This document shows positions 1-64,000 of a stretch of 64,000 nucleotides of DNA, piece by piece. Source of the stretch: Sorangium aterium (GTDB lineage: Bacteria > Myxococcota_A > Polyangia > Polyangiales > Polyangiaceae); assembly GCF_028368935.1 (NCBI RefSeq), contig NZ_JAQNDK010000001.1:3658001-3722000 (forward strand), read 5' to 3'. Under the pieces are notes generated by a model. The model had not been told where the DNA came from, did not search any database, and saw only the letters and a program-made list of their open reading frames with translations. Position numbers and translations under genes: made by a program. Numbering within the stretch: the first letter of the stretch is position 1; every line of letters starts with the position of its first letter.

Positions 1-610
1 GCACCTGCGTGCCAGGCACGTACTCGAGCGGCGACTCCGCCATGCGCTGCCAGACGCGCTCGCAGTCCGGATCGTCCAGGAACTGGCTGTCCAGCGGCAA
101 GCCGGCCGTGTACCGGAGCATGTCGCGCACCTTGATGGCCTGCTTGCCGTTGGCCGCGAACTCCGGGATGAAGTCGGCCACCCGATCGTTCAGCCGAAGC
201 ACGCCGTCCTGCGCGAGGATCACCGCCGACGTCGCCGTCGCGAGGACCTTGGTGATGGAGAGCAGGTCGAACAGCGTGTCGAGCGTCATCGGCTCGTCCG
301 CGCCGCGGACCCGGGAGCCGAACGCCCGGTGCCCGACGATCCTCCCGCGCCGCGCTACCAGGGCGACAGCGCCCGGGAACAGGCCGTCGGTCACCCGGCG
401 CTGGATGCGCGCGAAGACGTCCTCGAGGCGCTCCGAGCACAGGCCGACGCCCTCGGGCCGCCCAGGGACGAGGTGCTCGTACGTCGTCTGCGCGTACGCC
501 TCAGCCACCTTGGTCGACAGGAACGCCGGCGCGAACGCGGCCACCGCCGCCGTACGGCCCAGCCCCTGGAGTAGGCGCCTGCGATTGAAAGATCCATGCT
601 CGGTGCACAT
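1..610 (-). CDS. Tat-exported serine hydrolase, class C beta-lactamase family (partial)
   Basis: The gene reads leftwards and runs off the window, so only about 203 N-terminal residues are visible. It opens with a twin-arginine signal (NRRRLLQGLG, residues 9-18) followed by an Ala-rich hydrophobic stretch, so export in folded form is likely. The nucleophile motif SITK lies at residues 118-121, in the place of the SxxK of class C beta-lactamases, DD-peptidases and related esterases. The Tyr and Lys/His motifs of this fold would lie beyond the edge. Members hydrolyse beta-lactams, D-amino-acid peptides or esters, and the substrate cannot be told here. The start ATG at 608-610 places the Tat motif correctly. 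It is divergent from the sigma-54 activator at 938, with two palindromes between them. Confidence 0.85.
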   Translation of the reverse strand, partial: MCTEHGSFNRRRLLQGLGRTAAVAAFAPAFLSTKVAEAYAQTTYEHLVPGRPEGVGLCSERLEDVFARIQRRVTDGLFPGAVALVARRGRIVGHRAFGSRVRGADEPMTLDTLFDLLSITKVLATATSAVILAQDGVLRLNDRVADFIPEFAANGKQAIKVRDMLRYTAGLPLDSQFLDDPDCERVWQRMAESPLEYVPGTQV

Positions 611-806
611 GCTCGCTCCTGATCCGTGATCCGTAGGGGGCGGGTCGTGCCGCTGCAGAGCCCGCTCGGGCGCGCCTTCGCGCGCCTTCGCTGAGGTCGC
701 CATCGACGCTCGCGAACGCCCGAATTCCTGGACAGCAGGAGGCGTGCCGAGCAGCGTCCCCGACGGTTCGCGGCGCCGCGCCGCGAGAGCTCCAGCGGAC
801 GGTGCG

Positions 807-834
807 CCGATCGTGCACCCGCCTGCACGATCGG
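807..834. promoter_or_regulatory. Perfect 11-bp inverted repeat, candidate operator
   Basis: CCGATCGTGCA at 807-817 is matched exactly by its inverted copy TGCACGATCGG at 824-834, with the 6-bp spacer CCCGCC. It lies in the 327-bp gap between the divergent hydrolase and the FHA/sigma-54 activator. Half-sites of this size suit a dimeric HTH protein. Which protein binds is unknown. The Fis-type domain of the neighbouring activator is one candidate. Confidence 0.5.
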
Positions 835-873
835 CCGCGTGATCACCCGCACGGCCCCATCGCTCTGCACGGT

Positions 874-892
874 TTTGCATGATTCGTGCAAA
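874..892. promoter_or_regulatory. Second inverted repeat, TTTGCA-N7-TGCAAA
   Basis: TTTGCA (874-879) and TGCAAA (887-892) flank TGATTCG. The TGCAYGAT core resembles the half-site of the palindrome 40 bp upstream (TGCACGATCGG), and a further TGCAC occurs at 866-870. It ends about 45 bp before the activator start at 938. Repeated related half-sites suggest an enhancer or autoregulatory region. Nothing else is recognised in this gap. Confidence 0.4.
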
Positions 893-937
893 CCAACGCC
901 AAACCGGCGCACGGCGGCGCGCGGCGCCGCGTAGGAT

Positions 938-2593
<1,656 letters not shown>

Positions 2594-2654
2594 GCGGCGG
2601 GACGCTGGCCGCGAGACGATGTTGGTGCCGGACGACTCCTGGGGACGAATCCAG

Positions 2655-2794
2655 CAGCCAGAGCGACAGACGGGTTGAACCCACCGGACACGAGCAGAGT
2701 CTCGAACCGCCAAGCGCGCCACGGACGCCAAGAAGCGGACACGATTCGGGACGTCCGTGGCGGTTCATTTCACGCCAGATCGACGTGATCGGTG
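2655..2794. repeat. Dispersed palindromic repeat family 1, copy A
   Basis: This is about 140 bp, in the reverse orientation relative to copies B (15911-16050) and C (54361-54508). Shared blocks are the GATCACGT-GATC end, the GAACCGCCA/TGGCGGTT hairpin arms with internal GACGCCAAG/CTTGGCGTC, and a GGTTNAACCCR-CTGTCGC end. The arms would fold into one long GC-rich stem, so it may also act as a terminator after the sigma-54 activator. The rest of the gap from 2594 to 3054 holds nothing I recognise. Confidence 0.75.
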
Positions 2795-3054
2795 CCCCAG
2801 CTCCGCACGTGTGGCGCAGGCCTATCTCATCGGCACCAGCGGTAACCACGGTTTCCTCCTGTGGAGGAGGACCTGACGGCGCTCACCAGCTACCGCTCGA
2901 GCGAGCACGGCATCCTCGGCGACCGCCCCTCGCTCGAGGTGTGCTTCTACTGACCGTCTCCTGACCCCGGCCGCTTCCGCCGCGTCGCGGGCCCGCCGGT
3001 TGAATGGGGCGAACCGCGGCGGCATCAGAGCCGCGTGCTAGCCCCGGAGGCCCC

Positions 3055-4953
<1,899 letters not shown>

Positions 4954-5003
4954 GCACCGAAAACGCCGAGGTGGGCCCGTATCCGAAGCGGGTGACCGCC
5001 GCT

Positions 5004-6008
5004 CTAGAGGTTGCGGATCCAGGTGCGGAGGACGGCCAACCCGGCCTCGTCCACGATCTCGGTCCCGAGGGGCGGCATCGAAGGCCAGCCCGGATCGCGT
5101 CTCCGGGCGCGATCCACCACGTCGCTGCCGTCGGGATCGCCCCGGTTGATCACCAGGCCGACGGCGGTGCGGTAGGTGGCCGTCGACTCGACGGACGCGA
5201 GCTCGCCGACCCGGAGCGTGAAATCGAACCTGCGCTCCGGGTCATAGCAGCGCGCGCCGTCGCTCTTCGGGCGGCTCCGGTTGTGGCAGTGGCTGCAGTT
5301 CGCGTGCAGCCAGCCAAGGGCATCGCGCGTCACCGCGTCTCCGGGCAGCTGGATCGGCCGGGGCGGAGGATCCGACAGCATCCCGCGGGCGACGACCTCG
5401 TCGAGGTCGACCTCGCCCCGGCTCGTGGCGAGCTGGATCGCGGAGAAGCCGAGCACGCGGCTCCTGGTCCCGCCGTGGCAGCCCATGCACTCGGCCGCCG
5501 CGGGCACGTCGTGCGGCGTCCCGCGCGCGTCCGCGGCGCCGCCGGGCGTCGCTAGCGCGTCGGTCCCGTCGGCGTTCCAGACGTAGGCGACCGAGGCCCA
5601 GTCCTCGGGGGCGGGGCCCACCTTGGCGAGCACGCGGGTCTCGACGAGCGCCCCATCCCTCCGGAACTCCTTCCACAGGCGGGTCCCGTCGGGGAACTGC
5701 CATGCATCCTGATCGCCGGTGTCGATCTGCGCGCCGGGCGGCAGCCGGATGAACCGCTGCTTCTCGGCGCCGTCGCTCCAGAGCGCGAACCCGGGCTCGT
5801 AGGCCACCACGTCGCTCGCCACCGCGCGCGCGGCGATGTCAGCGTAGAGGCCAGTCTCCGACAGCGCCGCGGGCAGCTCGGCCTGGCGCTCTGGATCGGG
5901 CGGATCGCACTCGTGGAAGTCGTCGCAGCCGGCGGCGGCGAGGCCGGCGACGGCGAGCCAGAGCAGGGCGGAACCAGCGCGGGTCGGGCGCCTCTCGCGG
6001 GTGGACAT
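5004..6008 (-). CDS. Lipoprotein with two c-type haem-binding motifs
   Basis: The start ATG at 6006-6008 gives a short basic N-terminus and a lipobox ending LAAAGC (Cys28), so it should be a membrane-anchored periplasmic lipoprotein. Two c-type haem sites are visible, CMGCH at 174-178 and CSHCH at 238-242. The sequence between them resembles uncharacterised myxobacterial and Shewanella cytochrome-like proteins. The role is probably electron transfer or oxidation of a small molecule in the periplasm. An upstream in-frame ATG at 6038 would overlap the LysR operator and is less likely. It is divergent from the LysR gene with only 63 bp between starts, so LysR may control it. Confidence 0.8.
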   Translation of the reverse strand: MSTRERRPTRAGSALLWLAVAGLAAAGCDDFHECDPPDPERQAELPAALSETGLYADIAARAVASDVVAYEPGFALWSDGAEKQRFIRLPPGAQIDTGDQDAWQFPDGTRLWKEFRRDGALVETRVLAKVGPAPEDWASVAYVWNADGTDALATPGGAADARGTPHDVPAAAECMGCHGGTRSRVLGFSAIQLATSRGEVDLDEVVARGMLSDPPPRPIQLPGDAVTRDALGWLHANCSHCHNRSRPKSDGARCYDPERRFDFTLRVGELASVESTATYRTAVGLVINRGDPDGSDVVDRARRRDPGWPSMPPLGTEIVDEAGLAVLRTWIRNL

Positions 6009-6053
6009 GGCCGTATCTAGACAGAGGCCATGTGCCATCTCCAGTGATGGTTC

Positions 6054-6070
6054 GTGATACAGAATATCAC
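6054..6070. promoter_or_regulatory. LysR-type operator, GTGATA-N5-TATCAC
   Basis: GTGATA (6054-6059) and TATCAC (6065-6070) form a perfect palindrome around CAGAA and contain the T-N11-A pattern of LysR sites. It ends one base before the preferred LysR start at 6072 and lies 46 bp upstream of the divergent cytochrome start. Binding there would block translation-start-proximal transcription of lysR while being placed to act on the cytochrome gene. Confidence 0.55.
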
Positions 6071-6071
6071 C

Positions 6072-7067
6072 ATGGTGAATCTATCGACCATCGACCTCAA
6101 CCTGCTCCACGTCCTCGCGGTCACGCTCGAGGAGCGCAGCGCGACGCGCGCCGCGCGCCGGCTGGGCGTCACGCAGTCGGCGGTCTCGAACGCGCTCGCC
6201 AGGGCCCGCGAGCTGCTCGGCGATCCGCTGCTCGTCCGCGATGGCCGCGGCATGGCGCCGACGCCGGCGGCGGACGAGCTGCTGCCGGAGCTCGCGGCGG
6301 CGATGGGCCAGCTGCGGTCGATGATCGAGCACCGGCGGGTGTTCGACCCGCGCTCGTCGACCCGGGAGCTCACGCTCGCCTGCGCCGACAACTCGCAGAT
6401 CGCGGACGTGCCGCCCGTCGCGGCGGCGCTCGCGCGGGAGATGCCGCTCGCGCGGCTCCGCGTGGTGAGCATCGATTACCTGGTGGCGTCGGGGGGCATG
6501 TCCGCGGGCGGGCTCGACGCGGCGATCGGGGTGCACAAGCGCAACCCTGGGCTGCGCGTCGCGCCGCTCTACCGGGATCCGACCGTGGGGGTCGTCCGCC
6601 ACGATCACCCGATCGTGGGCCAGCGTCTGACGCGGGGCTCCTTCCCGCGGCTCGGCTTCATCGACGTGCACATCCCGCTAGGCCGTCCGGGTCGTGGTCA
6701 CGCCATGGTCGAGCAGGCCCTCCGCGCGCAGGGCCTGGTCCGCCGGATCGCCCTGGTGGTCCCTGGTTTCGCGGCCGCGACGATGGCGGCAGCGGCCAGC
6801 GACCTGGTGGCGTTCATGCCTCGCCGCGTCGCCGTGGCGCTCGGGTCGCACCTCCCAGTCCGGATCGTCGAGCTGCCCGTGAAGGACCTCGGGCACGAGA
6901 TCTCGCTCGCGTGGCATGAGCGGACGCACAAGGACCCGGCGGCCGCCTGTTTGCGGAAGGTCATCATGGAGACCTTGCGTGCGGCTGGCGGCGGCGGCTG
7001 CGACGAGGCCCCGCAGAGGAAGCGGCAGCAGCGCCGCCACGATGGCGGGGGATCAGGCGGTCATTGA
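6072..7067 (+). CDS. LysR-family transcriptional regulator
   Basis: The 331-residue protein begins with the LysR winged helix-turn-helix (residues 6-65, with ATRAARRLGVTQSAVSNAL as recognition region), followed by a substrate-binding domain with the PLYRD and HDHP stretches typical of the NodD/LysR branch. ATG 6072 is preferred over GTG 6054 because the latter overlaps the palindromic operator. It sits divergently beside the haem lipoprotein gene, its most likely target. The C-terminus carries a basic tail (RKRQQRRH) that is unusual for the family. The inducer is unknown. Confidence 0.88.
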   Translation: MVNLSTIDLNLLHVLAVTLEERSATRAARRLGVTQSAVSNALARARELLGDPLLVRDGRGMAPTPAADELLPELAAAMGQLRSMIEHRRVFDPRSSTRELTLACADNSQIADVPPVAAALAREMPLARLRVVSIDYLVASGGMSAGGLDAAIGVHKRNPGLRVAPLYRDPTVGVVRHDHPIVGQRLTRGSFPRLGFIDVHIPLGRPGRGHAMVEQALRAQGLVRRIALVVPGFAAATMAAAASDLVAFMPRRVAVALGSHLPVRIVELPVKDLGHEISLAWHERTHKDPAAACLRKVIMETLRAAGGGGCDEAPQRKRQQRRHDGGGSGGH

Positions 7068-7202
7068 CCGAAGCCATCGTCCTTCTCGGCGATGTCGTTC
7101 ACGCCGTCGTTGCCCTGGCCGATCGACTGCGCGGCTGAAAAATGCTGCTGGGTGTCGCCGCGGACCGTCGCGAGCGTCCGGGGTCGTGAGGCCCGGCTGG
7201 CC

Positions 7203-7931
7203 TCAAGAGGGGGCGTTGACCTCGAAGTTCCAGATCGTGTAAGGACCGACGGCATCTTCGCTGGCAGCCTTGAAGAACACATGGCTCGAGTAATCCATGA
7301 ACAGCGTGTGGATCGTGTTTGCCGCCAGGGATTCATAGACGAACCACTGCCCGTCGCTGATCCTGCGGTACCAGAGCTGAATGGGCATGTCCCCCACGGT
7401 GATGGTCGACATCCTGAACGGCTGCGGAAAGCGCTCGTTGGTCCCGTTCCAGACCTTGATCCACTGGTCCGCGACGTGGGACTGGAGCTTGCGCGGCTCC
7501 GCCGGCCAGTTCGGTATTCCGCACGCACCGCCGATCAGCTTCGCGGTCCCCGGCCCTTGGCCGTCGCCGGGGTCGACGAAGCCACACCCCGTGAAGCCCG
7601 GGTTGGTGAAGGACAGGTGGTAGTGACCGTACCCCGATCCGTCCTCCACGTTGATGTAATTGGTGCCCTGCTGCATGCCCTCGCAATACTGGCGATACGT
7701 CCAGCACGAGCCCTCCGCTTCCTCGCAGGGAACGAGGTAGCCGTCCGCGTACCCCGTCTCATACGTGAACGTCGCCCTCGCGTCGGCCCACATGCCGTTC
7801 AGCGCATCGAAATCGTCGAAGCCGACGAAGCAGCTCAAAGCCGCCCTGGCAGGGCTGGCCGACAGCATCGCGCCGAGCGCCATGGAGGCGGCCACCGCGC
7901 CGCGCAGCAACGTTCGAACCGTGGTGTTCAT
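7203..7931 (-). CDS. Secreted protein of unknown function
   Basis: The gene encodes 242 residues starting at the ATG at 7929-7931, which gives a clean signal peptide (about 29 residues, ending ASPARA). The mature part is rich in aromatic residues and has several cysteines (CEEAEGSC, YCEGMQQG, GACG) likely to form disulfides. I recognise no family motif. An upstream in-frame extension to 8264 is Arg-rich and does not look like protein. It stands alone, with a long non-coding stretch upstream that contains a triple 34-bp repeat which might regulate it. Confidence 0.7.
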   Translation of the reverse strand: MNTTVRTLLRGAVAASMALGAMLSASPARAALSCFVGFDDFDALNGMWADARATFTYETGYADGYLVPCEEAEGSCWTYRQYCEGMQQGTNYINVEDGSGYGHYHLSFTNPGFTGCGFVDPGDGQGPGTAKLIGGACGIPNWPAEPRKLQSHVADQWIKVWNGTNERFPQPFRMSTITVGDMPIQLWYRRISDGQWFVYESLAANTIHTLFMDYSSHVFFKAASEDAVGPYTIWNFEVNAPS

Positions 7932-8272
7932 GGGTCTCTCCGGTCTCTCTTGTTCGGGTTGGTTTCTCACGGCGCGGCCATGAGCTCGTCGAGCTCGCGC
8001 AGCGCCGGCGAAAGGAAAGGCGTTCGCTCCCGCCGTTATCCCGGCTGAGGCGGCGCGACTCTGGTGCCCTGCACCGCCCGGGAGCCCCGTAGAGCAACGC
8101 GCATACCAGGAGGAAGCGCGCTTCTCTCCGCCGCCGTCTCCGCGCCGGAGCGAGTCCCTGTCCCCCGCGGGGACGCGGCGATTCCAGCCGAATGGCGCTC
8201 GTCGACGGCGCGGGAGCCCTGACCTTCGCGAGCGGCGAAGGCCACCGCGGGCCGCGCGCGTCATGCAGACGG

Positions 8273-8370
8273 CCGTGACATGTCACGCTTGCTCGTCACG
8301 GTGCGACCGTGACATGTCACGCTTGCTCGTCACGGTGCGACCGTGACATGTCACGCTTGCTCGTCACGGT
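8273..8370. repeat. Three tandem 34-bp units, each with a GTGACATGTCAC palindrome
   Basis: Units start at 8273, 8307 and 8341 and are essentially identical; the third lacks only the last four bases. Each holds a perfect 12-bp palindrome GTGACATGTCAC and, further on, CGTCACGG, which pairs with CCGTGACA at the unit start. There is no spacer variation, so it is not a CRISPR. It resembles an array of binding sites. The unit length is about three helical turns, which would place bound dimers on one face of the DNA. It lies 340 bp upstream of the secreted protein (minus strand) and 430 bp upstream of the inhibitor-like gene (plus strand). Confidence 0.75.
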
Positions 8371-8803
8371 GGGGCCGGAGGCTAGCTCGCCGAGACTGCA
8401 CCGCCTCCAGCCCCCTGATCCTACCTGGCAGCTCTGCCTTCTCCCGGTTTGAGCGCGCGGTCGGCCCACGCACCGGGAATCGAAGAAGCGCGCCAAGTCG
8501 AGGTCCACGATGCGATGCTTGCGACGGAGCAGTCAGAGCTCTCCGCGCCCTGCGGCCTCGATCGACGAGAACGTGTGCCTCGCGTGCCGCCCATGCAACG
8601 AGTTCGAGGCAGGCGCCACAAGAACTTCCATGTCGATGAAGCCGCCATCCGGGATGGATGAAAGATTCCAGGCACATGCGAGCCCGCGTGGTTCTTATGC
8701 TAAATCATGTTAACAACAGTCGAAGACGGGGATGCGTGAATAGCCTCCGGTGCTAGGTCCCTCCGCAGTACCTGCCCATGGGTGGGCAGGAGGAGGAAAC
8801 CAC
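8371..8803. other. Non-coding stretch, no convincing gene
   Basis: Neither strand gives a frame that reads as a protein. One minus-strand frame contains DLDLARFFD near 8485-8511, reminiscent of group II intron reverse transcriptases, but flanking residues do not match. A small hairpin TGCCCATGGGTGGGCA lies at 8773-8788 just before the ribosome binding site of the next gene. Confidence 0.5.
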
Positions 8804-9220
8804 ATGCACTTGCTCCAGCACGTTCAGAAGCTCCGTCGTTTCACTCCGTCCCGCTCCCTGGGCTTGCGTGCCCTGGTGGGCGTCGGCCTCCTCGCGGGGG
8901 CAGGCCTGCTGCTCCCCGAGGTGGCCTCGGCGCAGGAGGACCCCATTCCCTGCCCGTTCGACAACGTCCTCTGCCTGTTCGAGGAGGAGGGCTACGGCGG
9001 GGAAATCTTCAACGTCCGGGCGCTGAACCCGCAGGTGGGCACGTGCGTCAACCTTCCGGAGCACGGCTGGGAGGGAAGGGCACATTCTGCCTACAACACC
9101 AACGGCGCCGGCGCCGCGATCTTCCAGAACGAGAACTGCATCGGCTACCCGTACCCCGTCTACGGCGAGAGCGGCCTGAGCCCGCTGCCGTTCGTTCCCA
9201 AGAGCGTCTACGTCTTCTGA
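8804..9220 (+). CDS. Secreted peptidase-inhibitor I36 / beta-gamma-crystallin-like protein
   Basis: The ATG at 8804 follows AGGAGGA. The 138-residue product has a long signal peptide (cleavage near residue 43, VASA/QED) and a mature domain of about 95 residues. Spacing of the cysteines (CPFDNVLCLF, TCVNLPEHGW, NENCIGYPYPV) and the YGGEIFNV/Asn-Asn pattern match the small beta-sandwich of peptidase inhibitor family I36 and beta/gamma-crystallins. It probably acts outside the cell, as a protease inhibitor or structural protein. The gene stands alone. Confidence 0.65.
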   Translation: MHLLQHVQKLRRFTPSRSLGLRALVGVGLLAGAGLLLPEVASAQEDPIPCPFDNVLCLFEEEGYGGEIFNVRALNPQVGTCVNLPEHGWEGRAHSAYNTNGAGAAIFQNENCIGYPYPVYGESGLSPLPFVPKSVYVF

Positions 9221-9238
9221 CGCGATGATCGGGCGAAA

Positions 9239-9263
9239 GGCGATGGGCAGCGCGGCCATCGCC
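9239..9263. terminator. GC-rich hairpin between convergent genes
   Basis: GGCGATGG (9239-9246) pairs exactly with CCATCGCC (9256-9263) around a 9-base loop, 18 bp after the stop of the inhibitor-like gene. There is no T-run, so termination is only likely, not shown. Nothing else is recognised up to 9457. Confidence 0.4.
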
Positions 9264-9457
9264 TGGAGGCCGGGACGAGCCGGCCGGATCACAAAAAGCA
9301 GAACCGCGCGGGCCACCAACGCGGGCTGGCGCTCGGGGATGCGCGGGGCACGAAGAGGCCCAAGAACGAGGGCGCCGCTGTCATCCCCGACGGGTGACGG
9401 GCTCTTCGGTGGGCGGGAGGGGCGTGGCGGCGCGGGGGCGCGGCGCCACGGCCGCGC

Positions 9458-11047
9458 TCAGTACATCAGGTTGCCCTGGCCGAGCACGAAGGTGATGTTC
9501 TGACCGAACTGGGCCCGGGCGGTCGTCACGCGCGCGGTCGCGTTCACGATGCGGTTGCGGCGCTCGACCGCCGAGCTCGCCGCGAGGCCCTGAGCGATCT
9601 CGGCGCGCGCGAGGTCGAGCTGCTGCGCCGCAGCGGGATACAGCGTCATCGGGGCCATCACCTCGATGGCGTCGTCGATCTCGACGCGGGCGAGCTCCAT
9701 CAGCTTCTGCTGCACGTCGGCGCGCGTGTTCGCGAACTGGTCGACGAGCACCCGCGCGGCGTCCAGCCGTTGCTTCGCGATGTCGGCGTTGAAGGCGGCG
9801 TTCAGCGCGCGCAGGAAGCGAGCGATGGCGTTCGCGTCGAGCGGCACGAGGTTGAGCGGCGTCCCGAAGCGCTGCTCGAGCTCCTGGGCGGCGGGAGAGA
9901 AGAGGAAGGGCGTCGAGGCGTAGAACGTGACGGCGTCGGTGAGGCCCGGATCCGCCTTGTCGTTGATCTGCAGGTTGTTGTGGAAGAAGGGCGGCGTGTC
10001 CGCGGCCTCGATGAGGGGCGGCGGGTTGAAGGTGCCGTTGCCGAACGAGTTGGGGAAGCCGATGCCCGTGGCGTCGAAGTTGGGCGCCGGCAGGTCTCGC
10101 CCGCCGAAGCCGCCGTCCGCGAGGAACTCGCCCCCGAAGCTGCCCCCGTTGAGCGGCGACCCCTTGGTGCGCGTGCCGGTGTCGAAGTTGCGGTTGTTGC
10201 CGGTGTCCTGGAAGTTCGCGCCAGCGTTGTGGTGGCACAAGTTGCAGCGGCCGCGGTTCGGGTCCATGAACGCTTGCCGGCCGTCCTCCGCCTCCGCGTC
10301 GAACAGGCGAACGCTCGCCAGATCGAGCTCGTTCAGCCGGCCCAGGCTGAGCTGGAAGGCCAGGGTCACGTCCTCTTCTTCCGGTGTCGGCAACCGGAAA
10401 TCGACGCCCGGCTCGCGGGCGAGGCGCTTGGGAAAGTGCTGGGTGATCGCGTCCTTGAGGAAGCCGCGCAGCGTGCCGTCGCTCGAGCCGTCCCCGCCCC
10501 AGCCGGTCCGCTCCGTGGGGGGATTGGTGGTGCCGTCCCCCGAATCCGCCCGGATGCTGGTGCTGAGCGAGAGGACGTGGTTCACCCCGCGCGAGACGAA
10601 CCGGTGCGTCGGATCGGCGAAGCCGTCCACATTCTCGAGGATGGCCGCGTCGTCCAGCAGATCCGATGTCTCGAGCTCGGCGAGCTCCGGCACCTGCCGG
10701 AACACGAAGAGCGGGTCATTGGGGTTGGTTTGGTCGAGGGCTTGGATGAACGGCACGTCGAGCGTCGTGTTGTTGGCCACGGGGTGGCAGGTGCCGCAGG
10801 TGCGGCCGTTGCCCTCGAACGTCTCGTGGAAGAAGACCCCCGCGCCCGCGCAGATGTCCTGCGAGACGAGCCCGGCGACCACGCGCGGATCCTGCGCGCA
10901 TTCAGCGAGCCGATCCGCCAGGGCGAGCGATTGCGAAGCTTCATCGAGGGGCTCCGGAATCTCGTCCTCTGCCTCCGAGCACCCCCCGGCGAACAGCGCC
11001 ATTCCGACCCCGCACGCGAGCAGCAGCCCCATCTTCGAGCGTCCCAT
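9458..11047 (-). CDS. Di-haem cytochrome-c-peroxidase-like lipoprotein
   Basis: The 529-residue protein has a lipoprotein signal (LFAGGC, Cys23) and two c-type haem motifs, CGTCH at 84-88 and CNLCH at 268-272. Spacing of about 180 residues between haems and the overall length resemble the MauG/cytochrome c peroxidase superfamily. The N-terminal half contains NPNDPLFVF and the RGVNHVLSLSTS stretch common to myxobacterial members. The C-terminal 80 residues are helical and Ala-rich. It should be anchored in the periplasm and act as an electron-transfer or peroxidase-type enzyme; the substrate is unknown. The start ATG is at 11045-11047. Upstream sequence is non-coding. Confidence 0.82.
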   Translation of the reverse strand: MGRSKMGLLLACGVGMALFAGGCSEAEDEIPEPLDEASQSLALADRLAECAQDPRVVAGLVSQDICAGAGVFFHETFEGNGRTCGTCHPVANNTTLDVPFIQALDQTNPNDPLFVFRQVPELAELETSDLLDDAAILENVDGFADPTHRFVSRGVNHVLSLSTSIRADSGDGTTNPPTERTGWGGDGSSDGTLRGFLKDAITQHFPKRLAREPGVDFRLPTPEEEDVTLAFQLSLGRLNELDLASVRLFDAEAEDGRQAFMDPNRGRCNLCHHNAGANFQDTGNNRNFDTGTRTKGSPLNGGSFGGEFLADGGFGGRDLPAPNFDATGIGFPNSFGNGTFNPPPLIEAADTPPFFHNNLQINDKADPGLTDAVTFYASTPFLFSPAAQELEQRFGTPLNLVPLDANAIARFLRALNAAFNADIAKQRLDAARVLVDQFANTRADVQQKLMELARVEIDDAIEVMAPMTLYPAAAQQLDLARAEIAQGLAASSAVERRNRIVNATARVTTARAQFGQNITFVLGQGNLMY

Positions 11048-11552
11048 CGAGCTTTCTCCGTTACAGGCGCAGCGCCCGGCCGTGGCGAGCGGCCACGAGC
11101 AGGAAAGCGGCGCGTTTCATCCACTCTTCAGCTGTGGTCGCGGAGCCATTCGAGCCGCCCGGCGGTGCGGCGTGGGCCTCGTGAGCCACGCCCCGGCGGG
11201 GAAACCGCCGGAGAGGCAGCCCTCGCCGCCCGGCGCGCGAGGCCGCGCGCTGGGGGCGTCAGGCGGTGCTAGGAGCGACCGCAGGCGAGCGATGATGTAG
11301 CTGAAGAAAAATGATGTTCAACGTTCGGCGCGGCGCAGGGCTCCATTTTTAAAGATTCTTTACAAACAGGCCCGGGAGGAGGCACGCGGGGGCGCGCGCC
11401 CGTGCGGTTCCCGCTGCGTGACGCCGGCGCCGACGCTCACCGCGCTGCCAGCCGCTTCTGTTTTCGCAGAGTGAAGCCGGCCCATGACGATGGGTCCGAG
11501 CCCAAGGACAGAGAGGTCCTGTGGCTCGTGATCGAGTGGCCGGCCTGAGCGC
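11048..11552. other. Non-coding stretch
   Basis: No frame on either strand reads as a conserved protein here. A T/A-rich patch at 11341-11365 is the only compositional break. The stretch separates the di-haem gene promoter from the GxxExxY fragment. Confidence 0.5.
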
Positions 11553-11747
11553 CACTTCGCCGACTTGGATCTCGTGGTGGATGGTCAGCTCGTCGTCGAG
11601 CTCAAGGCCATTGAGGGCATTGCCCCGATCCACGTTGCGCAGCTGCTGTCGTATCTCAAGGCGGCAAGACTTCGGCTTGGCCTCTTGATCACCTTCAAAG
11701 TGGCCTTCCTCCGTACCGGTGTCAGGCGTGTGGTTCATTCCCCGTAA
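11553..11747 (+). pseudogene. C-terminal fragment of a GxxExxY-family protein
   Basis: The frame reads HFADLDLVVDGQLVVELKAI, then PIHVAQLLSYLKAARLRLGL and a VRRVV ending. This is the C-terminal half of the small GxxExxY family (usual length about 125 residues), including the (D/E)LVVDG-VELKA core reminiscent of PD-(D/E)XK folds. The N-terminal half with the name-giving motif is missing and upstream sequence does not restore it, so this is a truncated remnant. A half copy of the dispersed palindromic repeat follows directly. From general recollection, GxxExxY genes often sit beside CGCCAAG-type repeats; a database search would test this. Confidence 0.7.
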
Positions 11748-11775
11748 ATTTGGCGTTCTTGGCGGTTCCTCTCTT
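11748..11775. repeat. Dispersed repeat family 1, half copy D
   Basis: TTGGCGTTCTTGGCGGTTC matches one arm of the hairpin in copies A-C; the partner arm is absent. It lies immediately after the GxxExxY fragment, which links that gene family to the repeat. Confidence 0.55.
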
Positions 11776-11860
11776 TCCTCGACGAACCTCCCGCGGTACT
11801 GCTAGATAGATAGCCGCCCTCTGGCAGCGGTCGGCTGGACAGCGGGCGTGTGCCGGCAGG

Positions 11861-12218
11861 CTACGAGTCGCTCGGGTCGCGCGCCGGATCAGGGCTCGAA
11901 GCCCTGGAGCGGCGGCCCACATAGCGAAGACGGCTGAGGTCTGCGTGGAAGAAGACCCGCTGGATCTTCCCGTCGGCCACCGCGAGCAGCAGCGCTGGCG
12001 GACTCGAGCTCGTTCAGGCACAGGCGCGTGACCACCGTCGTCAGATACGCCTTCGGGGAGCTCGCCTCGACCTCGTGGCTCCCCCAGCGAAGCCACGCCT
12101 CCTGCACCATATCCTCGGCGCGCCCCATGTCGCCGAGCATGCGGTACGCGAGCGCGACGAGGTCCCGACGACACGACTCGAACTCGGCGAGCCGGCGCGC
12201 GGAGGAGCTGGTCGTCAT
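11861..12218 (-). pseudogene. Decayed ECF41-type sigma factor with internal deletion
   Basis: From ATG 12216-12218 the first 75 codons encode a good sigma-70 region 2 (LVALAYRMLGDMGRAEDMVQ, then EAWLRW). The frame then jumps near 12000: a second frame reads ALLLAVADGKIQRVFFHADL and ends at 11861, matching the C-terminal SnoaL-like end of ECF41/SigJ sigma factors. Regions 4 and most of the SnoaL domain (about 200 residues) are deleted and the frames no longer join, so it cannot make a functional sigma factor. It shares orientation with the oxidoreductase remnant upstream, a pairing often seen for ECF41 genes. Confidence 0.75.
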
Positions 12219-12249
12219 CGGAAGGATCTCGCATCCATGAGCGCGGCGC

Positions 12250-12576
12250 TCAAGCTGACCGCCCCCTGGCGAGCCCCACGGTCTCCCGCGCGTGGGTGCG
12301 TTGCTCGACGCAATCGAGCATGAACGCCGCGACAGCGCGGAACGACATGACCGCGGCGCCCGCCGGGAGCGCCTCTCCCGCGCTCCGGTAGCTCTCGTCC
12401 CGATCGTCGACCAGCCGGGGCGGCCTCGCGATCGTGAAGTCGCAGCGGCTCGCCCGGACGACGGTCTCCATCGCGACGAGGTCGCGCAGGTGGTGCTTGA
12501 GGAGCCAGCGGAACACCGGACGGGCGGCGAAAACGTGGCGGAGATCGTGCAATTTGTCGGAGAGGGGGCGCCGCAT
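12250..12576 (-). pseudogene. C-terminal remnant of an NAD(P)H-binding oxidoreductase
   Basis: The 108 codons read FRWLLKHHLRDLVAMETVVR, then CDFTIARPPRLVDD and AVAAFMLD. This is the C-terminal half of atypical SDR/NmrA-like NAD(P)H-binding proteins. The N-terminal Rossmann part with the GATG motif is missing and no upstream frame supplies it. It ends 31 bp before the ECF41 remnant on the same strand, so the two were probably one operon, now dead. Confidence 0.65.
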
Positions 12577-12672
12577 CGCAGCAGGTCCAGGGACGTGGCG
12601 CCCGGCGGCGCCGCGGGTAGGGCCCCACGGCGCCGCCGACTGGCCCGCTTGCTTGTCTACATTACGCTGAGC

Positions 12673-15114
12673 TCATCCGTTCTTCCCAGGCACGAAGCGG
12701 AGCGACGCGAGGCGCAGCAGCTCACCAGAGCCGCCCTTTGCCCTCAGGTAGACCTCGTGGGAGCCGGTGGCGCTCACCTTGCATGTCACGGTCGTCCAGG
12801 TCTCCCAGCCGCCGGTGGCGGGGACATCGCAGGTCGCGACGCGGCGGCCGCCCGCCAGCGGGTCGAGCCATACCTCGACGGCGCCGCCCTTCGCGCTGGA
12901 GGCCTGCAGCTCGATCTCGACCGACGCCACGCCGCCGCTGCCCAGATCGACGCTGCCGTACATGGCCCAGTCGCCGTCCTCCAGGCCGCCCAGCACCGGC
13001 CCTGCCGACTGGCTCGACACAACCTCGGTGCCGGACTCCTGGTCCGGCTCCGCGGCCGCGATCGCGGTGAAGCCGTCGCGGTACGTGAACACGTCGAAGT
13101 CAGCGCTCGCGTTGCTGGCAAAGACGCCGGCCTGGCTGCCGACCCAGCCCATGTTGACGGTATCGTAGTCCTCGAGCGCGCCGATTTCGATCGGCTCGCC
13201 CACCTGGGTCCAGGTCAGGCGGTCCGTGCTGAACCAGCCGGTGGCCTCGTGGTCCTTGCCGTGCACCAGCTTCAGCCAGAGGGTGCGCTCGGCCGGCGCC
13301 GGGGCATCGAAGCTGATCTCGGTCGCGTCCACCGCTTCATAGGCGCTCTCGTCGGCGTTGAGGACGGGGACGACCGACCGGAACGAGAAGCGGATCCGGT
13401 CTTCTGCGTCCGCCCGGACACGCGCCACCGACACCTCCTGGCTGATGGGGTGCACCCACGTCGGGAACGCCGTGAGATCCTGCTCCGGGACGGCGTTGCC
13501 CAGGCGAACGCCAGCCGCGTCGCCCTCCGCTTCGGGGGTGAAGTCCATCCTCACGATCATCGCCTTGGCGTGCAGCGCGTCCTTCTGGATCACCCACCGC
13601 GTCTCGTCCTCCGCCGGCTTGAGCCGGAGCCAGCCGGCGCGGTCGGTGACCGAGTAGCGATCGGACGGCATGTTGCCGTAGAAAGTCCAGGCCGGTGCGA
13701 GCTTGTCCCCGGTGAACTCGTCGTTGACGGGCAGCAGGAACGGGATGTCGCTGGGCGGCAGCGCCGGCGCCGGCGCCGGCTCGCCCAGGCGACCATTCAC
13801 GACCGGGACCCCGGCACCGCTCTCGTCGTCGATCCAGGTCACCTGGCTGAGCAACCCCTGCCGGCCCAGGCCACGCCAGTTGCTTTCGCACTCGTACGAG
13901 TGGGAGAAGACCCACCACGTGCCGTCGGCGATCTGGAACGGCGCGGTGCTGTGCTGCGCGCCGCTGAACGGGGCCTCTCCCTTGAGGACGCTGCCCAGCG
14001 GCGTCCAGTCCTCGGGGTTGCTGCTCAGCGTGGCCGAGCGCCACCCGTACTGCTCGCCGCCGCACCCCGTGTGGGTCGAGTCGAAGTAATAGTAGAAGCC
14101 GTTTCGCTTCGTCATGGTGGGCCCCTCGGCCCAATTGGCCTCGACCGCGCTGTCGGGGTTGGCCGCGGGATCACCGCACCCCCCGTTCTCCACGTCCCAG
14201 TTGACGAAGCTGAGATCGATCGACTCGCCGCTGAGCTGCCCGGTCTCGGGATCGAGCTTCTGGAGCAGGTTGACGCCGAAGTTGTTCTCCTCGCCGCCCG
14301 TCCCTCCATTCCATTTGCACTGCCCCGCCTTCACGACGAGGTACGTGGTCCCGTCGTCGTCGACGAACACCGAGTCGTCATAGCCGGTCCCGCGGTCGAA
14401 CGATACGAGCTCCGGGTCCTCTCCGGGCGGCGTGTAGGGGCCCACAGGCTCCACGTGGACGGGCTCTCCCCAGGGCCCTGCCAGGCTTTCGGCCTCCGCG
14501 AAGTACTGGTTGAAGTTGACGGCGAAGTAGACCCTGTAGCCGGCGGCGACCTTGACGATGAAGCCGCCCCACGTCCCGCCCCCCGCCGAGGTCGAGGCCT
14601 CCAGGCCGGACCACGCCGGATCGACGACGCGCGACACGCGCTCCCAGCGGATGAGGTCCCGCGAGTGCAGGATCTCGACGTTGGGTGAGATGTTGAAGCT
14701 GGAGCCGGTGATGTAGAAATCGTCCCCCTCGATGTAGATGTTCATGTCCGGGTGATCGCCGGGCAGGATCGGGTTCAGGTAGGTGGACTGGGGCTTGCCC
14801 GGCCAGCTCGCTGTCTCGAAGGCGGCGGTCAACGTCTTGTTCCCGTCCACCGTGACCTCCACGACGTCGTCCGCCTCGCTCGCGGCCCCGCTCCATCCCG
14901 TGAAGTCGGCGCTCGGCGCGGGTCTGGCGGTCACGGTCACCACTGTGCCGGCCCTGCGCAGGTAGGTTCCGGGCGGAGGATCAGTCGTCCCGTCCCCCTT
15001 CGCCTCGATGGTCAGGGGATATTCCACGGGCGCTACCTGCTCGTCCACTCCGCAGGACATGGGCAGGGACCCGATCAGGATCATCGCCGTAATGCAAGCG
15101 CTGTGTTTTCTCAT
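12673..15114 (-). CDS. Lipoprotein glycoside hydrolase family 43 with C-terminal binding modules
   Basis: This 813-residue lipoprotein (lipobox SLPMSC, Cys21) starts best at ATG 15112-15114, which has AGGA at suitable distance; ATGs at 15120 and 15144 are in frame. Residues 31-100 form a beta-repeat domain like the InlB B-repeat family. The GH43 propeller follows, with Asp123 (LPGDHPD) as base, Asp246/247 (GYDDSVF) as modulator and Glu330 (WAEGP) as acid. A concanavalin-like domain begins near DEFTGDKLAPAW, and a CBM6-like domain lies at the C-terminus (LEDGDWAMYGSVDLG). It should cleave arabinose or xylose side chains or xylo-oligosaccharides at the cell surface. It fits a cellulolytic lifestyle. 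Confidence 0.88.
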   Translation of the reverse strand: MRKHSACITAMILIGSLPMSCGVDEQVAPVEYPLTIEAKGDGTTDPPPGTYLRRAGTVVTVTARPAPSADFTGWSGAASEADDVVEVTVDGNKTLTAAFETASWPGKPQSTYLNPILPGDHPDMNIYIEGDDFYITGSSFNISPNVEILHSRDLIRWERVSRVVDPAWSGLEASTSAGGGTWGGFIVKVAAGYRVYFAVNFNQYFAEAESLAGPWGEPVHVEPVGPYTPPGEDPELVSFDRGTGYDDSVFVDDDGTTYLVVKAGQCKWNGGTGGEENNFGVNLLQKLDPETGQLSGESIDLSFVNWDVENGGCGDPAANPDSAVEANWAEGPTMTKRNGFYYYFDSTHTGCGGEQYGWRSATLSSNPEDWTPLGSVLKGEAPFSGAQHSTAPFQIADGTWWVFSHSYECESNWRGLGRQGLLSQVTWIDDESGAGVPVVNGRLGEPAPAPALPPSDIPFLLPVNDEFTGDKLAPAWTFYGNMPSDRYSVTDRAGWLRLKPAEDETRWVIQKDALHAKAMIVRMDFTPEAEGDAAGVRLGNAVPEQDLTAFPTWVHPISQEVSVARVRADAEDRIRFSFRSVVPVLNADESAYEAVDATEISFDAPAPAERTLWLKLVHGKDHEATGWFSTDRLTWTQVGEPIEIGALEDYDTVNMGWVGSQAGVFASNASADFDVFTYRDGFTAIAAAEPDQESGTEVVSSQSAGPVLGGLEDGDWAMYGSVDLGSGGVASVEIELQASSAKGGAVEVWLDPLAGGRRVATCDVPATGGWETWTTVTCKVSATGSHEVYLRAKGGSGELLRLASLRFVPGKNG

Positions 15115-15309
15115 GGTCATGTCCTGGGTCGTTCTGGCCGCCAATCCCGGCTACGAGGATCTCTGGCGGGTGTGCATGACGGCCCGTGCAGTCTTCGGAT
15201 CGAAGGGACGAGCGCGGGCCCACTGTGAACGCTCACACGACGGGTGTCAATTTCCCTCGCGACGGGCGCGAGGTCGACCGGCTGGCCGGTGCGGCGGAGC
15301 GGCCTCTGC

Positions 15310-15327
15310 TCGATAAGTGGTTATCGA
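15310..15327. promoter_or_regulatory. Inverted repeat TCGATAA-GTGG-TTATCGA
   Basis: Perfect 7-bp arms at 15310-15316 and 15321-15327 surround GTGG. It lies about 195 bp upstream of the GH43 start on the same side as its promoter. The size suits a GntR-, TetR- or LacI-type operator. No regulator gene is adjacent. Confidence 0.4.
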
Positions 15328-15329
15328 AA

Positions 15330-15675
15330 TCGCTGCCGCCCGGCCAGTGCTCCACCCCCTCCACGCCCGACGGTCTCCTCGAGCCGGATTGGCCCCGACC
15401 AGCGCTGATGTGGGCGAGCGCGGTGACGCACGGAATCTGGGATCAAGGGCAGCGCAGCTCGCGGTGCGACCAGGAGTGGGCCGAAGCGGCATCGCGCTGC
15501 GCGGCGCGAGGCGCGTCGAGCGGCGGCCGCCCGTCGGCAGCGCAGGCGCCGCGCCGGTCCGTTCGCCATGCCGCGTACAGCAGCGGGATCGAGGCGACGA
15601 CGAGCGTCGAGGCGAGATCGCAGGCGATCGCGACCCGGCGCGCGCCCACCCGGTCGATGACCGAACGAGCTTAGT
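15330..15675 (-). pseudogene. Degenerate MFS transporter remnant
   Basis: One frame reads IDRVGARRVAIACDLASTLV then VASIPLLYAAW (about 15670-15560). This is the loop 2-3 signature and third membrane segment of major facilitator transporters. A different frame further on reads LIPDSVRH and later IRLEETVG, which resembles a later MFS segment. The intervening sequence is Arg-rich and frame-shifted. Only scattered pieces remain, so this is a decayed gene. Confidence 0.45.
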
Positions 15676-15910
15676 GAATACCGATGCCCTCGGCCGCCTG
15701 GATCGATCCGGTTTTGTTCGGCGCTCTTCGTGGAGTGGGTGCGCTCATCGCGGCAAAGGTGACCCACACATAAGGCCTCACGTCCAGCTCAGGAGGGCTG
15801 CGTCGAGAGGCAATGAAGCCGATTTGTGCTGGATTTCAAGGTCGATCGGCACAGCCGGCGCGCTCGGTGAAAATCCAGGCTAGCGCTCCGCCGCCTGATC
15901 GCCCGCTAGA

Positions 15911-16050
15911 GCACCGATCACGTTGATCGAGCGAGAGATGTGCCGCCAAGGCGCCAAGGACGCCAAGAACAGAACACAAACTTGGCGTCCTTGGCGCGCT
16001 TGGCGGTTCAAAATGCTGCTCTTTTCTGGGGTTTCAACCCGTTTGTCGCT
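15911..16050. repeat. Dispersed palindromic repeat family 1, copy B
   Basis: It begins GCACCGATCACGTTGATC and ends with GTTTCAACCCGTTTGTCGCT. The left arm (15942-15967) and right arm (15981-16008) carry CGCCAAGGACGCCAAG and its complement around a 13-base loop, giving a stem of about 25 bp. It shares nearly every block with copy C and, inverted, copy A. The MITE-like element starts at the next base. Confidence 0.8.
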
Positions 16051-16170
16051 CTAGTACTACAGCCGCACTTGGTCCGAGGCGCGGCTGTAGGCATCAAAAT
16101 CGTCGAGAAATCCGTGTTTGTCCGCTCGTCTGCAGCCGCAGATTGGCCGCAGGTGCGGCTGTAGTACTAG
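16051..16170. mobile_element. MITE-like element with 18-bp perfect terminal inverted repeats
   Basis: CTAGTACTACAGCCGCAC at 16051-16068 is matched exactly inverted at 16153-16170. The element is 120 bp, encodes nothing, and each end can fold on itself (ACAGCCGC 16060-16067 with GCGGCTGT 16081-16088; GCAGCCGCA 16132-16140 with TGCGGCTG 16154-16161). If the outer TA is a target duplication, it fits a non-autonomous IS630/Tc1-like element; that is inference. It abuts the end of repeat copy B and ends 25 bp before the MFS start codon, so it may carry that gene's promoter. Confidence 0.7.
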
Positions 16171-16195
16171 CCTATCGAGAGGATTGGAGGAAGGC

Positions 16196-17521
16196 ATGCA
16201 GCACGCAGGGGGCGCGGCCCCGGACATCGGCCCCGCGACCCCGGACATCGGCGCCGCGGCCCCAGACATCGGCGCCGCGACCCTGAAGCGGGTCACCCGT
16301 GGCCTGATGCCGCTCTTCTGCCTCATGTACCTGATCGCGTACATCGACCGGCAGAACGTCTCCTACGCCAAGCTGGAGATGGTGGGCGCCCTGGGCCTCA
16401 CCGAAGCCGCCTACGGCCTCGGCGCCTCGCTGTTCTTCCTCGGCTACTTCCTGTTCGAGGCGCCGGCCAACCTGATCCTCGTCCGCGTCGGCGCCGGGGT
16501 CTGGTTCAGCCGGATCATGGGCACCTGGGGCCTCGTCACCATCGCGCTGGGGTTCACCCAGAGCCCGGCCATGTTCTTCGTCCTGCGCTTCCTGCTGGGC
16601 GTGACGGAGGCCGGGTTCTTCCCGGGCGTGCTCTACGTCCTGACCCTCTGGTACCCGCATGCGCACCGCGCCCGCATGATCGGCGCCTTCATGATGGCCA
16701 GCGCCGTGGCCAACGCGGTGGGCTCGGTCATCGGCGGCGCGCTGCTCGATCTCAACGGCCTCCTGGGGCTGGCTGGCTGGCAGTGGGTGTTCGTGGCCAC
16801 CGGCGCTCCCGCCGTCCTGCTCGCGCCTTACGTCCTCTGGCGCCTGCCGAGCCACCCCGAGCAGGCCCGCTTCCTCACCCCCGACCAGAAGGCCTGGCTC
16901 GCCAGGACCCTCGCCGCTGAGCCCCGCCAACAGGCGGAAGGCTCCCCCTGGCGGGCCTTGCTGGATATACGAGTGATGGCGCTTGCCGGCCTGTATGTCG
17001 GCTTGCCGCTCGGCGCTTACGGCCTCAGCTACTGGCTGCCCACCCTCGTGAAGGGCTTCGGCGCCTCGAACATCCAGAACGGCTTCATCAACGTCATCCC
17101 CTGGGTCTTCGTCGCCTTGGCGCTCTGGTGGGTGCCGCGCCATGCCGCCCGCAACGGCGTCAGCGCCTGGCACATCTCCGGCCCCATGCTGCTGGGCGCC
17201 GTCACCCTGGTGCTGAGCGTGGTCGTGCCGGGCGCAGCGCCCAAGTTCGCCCTGCTGTGCGTCGCCGCCGCCGCCATCTTCGCCGGCCAGCCGGTGTTCT
17301 GGAGCGTGCCCCAGAAGCTCCTCGCGGGCCCGCACGCCGCCGCCGGCATCGCCGCCATCAACTCGGTGGGCAACCTCGGCGGCTTCGTGGCCCAGAACGT
17401 GGTGCCGCGCATCTACGACGCGACCGGCAGCCAGCTCGCCCCCATGCTGTTTCTGGCCGGCTGCCTGATCATCGCCGGCGTCAGCATCCAGGTGCTCGTC
17501 CCCCGGCTGGCAGGCTGGTAG
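16196..17521 (+). CDS. MFS transporter, anion:cation symporter (ACS) family
   Basis: The ATG at 16196 follows GGAGGAAGG. The 441-residue protein has 12 predicted membrane segments and the ACS-family signatures YIDRQNVSYAKL near residue 50 and FLLGVTEAGFFPGVLY in segment 4. ACS members carry tartrate, glucarate, galactonate or aromatic acids with protons. The next two genes degrade sugar acids, so this is probably their uptake system, though 361 bp separate them. The N-terminus holds an odd threefold PDIG(A/P)A repeat (residues 8-26) before the first helix. A MITE-like element lies just upstream. Confidence 0.88.
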   Translation: MQHAGGAAPDIGPATPDIGAAAPDIGAATLKRVTRGLMPLFCLMYLIAYIDRQNVSYAKLEMVGALGLTEAAYGLGASLFFLGYFLFEAPANLILVRVGAGVWFSRIMGTWGLVTIALGFTQSPAMFFVLRFLLGVTEAGFFPGVLYVLTLWYPHAHRARMIGAFMMASAVANAVGSVIGGALLDLNGLLGLAGWQWVFVATGAPAVLLAPYVLWRLPSHPEQARFLTPDQKAWLARTLAAEPRQQAEGSPWRALLDIRVMALAGLYVGLPLGAYGLSYWLPTLVKGFGASNIQNGFINVIPWVFVALALWWVPRHAARNGVSAWHISGPMLLGAVTLVLSVVVPGAAPKFALLCVAAAAIFAGQPVFWSVPQKLLAGPHAAAGIAAINSVGNLGGFVAQNVVPRIYDATGSQLAPMLFLAGCLIIAGVSIQVLVPRLAGW

Positions 17522-17882
17522 GGCGCCGGCGGAGAATGTCGCGCGGCGGTGCAGTGGGCTCCGTCTGCGTGGCAGCGAGAGCGCTGACCTCGCCCGCGTG
17601 GCGCGGACGGTTCATGACGCAGTGGTGGTGGTGCCGTGCGGCCTGGGCAGGCCAAGCTGATAACCACGGTCCGGCACCGCAAACTCGCCCGGAAGGCGCC
17701 TCGACCAACACGCGCCCTGCGCGGACTTGACTTTCGGATCGCGTTTGGGTTTTCTAGCCCCTCGGAACCCGGGTCCTCGACGAGAAGAGCTGGAACCTGT
17801 TCGACGCCGACATCCTGAGCTGGTGGCTCGCACCCGGCGTCAACCGACCTTCCCTCGCATCCCCGATAACGGACCTCGACCG
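17522..17882. other. Non-coding leader of the sugar-acid genes
   Basis: No frame is convincing. TTGACT at 17728 has a T-rich run 17-18 bp downstream, a weak promoter candidate for the dehydratase. A direct run of GTGGTGGTGGT occurs at 17623-17633. Confidence 0.35.
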
Positions 17883-19610
17883 ATGACAACCAAGAAGCCT
17901 CTGCGCAGCCAAGCCTGGTTCGCCCGCCAGGACAAGATGGGGTTTTACTACCGCTCCTGGCTCAAGAACCGAGGCTTCCCGCAGGACCAGTTCGACGGAC
18001 GGCCGGTGATCGGGATCTGCAACACATGGTCCGAGCTCACGCCCTGCAATTCGCATTTCAGGACGATCGCCGAGCATGTCCGCTGGGGAATTCTGGAGGC
18101 CGGCGGCTTCCCCCTCGAATTCCCGGTGATGTCGCTCGGCGAGACGATGCTCCGCCCGACCGCGATGCTGTTCAGAAACCTCGCTTCCATGGTTGTCGAG
18201 GAATCGATCCGCGCCAACCCGCTCGACGGCGTCGTGCTCCTGATGGGCTGCGACAAGACCACCCCCGCCCTCCTCATGGGCGCGGCGAGCGTCGATCTGC
18301 CGAGCATCGGCGTCTCCGGCGGCCCCATGCTGCGCGGCGTCTACAAGGGCCGGCCCATCGGCTCGGGCACCAACACCATCTCGATGAGCGAGCAGCTCCG
18401 CTCGGGCCAGATCACCCTGCATGAATTCCACGAGGCCGAGGCCTCGATGCACCGCTCTCAGGGGCACTGCATGACCATGGGCACCGCCTCCACCATGGCC
18501 TGCATGGTCGAGGCCCTCGGGGTCGGGATGCCGGGCAACGCCGCCATCCCGGCGGTCGATGCCCGCCGCAACCTCCTCGCCCGCGAGGCCGGGCGGCGGA
18601 TCGTCGAGTTGGTTCGGCAGGACGTCGTGCTCTCGCAGATCCTCACCCGCGAAGCCTTCGAGAACGCGATCCGCGTCAACGGCGGCATCGGCGGTTCGAC
18701 GAACGCCGTGGTGCATCTCATCGCCATGGCCCGGCGGATCGGCGTCGAGCTCGACCTTGACGACTGGGACCGGCTCGGCCGGGAGGTGCACTGCCTCGTC
18801 GACCTCATGCCCTCGGGCCGATTCCTCATGGAGGATTTCTTCGAAGCCGGGGGCCTGCCGGTCGTTGTCCGCGAGCTCGCCGAGAACGGACTCATTCACA
18901 AGGACGCCATGACGGTCAACGGCCGCACGATCTGGGAGAACAACCGGAACGCGGAGTGCTGGAACCGGGAAGTCATCCGCACCGTCGGCGCGCCCTTCAA
19001 GCCGAACGGCGGCATCGCGGTGCTGAAGGGCAATCTCGCGCCGGACGGCGCGGTCCTGAAGCCCTCCGCGGCCTCCCCGCACCTCATGAAGCATACCGGC
19101 CGCGCGGTGGTATTCGAGACGATCGAGGACCTCCACGCCCGCATCAACGACGATGCTCTCGACATCGACGAGACCTGCATCATGGTGCTCAAGAATTGCG
19201 GTCCGAAGGGCTATCCGGGCATGGCCGAGGTCGGGAACATGCCGCTGCCGCCGAAGCTCCTGCGCCGGGGCGTCACCGACATCGTCCGGATCTCCGACGC
19301 CCGCATGTCGGGCACTGCCTACGGCACCGTCGTGCTGCACATCGCGCCGGAGGCGGCGGCCGGTGGTCCCCTCGCCCTCGTCGCGACCGGCGACCTCATC
19401 ACCCTCGACGTCGAGGCGCGCAGCCTGCACCTGCACGTCAACGACGTAGAGCTGGCCCGGCGTCGCGCCGCCTGGACGCCACCCGCGCCGCATGCGGACC
19501 GCGGCCATCTCAAGCTCTATGTGGAGCGCGTCCTGCAGGCGAACGACGGGGCCGACTTCGACTTCCTCGTCGGCAAGAGCGGCGCGCCCGTCGCCCGCGA
19601 CAATCACTGA
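17883..19610 (+). CDS. IlvD/Edd-family sugar-acid dehydratase
   Basis: The 575-residue protein matches the IlvD/Edd dehydratases that act on L-arabinonate or D-xylonate. The three Fe-S ligand cysteines are visible at 55 (LTPCNSH), 123 (MGCDKTTPA) and 196 (GHCMTMG), and the catalytic Ser lies in DARMSGTAYG near residue 480. These enzymes remove water from a C5 or C6 aldonate to give a 2-keto-3-deoxy acid in the cytoplasm. The ATG at 17883 is chosen because homology begins there; an in-frame extension to 17727 is not protein-like. The DapA-family gene follows after 16 bp, so they form an operon. Substrate preference is inferred from context. Branched-chain dihydroxy-acid dehydratase is less likely. 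Confidence 0.9.
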   Translation: MTTKKPLRSQAWFARQDKMGFYYRSWLKNRGFPQDQFDGRPVIGICNTWSELTPCNSHFRTIAEHVRWGILEAGGFPLEFPVMSLGETMLRPTAMLFRNLASMVVEESIRANPLDGVVLLMGCDKTTPALLMGAASVDLPSIGVSGGPMLRGVYKGRPIGSGTNTISMSEQLRSGQITLHEFHEAEASMHRSQGHCMTMGTASTMACMVEALGVGMPGNAAIPAVDARRNLLAREAGRRIVELVRQDVVLSQILTREAFENAIRVNGGIGGSTNAVVHLIAMARRIGVELDLDDWDRLGREVHCLVDLMPSGRFLMEDFFEAGGLPVVVRELAENGLIHKDAMTVNGRTIWENNRNAECWNREVIRTVGAPFKPNGGIAVLKGNLAPDGAVLKPSAASPHLMKHTGRAVVFETIEDLHARINDDALDIDETCIMVLKNCGPKGYPGMAEVGNMPLPPKLLRRGVTDIVRISDARMSGTAYGTVVLHIAPEAAAGGPLALVATGDLITLDVEARSLHLHVNDVELARRRAAWTPPAPHADRGHLKLYVERVLQANDGADFDFLVGKSGAPVARDNH

Positions 19611-19626
19611 ACCGGAGATCCACCTT

Positions 19627-20556
19627 ATGCCACGCGCCGCCTCTTCCCCCTTCGCGGGCGTGTTCCCCGTCGCGCCGACGCCCTTTCTGGAGAATGGCGA
19701 TCTCGACCTGAACGGCCAGCGCCGGGTGCTCGACTGCATGGTCGACCAGGGCGTCGACGGCATCTGCATCCTGGCCAATTATTCCGAGCAGTTCCTGCTC
19801 ACCGACGCGGAGCGGGAGACGCTCACGACGCTTTGCCTCGACCATGTCGCCGGGTGCGTGCCGGTGATCGTGACGGTCAGCCACTTCTCGACCCGCATCG
19901 CCGCCGAGCGCGCCCGCCGCGCCGCCGCCGCCGGCGCAAGCCTCCTCATGCTGATGCCGCCCTATCACGGCAGCGGGCTCAAGGCCGATGAGACCGCCAT
20001 GGTCGAGCACTTCGCTGCCGTCGCGGAGGCCGGGCGGATCCCGATCATGGTCCAGGACGCGCCCCTGAGCGGCATCGCGCTGTCGGTGCCGTTCCTCGTG
20101 CGCCTCGCCCGCGAGGTCCCGGAAGTCCGCTACTTCAAGGTCGAGGTGCCCAGCGCCGCCGCGAAGCTGCGCGGCCTGATAAAGGCCGGCGGCGACGCCA
20201 TCGAAGGACCGTTCGACGGCGAGGAATCGATCACCCTCATGGCGGATCTCGACGCCGGGGCGACCGGCACCATGCCGAGCGCTCTCTTGCCGGATCTCAT
20301 CAAGCCGGTGGTGGAGCATCACCGGGCCGGGCGGCGCAAGGAGGCGGCAGCGGAATACGCGCGCATTCTCCCCCTCATCAACTACGAGAACCGCCAATGC
20401 GGCCTGCGCGCCGCCAAGGCGGCGATGGCCGAAGGCGGCGTGATCCGCAGCGACGCCGTCCGCCACCCCCTCGAGCCGCTCCATCCGGCGACCCGGGCGG
20501 GCCTCCTCGAGATCGCCAGGGAGCTGAACCCGCTCGCGCTCCGCTGGGGCCGGTAG
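19627..20556 (+). CDS. DapA-superfamily aldolase/dehydratase for 2-keto-3-deoxy sugar acids
   Basis: This 309-residue (beta/alpha)8 protein belongs to the dihydrodipicolinate synthase superfamily. The Schiff-base lysine is Lys171 (VRYFKVEVPS). The usual YNxP tyrosine region reads VQDAPLSG (142-149), so the canonical Tyr is absent, as expected for a branch that is not a DHDPS. It is probably the 2-keto-3-deoxy-L-arabinonate (or glucarate-type) dehydratase that follows the IlvD/Edd step. ATG 19627 has GGAG upstream. The pair with the transporter makes a catabolic cassette. A retro-aldolase is the main alternative. Confidence 0.85.
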   Translation: MPRAASSPFAGVFPVAPTPFLENGDLDLNGQRRVLDCMVDQGVDGICILANYSEQFLLTDAERETLTTLCLDHVAGCVPVIVTVSHFSTRIAAERARRAAAAGASLLMLMPPYHGSGLKADETAMVEHFAAVAEAGRIPIMVQDAPLSGIALSVPFLVRLAREVPEVRYFKVEVPSAAAKLRGLIKAGGDAIEGPFDGEESITLMADLDAGATGTMPSALLPDLIKPVVEHHRAGRRKEAAAEYARILPLINYENRQCGLRAAKAAMAEGGVIRSDAVRHPLEPLHPATRAGLLEIARELNPLALRWGR

Positions 20557-20663
20557 GCGCTGGAGCCGTGAAGGCGGCCCCTTCGATGCATGGATAAATT
20601 GTTGATATAGCGCCGTTTCTTTCAGGAGGGCCGGATCGCGGAAAAATGTTCTGTGAGGATAGC

Positions 20664-20817
20664 CCACGCAAAGCCATTCCGACCTGTCAAGAATTTCCCG
20701 CCAACGACCGGCAGTTGACATAACGTACACACAAAGTACGATCCACTGATCCACCTACAAGAACCAACAGATCCAACGAGTTCACTCGGCCGTGGTATAT
20801 TGTCTACACCACGCTGG
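20664..20817. repeat. Dispersed repeat family 2, copy 1
   Basis: About 150 bp, running from GCAAAGCCATTCCGACCTGT to TTGTCTACACCACGCTGG. It recurs at 20981-21087 (right part only) and 25097-25230 (left and middle). Internal TTGACA at 20714 with TACGAT 16 bp further on could act as a promoter. It follows the sugar-acid operon by about 100 bp. Confidence 0.75.
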
Positions 20818-20844
20818 CGCGCCGAAGTCGTTAGTTTACCGACA

Positions 20845-20856
20845 GGTTAATTAACC
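20845..20856. promoter_or_regulatory. GGTTAATTAACC palindrome before an ArsR remnant
   Basis: This is a perfect 12-bp palindrome 13 bp before the ATG of the ArsR fragment, followed by a related CGTTTAAT. The position and AT-rich core fit an autoregulatory operator of an ArsR/SdpR-type repressor that is itself now broken. Confidence 0.45.
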
Positions 20857-20868
20857 GAACGTTTAATC

Positions 20869-20983
20869 ATGATGCTTTCCGACGCACCCCACGTCGACGC
20901 CCTGAGCGCCACCTTCGCGGCCCTCGCCGATCCGACGCGCCGGTCGATCCTGACGTAGCTGATGGACGGCCCCGTGTCGACAG
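20869..20983 (+). pseudogene. N-terminal fragment of an ArsR-family repressor
   Basis: The frame reads ALSATFAALADPTRRSILT, the first helix of the ArsR winged helix, then hits TAG at 20956-20958, resumes as LMDGPVST and ends where repeat copy 2 begins. The remaining two-thirds of the gene is missing. In intact relatives the ILT is followed by xLxxGExxV, so both the stop and the truncation are disabling. Confidence 0.65.
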
Positions 20984-21087
20984 CCAGTTGACATAACGTC
21001 CAAAAGTACGATCCACTGATCCGCCTACAAAAACCACCAGCTCCAACGAGTTCACTCGGCTGTGTAATATTGTCTACACCACGCTGG
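20981..21087. repeat. Dispersed repeat family 2, copy 2 (right part)
   Basis: From CAGTTGACATAACGT to TTGTCTACACCACGCTGG, with two small deletions relative to copy 1. It joins the ArsR fragment directly to a LysR C-terminal fragment, so it marks a recombination or insertion junction. Confidence 0.7.
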
Positions 21088-21284
21088 TCGGCGCGTTTCC
21101 GTCGAATTGGCTGGCGCACGCCGCCCCGCGCTTCGATCTCGTGACGTTCCCGCTGCCCGTGACCACGCCGGCCATCACCATCGCGCAGGCGTGGCACCCC
21201 CGCTTCGATGCCGACCTCGCGCACCGGTGGCTGGGCGACCGGCTCCGCCGCGTCTACCGGTCGATCGCGGAGCGCAGGGCGTAG
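21087..21284 (+). pseudogene. C-terminal fragment of a LysR-family regulator
   Basis: The frame entered at 21087 reads PLPVTTPAITIAQAWHPRFD and then HRWLGDRLRRVY before a TAG. The WH(P/A)RFxxDxAHRWLR ending is typical of one LysR branch. There is no start or DNA-binding domain. The sequence begins abruptly at the repeat boundary. Confidence 0.6.
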
Positions 21285-21892
21285 CCACGCCCGGCCGAGC
21301 GGCGCCGTGTCGGGGCGCCGCGGACGTCGACCTCGGATCGGCCTCGCAGCGCCGCCGACGCCGCGGGCTCGGCGCGCTTCGTCGCGCCCGCTTGCGGGTC
21401 CTGCTCAGGAAACGCAGCGTCTCGACCTGGGTGCCGTCCTGCCCCGTTACCATGTCGCCAGAACAATCCCAGCTGGAGCCGCGCGCAACGGCACCTTCTT
21501 GGCAACACGCGACCTCGCCCAGTTCGCGCGCAGAGCGCACATAGACGCATGCCCTCCCACGTCGGTGAGGCGGCGGAGGAACGGGGCGGGACGGCCGGCG
21601 GGACTTGACCCCTCGCGGTGCGGATCGGTACCATGCGCATGTTGGACCTCGGCTGGTACGGGGTTCGGCTACGCGGCTTGGGGGGTTGGCGCACCCGCGC
21701 GATGCTTGCCGTCCTCGGCCCCTGCTGTGGGTTGCCAACGCATGCAAGTGCATTTACCGGCTCCCACGGCTTTGCCTGGTTCTTGTTTGCGAGAGCGCCG
21801 CAGCGGCCGGCAAAGGTCGAGCGAGCGCGACGAATGGCCACCCGCTCGCACGCGGGGACATTGTTGGACTGATAGAAGGGAGAGACCGCGGG
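21285..21892. other. Non-coding stretch before the MscS gene
   Basis: I see no frame on either strand that resembles a known protein. Base composition becomes less GC-rich after 21620. No repeat of the families found elsewhere occurs here. Confidence 0.45.
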
Positions 21893-22786
21893 ATGAACGA
21901 GACCCTCAAGAGATATGTGGACGTCGGGCTCCTGATCGGCGCCGAGATCGGCACCAAGATCGTCGGGGCCATCGCCCTGTGGATCGTGGGGCGCCTGGTC
22001 ATACGCGGCATCCTTCGCTTGCTCGATCGAACGACGAAGTTCCGCAACATCGACGAGACGCTCGCGCGTTACCTGCACTCTGTCGCGAGCGTGCTGCTCA
22101 ACATACTCCTCATCATCACGGTCCTCGGCGTCTTCGGCGTCCAGACCTTCACCTTCGCCGGGATCCTGGCGGCGACCGGGGTCGCCATCGGTATGGCCTG
22201 GTCTGGCCTGCTCGCCAATCTGGCCGCTGGCGTCTTCATGATCGTGCTGCGCCCTTTCAAGGCCGGCGACGTGGTCACCGTCGCCGGCGTGACGGGCATC
22301 GTGCATTCGATCGGCCTCTTCGTCACGTCGGTCGATACCTTCGACAATGAACGCACCTTTCTCGGCAACAACAAGATCTTCGGCGAGATCATCAAGAACC
22401 ACTCCGATAACCCCGTCGCACGCTTGAACATCAATGTCCAGCTTCCCCACGGCGCCGACGTGCACAAGGTCATCGCGGTATTGAAGGAGAAGCTCACCAA
22501 TGCGCCTCATGCCGCCAGCAACCCAGCGCCGTTCGTCGAGATGGTGGGCATGACCCTCTCCGGCCCGCTGCTCGTCGCGCATCCCTACGTCGAGAGCGCG
22601 AAATACCCCTTGGCGCTCGCCGCCGCACACCTGGTCGTTTATGACGAGGTCGCGAAGCTTGGCTACCCGACCCCGGCGCAGGCGGTGGTGCTCCGCGAAG
22701 ACGGAGCGCGGCTCGCGGCGGTCAATGGGCACGACGCGCGTGGGCTCTCGCAGGTGTCAAACAGCGGGACGCCCGAAGCGCCCTGA
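21893..22786 (+). CDS. Small-conductance mechanosensitive channel (MscS family)
   Basis: The 297-residue protein has three N-terminal membrane segments. The third reads GILAATGVAIGMAWSGLLAN, the Gly/Ala-rich pore helix of MscS, followed by the beta domain (RPFKAGDVV, then VTSVDTFDNERTFLGNN). It opens on membrane tension to release solutes during osmotic downshock. The C-terminal part is typical up to about residue 270, then short and variable. ATG 21893 lies after AGGGAGAG and gives the usual family length. It is intact inside an otherwise decayed region. Confidence 0.9.
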   Translation: MNETLKRYVDVGLLIGAEIGTKIVGAIALWIVGRLVIRGILRLLDRTTKFRNIDETLARYLHSVASVLLNILLIITVLGVFGVQTFTFAGILAATGVAIGMAWSGLLANLAAGVFMIVLRPFKAGDVVTVAGVTGIVHSIGLFVTSVDTFDNERTFLGNNKIFGEIIKNHSDNPVARLNINVQLPHGADVHKVIAVLKEKLTNAPHAASNPAPFVEMVGMTLSGPLLVAHPYVESAKYPLALAAAHLVVYDEVAKLGYPTPAQAVVLREDGARLAAVNGHDARGLSQVSNSGTPEAP

Positions 22787-22843
22787 TCGGTTCCTGCAGC
22801 CCGGCCTGCCCCACCCCGCGGCGCGGGCGCGGGCTCCGCGGGC

Positions 22844-23143
22844 TCATGGCCAGGCGGTGATCTCGACGGGCCGCTTCATCCGCGTATCCTCGGCCACGAA
22901 CACCGCCCCGCTCTGCCCCTCGGCCGGGAGGGGATCCCCCGTCGCGCGGTCGAACCTGAGAATGGTTCCGGGTGCCGCGTAGTTCATCGCGTCGAACCCC
23001 ACCGTGAACAGCCGCCGCACCTCCCCGAACGTCAGCCCGCCCATGTGGTTGCCTCGCGGCGTGGTCCCAGTGAAGCCCGTGGGCAGCGTGTCGAGGAGCG
23101 CGCCGGTCGCGTCGTAGCGCCGGATGTCGGAGGATAGACATGT
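22844..23143 (-). pseudogene. 3' fragment of a secreted beta-propeller protein
   Basis: The frame reads SDIRRYDATGALLDTLPTGF, then HMGGLTFGEVRRLFTVGFD and PGTILRFDRATGDPLP. These are the last two blades of a propeller protein whose usual members are 300-400 residues with a signal peptide. Upstream the sequence loses similarity (Arg/Pro-rich) and no start or signal is seen. The truncation point is near 23143. Confidence 0.6.
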
Positions 23144-23261
23144 TGGGAACGTGGCGTCCGCAACCTCGTCCCCGCAGATCCTCGCAGGTGCCGACCGCAC
23201 CGGTCCCATCGGTGACGTCGACGCATCTCCGCCGTCGCCTGCGGGCGGTGGCACCGTGCTC

Positions 23262-23320
23262 GCTCGTGTCCAGGCGCTTCGCCCCGCTGCGCGGGCGCCT
23301 GCGGCGGCCCGGACACGAGC
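23262..23320. terminator. Hairpin GCTCGTGTCC ... GGACACGAGC
   Basis: Exact 10-bp arms at 23262-23271 and 23311-23320 with an inner AGGCGC/GCGCCT pair. It lies between the propeller fragment and the IS110 element and could be a terminator or part of an element end. Confidence 0.35.
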
Positions 23321-23529
23321 TGCGCGCGGTGCCTCACGTGAAACGTGGGCGACGGCGGAGGGGCGCTCCGCTGGGGGCTCGAGCTCGGGGCAGGTGGACC
23401 AGGCTGGCCGCGAGGGCGAGGTCGAGCCGAGCGAGCTCATGACAGCGAGCCTGCGGAAGGGCTGGCGCCCTGCTTTCGTCGAGGCGAACCTTGGATTGCA
23501 GAGCAAAGCAGCTGCGCAAGGGGGCGCCA

Positions 23530-24581
23530 ATGCAGAGGACCATCGGTCTGGATGTGCATGCCGCAAGCACGACGTTTGCGGTGGTCGGGGAGAGCGGCAA
23601 GCGGCTGGGGTCGCACTTGGTCGAGACGAACGGCCAAGCGGTGGTGGAGCAACTCAAGGCGATCGCCGGCAAGAGGCACGTGGTGCTCGAGGAGGGGACG
23701 CAGAGCGGGTGGCTCTACGAGATCCTCTCGCCGCACGCGGAGGAGATCGTGGTGGCGATGGTCTCGGAGAGCCGAGGCCAGAAGAGCGACGAGAGCGACG
23801 CGTTCCACCTGGCCGAGCAGCTGCGCACGGGAGCGCTCAAGCAGCGCGTGTTCAAGGAGGTGGGCGAGCACAAGAGGCTGGGCGAGCTGGGCCGCACCCA
23901 CGCGATGATCGTGCAGGACGTGGTGCGGGCGCAGAACCGGATCAAAGCGTTGCTTCGGTCGCGCGGCGTGGCCGTAGAGGGCAAGAGCGTGTACTCGGAC
24001 AAGGGCCGCGAGGAGTTTTTGAAGCAGCTGCCGGACGCGAGCCGCGGGGCGGCGACGATGTTGTACGCGCAGTACGATGCGGTGGAAGCCATCGGCGGCG
24101 AGCGGAGAAGGATCTCGTCGCCGAAGCGCACCGACACGCGATGAGCCGGGTGCTGGAGTCGTGCCCAGGGCTGGGTCCGATCCGGGTGGCGCAGCTGATG
24201 CCGATCGTGGTGTCGCCGGCGCGGTTCCGGACCAAGCGGCAGTTCTGGTCGTAGTGCGGCCTGGGGATCGTGATGCGCTCGACCTCGGACTGGGCCCGGA
24301 AGCCGGACGGCGGCTGGGTGCGGGCCGAGGTCCAGAAGACGCGCGGACTGAACCTGAATCACAATCACACGCTGAAGCACGTCTTCAAGGGTGCGGCGAC
24401 GACGGTGATCACGCAGCTCGCCACCGAGCCGTTGCATCAGGACTACCAGCGGCTGATCACAGCGGGCACGAAGCCGAACCTGGCGAAGCTGACGCTCGCC
24501 CGCAGGATCGCCGCGATCGCTCTTTCGATGGCGAAGAGCAAGGAGAAGTACGACCCGACGAAGCATCGCAAGCAAGGCTAA
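23530..24581 (+). mobile_element. IS110-family transposase, frameshifted and interrupted
   Basis: The N-terminal frame from ATG 23530 carries the DEDD RuvC-like domain (GLDVHAAS, VVLEEGTQSG, KSDESDAFHLAEQ). It loses frame near 24105. A second frame continues as CPGLGPIRVAQLMPIV and RTKRQFWS, hits TAG at 24252-24254 where relatives have Tyr, and goes on through SSDW-like and LNHNHTLKHVFKGAATTV to TAA 24579-24581. Both the Transposase_20 helix-hairpin domain and its Ser region are therefore split. With one frameshift and one nonsense codon it is inactive unless rescued. IS110 elements have no long terminal inverted repeats; about 170 bp of non-coding DNA upstream is where a guide RNA would lie. 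Confidence 0.85.
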
Positions 24582-25096
24582 AAACTCGTCTCACGTGTGG
24601 AGGTATCAATCCCCAAGAGAGGTGTGATCGCCGGCGCAGCAGCTGGAGACGAGCAGGGTTCAAGGGTGAGTATCCATTGCGCGGATGGCACGAGGGCAGT
24701 CGCCCCGATGTCCCAAGGATAGGCTATGCCCCCTCGGAGTACCGAAAGAAGCCATGGTCAGAAGAGGCCCAGATAGAAGGATGGTTCCCGCTTTCTGCGC
24801 GAGAACAACGGGGCTTCGATCTCGTCGAGGATGCCAGCGAAAACAGCACGCAAAGGGAGCGACCGTCATCCTCCGTATTGGCCAGCGGTTCCGATGCCAA
24901 TCGCGGACGCGTGTCGACCGGGAAGCGCTCAAGGCTCGCCGCGCTTGCCAGCTGAACGCGGGCAAGCCACGCCGTGCCAGCCAGCCGAACCCGGACAAGC
25001 CACGCCGCACGTGCCGACTGGGAGCGGGCGCCTCCGTTGAAGAGGACGGTCGGCGATCGGAGGGGATCTGTCTTGACACTACGTTCCATAGAAGCT
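24582..25096. other. Non-coding stretch after the IS110 remnant
   Basis: No recognisable protein frame. It contains a short direct repeat (CAAGCCACGCCG near 24963 and 25002). Composition is slightly lower in GC than its neighbours, which suggests foreign or decayed DNA. Confidence 0.4.
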
Positions 25097-25230
25097 CGCG
25101 CAAAGCCATTCCGACCTGTCAAGAGTTTCCCGACAACGACCGGCAGTCGACATGACGTACAAAAAATCACGATCCGCTGATTCACCTGCAAAAGCCAGCA
25201 GATCCAACGAGTTCACTCGGCTGTGGTACA
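25097..25230. repeat. Dispersed repeat family 2, copy 3
   Basis: It runs from GCGCAAAGCCATTCCGACCT to GAGTTCACTCGGCTGTGGTA and lacks the TTGTCTACACCACG end present in copies 1 and 2. The last shared base is near 25230. The following 430 bp up to 25666 hold no gene I recognise. Confidence 0.7.
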
Positions 25231-25666
25231 AGGAAAGCGGCGCAGCGAAGGTGAGCCGGTAGCGGAAACGGTAACAGCGCCCTTGGTCTGCTTCCCCTGC
25301 GCTTGGAAGGGCGTGCCAGGTGCGGGCGAACGCTTTTTTGATGGCTGTCCCTCCGCCCCCAGTTGGTTTGGCGTTCCGTGTTCTGCCGAGCCGCACCGCG
25401 TCGAATCCTTGCCACCTGAACCGCGCGTAGCTTCCGAGTTGTCCTTCCGTGGTATCGAAGGGACGCGTGGTATCACGGCGCTGCGCCATTTCGAGTGCGG
25501 TGCGAGCACACCTTGTCGTGAGCGGAGTCATCACCGTGAGCTCGATCGGCTGCGGCTCGGCTACCTCATGTTGCACGGGGGCGTGCCGACGGAGCGGCGG
25601 CCTCTGCTGCTTAGATGGAGAGTCCACCGGGCCCTCCTCGCACGGAGGCTCCTCGGATACGGAACG

Positions 25667-27651
25667 TCACGGCGCGGGCATGACCAGGGTCAGCCCATCG
25701 TGCGCGCCGAGCTGCGAGATGAAGATGGTCTGCATGTAGTCATACGTCGGGTCGTAGGTGTACAGGAACCCGTCCTGATCGATCTCCCAGAACTGGTCGG
25801 CGATCGGATCGTACGCGAGGCCGCCGGCGTTGGTGGGCTCTTGGTATGCCAGCAACGACCCGGCGCCGTTCGCGACGTCGATGGCGAAGAGGGGTGCATA
25901 ACCGGCGACGAACCCGACCAGCTGGTCGCGGGTGGTGTCGTAGGCCATGCCGTCGTAGCTTCTGGGGGGCGTCCCGAGGAGGGTCGCGGCCCCGGTCGCC
26001 CTGTCCAGCTGGTAGAACCCGGGTTGGCTCCCGCGCGCGCTCCCGTACAGGTTGCCAGTCCTCGGATCGAGGCCGAGCCCGAACATTTTGTCGACGCCGT
26101 GGATGCCCACCAGGGTGGCGGCCCCGGTGGCGATGTCCACCGTGTAGAGTCCTTTGTTGGCGCGCCCGTCGATCATCCACAGGGTGCCGGTCGCCTCCTC
26201 CCAGGCGAGCTCGCCGATGTCGAAGCGCACGCCGAGCGGACCGACGTCCTCGAATTTCCGCGTCCGCAGGTCGAACCGGCGAAGCATGTCGTCCTCCTCG
26301 CGCACGGTGTAGAGGAACCGGCGCGTGCCCTCGACTTGGCAGGTCGCCGAGCAGCCGTCGCCGTTGACATGGCCGCCATCGTCGCACTCCTCGCCCGGAC
26401 CGACCCTGCCGTTGCCGCAGGGGGACTCGGCGACGCACGCGCCGCTGATGCATATCGACTCCGCGGTGGTCGGGTCGCCGTCATCGCACGCCGTGTCGTC
26501 GGGCGCGTTCGGGTTCGTGCAGAGCCCCGTCCTTGGGTCGCACGCGCCCGCGACGTGGCACGCGTCCGGCGGCGCGCAGGTCACGTCGGCGCAGAGGCTC
26601 GGCTCGCAGCTGTAGACGACCGTGACGCGCGCGAACGCCCCGCCGAGCTCCTCGCTCCGGCTCAGCCCGTCGCAGCTCGGCGCGGAAATATTCACGGAGT
26701 TCACCCCGCCGAGCACGTACGAGCTGGGATTCACGTCGGTGAACGAGGCGAGCTCGTGATCCGAGTCACAAGTGCACGATCCGATAGGGTCGAAGTTGCC
26801 AATCGCGGCGCCATTGAGCGACACGGCGCGGACGCCGGCCTGGAAGGAGCAGTCGATGCCGCTCTCGAGCTCGACGTCGACCCGGCGAACGGAGGAGAAC
26901 CCGCGCCGTCGGTGGCCTTGACTTGAATGGTGTAGACGCCCGGCGTGTCCGTCGAGAACGTGCCGACGGGCCCAGGAAGGCCGAGGACCGGGGAGGACCC
27001 GCTCACCTTCGAGCCGATCTGCCAGGTGATCGAGATCGCGTCGCCATCGGGATCCTCTGCGTCCACGGTGATCGTGGCCGTCTCGCACAGGGTGATGAAC
27101 TTGCTGGGCGCGATGTCGAGGCTGTTGATCTTTGGCGGGGAGTTCAGGGCGACCACCGCGTCGAGGAGGCCGTCGGTATCCCCGCGGCACTGGGACACGA
27201 GCATGACTTCCCTCGTCCACTGCCCAGGGACATCCACCACCGTCTCGGCGGGAGCGCACTCTTCCGACGGCGAAGCGTCGTGCATCGGCGTAGCGCAGAC
27301 GCGGTAATTGCCGCGAGGCAGCACGAACGTGCCCTCCGCGGCCGCGTGCGCCCCGGAGCCCGTGACGAGCTCGTCGTCGTAGGGCACGTCGCCGGCGAGG
27401 GGCACATCGATGTCGAGGGCGCTGGTCGCCTCCGCGATCGCCGTGTCCCTGCAGGTGCTGCTGGCGCCGACGACCTTGTAGTGAACCGCCGTCACGTCGT
27501 GCCGCTCGCCCCGGATCGCGAGGGCGGCACGGATGACCCCGGTCTCCGCAGCGTCACCGCCGTCGATCCCCTGTTGGCCGCACGCCGGCAACGCGAGCGC
27601 GAGCGCGACGGCCGTCGATCCTTGCACGAAGTCTCTTCGTCCCCTTCTCAT
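25667..27651 (-). pseudogene. Secreted Cys-rich-repeat / propeller protein, frameshifted
   Basis: The first frame starts at ATG 27649-27651 with a lipoprotein-like signal (ALALPACG), an N-terminal domain, and an Ig-like domain (ITVDAEDPDGDAISITWQ). Near 26905 the reading must change frame to continue as VRRVDVELESGIDCSFQAG. The second part holds a Myxococcus-type Cys-rich repeat (CGNGRVGPGEECDDGG then GDGCSATC) and a propeller of about 200 residues (GLYTVDIATGAATLVG-type blades), ending at 25667. Joined, it would be about 660 residues and secreted. A one-base error, a true frameshift, or fusion of two genes by deletion are all possible. Codon quality is good on both sides, which favours a recent event or error. 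Confidence 0.65.
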
Positions 27652-27878
27652 CCTATCACCTTCCTGGGTTCTTCTCTTGGGTGGTGTGGTATCGATGCTC
27701 GAGCGTCGGCGATCCGGAGATCGAGGTCGCTCTGCCGAGGATTCCGCCGTTCGTGCACGTCATTCCGGCGATGTCAGCGCCTGGGTCGCCTTCATCGTCG
27801 TCGTTCCCTGCAGGGACGGGAGCCCCGCCGACACGTAAGTCCTTACGGGGACTGAGATGCTCGCAGATCTGCTCGCAT

Positions 27879-28415
27879 TCAACCTCGCGCACGTGCCGTG
27901 GCCTGCGGCCGTGGATGTGGGGCGGCGCGGTCACCTCCTCCGATCCCGGGAAGCTCGTTCGGGAAGGCGGCCGAGGTTTTCGCGGGCTCGGACTCCGCGG
28001 TCCCCGGCTTCACGGGCTCGGTGAGGCGCTTGCCGAGCAGGACGAACAGGAGGATGAGCCCGACCGTGAGCAGGATGTGGCCCACCCCCGCGGTCCACGG
28101 CACGGCCTCCGGCACGTGGTAGCCGAGCACGGTCGCGATGCCGTGGACGCCCATCATGCTCACAGTGATCGCGACCCCCGCGTTGTAGAACCAGAAGAAG
28201 TACGTGAACAGCGTCGTCCCGGACAGCTGAAACTGCTTGTCGAGGGCGAGGACGATCAGGAAGCCCAGCGTGCCCAGGGCGAGCAGGTGGGTGTGCATGA
28301 GGGCCAATTGGGTCTCGCCGGTGAAGTGATTGACCTTGGTGAACTCTCGGTAGAACAGCCCGGAGACCACTCCGACGATCATGCAGACGTGTGCTGCGTT
28401 GTACGACTTCCGCAT
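27879..28415 (-). CDS. Membrane protein resembling DUF2871
   Basis: The 178-residue product has four hydrophobic segments (residues 5-22, 45-65, 78-100, 110-140) with His-rich loops (KVNHFTG, MHTHLLALG, GVHGIA) and matches the small DUF2871 family in length and pattern. A role is not known; conserved His residues could bind haem or metal. ATG 28413-28415 is preferred; GTG at 28427 is possible. The C-terminal 45 residues are hydrophilic and variable. The DUF4267-like gene lies 64 bp upstream on the same strand, so they may be cotranscribed. Confidence 0.72.
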   Translation of the reverse strand: MRKSYNAAHVCMIVGVVSGLFYREFTKVNHFTGETQLALMHTHLLALGTLGFLIVLALDKQFQLSGTTLFTYFFWFYNAGVAITVSMMGVHGIATVLGYHVPEAVPWTAGVGHILLTVGLILLFVLLGKRLTEPVKPGTAESEPAKTSAAFPNELPGIGGGDRAAPHPRPQATARARG

Positions 28416-28479
28416 TTCGGTGCTCACTCCCTGTGATCGACTATCGCCCCGATAGGACTCCTTCAAGCGCTCGGTAGGG

Positions 28480-28896
28480 TCACGCACGGCGGCGGAGCTG
28501 CAGCACGCCGAGCGCGATGCAGAGCACGGCGGTGCCCCAGTGGATCGCGAGGTAGCCCGCGTGAGCGCCGCGCCACGCGAGCACGATGGCTCCGTCGACG
28601 ACGGGGATCACGGAGCCGAGGAGCAGCGTGAGCGCCGCGGCGCGCCGCTCGCCAAGGAGCGCGAAGGCGATGAGCAAGGCGCCGACGGAGAGGTCGCGCA
28701 CTCCCTTGGCGACAGCGTACGCGGCGAGGCCAGCGAGCGGCACGCCGAAGGCCGCAGCCGCGGTGCCGGGGACAACCAGGAAACGCGCGCCGATGAAGCA
28801 CAGCGTGAGGCCGGTGAGCAGCGTGGCAATGCCCGCCCCACCGAGGCGGCGCAACGGAAGGGACGAGGCGGAGGAAGCGATAGTGGCGTTGTTCAT
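28480..28896 (-). CDS. Membrane protein resembling DUF4267
   Basis: This 138-residue protein has four hydrophobic segments and the AKGVRDLSVGALLIAFALLG stretch characteristic of DUF4267-type proteins. The start ATG at 28894-28896 fits the family; an earlier in-frame ATG at 28989 adds a non-hydrophobic leader. It is divergent from an AraC-family regulator whose start lies 108 bp away, the usual arrangement for a regulator and its target. Function unknown. Confidence 0.72.
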   Translation of the reverse strand: MNNATIASSASSLPLRRLGGAGIATLLTGLTLCFIGARFLVVPGTAAAAFGVPLAGLAAYAVAKGVRDLSVGALLIAFALLGERRAAALTLLLGSVIPVVDGAIVLAWRGAHAGYLAIHWGTAVLCIALGVLQLRRRA

Positions 28897-29004
28897 GGGC
28901 TGGATGTAGCCCTCAGCGGACGCGCCCGCGATGGCCGGCGCGCGCAACGAATGTCCCTGAACGCTCACGTTGCGAGCGCTATAGATCATCGCTAGGCTCG
29001 CGCC

Positions 29005-29940
29005 ATGTACCAGGATGACCCGCTATCGAGCCGATTTTCCATGGCAAAACTCTCGTCCGAGCTTGTCTGCCGGACCGCGGCGCGAGGGGCTTGGGCGCTC
29101 GAGCTTCCGGCGCGTCCGATCCTGGTGCTCCACCACGTGACCGAGGGGAGCTGCGTGCTGCGCGCCGGGCGAGAGGCTGTCTCGCTCTACCAGGGCGACG
29201 TGGCGCTGGTGCGACCGAACGTGGGGCACCGCGTCGACCACGGCGACGCGAGGGCGAAGCCCGTGCTCCTCGACCGGTGGCTCGAGGTCTCGCGAGAGGA
29301 GGACGGCGAGCGCGTGCTCGGCCGCGGCGCCGCCACGGCGCGCGCGCTGTGCGGCGTGTTCCGGTTCGAGCACGACGCGCTTGCCCCCTTGCTGCAGGTC
29401 CTGCCGACGGTGATCCACGCCGGCGCGCGGGCCATCGAGGCGCGGCCCTCGTTTGCCGACGCGCTGGCGCGCCTGCGGAGCGAGCTGCACGAGACGCGCC
29501 TGGGGGCGGGGCTGGCTCGCCGTCGCTGGCTCGAGCTCATCCTCATCGAGCTCGTGCGGCTGCTCGCCGACCGCGAGCCCGCGAAGCTCGCCGCGCTCGG
29601 CGCCACGCAGGACCCCGTCGTCGCCCGCGCGATCGCCGAGCTCGTGCACGACCCGGCGCGCGCGTGGGACGTCGACACCCTGGCGCGAACGGTGGGCGTC
29701 TCGCGCGCCACGCTCGCCCGGCGGTTCCTCGAGGCCACGGGCGCGCCGCCCATGGCGTACCGGGCGACGCTGCGCACCGAGCACGCGCGCCGCCTGCTTC
29801 GGGAGACGACGCTGTCGAACCAGCAGATCGCCCACGCGGTCGGGTTCGCCACGGTGCAGGCGTTTCAGCGCGCGTTTCGGCGCGAGACCGGGGCGACGCC
29901 GTCGGCTGTCCGCGCGCAGCTGCGCGCCGCGCACGGCTGA
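29005..29940 (+). CDS. AraC-family transcriptional regulator
   Basis: The 311-residue protein has an N-terminal cupin-like sensing domain (about 30-110, [13 protein letters not shown] and [12 protein letters not shown]) and a C-terminal pair of helix-turn-helix motifs (about 205-305, [20 protein letters not shown] and [20 protein letters not shown]). This is the cupin_6/AraC type that often controls adjacent oxidoreductases or transporters. The divergent DUF4267-like gene is its likely target. ATG 29041 is an alternative start. The ligand is unknown. Confidence 0.88.
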
Positions 29941-30211
29941 ATCACCGCGCAGGAACGTCGATCAGCTCGTGACGTAGATCGAAGTAAGCGGACGTCTCGT
30001 TCGCTTGGGAATCGCCAAACCGTCAACTGCTCGCAGACCGCGGTCGGGAGGTGGCGCCGTGATGTCGTTGGCGCAGGTCGGTGGCGCCGTCGCGCTCGTC
30101 TTCGTCTCCGGCACCGGGATGCCCGTCGCCGCGGGCCGGTGAGCCACCACGGCGGCTCGGCACGACGAGCCCGACGGCACCCGCGGCCTCGGAAGCGGCC
30201 TCCGTGAGCGC

Positions 30212-33047
30212 TCACGACCTCGACGAGAGCGCGGCGCGCTCGTCCGCCACGCCCAGCGCGCGGGACGCCCCCTCCCGGATCCCGCGGAGCACCGCCTCGA
30301 CGTCCCGCTCCGCGCCGAGGGCGAGCCCCCGGTCCGCGAGCGCGCGCGCGGCGGCCGGATCGCTCCCGGCGAGCGCCTGCTCCGCCGCGTGCAGGTAGAA
30401 CTCCACCGCGAGCCGCGGCTCGCCGCCCCGCTCGAAGTGCTCGGCGAGCACCTTGGCGTCGTGCTCTCCCGCCTGCAGGAGCCACTCGGCGGCGAGCCGG
30501 TGCCCGAGCGCGCGATCGTGGTCCGGCAGCATCGCGTAGCAGCCGTCGCGGATGAGCGCGTGCCGGAACGCGTACTCCTCCTCGTCCGAGAAGCGGCTCT
30601 GCTCGCGGCGCTCGAGCAGCTCGCGCTGGAGCATCCAGGGCAGCCAGTCGACCGCGAGCGTCGACCCGCCGGCGTCGCCGAGCAGGGCGAGCGCCCCGGT
30701 CTTCCAGAACGCCTCGCCGAAGATGCTCGCCGCCCGCAGCAGCCGCCGCGCCTCCGCGGGGATGGCCTCGAGCCGCGCCTCGACCATGCCCAGGATCGTC
30801 TCCGGCAGCCTGTCCGCGCGCCCCTCCGCGACCGCCCGGATGAGCTCCTCCAGGTAGAAGGCGTTGCCGCTCGCGCGCTCGACCAGGCGCGCGACCTCGG
30901 AGGGCGGGAGCCCGTCGCCGAGGATCTGCCGCACGAGCTCCTCGGCCGCGCGGCGCGGCAGCGCGCCGAGCGTGATCTCGTGGACCTCGCTGCCCTCCCA
31001 GAGGACGGGGAAGACCTTCCGCACCTCGACGCGCGCCAGGTAGAGCACCGCGAAGGGCCGGTCGCGGAGCTCCCGGAGGACCCGCGCGATGAGCTTGAGC
31101 GACGCCGCGTCGCCCCACTGGATGTCCTCGAGCACGAGCAGGTAGGGCCCCGCCGCGCACGCCGCCTCCATGAAGTCGAGGTAGGCGAGCGGGATCTGAT
31201 CCGCCATCAGGGCCGGGCTCTGCCGCGCCGCGAGGAACCTCGGATCGGCCTCGCCCGGGAACGGCGTGCCGACGATCTCGCCGAGGAACGCGGCGATCCT
31301 CGTCCTCTCGCCCGGCGTCAGCGCCTGGGCGCGGGCGACGAGCGAGAGGAGCCGCTCCCGCTGCGCCGGGGCGGGCTCGCCGCCGGTGATCCCGGCCGCG
31401 CCCCGGAGCGCGGAGCCGAGGAGCGAGAACGGCGAGCCCGCGCTCAGCGAGTCGCCGCGGCCGACCGCGACGGTGAGCTCGGGGTGCCGCTCCCGCAGGA
31501 TCTCGATGAGCTCGTACCGCAGGCGAGATTTGCCGATCCCGGGCGGCCCGGTGATCAGGATGGCGCGGGGCTCGGGCCCGCCGAAGCTGTCTTCCAGGAG
31601 CTCGCGCAGGTTCCGGAGCTCCCTGTCGCGGCCGACGTAGGGGCTCGGCTTCCCGAGGAGCGTCCGCGCCGACCGGCCGACCTCGCGCTCCTGCAGCAGG
31701 AAGAACGTGCCGGAGCGCGCCGGCTCGATCTCGAACCGCGCGTCGAGCAGCGCCCGCGTCACGTCGTCGATCCACACGGGCGCGGGACTCCGCTCCGGGC
31801 GCGCGTCGCGCTCCGCGAGGGCGAGGAGCGCGGCCGCGCGGTCCATGACCGGGCCGACAGGGAGGCTGCCTGTGTGCTCGGCGCGGCCGGTCGTGAGCAC
31901 GACGGAGGCCTCCGGCACAAGCTCGCCGAGCTTCAGGGCGCACCGCGCCGCGCGCGCGGCCTGCAGCGCGGCGTCGCCGACGCCGGCGATCGAGAGCACG
32001 ATCGTCCCGTCGGCGAGCGCGTCCACGCGGGCCCCGAAGGGCTGCGCGCTCATGTAGAGCTTCCTCGTGAGGTCGCTCGGCTCCGCGGCGACGAGCGTGC
32101 TGGCCGCGCTGTCGCAGGGCGCAAAGCGCGGCTCCCGCGCGGCCACCAGCGAGAGCAGCCGGAGCTCGCACGCCGTGATCGCCTCGTACAGGACGGGGGG
32201 CGCGGCCAGGCCGCTCGTCGGATCGCGCTCGAGGGCGTCGAGCGCCTCGATGACGGCCGAGCCGTCGCGCGGCCGCTGCTCCGGGTCCTTCGCGAGCATG
32301 CGGGCGACGAAGTCATCGAGCTCCTGCGGCACCTCGGGCCGGAGGTTCCGCACGCGCGGCGGGTCTTCCATGAGGAGCTTCGCGAGGAGGGCCATCACGT
32401 GCTGGCCCTGGAACGCGGGCCTGCCCGTGAGGCACTCGAAGAGCACGGCGCCGAGCGAGAAGATGTCGGCCCGCGCGTCGAGGCGGTCGCGCTCGCCGGT
32501 GGCCTGCTCCGGGGCCATGTAGCCCGGGGTCCCCATCACGGAGCCGGTCTGCGTGAGCGCGCCGATGGTGCGCTTCATCCGGGCGATGCCGAAGTCGAGC
32601 ACCTTGAGGCCGGCGACCTCGCCGCCGACGAGCAGCAGGTTGCTCGGCTTGACGTCGCGGTGGACGACGCCCCGCGCGTGCGCCGCCCCGAGCGCCTCGG
32701 CGGCCGCGCGGAGCAGGGCGAGGCTCTCCTCGAGATCGAGCTTCTGCCGGGCGAGGCGCTGCGCGAGGCTCTCCCCTTCGAGCCATTCCATGGCGAGGTA
32801 GGGCACCCCGTCGGGGGGTGATGCCGTGGGCCACGTGCCGGACGATCCGCGGGTGATCGAGCTCGGCGAGGATCCGCGCCTCGTGCTCGAAGCGGTGCGC
32901 GGCGCTCCGGTCGGGCTGGCCGAGGAGCTTGAGCGCGACCTGCGCCCCCGTGGCCCGGTCGACGGCGCGGTAGACCGTCCCCATCCCCCCGGAGGCCGCG
33001 ACGCGCTCGAGCTGGAAGCGGCTGTCGATGACCTCTCCCGGGCGCAT
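30212..33047 (-). CDS. Ser/Thr protein kinase fused to an AAA-type ATPase, with a one-base frameshift
   Basis: From ATG 33045-33047 the kinase begins (GGMGTVYRA at 20-28, Lys40). At a run of six G on the plus strand (about 32813-32818) the frame breaks. Reading five G would join it to [10 protein letters not shown] and the rest: [20 protein letters not shown] linker domain follows, then an AAA ATPase domain ([28 protein letters not shown]) and a helical C-terminus. The joined length is about 945 residues, normal for myxobacterial kinase/ATPase signal proteins. A homopolymer miscall is the simplest explanation; otherwise the kinase is dead. It would phosphorylate Ser/Thr and is probably activated by ligand or partner binding to the ATPase part. 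Confidence 0.82.
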
Positions 33048-33155
33048 AAGGCGGAGGATGCACCGGCGTCGAGCCGTCTTCAACGGTCCGGCGGGCGGCG
33101 GCCATCCGGTGTGCAGCTATACGCTCGCGCGGTGCGCCAGGCAGTGAGTCGCGCT

Positions 33156-34193
33156 TCAGCTCTTCGGGATGCGCCACGTCACGCCGGCGCGGAAGAAGAG
33201 CACGTTCGGGATGCTCTGCCCGCCTCCGGGGATGCCGTCGTCCTCGTCGTTCATCGGCTCGTAGCGACGGAACAGGCTGTGTCCCGCCTGGGCGTTCAGC
33301 CACACCGACGCGAACGCGCGCACGCCGAGGGTCACGCCGGCGGTCGCGACCGAGTAGGCGATGTGATCGGTGCACTCCTCGGGCCGCGCCGCCCGCTCGT
33401 CCTGCTCGGTCGCCGGGTCGTCGGCCGGCTGGGCAGCGCACGGCCACGCGCCCCTCACGCGCGGGTCGCGCACGGCGTAGGCGTTCCCCGCCAGGTCCGC
33501 GCGCAGGCCGACCTCGACGCGATCCGAGAAGATGAGCTTCACGGCCGCGAAGCCCGGCAGGAAGGCCTCGACGCGGAAGAGGGGGCTCGGCGTCCAGTCG
33601 ACGTACGCGGCCGGCAGCGGGAGGAACGAGCCGAAGCTGTACGACGCGAGCGCGCCGCCGCCGAGGACGAGCTTGTCCGAGAGCGTGTGGGTCACGAGCC
33701 CGAGCGCGCTGACGCGGACGAGCCCGCCGTCGACGGCCTCGAAGTCGCCCGCGAGCCCCGGCGCGACGCGCAGCGAGAGCGACCAGTCGTGGGGGAGCAG
33801 CTGGACGAACAGCACAGGGACATCGACGGCGTGGAAGGCCCGGAGCTCGTCGAAGCCGGGCGAGGTGCCGGCGTACGAGACCGCCTCGACGTGGTACGTC
33901 GCCCCCGGGATCAGGAACGTCCTCTCCCCGAGGGGGATCGGCACGTTGGCGTTGACCTCGTACGACGAGACCTGTGCCCGCACGGGGCGCGGGTCCTCGA
34001 TCGCCGCGCCGGGCATGTACTGCGCGCTCAGGTCCACGAGATCGGGGAGCTGGGCCCACGCAGCGCCCGGCGCGAGGACCGCGAGGAGCGGCGCCAGGGC
34101 GAGGAGCCGCGGGGGGCGCGCGCCCCGGCGGGAGGGGCCCCCGCCTCGACGCTCGTCCGTGGCGCGCGCGGCGGCGCGATCGGCCGGCCTCAT
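33156..34193 (-). CDS. Outer-membrane beta-barrel protein (DUF6268-like)
   Basis: The 345-residue protein has a signal peptide (after an Arg-rich start, LLALAPLLAVLAPGAAWA) and alternating hydrophobic/aromatic strands ending in a C-terminal strand with penultimate charged residues, as in outer-membrane barrels. VSSYEVNANVPIPLGERT and LVLGGGALASYSFG fit the DUF6268 pattern. The start overlaps the stop of the hydrolase gene by ATGA (34190-34193), so translation is coupled and the two products probably act together. There is a large periplasmic or surface loop with a Cys pair (WPCAAQ, EECTDH). Confidence 0.72.
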   Translation of the reverse strand: MRPADRAAARATDERRGGGPSRRGARPPRLLALAPLLAVLAPGAAWAQLPDLVDLSAQYMPGAAIEDPRPVRAQVSSYEVNANVPIPLGERTFLIPGATYHVEAVSYAGTSPGFDELRAFHAVDVPVLFVQLLPHDWSLSLRVAPGLAGDFEAVDGGLVRVSALGLVTHTLSDKLVLGGGALASYSFGSFLPLPAAYVDWTPSPLFRVEAFLPGFAAVKLIFSDRVEVGLRADLAGNAYAVRDPRVRGAWPCAAQPADDPATEQDERAARPEECTDHIAYSVATAGVTLGVRAFASVWLNAQAGHSLFRRYEPMNDEDDGIPGGGQSIPNVLFFRAGVTWRIPKS

Positions 34194-35542
34194 CGCGCCA
34201 CCCGCTCGTCGAGCCAGTCGAACAGCCGCGCCTGGGCGAGGAGCTGGTTGCCACCCTGGCAGTGGACCTGCGACGCCGTGCCCGCGTCGAACACCATCAT
34301 GTGCTTCGGGCACGTGAGCGCGCCGTAGAGGCGCTCCGACTCGCCTGGAGACGCGTCCTCCGCGCTGCCCTCCATGATCAGCGTCTCGCAGCGGATGCTC
34401 GCGACGCCATCGGCGTTGTCGTACTTGCGGAGCTCGTCGATGACCTCGTGCGGCGTCGAGACGCCGTGCTTCCATGTCACGTCGTCGAAGTACCAGCGCG
34501 CGTCGGGCAGCACAACCGAGGCGGCGTCGATGGCGCGGTCGAAGGCCGCGGGGCCGCGGCTGTGCAGCTCGAGCAGCCCGGGCATCGACGCGAAGTGGCG
34601 CAGCATCGCGTCGCGCCAGCTGACGACGCCCGGGTTGGCAACGAGGGCGCGCAGGCGGCGCTCGCGCGAGGCCGCCCGCGGCGCGAGGTAGCCGCCGAAC
34701 GAGAGGCCCATCAGGACGAACCTGCCGGCGTCGAGCCGCTCGTCGCGCTCGGCGAAGTTGAGCACGCGGCCCACGGGGACCTCCCAGTCGGGCCGGAAGG
34801 GGTGTCCGTGGAGGCGCAGCGAGGCGCCCTGCCCCGGGCCGTGGAACGAGAGGACGTGGTAGCCCCGCTGGAGCGCGCCGTCGATGACCCACATGGTGTC
34901 CTCGGGCCACGCGTGGAGCCCCTGCTGCAGCACGATCGCGGGCGCGCGCGCCACCCCGGGCGCGTAATGGACGCGGCCGTGGAGCACGCCGTTCTCGTAG
35001 GGGATGTCGACCTGCCGGGAGTCGTAGCCCCGCATGCGGAGCGCCCGCCCGTGCAGGTCGAGCCCCGCGATCGTCGCCTCGACCAGGCGCGGGTCGGAGC
35101 GGTCCGCGTAGCGCATCAGCCCGGCCCGGTAGTACGCGCCCGCGCGCAGGAAGTGCGACGCGGCGCTCCGCGTATGGCCGCGGGCCTCCGCCTCCTCGCC
35201 GTAGCCCTGCACCCGCTTCGCGGTGGCCAGCCACTGGTCGAACCACGAGCGCTCGTCGCCCGGGAGGATGCGGGTGGCGGTGTCGAGCACCTCGCCGACG
35301 TCGGTCAGCCCCATCGACGCGAGGCCGAGCCAGAACACGATCTGCGCGTCCATCACCGGCTGGCCGATGAACTTGAACCGGTGCCAGACGGGCGCCGCCT
35401 GGCCCCGCCCGAGCGTGTCGTCGCCGTGGAACCGCGCGGACGCGACCTCCTGATCGACCCCGCGGCGGCCCGACGCGAACCCGAGCGCCGCCGCGCCCCC
35501 CGCGATCGCCGTGTGGGTGAGAAACCTCCGCCGATCGACCAT
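34190..35542 (-). CDS. Tat-exported alpha/beta hydrolase
   Basis: ATG 35540-35542 follows GGAGGTG and gives a twin-arginine signal (DRRRFLTHTA, residues 3-12). The 450-residue enzyme has the nucleophile elbow GLSFGGY (about residue 265) and the usual preceding HG-type oxyanion stretch (LSFHGPGQG). The N-terminal 150 residues form a helical cap domain as in the DUF1100/FrsA-like hydrolases. The final catalytic His is likely in SQVHCQGGNQ. It acts in the periplasm on an ester or amide that is not identified. A TetR-family gene is divergent, with repeated motifs in the shared promoter region. It is coupled to the outer-membrane protein downstream. Confidence 0.82.
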   Translation of the reverse strand: MVDRRRFLTHTAIAGGAAALGFASGRRGVDQEVASARFHGDDTLGRGQAAPVWHRFKFIGQPVMDAQIVFWLGLASMGLTDVGEVLDTATRILPGDERSWFDQWLATAKRVQGYGEEAEARGHTRSAASHFLRAGAYYRAGLMRYADRSDPRLVEATIAGLDLHGRALRMRGYDSRQVDIPYENGVLHGRVHYAPGVARAPAIVLQQGLHAWPEDTMWVIDGALQRGYHVLSFHGPGQGASLRLHGHPFRPDWEVPVGRVLNFAERDERLDAGRFVLMGLSFGGYLAPRAASRERRLRALVANPGVVSWRDAMLRHFASMPGLLELHSRGPAAFDRAIDAASVVLPDARWYFDDVTWKHGVSTPHEVIDELRKYDNADGVASIRCETLIMEGSAEDASPGESERLYGALTCPKHMMVFDAGTASQVHCQGGNQLLAQARLFDWLDERVAR

Positions 35543-35572
35543 CGGTGCACCTCCGGCGCCTGATGAAACTGA

Positions 35573-35637
35573 TGTTTCAAACATGTGTTTCAAGAATTGA
35601 CGCCCGCCAGCCGCATCGTCAAGGTATGTTTCAAACA
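35573..35637. promoter_or_regulatory. Three TGTTTCAA motifs in a divergent promoter
   Basis: TGTTTCAAACA at 35573-35583 and 35627-35637 and TGTTTCAAGAA at 35586-35596 lie between the hydrolase and tetR starts. The first two are 13 bp apart and create AAACA-TG-TGTTT. The local AT-richness stands out. This is the probable TetR operator region. Confidence 0.5.
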
Positions 35638-35642
35638 ATTGT

Positions 35643-36308
35643 ATGAACGACCGTGACCCCCTCGCCCCTGCGGACGATCTCGATCCACGGCAGCGGCTCG
35701 TGGTCGCTGCGATCGATCAGATCGAGAAGCACGGCATCGGGCAGCTGACGGTGCGGAAGCTCGCGGCGGCGGCCGGCGTCAACATCGCCGCGGTGAACTA
35801 CTATTTCCGGTCGAAGGAGGCGCTCGTCGCGGCGGCGCTCGAGGGGTCGATCCGGAACATGCTGTCGGACAGCGAGGATTTCCTCGCCCGGATGCCGGGT
35901 GATCCCCTGGAGGCGCTGAGTGGGCTGCTCGGCTACTACCTCGAGGGCGGGATGCGGTACCCGAACGTGGGCAGGGCGCTCCTGCACGACGCGTTTCACG
36001 CGGACGACTACAGCGGTCCTTTCCCGAAGCTCTTCGCGCCCGTGATGGAGCGCCTGCGCGATCTCGTCCGGGCGGCGGTGCCGGGGCTCGAGGAGCGGGC
36101 GGCGGCGCGCCGGGTGGTGGCGGCGCTCTCGGCGGTCTTCTTCCCGACGTTCTTCGCGGGGCTTTACGAGGGGCTGAGCGCGCTCGGCTCGCCGGCCGAT
36201 CGCCTCGCCTACGCGCGAGAGCTGGCGCGGCAGACGCTGGCGCCCGCCGCGGTCCCGGAGCCGGCGGCGCCCGCGCCGCCCCGCGGCAGGCCGCAGAAGC
36301 GCGGGTGA
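35643..36308 (+). CDS. TetR-family transcriptional regulator
   Basis: The 221-residue protein has a typical TetR helix-turn-helix (about 20-65; GQLTVRKLAAAAGVNIAAVN with YYF) and a helical ligand domain. The C-terminal 25 residues are Pro/Ala-rich and end in a basic tail. It is divergent from the hydrolase/outer-membrane protein operon and likely represses it. The third TGTTTCAA motif ends just before the start codon, consistent with autorepression. The ligand may be a substrate of the hydrolase. Confidence 0.88.
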   Translation: MNDRDPLAPADDLDPRQRLVVAAIDQIEKHGIGQLTVRKLAAAAGVNIAAVNYYFRSKEALVAAALEGSIRNMLSDSEDFLARMPGDPLEALSGLLGYYLEGGMRYPNVGRALLHDAFHADDYSGPFPKLFAPVMERLRDLVRAAVPGLEERAAARRVVAALSAVFFPTFFAGLYEGLSALGSPADRLAYARELARQTLAPAAVPEPAAPAPPRGRPQKRG

Positions 36309-36392
36309 TCCGCGGGGGATCGCGGGCACCCGCTGGAGGGGCGGGCCTCGGCGCCGGGGGCGTCCCGGCGGCGCGGGCGAGCGCGCCGGAGA

Positions 36393-37127
36393 TCAGCAAT
36401 CGAAGAAGCGGCGAAGCCCGGGGCGGATGACCTCCTCGATGGTCTCATCGAGCAACACCCGGGCTTTCAGGCCGCTGCACAGCCCGAGCTGCTCCCCGTC
36501 CGGCGGGGCGTCGTGGGCCGGCAGGTGCGCGTGCTCGTGCTGCACGAGGTGCCGGAACGCGACGGGCAGGTAGCGCTCGATCGCTTGCCGCTCTGCCGAG
36601 GAGAGCTCCGGCGCGACCTGCTCGAGCAGGCGCCAGCCGAAGCGGGCGTGTCCGACCTCGTCGGCATAGATGCCCGTCAGCAGGTCGAGCAGCGGCCCGG
36701 GCGGCATCTCCAGCCGCTCCGCGCCGATGAGGGCCACGGCCACCGTCTCGCTCATGCAGCAGATGTGGATCACGTTGCGGAGCGCAGCGGCGCGGGGGGG
36801 CGCGTCGCGGTGCAGGGGGAACTCCGGGCGTTCCGGGACGCTCGCGGTCGCCGTCCCGCCGAGGGCCTCCACCACGGCGCCGCAAAGGATCCCGTGACGG
36901 CGCTCCTCGTCGGCGAAGCCCCGGCATGTGTCGGCGAGCTCCGGCGGGAAGCCCGCCCCGGCGAGCTGGCTTGCGAGCGCCTCGAACACGGCCGACGACG
37001 CGTGCTCGTTCACCATCCGCGCGTGCCAGGTGCCGATCGCCGACGGGAACAGCGCCGCGGGGTACCCGCTCACGTCGAAGGCACGCGCGCGCGCCTCGCC
37101 GCGAAGATCGAGGGTCGCGGCGTTCAT
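36393..37127 (-). CDS. Ferritin-like diiron protein
   Basis: The 244-residue, largely helical protein carries a complete diiron ligand set in ferritin-like order: Glu41 (NEHASS), Glu75 and His78 (EERRH), Glu127 (MSETVA), Glu157 and His160 (DEVGH). Spacings of 34, about 50 and 30 residues match rubrerythrin and ribonucleotide-reductase-like folds. It may be an oxidase, hydroxylase or iron store; there is no signal peptide, so it is cytoplasmic. Its start overlaps the stop of the upstream Cys-Cys lipoprotein gene (ATGA at 37124-37127), so the two are translationally coupled. The family is not otherwise recognised. Confidence 0.75.
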   Translation of the reverse strand: MNAATLDLRGEARARAFDVSGYPAALFPSAIGTWHARMVNEHASSAVFEALASQLAGAGFPPELADTCRGFADEERRHGILCGAVVEALGGTATASVPERPEFPLHRDAPPRAAALRNVIHICCMSETVAVALIGAERLEMPPGPLLDLLTGIYADEVGHARFGWRLLEQVAPELSSAERQAIERYLPVAFRHLVQHEHAHLPAHDAPPDGEQLGLCSGLKARVLLDETIEEVIRPGLRRFFDC

Positions 37128-37840
37128 GCGACCTCCGACAGGGCATCATAGGCGTCGAGCGCCGGCGGGACCGGGGGGCCCCAGGGCGTGCAGTACTTCT
37201 CATTGTAGAGCTCCGCCTCGGGAGCGACCACGTCGCCGAAACAGCAGACCTGCCGGACGGGCTCGGCCTCTCTGTAGGAGATCGCGTCGGCGCCCACGCC
37301 CACGATCAGCGCCGTGCAGCAGTTCACGAAGGAGGTGTCTCCGGCGAGGGCCGCCCGCTGCTCCTCGGAGATCCCCGTCCCGGGGGCGGGCACGCGCTGC
37401 GCGGTGTAGTCGAGGCAGCAGTCGAGCTCCGCGCGAGGGCGAGCCTCCGTGTCGTCGAGGTTCACCTGCTCGGCGCACGCGAGCCCGGCCGGAGCAGGCG
37501 GAGAGCCCCCGGAGCCGCCCGCGCCCCCCGCGCCCCCCTCATCGGGCGTCGGAACGACCCCACTCCCCATCGACGCTCCCCCACCGACTCCGGTCGTCGC
37601 ACCGACTCCGGTCGTCGCACCGACTCCGGTCGTCGCACCGACTCCGGCCGTCGCACCGCCGCCGGCGGGCGGCGGGGCGTCCGGCACTTCCGCCGGGATC
37701 TCCTCGTCGGGATCCAGCGGTGACGACTGCCCACCAGAGACGTAACGTCCGTTGCAGCCCGCCAGGGCGCCACAGGCCAGCGCTCCCAGCGCGACCCTTG
37801 CTGCTGCACGCAATGCTGCCCGCCTCGTCTCCTCACGCAT
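37124..37840 (-). CDS. Lipoprotein with three Cys-Cys pairs and a repeat linker
   Basis: ATG 37838-37840 with AGGAGA upstream gives a lipobox (ALAGC, Cys29). After it comes a low-complexity linker with four GVGATT-type hexapeptides (about residues 62-86) and a Gly-rich piece, then a C-terminal domain of about 120 residues with paired cysteines at 141-142, 174-175 and 199-200 plus Cys122 and Cys217. Adjacent cysteines could form a disulfide-rich fold or bind metal. It is coupled to the diiron gene by a 4-bp overlap. An in-frame upstream extension to 38002 lacks a sensible signal. Function unknown. Confidence 0.72.
   Translation of the reverse strand: MREETRRAALRAAARVALGALACGALAGCNGRYVSGGQSSPLDPDEEIPAEVPDAPPPAGGGATAGVGATTGVGATTGVGATTGVGGGASMGSGVVPTPDEGGAGGAGGSGGSPPAPAGLACAEQVNLDDTEARPRAELDCCLDYTAQRVPAPGTGISEEQRAALAGDTSFVNCCTALIVGVGADAISYREAEPVRQVCCFGDVVAPEAELYNEKYCTPWGPPVPPALDAYDALSEVA
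37583..37654 (-). repeat. Four tandem 18-bp units in the lipoprotein linker
   Basis: ACCGACTCCGGTCGTCGC repeated four times with one change in the last unit. They encode GVGATT-type hexapeptides between the lipid anchor and the Cys-rich domain. Copy number likely varies between strains. Confidence 0.85.
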
Positions 37841-38033
37841 AAGTTCTCCTCCAGTAAAATAGGTCGTTTGCCGCAGGGCGCGGCGCGAGCCGAGCTCTCG
37901 GCCCATGTGCACCAGTGTAGGCGCGCAGCACAGCGAAGAGAATCTGCATTTTCGGCACATCATTGAACTGAAATTTAGAACAATGGCGCCGCCGGTTCCC
38001 ATGGCCGGACCCCGGCACGAAGAGCGGAAGCGG

Positions 38034-40805
38034 TCACTCGACCGGTCCGCAGGCGATCGCCTTCATCCTCGCCCGCGTCTGCTCGGCGGTCACCGAGCGC
38101 GGGCTGGCGTTCCCCCAGCGCTCGATCACGCTCGCGTAGGCCTCGCACGCGCCGGAGATCTCGCCCATCTGCTCGAGGGCCTGACCGAGAAACCAGAACG
38201 AGCGGACGTACCTTACGGGCCAGCCCAGCATATCGCACGTCGTGACCGCCTTGCGAAGCGTGGGGATCGCATGGAGAGGCATGCCCGCGAGGTAAAAGAC
38301 CGCGCCGACATCCGCCTGGACCTCTTGCCCGACTTGATTGCTCATCAGCGCGGTCAGCGGCAGCACGGGGACGGCCTCCGCCGCCTCCTCGGGGTGCTCG
38401 ATCCACCGCGCGTAGGCCTGCACCACGGCGGAGCGCGCAGGGTCGGCCGCCCCCTGCACGCTCGACCGCGACAGGAGCTCGTCCACCTTCTCCTGGAACT
38501 CGGCCCTGGCGATGAGGCCGGCATGCAGCATGACCCGCAAGAGGTCCGGCGAGCCACCGGCGCAGGCGCTGTAATTGTCAAGACACGTCTTGGCGATGTC
38601 CGCTGCCTCGCGCCTGCGATCGGTCTCGAGGCAGACATCGATGAGCGCGCGGACGACATCGGCGTGCCCCCTGGACTCCGCGCTGATGTACATGCGCGCC
38701 TGCCGTAGCTGTTCCTCGGCCTGCGAGAAATTGCCCTGGATCGCGTTCAGGTTCGACTCGTCGAGCAGCGCGGTATAGCGCCGCTCCTTGTGCGGCAGCG
38801 AGACCCGGCTCTGCCGCATCGCCTCGCGGACCGCGTCGAGAGAGCGCCCTTGCGCATAGCTCGACCACGCAAGCCTGCGAAAGAGCAGCCGGCCCCTTCC
38901 GCTCGTCGTGGGCCGCGTGAGCCACAGGTCCTCCTCGACGTCCGCGCAGCGTCCGAGCGCGCTGTGGTGCTCGCTCCGGATCTCGTAACAGCTGGCCGCG
39001 GTGGGCGAAATCGCGAGGCACCGGTCGATGGCGGCAGTGGCGTCGTTGAAGCTCCCGAGCTGCCACAACGACTGCGCCAGCGTGGCCCATCCCTGCGCGT
39101 ACTCGGGGTCGATGCCGATGACCCGCCTCGCCGCAGCGACGCTGGTATGGACGTCCGATCGCAGCGCGCAACGCGCGAGGAGGGCCAACATCTCCGCGTC
39201 GCGATCATACGGGTGCTGCGCCGTGAGCGCGGTCAGCCGCTCCGCGCAGCGCGCCGTATCCGCGGGGTCGCGGCCGAGCGCGGGCTCCATGGCCGCAAGG
39301 AGCGCTCGATCGCGGGGGTCGAGCGCGGCGCTCAGCTCCTCTGCGCGCTGATAGTGTTCCCGAGCTTCGGCGGGCTCCGGCGCGTAGATCGCGAGGCGAA
39401 GGTGCGCCTCGGCAGAGGAGTTATCGACGGAGATCGCCTGCCGCAGGCCGTCCACCGCCTTGCCCTCGTTGGCATCGCGAGCGGCCTTCAGCGCGGCGCT
39501 GTACAGGGCGAGCGCCGTAGTGATGGAGCGCGGCCCGGGAACGGTGGTCGCCCCGACCGGACGAGGCCCTCCGCGCAGCGCGAGCGCCCCAGCGATGACG
39601 GCCGCGAGCGCCATGGCGAGGCCGATCTTCCAGGCCGCCGCCCGCAAGCCGAGGCGTCTTCCGGTCGAGCGGAGCTCATCGCGACGCGCCGCGGCGCCGA
39701 GGCGCTCGGTCGCGGCCAGGGGGTCCACCACGTCCCCATCCGCCGCCTCGCCGCCCGGCGCCCTGGGCGGCTCGGAGAGGCCCAATGCGGGCGGCTCCGG
39801 CACGCCGAAGCTCGGCGCCGCGCCCTGCGCGAACGGCGCGAGCGCGCGAGCGACCTCGCTCAGGTCGGAGAGCCGAGCCTGGCGGTCCGTCGACAGCAAC
39901 CGGCCAACCACCCTGGCGAGCTCCCGGGGCACGTCGGGCGCGACCTTCTCGAGCGGGGGAATCGCGCCTGTCACGATGATCTTGAACACCTGGCCGACGT
40001 TGTCGGCCCGGGTCGGGAGCACGCCCGAGAGGCATTCGTAAAGAATGAGGCCGAGCGACCAGTTGTCGGTACGGTGATCGATCTGTCGGTCTCCGAACGT
40101 CTGCTCCGGCGACATGTAGCAGGGCGTACCAAGCCTCGTCCCGCTCTCGGTGAGCCCCGTTGTCTGGGCGTCCTGTCCGCTCGTGGCCATCAGCTTCGCG
40201 ATGCCGAAGTCGAGGACCTTGACCCGCTCGCTCGAGCCGTCGACAAGGAAGATGTTCTCCGGCTTCAGGTCGCGGTGGACGATGCCCAGCGCGTGCGCCG
40301 TCCCGACGGCGGAGATGACCGGCAGGAAGATGGAGGCTACCTCGCCGAGGGGCAGCCTCGGCTCGCGACGCAGCCTGCTTGCGAGCGACTCGCCGGACAG
40401 GAGCTCCATGACCATCACGGGCGCCCCGCTCTCGATCTCGACGTCGTGAACCTCGACGACGTTGGGGTGGCGGACGCTGCTCGCGAGCTTCGCCTCGCGC
40501 AGCAGGCGCCTGCCCACCGCGCCGCGCACGGCCCCGCCCTTCACGAACTTGAGCGCGAACGGCTTGCCAGTCAGCGTGTGGCTCGCGGCCCAGATCACGC
40601 CCATGCCCCCTTCACCGAGCAGCCGATCGAGCCGGTACCGGCCGGCGACGACGGCGCCTGGACGCCACTGCCGTGCGCGCTCGTCGCCTTCGCGCTCGTC
40701 GCCCTCACCCGGCGGAGAGCCCTCACGCGGCGGAGAGTCTTTTCCCGCAGCGGGTTGGGTCGCCTCGAGGCCCTGCGTCAGGTCCGCTCTCGATGCGATA
40801 CGCAT
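38034..40805 (-). CDS. Ser/Thr protein kinase with TPR-type C-terminal domain
   Basis: The 923-residue protein has a kinase domain (about 56-330): Gly loop LGEGGMG at 63-69, Lys86, HRDLKPEN at 177-184, DFG at 199-201, SPEQ in place of APE. A single membrane segment (about 392-412, LAMALAAVIAGALALRGG) follows. The outer part (about 430-900) is made of TPR-like helical repeats (AQGWATLAQSLWQLG is typical). It should sense an extracytoplasmic signal or partner through the TPR region and phosphorylate Ser/Thr inside. The N-terminal 50 residues are low-complexity (PPREGSPPGEGDE). It stands alone and is 380 bp from the next gene. Confidence 0.92.
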   Translation of the reverse strand: MRIASRADLTQGLEATQPAAGKDSPPREGSPPGEGDEREGDERARQWRPGAVVAGRYRLDRLLGEGGMGVIWAASHTLTGKPFALKFVKGGAVRGAVGRRLLREAKLASSVRHPNVVEVHDVEIESGAPVMVMELLSGESLASRLRREPRLPLGEVASIFLPVISAVGTAHALGIVHRDLKPENIFLVDGSSERVKVLDFGIAKLMATSGQDAQTTGLTESGTRLGTPCYMSPEQTFGDRQIDHRTDNWSLGLILYECLSGVLPTRADNVGQVFKIIVTGAIPPLEKVAPDVPRELARVVGRLLSTDRQARLSDLSEVARALAPFAQGAAPSFGVPEPPALGLSEPPRAPGGEAADGDVVDPLAATERLGAAARRDELRSTGRRLGLRAAAWKIGLAMALAAVIAGALALRGGPRPVGATTVPGPRSITTALALYSAALKAARDANEGKAVDGLRQAISVDNSSAEAHLRLAIYAPEPAEAREHYQRAEELSAALDPRDRALLAAMEPALGRDPADTARCAERLTALTAQHPYDRDAEMLALLARCALRSDVHTSVAAARRVIGIDPEYAQGWATLAQSLWQLGSFNDATAAIDRCLAISPTAASCYEIRSEHHSALGRCADVEEDLWLTRPTTSGRGRLLFRRLAWSSYAQGRSLDAVREAMRQSRVSLPHKERRYTALLDESNLNAIQGNFSQAEEQLRQARMYISAESRGHADVVRALIDVCLETDRRREAADIAKTCLDNYSACAGGSPDLLRVMLHAGLIARAEFQEKVDELLSRSSVQGAADPARSAVVQAYARWIEHPEEAAEAVPVLPLTALMSNQVGQEVQADVGAVFYLAGMPLHAIPTLRKAVTTCDMLGWPVRYVRSFWFLGQALEQMGEISGACEAYASVIERWGNASPRSVTAEQTRARMKAIACGPVE

Positions 40806-41186
40806 GGCAGCCTACGCTACCCGACCGCCCCCCCCTGTCCAGATCGGAAACGAACGCGCCCGACGTGCTGTCAGCCCAACAGGAAGGCGGTAAAGCGAGG
40901 ACACGTTTGCAAGTGCAAGGCTCTTCCCGCATCCCTGCAAATATCTTTGGGCGACGAACAGCACCACAATGCGCCCGACGGCCAATCGCCCCCGCCCTTC
41001 TTGTTCAATTTGCCCGCTGAAAAGGGCTGCACGTGAGGCAATTTCTCAGTCTCGCCACAGCTCATCGCGTATGCGTCCCGATCCATCCGCTCGCTCGACG
41101 GCTGCCGAGCCATAACGCCGTGGCCCCAAGGACATCGTCTCACCAGATAGGGCGGTCGAGCAAAGAGACGCAGCGCTCGCTGAAGC
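40806..41186. other. Non-coding gap
   Basis: No gene is recognised in these 381 bp between the kinase start and the AraC-family stop. The middle (40900-41050) is less GC-rich and may hold the kinase promoter. Confidence 0.5.
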
Positions 41187-42122
41187 TCAGTATCCCGGCT
41201 CGCGGTCCCTGGATCGGTACGCCCCAGGCGGGACCCCGACCTCCCGGCGAAACGCGACGTTGAAGGCCGCCTCGTCCTGGTAACCCACGGACGACGCCAC
41301 CTCGGCGAGCGCGAGCCCGGGGCGCTCTCGCAGCGTCTCCTTCGCCAGCTCCATGCGCCAGCGCGTCAGGTGGCGGAGGGGGCCCTCTCCCACGTGCTCG
41401 CGGAAGGCGAGGGCGAAGCCCGAGCGGCTCATGCCGGCCTCCCGCGCGAGCGAGGCCACGGTCCACGCGCGGGCCGGGGCCTGGTAGAGCGCGTCCAGGG
41501 CGCGGGCGACGCGCTCGTCCGCGAGCGCCGCGCGGAAGGAGCCAGGAGGCGCGGGGCGCTCGAGCTCCGCGCGGATGGCCTGCAGGAGGAGCAGCTCCGC
41601 GAAGCGAGCGGCCATGACCGGCGCGCCCGGCCGCCGGCCGCGCACCTCGTCGCGGATGCCGTCCAGGAGCCGGCCGAGGCCGGGCACCGGCTCACCCGCC
41701 CCGCCGTCGAGGAGGACCACGGAGGGCAGCGCGCGGAGCAGCAGCGAACGCCCGGCGCCTATGACGTGCATGGCAGCGCAGAGCACCACCGTCCTCGCGC
41801 CGTCGCCGCCCAGCCGGCGCCGCACCGACTGCACGCCCGGCCGAGGAGGCGAGAGCCAGCGCTCCTCGTCGACGACGGCTGCCCCCGGCCGGTGCCTCAG
41901 GCAATGCGGGACGCCGTGGGGCAAGAGCAGCAGATCGCCCTGGCCGACGCGGATCTCTCGGCCGTCGAGCTCCAGCCACATCTCGCCTTCGAGGAGGTGG
42001 TGGAGAAGGACGATCTCCCGGGGGCCGATACGGGCCCCCCACGGCGCGCCGAGCTCGACGCGGCCGAAGAGGCTGGTCTCGATGCGCACGTGGCGGAGCA
42101 GCGCTGTCAGGACATCGGGCAT
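41187..42122 (-). CDS. AraC-family transcriptional regulator
   Basis: The 311-residue protein has an N-terminal cupin-type domain (LLHHLLEGEMWLELDG and LLLLPHGVPHCLRH, about 40-75) and two C-terminal helix-turn-helix motifs (TVASLAREAGMSRSGFALAF; LAEVASSVGYQDEAAFNVAF). The sequence is most like the cupin_6 AraC group that controls short-chain oxidoreductases. It is divergent from the NAD-dependent epimerase-like gene (92 bp between starts), its likely target. Confidence 0.88.
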   Translation of the reverse strand: MPDVLTALLRHVRIETSLFGRVELGAPWGARIGPREIVLLHHLLEGEMWLELDGREIRVGQGDLLLLPHGVPHCLRHRPGAAVVDEERWLSPPRPGVQSVRRRLGGDGARTVVLCAAMHVIGAGRSLLLRALPSVVLLDGGAGEPVPGLGRLLDGIRDEVRGRRPGAPVMAARFAELLLLQAIRAELERPAPPGSFRAALADERVARALDALYQAPARAWTVASLAREAGMSRSGFALAFREHVGEGPLRHLTRWRMELAKETLRERPGLALAEVASSVGYQDEAAFNVAFRREVGVPPGAYRSRDREPGY

Positions 42123-42214
42123 TGGACGATCACAAAAGAGCGCTGGACCCTATCACATGGAGGGTCCCCCGGTCCGTCGCCATGGTTCAGCCACCGATTC
42201 ACGAGGAGGCAACC

Positions 42215-43117
42215 ATGGACGTTTTCATCACCGGCGCGAGCGGCTTCATCGGATCTGCGGTCGCCCGCGCCCTGGTCGCGCGCGGGCACCGGGTGCGCGG
42301 GCTCGCGCGGAGCGACGCGTCGGCAGCGAAGGTGCGCGCCGCCGGCGCGGAGCCGATCCTGGGGGATCTGTCGCAGGTCGACGTGCTCGCGCGCGCGGCG
42401 GCGGCCGGCGACGGGGTGGTGCACACCGCGGCGACGACAGGAGAGGATCGCCCGACCACGGACGAGGCGGCGGTCACGGCGATGCTCTCGGCCATGAGCG
42501 GCGGCGTCTTCATCACGACGACCGGAGCGCCGCGCGCGCGCTCGTCGCGGGTGCCCGTGCCGGAGGACGAGAGCGTCAACCCCGGCGGAGCGCTCGAGTG
42601 GCTCGTGGCGGCCGAGTCGCGCGTGCTCGGCGCGGCGGGCGTCCGCGGCCTGGTCGTGCGGCCGCCCATCGTCTATGGCGACGGCGGAGGTCCGGTGGCG
42701 GGCCTGGTGTATGGCGCGCGCGCCGCGGGGGTGGCGCGTTGTATCGACGATGGCGAGAACCGCTGGTCCACCGTCCACGTGCGGGATCTGGCGGTGGCCT
42801 ACGCGATGCTGCTGGAGTCGGACGCGAGGGGCGTATTCCACGCCGCCGAGGCGTCGCCCGAGCCCATGGCGGCGCTCTTCGCGGCCATAGGCGACGCCGC
42901 CGGGGTCCCCGTGGGCTCGTGGAGCCTCGCGGAGGCCCTCGCAGCGCACGGCCCCCTCGCCGGCTTCCTGGCCATGGACGCCGCCCTCGATGCGACAAGG
43001 CTGCGCGGCCTGGGCTGGTCGCCGGAGGTCGGAGAGGCGCTCGGAGGCGTCTGCGGCGCCCTGCGCGACCCAGCGCAGGGGTATCGGACACCCCGAGCCG
43101 CGCCGCAGGTGCCGTGA
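42215..43117 (+). CDS. Atypical SDR / NAD-dependent epimerase-like oxidoreductase
   Basis: ATG 42215 follows GAGGAGG. The 300-residue protein starts with a Rossmann GASGFIG motif (7-13) and carries the extended-SDR layout (VVHTAATTGED; VRPPIVYGDGG). The catalytic Tyr-x-x-x-Lys is not present: the expected place reads EWLVAAESR. It may bind NAD(P) without being a classical dehydrogenase, or use other residues. The divergent AraC regulator probably controls it. Related genes act in detoxification of small carbonyl compounds, but this is not shown here. Confidence 0.8.
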   Translation: MDVFITGASGFIGSAVARALVARGHRVRGLARSDASAAKVRAAGAEPILGDLSQVDVLARAAAAGDGVVHTAATTGEDRPTTDEAAVTAMLSAMSGGVFITTTGAPRARSSRVPVPEDESVNPGGALEWLVAAESRVLGAAGVRGLVVRPPIVYGDGGGPVAGLVYGARAAGVARCIDDGENRWSTVHVRDLAVAYAMLLESDARGVFHAAEASPEPMAALFAAIGDAAGVPVGSWSLAEALAAHGPLAGFLAMDAALDATRLRGLGWSPEVGEALGGVCGALRDPAQGYRTPRAAPQVP

Positions 43118-43172
43118 GGGCGACATGAGGAGAGGCCCGCCCTGAAGCATCCTCTCGACTTTTTGAAAATTC

Positions 43173-43220
43173 ACAGGGAGACGGGGAGTTGAACTCCGAT
43201 GAATCTCCCCGCCTCCCTGT
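43173..43220. terminator. Hairpin between convergent genes
   Basis: ACAGGGAGACGGGGAG (43173-43188) pairs with 43205-43220 with one mismatch around a 16-base loop. GAAAATTC and TTCAATTTC flank it. It lies between the epimerase stop and the convergent MFS stop, so it can serve both as terminator. Confidence 0.6.
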
Positions 43221-43271
43221 TCAATTTCTCTTTGTCAGGTGTGCTCCCAAAGCCGCACAGCCATCGCTGCC

Positions 43272-44540
43272 TCACGGCGCAGCGCCGTCGCGCGCGGCGC
43301 TCGCCGCCGGCGCCTCCCCTCCTCGCCTCCTGTCGAGGGCGAGCAGACAGAGATAAGAAAAGGCACAAACAACGACGCTCCCAAACACGAGCATCGGCAG
43401 CGAGTAGGCCAGCCTCTCCAGGCCCACCCCCTCGATCAGCTTTCCGGTGAGGGCCGGGAGGACCATGCCGCCGAGGCTGTCGCCGACCAGCACGAGCCCG
43501 GTCACGAACGCCGTCATGGGCACGATCTGCCCCGCGAGCGTGAAGCCGCTGGGCCAGAGCGGCGCCATGAAGAGCCCGAGGCCGAGCGCGACACCCCACA
43601 GGAGCGCGCTCGTGGGCGGCAGGAGCAGCATCATCGCGGACAGCACGAGACAGCCGCCCAGCCCCACGGGGATGACCTGCCGTGGCGTGAAGCGGATCGC
43701 CACCGGGATCGAGAGCAGCCTCCCGATCGTGAACGAGAGCCAGAACCCCGAGGTGAGGTACGCGGCCCCGGTCGCCGAGACGACGCCCAGCGTGAGGGAA
43801 TAGGTGTAGATCCAGCTCCCGAACGAGATCTCCCCGCCGACGTAGGCGAACAGGTACAGCACCGCGACGAGCACCGGGAGGAGGTGCAGCGAGCGACCCG
43901 CGCCCTTCGCCGCGGCGTCCTTCCCGTCCTTTTCCCGGGGTTCGGGGCAGTGTCGCATCGAGAGCACGCCCAGGGCGACGAGGGCCGAGAAGGCGGCCAC
44001 GGCCCAGTACGCCGCGTGGTAACCGCCCCAGGCGCCCGGGACGCGCGCGACGAGGAGCGGCGACACGAACGCGCCCAGCCCGAAGCAGAAGTGAAGCCCG
44101 TTCATGTACGGACTGACCTTCTCCCCGTGCGTCCAGAGGAGCAGCGCGTTCGCGCCCGTGTTGACAAACCCCTCCGCGAGACCCCGGCAGAACGCCAGGA
44201 CCACGAGCAGCCATAACCACGGGACGGCCGGGATGATAGCGAGGCACGCTGCAGCGAGCAGGTGCGCTCCCCCGAGCAGGGTGTGCCCGTGCACGCGATC
44301 GAACAGCTTGCCTCCCCAGAGCGTACCGAGCGTGTAACCAACCCCCCCGCCGAGGAACAGCGAGCCCATGTCCCCGACGCTCGATCCCGTCTGCCGCGCC
44401 AGGTCCGGCAGGGTCGGCCCGGTGATCGCCGTGATGAGGCCCAGACAGATGAAGAGCCCGTAGTAGCCGGCCGTCTGGCGCAGCGCCCGGTCGCTCCACC
44501 GGCTCGAGACCGGACGCTCCTCCACGGCTGCAGTGCTCAT
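43272..44540 (-). CDS. MFS transporter, last gene of the polysaccharide operon
   Basis: The 422-residue protein has 12 membrane segments. LFLGGGVGYTLGTLWGGKLF with DRVHGH is the loop 2-3 signature, and the FCFGLGAFVSPLLVARV region resembles the FucP-like sugar porters. Its ATG overlaps the stop of the small membrane protein by ATGA (44537-44540), so it belongs to the operon starting with the radical SAM enzyme. It may export or import a sugar or precursor; this is inferred. The C-terminus is Ala/Arg-rich and short. Confidence 0.85.
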   Translation of the reverse strand: MSTAAVEERPVSSRWSDRALRQTAGYYGLFICLGLITAITGPTLPDLARQTGSSVGDMGSLFLGGGVGYTLGTLWGGKLFDRVHGHTLLGGAHLLAAACLAIIPAVPWLWLLVVLAFCRGLAEGFVNTGANALLLWTHGEKVSPYMNGLHFCFGLGAFVSPLLVARVPGAWGGYHAAYWAVAAFSALVALGVLSMRHCPEPREKDGKDAAAKGAGRSLHLLPVLVAVLYLFAYVGGEISFGSWIYTYSLTLGVVSATGAAYLTSGFWLSFTIGRLLSIPVAIRFTPRQVIPVGLGGCLVLSAMMLLLPPTSALLWGVALGLGLFMAPLWPSGFTLAGQIVPMTAFVTGLVLVGDSLGGMVLPALTGKLIEGVGLERLAYSLPMLVFGSVVVCAFSYLCLLALDRRRGGEAPAASAARDGAAP

Positions 44541-44947
44541 CGCTTCACTCCTTTTGCCCCATGCAGGGGATCGTGTGCCGGCCCCGGCGCGGCCGGGCAT
44601 CCGGGGGGATCGTCGGCGCGCGAGGCGCTGGCCGCGCGCTCGCGCTCGTGCTCGATGCGCCACGACTCGAAGGCCAGCGCCTGGAGCGCGGAGAGGACGA
44701 GGACGGAGACATCGGTGTTGACGTAGAGCCAGATGAACCCGAGCCCCAGGCCGCGCACGAGCAGGGCCACCGCCGTACCGACGGCGACGTTGCCGCCCCA
44801 GAACAGGAGGCACACGCCCACGCAGCGGATCGCGCGCCGGAGCGCAGGCGGGAGGAGCCCGGCGCGCATCCCCCGGCGGCGCCCCGCCGCATAGACCACG
44901 CAGGACGTGGCGGCGACGACGCCAAGGATGTAGAGCGCGTCCGACAC
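44537..44947 (-). CDS. Small membrane protein of unknown function
   Basis: GTG 44945-44947 follows GGAGGTG. The 136-residue protein has three hydrophobic segments (about 4-22, 42-65, 68-95), with IWLYVNTDVSVLVLSALQAL the most regular. I recognise no family. It lies 2 bp after the YdcF-like gene and overlaps the MFS start by 4 bp, so it is certainly cotranscribed. The C-terminal 40 residues are hydrophilic (ERERAASASRADD). Confidence 0.65.
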   Translation of the reverse strand: MSDALYILGVVAATSCVVYAAGRRRGMRAGLLPPALRRAIRCVGVCLLFWGGNVAVGTAVALLVRGLGLGFIWLYVNTDVSVLVLSALQALAFESWRIEHERERAASASRADDPPGCPAAPGPAHDPLHGAKGVKR

Positions 44948-44949
44948 CG

Positions 44950-45576
44950 CTACACCTCCCCGCGGAGCCGCGAGAGAGCGCGCGCCGCGAGCTCCTGGAG
45001 CAGCCGGCCGATCGCCGAGAGGCGCTCCCCCGGGATGCTCGACGCCGGCGACCCCTCCGGGACGGGCGCGGCGAGGACCTCGAAGCCCGCGCGCTCGAAG
45101 AGCCGGCGCGCGCGCACGATGCGGTGCGCGCCGGTGACCAGCAGGATCCTCCTTGCGCCCCTGGGCAGCAGGAGCTCCGCGCTGCGCTGGGCCTCCACCG
45201 CGGTCGTCAGCCCGCGCGGCTCCGTGAGCAGGGCCGACGGGGGGACGCCCAGGCCCTGCGCGAGGCGAGCGCGCGACTCGGCCTCGCTGGCCGGCCCGTT
45301 GCGGCTGCCGAGCATCAGAACGAGCGGCGCTCGCCCCCCGCGGTACAGCGCGACGCCCTCGACGGCGCGCCGGAGGGAATCCTCCGGGAGCCGCCCGTCC
45401 GGATCGACGTCCGCGCCGAGGACGACCACGGCGTCGGCCTGCCCGGCGTCGGGCGGCGACGCCATCCAGCGATCGAGCGGCGCGGCCGCCGGGGTGAACG
45501 CGGCGACGGCGAACGCCATGAGCCCGATCACGCCGGCCGCGGTGCTCAGGCGGTCCCACGCTCCTTCCATGCGCAT
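44950..45576 (-). CDS. YdcF/ElyC/SanA-family protein (DUF218)
   Basis: The 208-residue protein has an N-terminal membrane anchor (about 10-30) and the DUF218 core: ADAVVVLGADVDPDG (47-61), SLRRAVEGVALYRGGRAP (67-84), the TTAVEAQRS segment (124-132) and ILLVTGAHRIVRARRLFERA (144-163). ElyC and SanA relatives affect envelope and lipid-carrier biology, including enterobacterial common antigen. A role in recycling or controlling the undecaprenyl-linked glycan made here is plausible. It lies 24 bp after the aminotransferase. Confidence 0.8.
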   Translation of the reverse strand: MRMEGAWDRLSTAAGVIGLMAFAVAAFTPAAAPLDRWMASPPDAGQADAVVVLGADVDPDGRLPEDSLRRAVEGVALYRGGRAPLVLMLGSRNGPASEAESRARLAQGLGVPPSALLTEPRGLTTAVEAQRSAELLLPRGARRILLVTGAHRIVRARRLFERAGFEVLAAPVPEGSPASSIPGERLSAIGRLLQELAARALSRLRGEV

Positions 45577-45600
45577 GGCGTCGGATCCCTGGAGCCGCCC

Positions 45601-46767
45601 CTACGTCGCGCCCAGGAGGGCGGGCCTCGAGGAGCGCGCGAGCAGCCGCCGCGCCTCCAGCTCCTCCGCGACGCCGTGGATGGCGGCCTCGACGCGCTCG
45701 AGCGTCTCCTCGCTCATCCGGCCGTGCAGGGGCAGGCAGACCTGGCCCGCGCAGAGCCGGTCCGTGTTCGGGAGGGCGACGCCCGCGGGGAAGCAGTCCA
45801 GCGCGTGCAGGGGCGGGTAGAAGTACCGGCGCGCCTCGACGCCGCGCCGCGCGAAGGCCGCGATGGCGTCGTCGATCGGGGCGTCGATCAACCCGACCCC
45901 GAGGTTCTGCCCGTTGGGGGTCACGCCCGGCGGGATGCGCTGGGCGCGGTACACCTGCGGGTGCCGGGACAGGGCCGCGCGCAGCCGGTCGAGGTACGTC
46001 CGCCTGCGGGCCAGCGCCTCCGGGAGCCGGCGGAGCGACGCGAGCGCCAGGGCGGCGCGCAGCTCGTCCAGCTTGGCGTTCATCCCCGGGACCGACGCCG
46101 AGAGCGGCTGCGCGAGCCCGTGGTTGCGCAGCCGGCGCATCGCCGCGCTGACCTCCCGGTCCGGGGAGACGACCACGCCGCCCTCCGCGGCCACGAGGAC
46201 CTTGGTGGCGTGCAGCGAGTAGGTCGTCGCGGTGAGCAGCGCCTCGGCCTCCCGGCTCGCGGTCTCGGTGCCCATGCCGTGCGCGTTGTCGTAGATCACG
46301 GCCGCGCCCGCGCCGCGGGCCTCGCGCGCGATGGCGGCCAGATCGGGCGGGACGCCGAACACGTTGACCGGGAGGACCAGCGTCGCGCCGTGCTCCGCGA
46401 GCAGGCGGCGCAGGTGCCCCGGATCCAGCGTCCAGGTCTCCGGGTCGACGTCGCAGAAGACCGGCTCGAAGCCCGCGTGCAACGCGGCGTTGAGCGTCGC
46501 GATGAAGGTGAAGGCCGGCAGGATCGCCTTGCCCCGCCGCACCGCCGCGGCCTCGATGGCGAGGCTGATCGCGACGGCGCCGTTCGAGACGGCCACGGCC
46601 TCCTCGACGCCGAGGAACGCCGCGATCGCCCGCTCGAAGCCCTCCGCGAGCGGGCCGCCGTTGCTCAGCCGCCCCGAGCGCAGGACGTCGGCGATCTGCG
46701 CCGCGATCGCGTCCGGCTCGTCCACCTGCGGCAAGACCATGGGGATGAAGGGTCGCTGGTCGCTCAT
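45601..46767 (-). CDS. DegT/DnrJ/EryC1/StrS sugar aminotransferase
   Basis: The 388-residue PLP enzyme shows the DegT pattern: NGAVAISLA near 62-70, Asp160 (YDNAHG) that contacts PLP, and the Schiff-base Lys189 (SLHATKV). It transfers an amino group to a keto-sugar nucleotide to give an amino sugar for the polysaccharide. Start ATG 46765-46767 overlaps the glycosyltransferase stop (46764). Family members use 3- or 4-keto sugars; the substrate is not determinable here. Confidence 0.9.
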   Translation of the reverse strand: MSDQRPFIPMVLPQVDEPDAIAAQIADVLRSGRLSNGGPLAEGFERAIAAFLGVEEAVAVSNGAVAISLAIEAAAVRRGKAILPAFTFIATLNAALHAGFEPVFCDVDPETWTLDPGHLRRLLAEHGATLVLPVNVFGVPPDLAAIAREARGAGAAVIYDNAHGMGTETASREAEALLTATTYSLHATKVLVAAEGGVVVSPDREVSAAMRRLRNHGLAQPLSASVPGMNAKLDELRAALALASLRRLPEALARRRTYLDRLRAALSRHPQVYRAQRIPPGVTPNGQNLGVGLIDAPIDDAIAAFARRGVEARRYFYPPLHALDCFPAGVALPNTDRLCAGQVCLPLHGRMSEETLERVEAAIHGVAEELEARRLLARSSRPALLGAT

Positions 46768-47543
46768 GCTTGTCTCTCCGGACGAAGGCGCTGGTGTACG
46801 ACGCGGCCGATGAACTCCGGGATGCCGAGCAGGTACCGCCGCCAGAGCCGCCGGGGCTCGACCGCCAGGCGGTAGAGCCACTGGACGTGGTTCCGGCGCA
46901 CCCACTCGGGCGGGTACGCGACGGCGCCCGCCACCTGATCCAGCAGCCCCCCCATACACCAGGTGGCGCGCACCTGGAGCGCCCCGAGGTGCTGGCTCAC
47001 CCAGAGCTCCTGCTTGGGCGGGCCGAGGCCGACGATGAGCAAGGCGGCGCCCGAGCCGTTGATCTCCCGGACCACCGCCGCCTCTTCGTCGGGGGCGAAG
47101 TACCCGTGGTGAACGCCGGCGATCCGGAGCCCCGGGCGCTCCGCGGCCAGGCGGCGCGCGACCTCGTCGGCGATCCCGGGCGCGCCGCCGAGCAGGAAGA
47201 CCGAGGCCCCGCGCTCGGCGCAGAGGTCCGCGATCCGGCCCAGCTCGACCGGGCCAACGTTGATGCGCTCCGGGCACGGCCCGCCCAGCAGCCGCGCCGC
47301 CCAGACCACCCCGATGCCGTCGGCGTACACGACGTCGGCCCGGGAAACCGAGGCGCGGTACGGCGACTCGCGCGCCGCCAGCGTGGCGCAGTACGCGTTG
47401 ACGTAGGTGTAGTAGTCGGGCCTTTCGCGCTCGGCCTGCAACGCCTCGTCCAGGCGGCGCAGCAGCTGCTCGAAGGAGAGCCGCGTGACGGGGACGCCGA
47501 GGACGTCGACCCGGGGCGCGCTCGAGGGCGCAGCGACGGTCAT
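46764..47543 (-). CDS. WecG/TagA/CpsF-family glycosyltransferase
   Basis: The 259-residue enzyme shows the family signature VGLGPPKQELWVSQH (about residue 170) and YADGIGVVWAARLLGG (72-87). Family members transfer N-acetylmannosamine or its uronic acid onto an undecaprenyl-linked sugar at the inner membrane face. ATG 47541-47543 overlaps the radical SAM stop, and its own stop overlaps the aminotransferase start. With the DegT enzyme it probably adds an amino sugar as the second sugar of the repeat. Confidence 0.9.
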   Translation of the reverse strand: MTVAAPSSAPRVDVLGVPVTRLSFEQLLRRLDEALQAERERPDYYTYVNAYCATLAARESPYRASVSRADVVYADGIGVVWAARLLGGPCPERINVGPVELGRIADLCAERGASVFLLGGAPGIADEVARRLAAERPGLRIAGVHHGYFAPDEEAAVVREINGSGAALLIVGLGPPKQELWVSQHLGALQVRATWCMGGLLDQVAGAVAYPPEWVRRNHVQWLYRLAVEPRRLWRRYLLGIPEFIGRVVHQRLRPERQA

Positions 47544-48955
47544 GCCTCGCCCCTGGCCGGCGCCACCTTGCCCTGCGCGCTGATGAACGCGCGAGGATCG
47601 GTGACCGGCTCGCGATCGAGGACGGGTCGCGCCTCGTCGGTGCCGAACATCGCGACGTAGTCGCCGTGGAACCCGTCGCAGATGTCGCGGAGCGCGCACC
47701 GCTGGCACCCCGCGCCCTTCTGGTAGCCGTTGTGCTCGACGCGGTTCAGCGCGTCGTGGCGGTAGGCCTCATCGCGATCCCCGCGGCGGCGGAGGAGCTT
47801 GTAGGACAGCCCTTCCAGCTTCCTCATCATGGGGCCGAGCCGCGGGTCCGTGTCGGCGCGGAGCATCCGGCCCCGGAGGTCGATCGCGTCCGCCAGGCGG
47901 AGGAGCGGCTGCCGGAGCCGGCCGAGGCGCGGCCGCGCGCCGAGCGGGACGGGCGGCGACACCGCGCCGGCCCGCATCCGCTGCGGGCCCTTGTTGGTCC
48001 AGGTCCAGCTCGCGAAATCCCACTCGTGCGGGTCGTACGAGAGCTGCTGGTAGTTGTACACAGACGGCCAGTGGCGCTCGGGGACGATGCAGTGGGGCAG
48101 GTACCGGACGTTCGCCTCGACGCCGGCCTGCGCGAGCACGTCCAGGGCCTCGTCGAGCGGGCCCCGCAGGTCGCCATAACGAGGCACGTTCTCCGCGGTG
48201 CGGGCGCCCTCCTTGCGCTGATCCGCGAAGGGGTTGAAGGCGAGGAAGTTGACGGCGCGCGCCCCGAGCTCCACCGACAGCTTCGCGATCGCCGGCAGCT
48301 GCGGCACCGCGAGCTTGGACATCACGCAGTTCACGCGGAACGGCACGTCGAGCGCGATGAGGTGGTTCAGCGCGCGCATCTGGCGCACGTGCGCGCCGCT
48401 CACGCCCACGGCCGCGTCGTGCGCCTTCCCGAGCCCCTGGACGCTGACGAGGAAGTCGGCGACGCCGGAGTCCTTGAACTGCTGCGCCTTGTCGCGCTTG
48501 TCGAGCACCAGCGCGTTCGTGATGAGCGTCGGCGCGAGGCCGATCCCGGCGCAGTACCGGATCAGCGCGTGGATGTCGCGCCAGATGGTCGGCTCGCCGC
48601 CCTGGATGTCGATCGCGTCGTTCCCGTAGAACTCGACGAGGGTCCGGCAGATCTCCTGCGCCTTCTCCAGCGACATGAACGGGTGCTCGGGGTGCTCCTT
48701 GTCCTCGATCCGATCGAGGAAGTAGCAGAAGTGGCAGCGCAGGTTGCACGTCTGCCCGAGCCACAGCACGCCGCGGCGCGTGAGCGCTCGGGTCTTGCCG
48801 TGGGGCCGCGGCGCGGCGGCCGGGCGCGCGGCCGGCACCGCCAGGGCGAGGGCTCGCTCGAGCAGGATCTCCGGCGGCTCGATGTCCGCCGAGACCAGCG
48901 ACTCCTTTCGCCTGAGCTGCACCAACGAAACGTTGCCATCCGTGCTTGTCTTCAC
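47540..48955 (-). CDS. Radical SAM enzyme with C-terminal Cys cluster (first gene of operon)
   Basis: GTG 48953-48955 follows GGAGAGGA and gives 471 residues. The radical SAM cluster motif is C70-x3-C74-x2-C77 (TCNLRCHFC), with QGGEPTIW as the GGEP motif near 120. The C-terminus holds CQRCALRDICDGFHGDYV, a partial SPASM/auxiliary cluster motif. It could act on a sugar nucleotide, a lipid carrier or a peptide. It leads a six-gene set coupled by ATGA overlaps (47540-47543, 46764-46767, 44537-44540). There is no peptide precursor gene visible next to it, so sugar or lipid modification is favoured over RiPP maturation. Upstream in-frame ATG 48988 is an alternative start. Confidence 0.82.
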   Translation of the reverse strand: MKTSTDGNVSLVQLRRKESLVSADIEPPEILLERALALAVPAARPAAAPRPHGKTRALTRRGVLWLGQTCNLRCHFCYFLDRIEDKEHPEHPFMSLEKAQEICRTLVEFYGNDAIDIQGGEPTIWRDIHALIRYCAGIGLAPTLITNALVLDKRDKAQQFKDSGVADFLVSVQGLGKAHDAAVGVSGAHVRQMRALNHLIALDVPFRVNCVMSKLAVPQLPAIAKLSVELGARAVNFLAFNPFADQRKEGARTAENVPRYGDLRGPLDEALDVLAQAGVEANVRYLPHCIVPERHWPSVYNYQQLSYDPHEWDFASWTWTNKGPQRMRAGAVSPPVPLGARPRLGRLRQPLLRLADAIDLRGRMLRADTDPRLGPMMRKLEGLSYKLLRRRGDRDEAYRHDALNRVEHNGYQKGAGCQRCALRDICDGFHGDYVAMFGTDEARPVLDREPVTDPRAFISAQGKVAPARGEA

Positions 48956-49109
48956 GTGGTCCTCTCCTGGATTCGATCCTTCACGCACGGCGCGCGGCGC
49001 CCTGCCGCTTCACGTGACTGCTGCCGGGAAGTTGAACCGCACCGCGATCGGGGCGATAGGGGAGCGGCATGCGCGCGCGGCGACCTCCGGTGAGGGATCT
49101 CCTCGATCC

Positions 49110-50375
49110 ATGACGTCGTCGGCGCTCCGCGAGGACGCCCCGCCGCCGGCGAGGCGAAGCGTCTCGGGCAGCATGGCGCTGAAGACCGCGAGCGATCTCG
49201 TCTCGCGCGGCGTCCGCATGCTCCTCGCCGTGGTCGCCGCGCGGCTCCTGGGGCCGGCGGGCTTCGGCGACTACAGCTACGCCTTCGCCGTGGGCTTCCT
49301 GCTCGGCGAGCTCGCGGACCTCGGCCTTCACCTGTTCATCGCGCGGGAGGTGGCCCGCGATCCCGGCGCTCCCATCGGCCCGCTCGTGCGCCTCAAGCTC
49401 GCCGTGACGCTGGCCGCCGGCGCCGTCGGCCTCGTTGTCGGCCTCCTCGCGGGCGCGGCCTCGCCGCGCCGGACGCTCGTGTGGCTGCTGACGGCCGCGT
49501 GGCTCATGGCCTCGTTCGTCGAGATGCTCAACCAGGTGTTCCGCGGGCACCAGCGGATGGAGCGCGAGGTGATGGTGGCGGTCACCATGGCCGTCACGTC
49601 CTTCGGCCTGGGGACGGGGGCGCTGCTCTCGGGGCTCGGCGCGCTCGGCCTGGCGTGGAGCCTCGTCGCGGGACACCTGGTCGCCCTCACGCTGGCCCTG
49701 ACCCTCGCCGCCCAGCTGCTCGAGCGCCGGCAGTGGTCCAGCGAGGGCGCGGCGCTGCCGCAGGGCTTCCTCCGCGAGGCCGGGCCGCTCGCTGTGGTGA
49801 TGCTCGCCAGCCCCCTCTACTTCCAGCTCGATCTCCTGATGCTGGGCTGGATGAGCACCCCCCACGCGGTCGGCGACATGAGCGCGGTCCAGCGCATGAT
49901 CGGCGGCGCCATGATGCTGCCGGGCGTCGTGCGCGCGGCGGTCTTCCCCGCCTTCGTCGCCAGCCGCTCCGCGAGCGCCCGCAGGCGCCTCGCCACGCTC
50001 ACCTTCGTCGGGCTCATGGCCGCGGGCGCGCTCATGAGCGCCGTCGTGTGGTGGATCGGCGGGCCGCTCGTCCGGATCGTGTTCGGCCCCGACTACGCGA
50101 GCGCCGTGCTGCCGCTGCAGCTCCTGACCACGGCGCTCGTGTGGATGGTGCCGGAGCTCGCCATCGGCCCGATGCTGTTCGCCGCGGGCCAGCAGCGCCC
50201 GTACGCGGCCCTCTGGACGGCCACCGTGCTCCTCATCGCCGCCGGGGACCTGTGGGCGGTGCCCGCGCACGGCGCCGCCGGCGCGGCCGCGGTGAAGCTC
50301 GTGGTCACGCTCGGCCTCGTGGCCGGCGAGGTGATCGTCCTCTTTCGCGTCAGGGACCACCTCGGGGCCTCCTGA
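49110..50375 (+). CDS. Polysaccharide flippase (Wzx/MATE-like)
   Basis: The 421-residue protein has 12-14 hydrophobic segments and the oligosaccharide flippase start SGSMALKTASDLVSRGVRML then AARLLGPAGFGDYSYAFA (residues 20-60). It should move lipid-linked repeat units across the inner membrane. It is transcribed away from the radical SAM operon, with 154 bp between starts, and faces the sugar transferase operon convergently. No Wzy polymerase or chain-length regulator is visible in the window. Confidence 0.85.
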   Translation: MTSSALREDAPPPARRSVSGSMALKTASDLVSRGVRMLLAVVAARLLGPAGFGDYSYAFAVGFLLGELADLGLHLFIAREVARDPGAPIGPLVRLKLAVTLAAGAVGLVVGLLAGAASPRRTLVWLLTAAWLMASFVEMLNQVFRGHQRMEREVMVAVTMAVTSFGLGTGALLSGLGALGLAWSLVAGHLVALTLALTLAAQLLERRQWSSEGAALPQGFLREAGPLAVVMLASPLYFQLDLLMLGWMSTPHAVGDMSAVQRMIGGAMMLPGVVRAAVFPAFVASRSASARRRLATLTFVGLMAAGALMSAVVWWIGGPLVRIVFGPDYASAVLPLQLLTTALVWMVPELAIGPMLFAAGQQRPYAALWTATVLLIAAGDLWAVPAHGAAGAAAVKLVVTLGLVAGEVIVLFRVRDHLGAS

Positions 50376-50427
50376 GCGGCCGAGGAGCGGGCCTCTCGCG
50401 GCGTCGTCGATCGCCCGGCGTGCCACG

Positions 50428-51315
50428 TCAGTAGCTCCCCACGCCGAAGAGCATGCGCAGCGGCGTGATCGCCATGATCTTCAGGTCGCCCCAGAAGCTG
50501 GCGTTGGCCAGGTAGTAGATGTCGAGGATGACGCTCTGGTCGAAGGTCACCTGGTTGCGCGCCACGACCTGCCACAGGCCCGTGATCCCGGGACGGCCGT
50601 CGGTGCGGAGGCGGTGCCACGCCTTGAGCGCGTCGTACTCCGCCATCGGATAGGGCCTCGGCCCCACCAGGGCCATGTCGCCTTTGAGGACGTGGAGGAG
50701 CTGGGGGATCTCGTCGAGGCACAGCCAGCGCAGGACGCCGCCCAGCCGCGTGATGCGCGGATCCCTCGGGTGCTTGGGGATGACGACCCCATCGTCGCGC
50801 ACGAAGCCGGGGATCTCGCCGCGGATGACCGAGAGCCGCGCGGCGTCGCTCCTGTCCTCGCCGTCCCGGCGCCGCGTCCGCATCGTCCGGTACTTGAAGA
50901 ACAGGAACGGCTTCCCGCGCAGCCCTGCGCGCGGAGCGACGTGGAACGCCCCGCCCGGGGACTCGAGGCGGATCAGCAGCGCGATCGTCAGCCACAGCGG
51001 CGCGCCCCCGAGCAGCACCGACAGGGCCACGAGCATCTCGACGGCCCGGGTGGCCGCTGCGTCGAGGCCGCCCCGCTCGCCCGAGCCGAACCGGACCACC
51101 GGGAGCCCCTCCGCGGTCCGCTCGGACAGGCCGAGGCGCTCCGCGAGCCACTCGAGGTCCCGCGAGGCGATCGCGACGGCCTGCGCCCGCTCGCGCGCCC
51201 GGTGCAGCACGTCCCCCACCGCGTCGAGGCCCTCGACGACGACGGGGGCGCCCGGATCCGCCGGAGGAGGCGGCGCGGTTGCACCTTGAGCGAAGGACGT
51301 CGTTGCAACGGTCAA
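50428..51315 (-). CDS. Undecaprenyl-phosphate sugar phosphotransferase (initiating)
   Basis: The 295-residue protein has one hydrophobic segment (about 92-112) and the C-terminal bacterial sugar transferase domain: FFKYRTMR (137-144), DEIPQLLHVLKGDMALVGPR near 208, GITGLWQV and the FDQSVILDIYY motif. It moves a sugar-phosphate from UDP-sugar to undecaprenyl phosphate, the first step of the repeat unit. It lacks the four N-terminal membrane segments of WbaP/WcaJ, so it is a short PglC-like form with an added N-terminal region. It is the last gene of the second operon. Confidence 0.88.
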   Translation of the reverse strand: MTVATTSFAQGATAPPPPADPGAPVVVEGLDAVGDVLHRARERAQAVAIASRDLEWLAERLGLSERTAEGLPVVRFGSGERGGLDAAATRAVEMLVALSVLLGGAPLWLTIALLIRLESPGGAFHVAPRAGLRGKPFLFFKYRTMRTRRRDGEDRSDAARLSVIRGEIPGFVRDDGVVIPKHPRDPRITRLGGVLRWLCLDEIPQLLHVLKGDMALVGPRPYPMAEYDALKAWHRLRTDGRPGITGLWQVVARNQVTFDQSVILDIYYLANASFWGDLKIMAITPLRMLFGVGSY

Positions 51316-51376
51316 GAAAACCTCCTGGTGGTCTCCGGTCCGGCGTCGCGGCGGTCCCCCGCCCTGCCGTCTCGCC

Positions 51377-52177
51377 TCAGCCCTCTCTCAGCTGCTCCCC
51401 GAACGCCCGGCGCGTCCGCCACCGCGCCCACGCCGGAAAGAGCTCTCCCACCACGCTGCGCAGGCGGAGCCGCAGCGGAGCGCCGCCCTGCGCCCGCGGC
51501 TCGCGCCAGAGCGCGGCCACGCTCTCGGCGACCCGGTCCACCGGGACGCCGCCGTCGTGCGGCCGGGACACCGACCCCCGGCGCCGCCGCTCGTCCTCGT
51601 GCAGGCCCGTGTCCACCCAGCCGGGGTGCACCTGGGAGACCCGGATCCCCCGGGGCGCGAGCTCGAGCTCGAGCGCGTCGCTGAGGCCACGGACGGCGAA
51701 CTTCGTGGCGCAGTAGACGCTCTTCATGGGCACGGCGCGGAACGAGACCTCGGAGCCGACGTTGATGATGTGGCCGCCGCCGTCCCCCATCGCCTGCGCC
51801 GCGTGCCGGCAGCCGAGGATGACGCCGAGGAGGTTGGTGCGGACGATCGCCTCCACGTCCTCGAGCGCCATCTCGTCGAGGCGCCCGTAGCCCTCCCGGG
51901 CGGCGTTGTTGACGACGACGTCGATCCCCCCGAGGAAAGCGCGCGCCGCGCCGAAGAAGGCGCGCTGGGAGGCGTCGTCGCCGACGTCCACCGCGCCCGT
52001 GCCGAGCCGGCGGCCCGCGCCCTCGGGCGCTGCGCTCTGCTGCAATGCGAGGAGCGCCCGCTCGTCCCGCGCGCCGGCGAACACCCGGTGCCCCTCCGCG
52101 AGCGCGCGCGCGACGATGGCCCGCCCGATCCCGCGGGAGCCGCCGAGCACGACGATGGCGAGCGTCCGCTCAGGCAC
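51377..52177 (-). CDS. Short-chain dehydrogenase/reductase
   Basis: The 266-residue classical SDR has the cofactor motif GGSRGIGR (13-20), NNAA (about 90) and the catalytic Tyr-x-x-x-Lys in VYCATKFA (about 155). GTG 52175-52177 overlaps the upstream radical SAM stop by 8 bp; TTG 52192 is an alternative start. It may reduce a keto sugar or a lipid intermediate. The C-terminal 50 residues are basic and could touch the membrane. The sugar transferase follows after 61 bp. Confidence 0.85.
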   Translation of the reverse strand: MPERTLAIVVLGGSRGIGRAIVARALAEGHRVFAGARDERALLALQQSAAPEGAGRRLGTGAVDVGDDASQRAFFGAARAFLGGIDVVVNNAAREGYGRLDEMALEDVEAIVRTNLLGVILGCRHAAQAMGDGGGHIINVGSEVSFRAVPMKSVYCATKFAVRGLSDALELELAPRGIRVSQVHPGWVDTGLHEDERRRRGSVSRPHDGGVPVDRVAESVAALWREPRAQGGAPLRLRLRSVVGELFPAWARWRTRRAFGEQLREG

Positions 52178-53231
52178 GCGCGACCCGCGCAAGCAGATCG
52201 CGCCCCAGGCTGCGCGCGAGGAGCTTCTCGCTGCTCACGAGGTGCTGCTGGTTGAGCCACGGCGCCGCGCAGGCGAAGCAGCCGTGATCGCGCAGGTGCT
52301 CCCACGCGGCCCGGACGCCGACCTCGAGCACGCTCCTGGCGGGGAAGTCCGCGAGCCGCTGGTTGCACGGGTACATGCGGCCGTCGCCGTCGATGAAGGC
52401 GTAGTACCTGCCCGCGCTGCACGGGAGGTACGGGAAGCGCTCTCGCCGCTCCTCCCGGGTCACGCGATCCGCGTCGTGGTGTTGCCACCAGCGCGCCATG
52501 TTCTCCCAGACGCGCTCGCGGAAGACCATCGGCGCCCCCCGGCGCTTCTGCTCGAGCAGCGCGTCCGCCAGGGCCTGCCGCTCGCCCGCGTCGAGGGAGT
52601 TGTCGCCGTGCACGCGCAGCTGCCGATCGGACTGCGGCGCGTAGCTCATGACGACCTCGAGCCGCGCGCCGAAGCGGCCCGCCAGATCGAGGAGCCAGGG
52701 CACCTGGTCCTTGTTCCGGCGGTTCAGCACCGCCTTCACGATGCGCGGAATGCCGCGCGCCTGGCACGCCTCGAGCGCCGTCATGGCCACGGCGAAGGTC
52801 CCCTGACCGCGGTTCAGATCGTTAATCGGCTCCGGACCGTCGACGCTCACGACGATCGAGCTCAGGTTCGCGAGCTCATCCACGCGCTCCTTGACGCGGA
52901 ATCCGCTGGTGACCATTCCGACCGAGATCCCTCGGCTCACCGCCCGCTCGATGATGCGGCCAATGGATTTGTGCAGCATCGGCTCGCCGCCCGTGAGCGT
53001 CAGGACCGCCGTCCCCAGCGCCGCCGCCTCGTCCACGATCGCGCACAGCTGCTCGACCTTGAGCTGTCCGATGTCGTCCTGCCGGTGGTGGTAGTCGCCG
53101 TAGCAGTACTCGCAGCTCAGATGACATCGATTGGTAACACACACATCCACCCAGATCGGACGCGCTTCGCGGGCGAGCTTTGCGCGGACGAGCGAACCCA
53201 GGTAGCGAGGCGAGCGGTGCACGCTCGGCAT
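52170..53231 (-). CDS. Radical SAM enzyme with SPASM-like C-terminus (second)
   Basis: The 353-residue protein has C36-x3-C40-x2-C43 (RCHLSCEYC), TGGEPML and a C-terminal cysteine set (LPCSAG, MYPCNQ, CFACAAP) like SPASM auxiliary clusters. ATG 53229-53231 is preferred because GGAGG lies 10 bp upstream; ATG 53258 is in frame. SPASM enzymes modify peptides or sugars, and AviX12-like members epimerise sugars. Located with an SDR and the initiating sugar transferase, it may epimerise or oxidise a sugar. It shares little beyond the core with the first radical SAM enzyme of the locus. Confidence 0.85.
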   Translation of the reverse strand: MPSVHRSPRYLGSLVRAKLAREARPIWVDVCVTNRCHLSCEYCYGDYHHRQDDIGQLKVEQLCAIVDEAAALGTAVLTLTGGEPMLHKSIGRIIERAVSRGISVGMVTSGFRVKERVDELANLSSIVVSVDGPEPINDLNRGQGTFAVAMTALEACQARGIPRIVKAVLNRRNKDQVPWLLDLAGRFGARLEVVMSYAPQSDRQLRVHGDNSLDAGERQALADALLEQKRRGAPMVFRERVWENMARWWQHHDADRVTREERRERFPYLPCSAGRYYAFIDGDGRMYPCNQRLADFPARSVLEVGVRAAWEHLRDHGCFACAAPWLNQQHLVSSEKLLARSLGRDLLARVARA

Positions 53232-53362
53232 ATTAAGGAACTCGCCTCCAGATGTCATCCGGTCTTTGTAATTACTATTTCCTATGGTAGAGATCCTTCG
53301 ACCGATCACGGTGCCACGGCCCCGAGCTTTACCGAACAGCGCGTCAAGGAGGTATTTTTCCG

Positions 53363-54301
53363 ATGAGTGCGAGCAAGCGAATCCTGGTCACGGGTGGGGC
53401 TGGTTTCCTCGGGTCGCACCTCTGCGCACGGCTTCTGGCCGACGGGCACCACGTGATCTGCGTCGACAGCATGGTGACGGGGCGTGACGAGAACCTCGGG
53501 CCGCTGCTGAAGAACCCGCGGTTCGAGCTGCACCGCTGCGACGTGAGCGAGCCGCTCCGCTTCGAGGTCGAGCAGATCTACAACATGGCCTGCGCGGCGT
53601 CGCCCGTGAAGTACCGGGCCGATCCGGTGCACACGCTCAACACGAACGTGTTCGGCGCGATCAACGTCCTCCGCCTGGCGCAGGACCTGGGGGCCCGGGT
53701 CCTGCAGGCCTCCACCTCCGAGGTCTATGGCGACGCGCTCGTCCACCCGCAGCACGAGGACTACTGGGGGAACGTCAACCCCATCGGGCCGCGGGCCTGC
53801 TACGACGAGAGCAAGCGGGTCGCGGAGACGTACTTCTGGGAGTACCGCCAGACCCGAAACGTCGATACCGTCATCGTGCGTATTTTCAATACCTACGGCC
53901 CGAACATGGACCGGAACGACGGCCGGGTCATCGCCAACTTCGTTGTGAAGGCGCTGCGCGGCGAGGCGCTGGAGCTGTACGGCGGAGGCCACCGCACGCG
54001 CTCGTTCTGCTTCGTCAGCGACCTGATCGAGGGGCTGGTCCGCGTGATGAACGCCAAGGACCTGACCGGGCCGGTCAACCTCGGGAATCCGGCCGAGACG
54101 AGGATGCAGGACCTCGCCGAGCTCATCATCCGCAAGACCGGCGGGCGCGCGAAGCTGACGATGAGCGATGGCCTCATCGACGATCCCCAGCGGCGCAGGC
54201 CCGACATCTCCCGGGCGACGGAGCTGCTCGGCTGGCGCCCTGTGGTCGATCTCGACTCGGGCCTCGATCGCACGATCGACTGGTTCCGCCCGCGCGTCTG
54301 A
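53363..54301 (+). CDS. UXS-type NAD-dependent sugar-nucleotide decarboxylase/epimerase
   Basis: ATG 53363 follows AAGGAGG. The 312-residue extended SDR has GGAGFLGS (11-18), the active-site YDESK (about 148-152) and ARVLQASTSEVYGD-type core, with high similarity to UDP-glucuronate decarboxylase. UXS makes UDP-xylose from UDP-glucuronate. It should supply xylose or a 4-keto intermediate for the polysaccharide. The divergent radical SAM operon starts 131 bp away, and the gap contains an AT-rich stretch (about 53260-53285) suited to a shared promoter. Confidence 0.9.
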   Translation: MSASKRILVTGGAGFLGSHLCARLLADGHHVICVDSMVTGRDENLGPLLKNPRFELHRCDVSEPLRFEVEQIYNMACAASPVKYRADPVHTLNTNVFGAINVLRLAQDLGARVLQASTSEVYGDALVHPQHEDYWGNVNPIGPRACYDESKRVAETYFWEYRQTRNVDTVIVRIFNTYGPNMDRNDGRVIANFVVKALRGEALELYGGGHRTRSFCFVSDLIEGLVRVMNAKDLTGPVNLGNPAETRMQDLAELIIRKTGGRAKLTMSDGLIDDPQRRRPDISRATELLGWRPVVDLDSGLDRTIDWFRPRV

Positions 54302-54360
54302 CGTCCGGCGACGAGCGCGGGGAGCAGGCTCGCGGGATACAAGCTCAGCCGCACGAACGC

Positions 54361-54508
54361 CGATCACGTCGAGCGAACGTGAAATGAACCGCCAAGGCGC
54401 CAAGGACGCCAAGAGCAGAAAATGTTCTGGCGTCTTGGCGTCCTTGGCGCGCTTGGCGGTTCGAAATTCTGCTCTTTTCTGGCGGGTTTAACCCGCCTGT
54501 CGCGCTGG
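54361..54508. repeat. Dispersed palindromic repeat family 1, copy C
   Basis: It starts CGATCACGTCGAGCG and ends GGTTTAACCCGCCTGTCGCG. Arms ACCGCCAAGGCGCCAAGG and CCTTGGCGCGCTTGGCGG pair around an A/T-rich centre. Same orientation as copy B. It lies between the epimerase stop and the glycosyltransferase stop, so it may terminate both convergent genes. Confidence 0.8.
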
Positions 54509-54531
54509 AGGCGCCCAGCCGGGGCAGGCGC

Positions 54532-55479
54532 TCAGCCGCCCTTCGACGGGAGGCGGCCGGAGGTGGCCATGACGCGCCCGCCGCGGCCGGCGCTGACGTC
54601 CGCCAGGATGCGATCGCGCTGCGCCCGGATCCGCTGTCCGAGCACGCGGTGGATCGCGGCCCTGAGGGCCATTCCCCCGAGCCCGCGCGTGACCGCGCCG
54701 GGCCCCGGCGCCGATCTCAGCCGGTCCAGGAGGATCTTCGCCGCCGTCTGCGCCGAGAGCAGGCGGGCGCCGTCGCGGCGGTGGAGCTCCGGGTAGCTCG
54801 AGCGGAGCTGCTCTCTCGCGGCGGCGTTGCGCGCGAGCGCGCGGACCACGTCGGCCATGCTGTCCACCTCGAAGTGGATGGGCGCCTCGGGGACCACGAC
54901 CAGCGCATCGCCGGCGACGAGCGCCGTGAGCCACGAGTCCTCGGTCACGAGGTCGACGGGCAGCCGAGGCAGCGTCCCGGCAGGCAGGAGCCCACGCTCG
55001 GCCATCACCGCGCCCAGCCGATCGCGATCGATGGCATAGAGGCGACCGGAGATGTAGTCCTGACCGAGGCTGGTCGTCAGCAGGCGGAGGACGGTGCCGA
55101 GCGGCGGGGGCGGCGCCCCGCGCGGCTGCTCGAACGCCGCGGCGACGGCGGCGCGCGGAGAGCGCTCCAGGGCGCGCAGCAGGGCCGAGATGGAGCCCTC
55201 GGCCGGGCGCACGTCCGCGTCCGTGAACACGAGGCGACGGTTGCGCGCCCGGGCCACGAGGGCGTTCCATGCGTTGTTCTTTCCGAGCTCGCTCTCGATG
55301 ACGGCGAGCCGCGGCTCCCGCTCCCGGAACGCCTCGGCGACACGCTCGGTGCCGTCCGTGCACCCGTTGAGACAGACGAGGATCTCGTCCACCTCGGGGC
55401 CGAGCCGCGACAGCTCGGTGAGGGTCGCCTCGATGGTGCGGACTTCGTTGTACGCAGGCAGGCAGATGCTGGCAGCCAT
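54532..55479 (-). CDS. Family 2 glycosyltransferase
   Basis: The 315-residue GT-A enzyme begins ASICLPAYNEVRTIEATL and has the metal-binding DxD as FTDADVRP (about 88-95). The acceptor part contains VTEDSWL, the ED of which is the likely base. ATG 55477-55479 is preferred, since homology begins there; GTG 55545 would add a leader. It adds a sugar to the lipid-linked repeat or decorates it. No membrane segment is strong, so it is probably peripheral at the inner membrane. Confidence 0.83.
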   Translation of the reverse strand: MAASICLPAYNEVRTIEATLTELSRLGPEVDEILVCLNGCTDGTERVAEAFREREPRLAVIESELGKNNAWNALVARARNRRLVFTDADVRPAEGSISALLRALERSPRAAVAAAFEQPRGAPPPPLGTVLRLLTTSLGQDYISGRLYAIDRDRLGAVMAERGLLPAGTLPRLPVDLVTEDSWLTALVAGDALVVVPEAPIHFEVDSMADVVRALARNAAAREQLRSSYPELHRRDGARLLSAQTAAKILLDRLRSAPGPGAVTRGLGGMALRAAIHRVLGQRIRAQRDRILADVSAGRGGRVMATSGRLPSKGG

Positions 55480-55783
55480 CGACTCCGACGCATACCACCA
55501 CGCCGGCTCGGGTGTCACGCGGCGCGCGCCGCGCGGGATGGCCACCCAGGAACTGACGATGGCGACGATGGCGACGATGGCGGTCGCGCCGGCGATGCCG
55601 ACGCGGTCGCACCCATTGCACGAAATTTAGGCTTGGGTAAGGCTCCTGATTATGTTAGCGTAAGAACAACCCCGCGTGACTACAAAGTCCGCCGGAGGTT
55701 CGCGCCGTCGCGCTGGTCTCGCGCCTGACGTCATCGTGATCCTTAGGTGTGCCGGTCCAGGTGCGGCGCTGAAAGGAGAGCTT
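55480..55783. other. Non-coding gap with short tandem repeat
   Basis: GACGATGGC occurs three times in tandem at 55555-55581, in the upstream leader of the glycosyltransferase. The AT-rich piece 55620-55680 probably carries the promoter of the next gene. No gene is seen. Confidence 0.45.
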
Positions 55784-57421
55784 ATGCACAGGCTTTTTGC
55801 GTTCGTGCTCGCTGGCACGGTGCTCCTGGCAGCCTCGCCGCCGGCGCATGCGAAGCGACCGATCCTCGCCGAGGGGTCGCCGATGCACGGCACCAATGGG
55901 ATGAATGTGGGGCCGGATGGTCGGCTGTACGTCGCGAGCTTCCTTGGCAATGAGATCGCCATCGTGAACCGCAACAGCGGAGCCATCGTGGATCGGCTCG
56001 ACGCGTCGGACGGGATCGATGGCCCGGACGACCTCACGTTCGGCCCGGATGGCTCGCTCTACTGGACCTCGCTCATCCCTGGCAATGTCGTGAGGCACGC
56101 GCCGTCGGGCGCGATCACCGAGCAGTTCGTCGCGCCGGGGGTCAACCCCATCACGTTCTCCGATACGGGGCGGCTCTTCGTGGCGCTCGACTTCTTCGGT
56201 GACGGGCTCTACGAGGTCGATCCGGAGCTGTCGGCTCCGCCGCGCCACATCGCGAGCAACCTCGGCTTCCTGAACGGCATGGACTGGGGGCCCGACGGCA
56301 GGTTGTACGGGCCGATCTGGACGCAAGGCAGGGTGATCAGCATCGATGTGGACTCCTGCACTGGCGCTGTCGACCCGGACGTGGAGTGCGACCTCCAGAC
56401 GGTCGCGGACGGCTTCTTCATCCCTGCGGCGGCCAAGTTCGACGGGCTCGGTCGGCTCCACGTGGTCGATCAGAACGGCGAGGTGGTGCGGGTCGACATC
56501 GAGACGGGCGAGAAGGAGGTCATCGCGGAGCTCACGCCGGGGCTCGACAACCTCGCCTTCGACCCGCAGGGCAATCTCTACGTGTCGAGCGCCAGCGACG
56601 GCTTCATCGTCCGGATCAAGCCGAACGGCCAGACGCGCACGATCATGCAGGGCGGCACGATCATGCCCGGCGGCGTGGCCGTGACGACCGAAGGATGCGC
56701 CGAATCGGTTTATGTGGCCGATCTGTCGTCGCTGCGGAAGTTCGACGGGGACACGGGCGCTCCGCTGGGCGTCGAGCGGTCGTTCCTCGGTCAATCGGAG
56801 TTTCACGCGCCTGCCACGGTGTCGGCGGACGGCTCGAATCTGATCTTGACCGCGTGGTTCAGCAGCGTGGTCCAGACCTACGACCCGGCGACGGCGACGG
56901 TCCTCGAGACGTACAGCAACTTCGTCTCGCCGCTCAACGCGGTCCGGTTCCAGGGAGATCTCGTGGTGGCCGAGCTCGGCGCGGGGCCGGGCGCGGCGCG
57001 CGTCGCCCGCCAGACGGCCGGCGGCCCCGTGACGCTCGCGCCGATGACCGTGCCCTCGGGCCTCGCGGTGTCGGGAGGCGACCTCTGGGCCGCAGACTGG
57101 GCCACGGGCCAGGTCCTCCAGGTGGCGGCGGGGGGCGTGACGCTCTCTCCGCCGCTCGTGGTGGCCGACGGCCTGGATCAGCCGGAGGGGATGGCCGTCG
57201 ATCTGGACGGCACCCTGCTCGTCGTGGAGGTCGGGAAGCGCCGCCTGCTGCGCGTGGACCCGTCGACGGGGCACACCTGGGTCGTGAAAAAGTACCTGAA
57301 GGTGGGGCTCGAGGCGGTCACGGGGACGGTGCCGACCTACGCGTTGAGCAGCGTCGCCGTGGGCCCGTCAGGGACGATCTATGTCTCTGGCGACAAGGGC
57401 AACGTGCTCTATCGATTCTGA
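55784..57421 (+). CDS. Secreted NHL/SMP-30-like beta-propeller protein
   Basis: ATG 55784 with GGAGAG upstream gives a signal peptide (about 23 residues, ending PPAHA). The 545-residue product is a series of propeller blades with GPDGRLYVAS, GPDGSLYWTS, GLGRLHVVDQN and DPQGNLYVSS motifs, seen in NHL, SMP-30 and related secreted lactonases. No clear metal-site acid pattern for a lactonase was found. It is probably periplasmic or extracellular. A pair of Cys (SCTGAVDPDVEC) likely forms a disulfide. Confidence 0.8.
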   Translation: MHRLFAFVLAGTVLLAASPPAHAKRPILAEGSPMHGTNGMNVGPDGRLYVASFLGNEIAIVNRNSGAIVDRLDASDGIDGPDDLTFGPDGSLYWTSLIPGNVVRHAPSGAITEQFVAPGVNPITFSDTGRLFVALDFFGDGLYEVDPELSAPPRHIASNLGFLNGMDWGPDGRLYGPIWTQGRVISIDVDSCTGAVDPDVECDLQTVADGFFIPAAAKFDGLGRLHVVDQNGEVVRVDIETGEKEVIAELTPGLDNLAFDPQGNLYVSSASDGFIVRIKPNGQTRTIMQGGTIMPGGVAVTTEGCAESVYVADLSSLRKFDGDTGAPLGVERSFLGQSEFHAPATVSADGSNLILTAWFSSVVQTYDPATATVLETYSNFVSPLNAVRFQGDLVVAELGAGPGAARVARQTAGGPVTLAPMTVPSGLAVSGGDLWAADWATGQVLQVAAGGVTLSPPLVVADGLDQPEGMAVDLDGTLLVVEVGKRRLLRVDPSTGHTWVVKKYLKVGLEAVTGTVPTYALSSVAVGPSGTIYVSGDKGNVLYRF

Positions 57422-57563
57422 CCCAATCGCGACGAGGAGGCGCTGTCCTCGTTCGTCCTCGCCCCCTGAATCCAGACGTGAGGCTCGCGACCTGCTGCTC
57501 TGGCCAGGAGCAGCAGGCGACCCATAGAGGATGAGCCCCGTTTCGCGTAAGCTCGCGGGCTGC

Positions 57564-58886
57564 ATGACCGTCCCGACGCTGACACGAAGAGACCTCAACC
57601 GGGCCACGCTCGCGCGGCAGATGCTGCTCGCGCGGGAGCAAACGTCGGTCGTCCACGGGATCGAGCGGCTGATCGCCCTCCAGGCCCAGCTGGCGCGGCC
57701 TCCTTTCATCGGGCTCTGGTCGCGGCTGGCGGCGTTCCGGCGCGAGCAGCTCGTCCAGCTCGTCGTGCGCCGCGAGGTCGTCCGGGCGCCGTTCCTGCGC
57801 GGCACGCTGCACCTCGTGAGCGCAAGGGACTACCTGGATCTGCACCCGGTCATCGCGCCGGTGCTCCACGCCGGGATGCGGTCGGTCCTCCGCGAGCGCG
57901 CGGACGCCCTCGACATCGCTCGGCTGGTCGCCCTGGCGCGCGCGTACTTCGACGCGGAGCCGCGGACCATGGACGAGCTGCGCGATCACCTGGCCGAGCT
58001 CCACGCCGACGGCGACGTGCGCGCCATGGCCCTCGCGGTTCGCATGCACCTGCCCGTCGTCCAGGTGCCGGCCGAGACCCCATGGGCATATCCGGGAACG
58101 GCGGACTTCGCCCCGGCGGCGTCCTGGCTCGGCAAACCGCTCCGCGACGGCGGCGCGCCGCAGGCGCTCGTGCTGCGTTATCTCGCGTCGTTCGGCCCGG
58201 CGACAGCGACCGACGTGCAAACGTGGTCCGGCCTGACCCGCGTCAAGGAGGTGCTCCACGCCTTGCGAGAGCAGCTCTGCGTGTTCCGCGACGAGCGAGG
58301 CCGGGAGCTCTTCGACCTGCCCGACGCGCCGCGGCCGCCCGCGGACACCGCCGCGCCGGCCCGGTTTCTCCCCGATTACGACAACCTCCTGCTCGCGCAC
58401 GACGACCGCACGCGGGTCATCGCGGACGAGCATCGCCCGCGGATCGTCATGTCCGCCAACCTGCGGATCCTGCCGACGTTCCTCGTGGACGGGTTCGTGG
58501 CCGGCACATGGACGATCGAGCGGAAGAAGGCCACGGCCGCGCTCGTGCTCGAGCCGTTCGAGGCCCTTGGCAAGGCGGCGCGCGAGCAGCTCGCCGAGGA
58601 AGGGGAGGCGCTCCTCCGATTCATGGAGGAGGACGCCGGCGCGTTCGAGGTGCGCTTCGGGAAGAATGGATCCACGAAGGCGCCTGCGGCGCGGGCGAAG
58701 GCGAAGAGCGGCGGAGCCGCCAAGGCGCCTGCGGCGGGGGTAAAGGCGAAGAGCGGCGGAGCCGCCAAGGCGCCTGCGGCGCGGGCTAAAGGCGGGGGTG
58801 CAGCGAAGGCGCCTGCGGCGCGGGCGAAGGCGAAGAGCGGCGGAGCCGCCAAGGCGCCTGCGGCGCGGGCGAAGGCCACGAGATGA
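57564..58886 (+). CDS. AlkZ/YcaQ-family (HTH_42) putative DNA glycosylase with histone-H1-like tail
   Basis: ATG 57564 begins the family core (a second in-frame ATG at 57531 is possible). The 440-residue protein shows tandem winged-helix sequence of the HTH_42/DUF1006 family, including the catalytic Q-x-Q motif of AlkZ as Gln40-Ala41-Gln42 (IALQAQLARPPFIGLWSRL). Known members unhook DNA crosslinks or remove alkylated bases. After about residue 370 comes a tail of KAPAARAKAKSGGAA repeats (15 residues, about 4.7 copies), which resembles histone H1 or bacterial AlgP-type tails. The tail would bind DNA nonspecifically. This fusion is the notable point. Confidence 0.8.
   Translation: MTVPTLTRRDLNRATLARQMLLAREQTSVVHGIERLIALQAQLARPPFIGLWSRLAAFRREQLVQLVVRREVVRAPFLRGTLHLVSARDYLDLHPVIAPVLHAGMRSVLRERADALDIARLVALARAYFDAEPRTMDELRDHLAELHADGDVRAMALAVRMHLPVVQVPAETPWAYPGTADFAPAASWLGKPLRDGGAPQALVLRYLASFGPATATDVQTWSGLTRVKEVLHALREQLCVFRDERGRELFDLPDAPRPPADTAAPARFLPDYDNLLLAHDDRTRVIADEHRPRIVMSANLRILPTFLVDGFVAGTWTIERKKATAALVLEPFEALGKAAREQLAEEGEALLRFMEEDAGAFEVRFGKNGSTKAPAARAKAKSGGAAKAPAAGVKAKSGGAAKAPAARAKGGGAAKAPAARAKAKSGGAAKAPAARAKATR
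58677..58882 (+). repeat. 45-bp tandem repeat encoding the Lys/Ala/Pro tail
   Basis: Units start AAGGCGCCTGCGGCGCGGGC and are nearly identical, with one shortened unit. They encode KAPAARAKAKSGGAA. The high identity implies recent expansion. Confidence 0.85.
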
Positions 58887-58952
58887 GGCCGCCAGCTGCC
58901 CCCCTCATTTTAGTGGCATTGTGGCGAGAGAATTAGAAAGCAGGGAGACGGA

Positions 58953-61900
58953 CTACCGAGGACGAGCGCGGCTGGAGCGGCCGCCGACCCGCGACCGCGA
59001 GAGTCGACGCTGAAGCGCGGCTCCGGCGACGGCGAGATAGAAGGCCATGGTTCCGCTACCTGACGCCGCTGGCCCCATGGTGCAGCCGTGGTCCCTCGGC
59101 GATCCCTCTCCGGGGCCGGTCGATGAGCTCGATGACCCCGTGTTTTCATCGGGTCCGGCCCCCACAGCGCTGCTCGATGCGGTGGCTGCCCCTGGGCCGC
59201 CGGAGCCTCCTGCACCGTTCCCGCCGTCTCCGCCGGCTGTGCCCGTCGAGGTTCCGCCCGCCGAGCCAACGGACGAGCTCATTTCGCCGCCGCCGGCGCC
59301 GCCCACGCCACCAGCGCCGCCCACGGCGCTGTCGCCGCCGCCAGAGCCGCCAGTACCGCCAGCGCCACCCGCGTCGCCGGCGCCACCAGCACCGCCCACA
59401 CCGCCAGCGCCACCCGCGTCGCCAACGCCACCAGCGGTGCCAGCACCGCCCACACCGCCGGCGCCACCCGCGTCGCCAACGCCGCCAGCGGTGCCAGCAC
59501 CGCCCAGGCCGCCAGCGCCACCCGCATCGCCAGCACCGCCCACACCGCCAGCGCCGCCGTCTCCGCCACCAGCGGCACCAATGCCACCAGCGGCGCCGAC
59601 GCCACCAGCATCACCAGCGCCGCCCACGCCACCAGCAGCGCCCACGCCGCCGCTTCCGCTACCAGCGCCGCCCGCACCGCCGTCTCCGCCGCCAGCGCCG
59701 CCGTCTCCGCCGCCAACGCCGCTGTCTCCACCCGGGCCGCAGCCATTGTCCCCGGCGCTCCGCGGATGGGGGTCGTACAGCTCCGCATCCTTCTTCCCGT
59801 CCACGACGAGGACCTGGTCGCCCGGAAGCAGCGCGGTCACATGAGCGAGGTGGGACATCACGGTGGATGGGGCGGGTGTCCAGGAGTTCGTCGAAGGACG
59901 ATAGATCTGCGCGACCGTCCCGCCGATGGCGAGCACCTCGCCCGTCGACAACAGCAGGGCCGAGTTGTTCACGCCCGACCCAATCAACATCGGCCCCGTG
60001 GGAGTCCAGACGTTCGTCGCCGGGTCGTAGACCTCCGCCGTCGTATCGACGACGAGCACGCGGCCGTCCAGGAGCCGCGTCGCCGCAGGGTGGCTCCGAG
60101 GCGTCCCCATGGGTGCCGCCAGCGACCAGGTATGGGTCGCTGGATCGTAGATCTCGGCGCTGGCGAGCGCTACCGCGGTCGAGGGGCCCGTGCTGTCTTC
60201 GAGTCCGTTGCGCCCGCCGACGACCAGCACCCTGCCGTCTTGCAGCAGCGTCGCCGCGTGCTCCGCGCGCCCGACGTTCATCCGCGCCACAGGGACCCAG
60301 GTGTCGTCGGCCGGCCGGTACAGCGCGGCCGATCGGATCCTGTCGATGGTGTACGGGTCGAGGGGGTCAAAAAACATCTCACCTCCCGCGATGAGCACCT
60401 CGCCGCTCCCGAGCAAGGTCGCCGTGTGTTTGGATCGCCACACGCTGTCCGGCGCGGTCAGCGTCCAGACATTCGCCGCCGGATCGTAGATCTCGTTGTT
60501 CAACTCCAGCGCTGGAGAGTCGTTCGGGATACCGCCGCTGATGAGCACCCTGCCGTCGGCGAGGCGTGTCAGATCGGGAGAAGACCGCGCGAAGTTCAAG
60601 GGAGCCGCCGTGGAGAGCGTCATGCTCGAGGGGTCGTAAAGCTCGTTGACCGCAATCGGGCCGATGCCGCCCGCGATCAGGATCTTTCCGTCCGGGAGCT
60701 CCACTGCCTTTGCGAAGTTCCGCGGCGTGTGCACCGGTCCAATCGGCGTCCCTGCGGGGGCGGCCGAGGGATCATAGATCTCGGCGCCCGGATGGCGCAG
60801 GCCACCGACGAAAAGGACCTTGCCATCCGGAAGCAGGGTCGCCGTACCTGCGCGGCGGGCCCCGTCGTTCACGGGACCTGACGAGAACGTTCGCGTGCTC
60901 GGATCGTAGACCTCGACCGGGTAGGCGATGTGAAGGTTCGATCCCATGCCCGAGACGACGACCCGCCCATCGCACAGGCGCGTCGCCGTGTGCCTGTCGC
61001 GCGGCACGCTCAGCGAGCCCGCGGGCGTCCATTCATTGGTGTCGGGATCGTAGACCTCGGTCGCGACCCCCCAGCTGGACACCACAAGCACGTCGCCGTC
61101 TTCCAGCAAGGTCGCCGTATGACCGGATCTGGCTTGAAGCATGCTCGGCCCCGGGGTCCACGCGCCGGTGGTGGGGTCGTAGATCTCGACGCTGGAGGAG
61201 GTGTTGCTCGTCGCGGTCCTGCCTCCCGTGACCAGCACGCGGCCGTCCAGCAGACGCGTCGCCGCGTGGTCGTTGCGCGCGATGGCCATCGCGGGCGTCG
61301 GCGACCAGCCGCCCGTCGTGGGATCGTAGATCTCGGCGGTGGCCGCCGCGAGGCCCCCGGCGACGAGCACCCGCCCGTCGTCGAGCACCGTCGCGGTGTG
61401 CCCCCCCCGCGCCGAGGTCATGGGTGCGGCGAAGGTCCACGTGTCGGTCGTTGGATCATAGAGTTCCGCCGTGCCGACACCCGTGCCGAGCGACCCGCCG
61501 CCACCCGTGACGAGCACCCTGCCGTCAGCGAGCAAGGTCGCCTGGTGAGCCCCCCGCGGCTCGTTCATCGGAGCAGCAGGCACCCAGGCGTCGAGCACGG
61601 GATCGTAGATGGCCGCGGTGGCGACCGGGAACAGCGTGAAGTCAGTATCCTGCTTGTATCCGCCCGCGATGAGCACCCTGCCGTCCGCGAGCGAGGTCGC
61701 CGTGTGCACCTCGCGGAGCGTCGCCTCGGGTGCGGCCGTGACGGTCCACGCCGGGTCGACGAGGAGCGGCATGCCTGTCTCCTCGACCCAGAGCGAGATC
61801 ACATCGCCTTGCACGTCCAGCCGGGTCGCGATGCGCCCGAGCGGCGAAGCATAGGCTTCGGGAGCCGACACGATGATCCTCGCCTCCCCTGCCGCGTCGA

Positions 61901-62435
61901 GGACCTCCACGTTCGCGCCGCGGCGCTGGAGGCGCGCCCCTTCGACCTGCCACGAGGCGAGCGGCTCTCCGGCCGGCGCCCCCTCGGGGAACCAGAGCCA
62001 TTCTTCCACGCCGTGTCGCTGCGCAGTCCAGAGCGCAAAACCACCCGCGCGAGGGTACGCGAGGGCGGCGCCGGCCTTCTGGCCTTCACCGCGCACTCCG
62101 ACCTCGCGCACGTCGATGCCTAGCCCGTCCGGCAGGCCGAACCGCACGGCGCCGCTCCCGTCCGAGGGGAACGCGAGCGAGAGGCCACCTCGCGACGGGC
62201 TCGGCGCGAGCTCGAAGCCCCCCGCGGCGGGCCGGAGCGCGTCGCCGCCGCGGAGCACGGCCCGGGCGCGCTCCTCGAACTGCGCCTCCAGCGCCTCGAC
62301 GTCGAGCGCTTCACCCGCAGGCGCCGCACATCCGAGCCCGCACGGCAGGCCGATGAGCAAGAGCAGCACCCCCCATCGCGCAAAACACCATGCAGCAAGA
62401 CGCCACGAATGGCCATGAATCGCCTTTGTGCCCAT
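58953..62435 (-). CDS. Kelch-repeat surface lipoprotein with Gly-rich tail and MYXO-CTERM-like end
   Basis: ATG 62433-62435 follows AAGGAAGG. The 1160-residue protein has a lipoprotein-like signal (LLLLIGLPCGLGC), an N-terminal domain of about 200 residues, then about 13 kelch-type blades, each with the GRVLVAGG and AEIYDPTT patterns. The last 250 residues are low-complexity collagen-like repeats (GGAGGVGGAGDAGG type), then a Ser-rich stretch and a C-terminal Cys-Thr-Met-Gly motif, a hydrophobic segment and basic end (FYLAVAGAALQRRLSRSR). That ending looks like the MYXO-CTERM sorting signal. It should be displayed on the surface and bind other proteins or glycans. The repeat DNA on the coding strand is about 600 bp and prone to length change. 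Confidence 0.85.
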   Translation of the reverse strand: MGTKAIHGHSWRLAAWCFARWGVLLLLIGLPCGLGCAAPAGEALDVEALEAQFEERARAVLRGGDALRPAAGGFELAPSPSRGGLSLAFPSDGSGAVRFGLPDGLGIDVREVGVRGEGQKAGAALAYPRAGGFALWTAQRHGVEEWLWFPEGAPAGEPLASWQVEGARLQRRGANVEVLDAAGEARIIVSAPEAYASPLGRIATRLDVQGDVISLWVEETGMPLLVDPAWTVTAAPEATLREVHTATSLADGRVLIAGGYKQDTDFTLFPVATAAIYDPVLDAWVPAAPMNEPRGAHQATLLADGRVLVTGGGGSLGTGVGTAELYDPTTDTWTFAAPMTSARGGHTATVLDDGRVLVAGGLAAATAEIYDPTTGGWSPTPAMAIARNDHAATRLLDGRVLVTGGRTATSNTSSSVEIYDPTTGAWTPGPSMLQARSGHTATLLEDGDVLVVSSWGVATEVYDPDTNEWTPAGSLSVPRDRHTATRLCDGRVVVSGMGSNLHIAYPVEVYDPSTRTFSSGPVNDGARRAGTATLLPDGKVLFVGGLRHPGAEIYDPSAAPAGTPIGPVHTPRNFAKAVELPDGKILIAGGIGPIAVNELYDPSSMTLSTAAPLNFARSSPDLTRLADGRVLISGGIPNDSPALELNNEIYDPAANVWTLTAPDSVWRSKHTATLLGSGEVLIAGGEMFFDPLDPYTIDRIRSAALYRPADDTWVPVARMNVGRAEHAATLLQDGRVLVVGGRNGLEDSTGPSTAVALASAEIYDPATHTWSLAAPMGTPRSHPAATRLLDGRVLVVDTTAEVYDPATNVWTPTGPMLIGSGVNNSALLLSTGEVLAIGGTVAQIYRPSTNSWTPAPSTVMSHLAHVTALLPGDQVLVVDGKKDAELYDPHPRSAGDNGCGPGGDSGVGGGDGGAGGGDGGAGGAGSGSGGVGAAGGVGGAGDAGGVGAAGGIGAAGGGDGGAGGVGGAGDAGGAGGLGGAGTAGGVGDAGGAGGVGGAGTAGGVGDAGGAGGVGGAGGAGDAGGAGGTGGSGGGDSAVGGAGGVGGAGGGEMSSSVGSAGGTSTGTAGGDGGNGAGGSGGPGAATASSSAVGAGPDENTGSSSSSTGPGEGSPRDHGCTMGPAASGSGTMAFYLAVAGAALQRRLSRSRVGGRSSRARPR

Positions 62436-62797
62436 ATCCTTCCTTTCCCTGGTGCTCGCGCTCGTACCGGCCGGCCAGATCACCGGGCCCTCCCCTCCGA
62501 GGCAGCTCATCGAGCGAGACGTCGGCATGAGCCGTGCGACCTCCCCGAAGCGAGACGCGAGGCGGCCTCCTGGCTGCCGACGCTCGCTCGGTCTCCGCTT
62601 GGATGCGGCCAGCGGCGACCCCATTCACCGCGCCACGCAGGACCGGTGCCCCCTGCTCAGCGACGTCGCAGGCCGGGGCTCACCCGCGTGCGGAAGGAGA
62701 AAAGAACACCCCCATCGAGACACTTTGCAAGTAGTCTTACCCAACAACGTGCGCTGGACGCCCTGACTCGCTGTCGCCGGCACGGATCGGATATTGT
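62436..62797. other. Non-coding gap
   Basis: No frame is recognised. The kelch gene promoter probably lies here. AAGAACACCCCC-type sequence near 62700 is unremarkable. Confidence 0.45.
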
Positions 62798-62908
62798 GAC
62801 GACAACACCTGGTTGTCGGAGTTCAGCTCGGGGCGCAAGGACTTCCCCCTGCTCTTCGATATCAACCACAACCCCAAGCCCGCCTACGACGCCGTGGTGG
62901 GCTTCTGA
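62798..62908 (+). pseudogene. 3' remnant of a GH10 endo-xylanase
   Basis: The frame reads DDNTWLSEFSSGRKDFPLLF then NHNPKPAYDAVVGF and stops at 62906-62908. This is the highly conserved C-terminal end of family 10 xylanases (xxPLLFDxNxNPKPAYxAV). There are only 36 codons and upstream sequence is unrelated. It hints that a xylan-degrading gene was lost here. Confidence 0.65.
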
Positions 62909-63014
62909 GGATCATGAACGCCAGTCGGGCCAGCGTGCCCGGCTCACGCTCGCCGCGACGCGCGCGGAACGCGCAACACCGGCGATGATCTGAGCCTCCC
63001 GCCTCCCACGGGCG

Positions 63015-63051
63015 TGGCCATTTCCGGCCACCCCATGGCCACTCATGGCCA
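63015..63051. promoter_or_regulatory. Four phased (T/C)GGCCA hexamers upstream of the final operon
   Basis: TGGCCA at 63015, CGGCCA at 63025, TGGCCA at 63036 and TGGCCA at 63046 are spaced 10, 11 and 10 bp, one helical turn each. They end 36 bp before the start of the membrane protein gene. Such phasing suggests cooperative binding of an activator or repressor on one face of the DNA. Confidence 0.45.
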
Positions 63052-63086
63052 TTGTGCACGTGATTCCCGTGCTTTATCCCTCTGCC

Positions 63087-63539
63087 ATGAGCTCCGAACG
63101 CGCGCCATCTTCCACGGCGTGGGCCGCGGGCAAGGCCCTCTGCATCCTGTCGGCCGTCGCTTACGGCCTGTTGACCGGGCTGATCGACATCCTCGATCCG
63201 CATCACCTCCGGAACCCTGACTGGCCCGGACACGCGAGGTTCCACCTGCTCTGGCAGATCAGCGCCGGGGCCCTCGGCGCGGTCGCTTCCATCTACCTCT
63301 TCTGGACGGCCACGCCGCGCACCGTGGAGCGTGTCCGGACAGGCGCGTTCCTGGGCGCCCTCCACATCGGCGGGTTCATCCTGGCCGCCGTCTTCAAGAG
63401 CGCCGCCGGCGCCGAGTTCGACGCCGGTGGCCGGGTCCTCCTCGGCTTCCTTCCGCCGAACATGCTGCACCTCGGCACGTCCGCGGCGCTGCTCTTCGCC
63501 GGCGTCTCCCTGTGTCACAAGAAAGGGGCTGCCACATGA
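63087..63539 (+). CDS. Small membrane protein (DUF6640-like)
   Basis: The 150-residue protein has four hydrophobic segments (about 15-35, 55-75, 90-110, 120-140) and a conserved HARFHLLWQI stretch in the first loop. It resembles small DUF6640-type proteins. ATG 63087 is preferred to 63045. Its stop overlaps the monooxygenase start by ATGA (63536-63539), so the products are coupled. Role unknown; the His-containing loop might bind a cofactor or the partner enzyme. Confidence 0.7.
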   Translation: MSSERAPSSTAWAAGKALCILSAVAYGLLTGLIDILDPHHLRNPDWPGHARFHLLWQISAGALGAVASIYLFWTATPRTVERVRTGAFLGALHIGGFILAAVFKSAAGAEFDAGGRVLLGFLPPNMLHLGTSAALLFAGVSLCHKKGAAT

Positions 63540-64000
63540 GCCATCACACCGTCTCTGCTCCCGTCCTCATCATCGGCGCTGGCCCTTCAGGGATGGTGAG
63601 CGCGCTCTGCCTCGCCAGGCGCGGCGTCGACTGTGTGCTCATCGAGCGCCGGCCGGGCCTTGAGAATCACCCGAAGGCCCACGAGCTCTCGGCGCGCTCG
63701 ATCGAGATCCTCCACGAGCTGGGGCTCGCTCATGGCGAGCTGTCCGCGGAGGCGTCGCCGGAGGAGGACGCCGCCAAGATCCTGTTCTGCGGCACGATCG
63801 GTGAGGAGTTCGGCTGCATCGATCTGCGAGCCAACGGCATCGGGCGCAAGTACCGAGAGCACCTCGAGGCGCCCATGCCCTACCTCAACCTCTCGCAGGT
63901 CGAGCTGGAGAAGCTCCTCCGCGAGCGGGTCTCGGCCTCGCCGCGGATCCAGGCGCTCCATCACCACCAGTGGGAGTCCTTCGAGCAGGACGCGGAGGGC
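63536..64000 (+). CDS. FAD-dependent monooxygenase (partial, runs off window)
   Basis: The first 155 residues show a Rossmann GAGPSGMVSALCLARRG (14-30) and an ERRPGLENHPKAHELSARSI stretch, typical of the PheA/TfdB aromatic hydroxylase group with its conserved Arg/His contact residues. It should hydroxylate an aromatic or polyketide-like substrate with NAD(P)H and oxygen. The DG and GD motifs lie beyond the edge. It is coupled to the small membrane protein upstream. Confidence 0.85.
   Translation, partial: MSHHTVSAPVLIIGAGPSGMVSALCLARRGVDCVLIERRPGLENHPKAHELSARSIEILHELGLAHGELSAEASPEEDAAKILFCGTIGEEFGCIDLRANGIGRKYREHLEAPMPYLNLSQVELEKLLRERVSASPRIQALHHHQWESFEQDAEG

Follow-up and report, generated by a model that had tools for sequence, protein, structure and literature searches.

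Most radical SAM enzymes known to act on sugars come from antibiotic pathways. BtrN, a 2-deoxy-scyllo-inosamine dehydrogenase (4m7t), binds one auxiliary 4Fe-4S cluster on four cysteines arranged as C-x17-C followed by C-x2-C (Twitch-type), and the next step of its pathway is carried out by a DegT aminotransferase. BlsE (cytosylglucuronate decarboxylase, 7vob) uses a sugar-nucleoside substrate. NeoN and AviX12 are likewise radical SAM enzymes acting on sugars; in the available text on NeoN, its hydrogen donor is given as Cys249 (PMC10991966). The radical SAM gene CjjRM3420_1449 lies in the Campylobacter jejuni HS:19 capsule cluster, and its context, described in the available text as a capsule/methylation cluster with a methyltransferase and a glycosyltransferase near, is by that description like that of the two genes reported here (PMC8743553). 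In the available parts of the Borg, Plesiomonas and Geobacter papers, radical SAM proteins are given no sugar-related role.

Two radical SAM genes, rSAM1 and rSAM2, were found inside a surface-glycan locus of Sorangium aterium. The rSAM1 enzyme probably acts on a sugar or glycan. For rSAM2 the same activity is close to an even chance, and the joint statement that both take part in glycan tailoring is made tentatively, with some doubt.

Gene content and layout of the locus

In the window (the whole 64,000-nucleotide stretch analysed), the locus consists of ten genes at 44950-55545:

44950..45576, minus strand, DUF218 protein (PF02698; 88% identical in L007, a sister Sorangium)
45601..46767, minus strand, DegT/DnrJ PLP sugar aminotransferase (PF01041, E 1.2e-75)
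46764..47543, minus strand, WecG/TagA/CpsF glycosyltransferase (PF03808, E 2.8e-55)
47540..48988, minus strand, rSAM1, radical SAM enzyme, 482 aa (Pfam Radical_SAM, 62 bits)
49110..50375, plus strand, Wzx-type flippase, divergent from rSAM1 (PF01943, E 4.2e-22)
50428..51315, minus strand, initiating sugar-phosphate transferase (PF02397, E 4.9e-46)
51377..52192, minus strand, short-chain dehydrogenase, SDR (PF00106, E 3.6e-45)
52170..53309, minus strand, rSAM2, radical SAM enzyme, 379 aa (Pfam Radical_SAM, 86.6 bits)
53363..54301, plus strand, UDP-glucuronate decarboxylase, UXS, divergent from rSAM2 (homology to solved structure)
54532..55545, minus strand, family 2 glycosyltransferase (PF00535, E 2.2e-19)

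Both rSAM proteins scored above the Pfam Radical_SAM gathering score of 29.5 bits and thus belong to the radical SAM superfamily. Coding-type GC3 (0.94 for rSAM1, 0.88 for rSAM2), the Pfam matches and the surrounding glycan genes all agreed with an earlier reading of the DNA made from the letters alone (the sequence-only reading), which had placed two radical SAM ORFs with CxxxCxxC motifs in a glycan locus. Exact starts are unsure for both, homology beginning at about residue 66 in rSAM1 and at residues 35-50 in rSAM2.

The rSAM1, WecG and DegT genes are chained by 4-base overlaps (WecG start 47543, DegT start 46767), the overlap of the rSAM1 stop and the WecG start reading ATGA when read directly. 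The rSAM2 and SDR ORFs overlap by 23 bases, provided that the SDR uses its first start codon. The operon contents described earlier were not confirmed: the flippase and UXS genes, counted among them, are on the plus strand and outside both operons. The UXS protein, previously called an epimerase, is a UDP-glucuronate decarboxylase, with a full-length match (residues 4-310, E 6.8e-107) to the solved UDP-glucuronic acid decarboxylase 1. A promoter scan gave one consensus match, at 53258-53230 on the minus strand within the start of the rSAM2 ORF (0.3 expected by chance), and a terminator scan gave one match versus 1.9 expected; both were set aside.

Conserved cysteines

The CxxxCxxC motif spans residues 81-88 in rSAM1 (48725-48748) and residues 62-69 in rSAM2 (53103-53126) and was present in 21/21 and 22/22 aligned rows, respectively, row counts here and below including the window's own proteins. 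Extra C-terminal cysteines, already noted from the sequence, proved to be four per protein and conserved. In rSAM1, C300 (48089-48091) and C428, C431 and C437 (47678-47707) were each kept in all 21 rows. In rSAM2, C297 (52419-52421), C315 (52365-52367), C344 and C347 (both within 52269-52280) were kept in 20, 22, 16 and 21 of the 22 rows. Judged from the alignments, four such cysteines would be enough for one auxiliary Fe-S cluster in each protein. The rSAM2 spacing, C297-x17-C315 and C344-x2-C347, resembles that of BtrN; the profile match of rSAM2 to BtrN itself was weak and confined to the core (33.3 bits). The SPASM pattern has seven auxiliary cysteines. With four conserved in each protein and no Pfam SPASM match in either at E 0.001, the SPASM label given earlier was dropped.

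Distribution in Sorangium

Five other Sorangium genomes were compared, and the locus recurred in one. In this sister genome, nine of the ten genes, including both rSAM genes, were kept in order at 82-90% identity, and the tenth was cut by the contig end. Between the two copies, dN/dS was 0.47 for rSAM1 and 0.25 for rSAM2 (five other locus genes, 0.18-0.66). The rSAM1, rSAM2 and flippase genes occurred together in two of the six Sorangium genomes and were missing from four at the thresholds used, these being fixed E-value limits that leave weaker relatives uncounted. Conservation of the neighbourhood, suggested before as a check, was thus seen in the sister but not in the four others. Neither enzyme was matched in a plasmid collection at E 1e-15.

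The right-flank gene (55676-57421) was found in five of the six genomes, the sister MAG being the one without it. In the four 18-20 kb regions taken from beside this flank gene (L080-L083), the window gene at 57531-58886 was matched at 84% in L082, non-adjacent, together with a 30% partial match to the window gene at 38034-40805; no further window genes were found in these regions. As so few are shared, insertion of the locus could not be demonstrated.

Relatives of rSAM1

From sequence comparison, rSAM1 is apparently a member of an undescribed radical SAM family (21 aligned rows) with the signature CxxxCxxC ... NVRYxPxC ... CxxCxxxxxCDG. No description of it was found in titles and opening abstracts of the open literature, a scope covering few subscription papers.

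Neighbouring genes were compared over 11 loci outside Sorangium, two of which (L009 and L064) belong to one genome and two of which (L065 and L066) are near-duplicates, their neighbour glycosyltransferases being 91% identical. Following removal of 10 spurious- or truncated-looking proteins from the 76 listed, 66 were scanned against Pfam. Each was assigned to its locus by eye, and proteins were tallied per family, with overlapping families and for the first 25 of 59 families. Glycosyltransferases were commonest (Glycos_transf_2, 14; Glyco_tranf_2_3, 13; Glyco_trans_1_4, 5), and ABC2_membrane (3) and Sulfotransfer_3 (2) also occurred. Glycosyltransferase-rSAM fusions were found in L067, a genome drawn from the Planctomycetota, and in L069 and L071, both of the viral contigs that were scanned; in L062 the rSAM is fused to a methyltransferase. 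A glycosyltransferase of the same type, 40-51% identical, directly adjoins the rSAM1 relative in L009, L010 and L060. The relative closest by tree (L061) has two sulfotransferase-like genes alongside, and no glycosyltransferase was recognised next to it by eye. The recurrent position of the family beside sugar-transferring enzymes, at times in fusion with them, suggests that rSAM1 alters a sugar.

In a tree of 22 rows, both Sorangium rSAM1 proteins fell within a Desulfobacterota and Planctomycetota group (97/93 support, 5-row set). Horizontal transfer of rSAM1 is only suggested, since eight of the 19 forks were open and several rows were long.

Phages CP220 and CPt10 are reported, in the available text, to encode 11 and 12 radical SAM proteins (PMC2853527). 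One radical SAM gene of Campylobacter phage CP220 is distantly related to rSAM1, sharing 23.7% identity across 54% of the query. Its annotated neighbours up to 9 kb away include no glycosyltransferase, though an epimerase and two deacetylases are found at a distance of 5.5-7.6 kb.

Relatives of rSAM2

The closest relative of rSAM2 found outside Sorangium was 39% identical. From the many relatives found, six loci were compared, giving 36 neighbours (29 listed proteins, plus four from L038 and three from L035 picked by eye). Gene calls on these and all other loci were made with GC-pattern scripts rather than a trained gene finder, and frames were misread in L035. Several of the relatives sampled adjoin B12-binding radical SAM genes. 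Among the first 25 of 37 Pfam families in these neighbours, Radical_SAM (7), B12-binding (4) and LPG_synthase_TM (2) were found and no glycosyltransferase family. As the relatives occur in other contexts, the role of rSAM2 rests on its operon context.

These neighbour counts would also fit a lipid or lipid carrier, such as an isoprenoid, as substrate of rSAM2, with no sugar involved. The adenosyl-hopene transferase HpnH (TIGR03470) was indeed among the sub-threshold NCBIfam matches of rSAM2, but its 57.1 bits fall short of the 225.05 needed to reach the cut-off. In both Sorangium copies, moreover, rSAM2 is followed by the SDR and then the initiating sugar transferase, and the context of relatives as distant as the nearest one need not transfer. 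A lipid substrate is accordingly considered rather unlikely.

Comparison with described radical SAM enzymes

The sequence-only reading had invoked epimerases or dehydratases of the AviX12 and NeoN types. On such a reading, the enzymes would be NeoN/AviX12 epimerases or DesII-type dehydratases or deaminases, yielding an epimerised or deoxy sugar. The coupled DegT enzyme lends this some weight: its nearest solved structure is 2po3, named '4-dehydrase' (E 9.2e-44), its best NCBIfam match is TIGR04427 (DesI; 201.9 bits versus a cut-off of 650), and a DesI-like enzyme together with a radical SAM enzyme could deaminate to give a deoxy sugar. BlsE and DesII were also among the PDB matches of rSAM1. 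However, DesII matched at 37.9 bits over the shared core only, and none of the best 25 of 50 and best 25 of 69 NCBIfam matches reached its cut-off. For an epimerase, the cysteines argue otherwise: those present in all 21 rSAM1 rows are the seven ligands alone, C114 and C146 each occurring in 10 of the 11 closest. Cys249 of NeoN, compared by its description in the available text, therefore seems to have no family-wide counterpart in rSAM1 (PMC10991966). NeoN-type epimerisation thus gained no support, and the epimerase or dehydratase assignment is rather unlikely.

BlsE was the top PDB sequence match of rSAM1, likeness being confined to the shared radical SAM core, and rSAM1 scored 39.8 bits against the BlsE model TIGR04466 (cut-off 400). 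In the structural comparison, the two were 21% identical over 266 aligned residues. PDB profile scores of rSAM1 were nearly tied between BlsE (63.5 bits) and PqqE (60.9 bits). The predicted rSAM1 model (mean pLDDT 61.5) was of mixed confidence over the auxiliary-cysteine part, and that of rSAM2 (pLDDT 42.1) was set aside. The 50 structures listed as matching the rSAM1 model were all radical SAM proteins, of many kinds (Z 14.1-17.2). Given this spread, structure prediction, named earlier as a check, made no choice between sugar and peptide substrates.

Maturation of a RiPP by one or both enzymes, their position in a glycan locus being accidental, would agree with the peptide maturase SkfB as top structural match of rSAM1 (Z 17.2, rmsd 3.9 over 266 residues), tied with BlsE (Z 17.0, rmsd 3.9, 266 residues), and with the peptide-acting SkfB (125 bits) and PqqE (121.6 bits) as top PDB profile matches of rSAM2, above BlsE (110 bits). 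Against this, neither protein had a Pfam match to a PqqD/RRE or SPASM domain, and fusion partners in the rSAM1 family were glycosyltransferases and one methyltransferase. Close homology to RiPP maturases, looked for as a point that would speak against a sugar substrate, was not found, the maturase matches listed being far under cut-off (e.g. mycofactocin maturase, 83.5 of 265 bits for rSAM2). Small ORFs (20-100 aa) were scanned over 44900-55700. Called genes covered at least half of each of 30 of the 32, which were set aside, and neither of the other two was precursor-like by eye, in line with the earlier remark that no small peptide gene adjoins. One of these two, at 51312-51431, had a 24-residue match in L007, in a stretch mostly within the end of the SDR gene. 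RiPP maturation is very unlikely. Protein activation as by anaerobic sulfatase maturases is the least probable reading, bordering on negligible: such enzymes appeared in the PDB and structure match lists, but rSAM1 scored 53.5 bits against TIGR03942 (cut-off 349.45) and no sulfatase is among the ten locus proteins.

Proposed function

The preferred reading remains sugar or glycan tailoring, as the sequence-only reading had supposed; it is well supported for rSAM1 by glycosyltransferase neighbourhoods and fusions, and weakly for rSAM2 by operon context. The locus would start, extend and flip an undecaprenyl-linked surface glycan containing a UDP-glucuronate-derived pentose and probably an amino sugar, UXS providing the decarboxylated nucleotide sugar and the DegT enzyme the amination. 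A sugar of this glycan or of its precursor would be chemically altered by rSAM1 and, less surely, by rSAM2.

Oxidation of a sugar carbon is the preferred, weakly supported reaction, and is possible rather than probable. In short, the cluster on CxxxCxxC would cleave SAM, the 5'-deoxyadenosyl radical would abstract a hydrogen from one carbon of the sugar, and the electron would pass to the auxiliary cluster on the four cysteines to leave a keto sugar, a dehydrogenation as in BtrN. The keto sugar could then be aminated by the coupled DegT enzyme. As DegT proteins made up only 1/66 of rSAM1-family neighbours (1/36 in the rSAM2 comparison set), such an oxidation-then-amination pair cannot be the general logic of the family. 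The association of the rSAM1 family with glycosyltransferases, at times as fusions, might mean that the two work jointly, the radical step taking place on a glycan that is nascent or lipid-linked and not on a free nucleotide sugar, with phages carrying the same kind of enzyme; this is somewhat unlikely.

Radical SAM enzymes are oxygen-sensitive and Sorangium is aerobic, which raises the question of how an aerobe uses this enzyme class. The 21 aligned rows provide a defined candidate set for assay. If the proposal is true, the reach of radical chemistry would widen to include cell-surface polysaccharides, by way of a family linked to surface-glycan loci and fused to glycosyltransferases.

The surface-glycan locus

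Ten surface-glycan genes span 44950-55545 in the window, which lies in a genome of 13.47 Mb. They are arranged in the following order:

minus strand: DUF218 protein, DegT aminotransferase, WecG-type transferase and rSAM1 (radical SAM, 47540-48988)
plus strand: flippase
minus strand: initiating sugar-phosphate transferase, short-chain dehydrogenase (SDR) and rSAM2 (radical SAM, 52170-53309)
plus strand: UDP-glucuronate decarboxylase (UXS)
minus strand: family 2 glycosyltransferase

None of the ten genes was recognised as encoding a polymerase. Both rSAM1 and rSAM2 exceeded the Pfam Radical_SAM cut-off, bearing out the sequence-only reading that two radical SAM genes lie inside one surface-glycan locus. 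Of the two glycan operons that it proposed, the cores were retained. Start-stop overlaps of 4 bases join rSAM1, WecG and DegT (starts at 47543 and 46767; the rSAM1/WecG overlap, ATGA, was read directly), and the open reading frames (ORFs) of rSAM2 and SDR share 23 bases. Because the flippase and UXS genes are on the opposite strand, the operons are limited to rSAM1-WecG-DegT(-DUF218) and rSAM2-SDR-sugar transferase. The UXS gene, previously called an epimerase, encodes a UDP-glucuronate decarboxylase. Elsewhere in the window, a predicted tRNA-Pro (62118-62203, minus) falls within the span of a long same-strand ORF rich in repeats (58953-62624), the true start of which is probably further downstream.

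Sequence features of the two enzymes

rSAM1 and rSAM2 are 24% identical across 242 residues. No NCBIfam cut-off was reached in the best 25 of 50 rows for rSAM1 or the best 25 of 69 for rSAM2; the top rows were AhbD (80.5 bits vs a cut-off of 500) and AhbC (84.3 bits vs 650), respectively. The extra C-terminal cysteines noticed earlier were confirmed, four being conserved in each enzyme; judged from sequence, these would suffice for one auxiliary cluster per enzyme, not for a SPASM set. Outside the seven ligands of rSAM1 (CxxxCxxC and the C-terminal four), C114 and C146 are each kept in 10 of the 11 closest family rows.

Neighbourhoods of relatives

A search of 84,980 species genomes with rSAM1 alone as the query, an approach limited to close relatives, yielded 11 pattern matches; four loci were confirmed, in Sorangium, a Geobacter MAG, a Desulfobulbaceae MAG and a Planctomycetota MAG. 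Glycosyltransferases were the commonest families up to four genes either side in 11 rSAM1-family loci outside Sorangium. Among the 66 of 76 listed neighbours scanned with Pfam, Glycos_transf_2 was found in 14, Glyco_tranf_2_3 in 13, Glyco_trans_1_4 in 5, ABC-2 exporters in 3 and sulfotransferases in 2. One glycosyltransferase type adjoins rSAM1 kin in loci L009, L010 and L060, another in L008 and L062. By eye, sulfotransferase-like genes, not glycosyltransferases, adjoin the relative in L061, the closest to rSAM1 by tree. Multiple radical SAM genes occur in several loci (three in L008, two in L009 and three in L063, of which one falls just under the Pfam cut-off), so the arrangement seen in the window recurs.

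An 825-aa protein (L062:9869-12346) has an rSAM1-type core and a class I methyltransferase domain at its end; by eye, a Rossmann-like stretch is inserted after the core, and the locus also contains NeuB- and DegT-type genes. In two genomes, UbiA-family prenyltransferase genes (L008:4888-5733, L064:2318-3181), by eye resembling phosphoribosyl-decaprenyl synthases, precede a short rSAM1-type gene, hinting at a furanose sugar.

Three viral contigs encode proteins in which a family 2 glycosyltransferase at the N-terminus is followed by an rSAM1-related enzyme at the C-terminus:

L069:4248-6059, domains by Pfam
L070:4248-6056, by alignment
L071:4224-6020, domains by Pfam

Head-protein genes and other glycosyltransferase genes lie nearby in L069 and L071. 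The L067 protein likewise starts with a glycosyltransferase domain, as in these two contigs. In viral contig L072 (3231-9714), a nucleotide-sugar epimerase-type gene is surrounded by several genes that by eye resemble radical SAM genes; one of the latter (5094-6071) matches phage family phrog_27238.

For rSAM2, 36 neighbours of relatives from six loci were compared: radical SAM 7, B12-binding 4, LPG_synthase_TM 2, DegT 1 and UbiA 1. The first 25 of the 37 families listed included no glycosyltransferase, so this context goes with the rSAM1 family and not with radical SAM neighbourhoods at large. The putative role of rSAM2 is assigned from its own operon. Relatives in L035, L037 and L039, from other genomes of the phylum, adjoin B12-binding radical SAM genes, with an LPG_synthase_TM gene also near in two (neighbours assigned to loci by eye); this arrangement is a separate, uncharacterised cluster type.

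A radical SAM gene is listed without a stated function where PMC8743553 sets out the C. jejuni HS:19 capsule cluster, and Campylobacter phages are given 11 and 12 radical SAM proteins in PMC2853527. One of these phage proteins is a distant relative of rSAM1. Bare presence in a glycan locus or phage is thus not new; among the open-access papers listed by full-text searches, none had a title or opening abstract describing a radical SAM family marked by glycosyltransferase neighbours and fusions.

Proposed chemistry

SAM would be cleaved at the CxxxCxxC cluster, a hydrogen abstracted from a sugar carbon, an electron removed via the auxiliary cluster and the product aminated by the DegT enzyme. 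Deamination giving a deoxy sugar is still a live rival, since the DegT enzyme resembles a 4-dehydrase-named aminotransferase and DesI. DegT occurs in 1 of the 66 rSAM1-family neighbours outside Sorangium, and peptide- and sugar-acting enzymes tie among the structural matches; both count against any single mechanism. The NeoN-type epimerisation suggested earlier appears disfavoured: the NeoN hydrogen donor is Cys249 (PMC10991966), and no cysteine beyond the seven ligands is kept in 21/21 rSAM1-family rows.

Distribution

At E 1e-20, rSAM1 was found in 2 of 144 relatives, both Sorangium (2 of the genus's 6 genomes), and, among 282 genomes sampled across the phylum, at E 1e-40 in one, that of the window itself. 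A profile search at E 1e-50 matched 7/297 genomes sampled from the phylum of the Geobacter MAG and 2/246 from that of the Planctomycetota MAG, counts that include these MAGs and more distant, shorter members. Weak kin of rSAM2 are widespread (18/144 relatives at E 1e-25), the best seen outside Sorangium being 39% identical. Gene order, its conservation in other myxobacteria having been proposed as a check, is kept in L007, a Sorangium MAG and the closest named relative at the locus (nine of ten genes, 82-90% identity; the contig ends within the tenth, GT2). The flippase tracks rSAM1, each occurring in 2/6 Sorangium genomes. The locus is therefore an accessory block carried by two of the six Sorangium genomes, and both enzymes accompany it.
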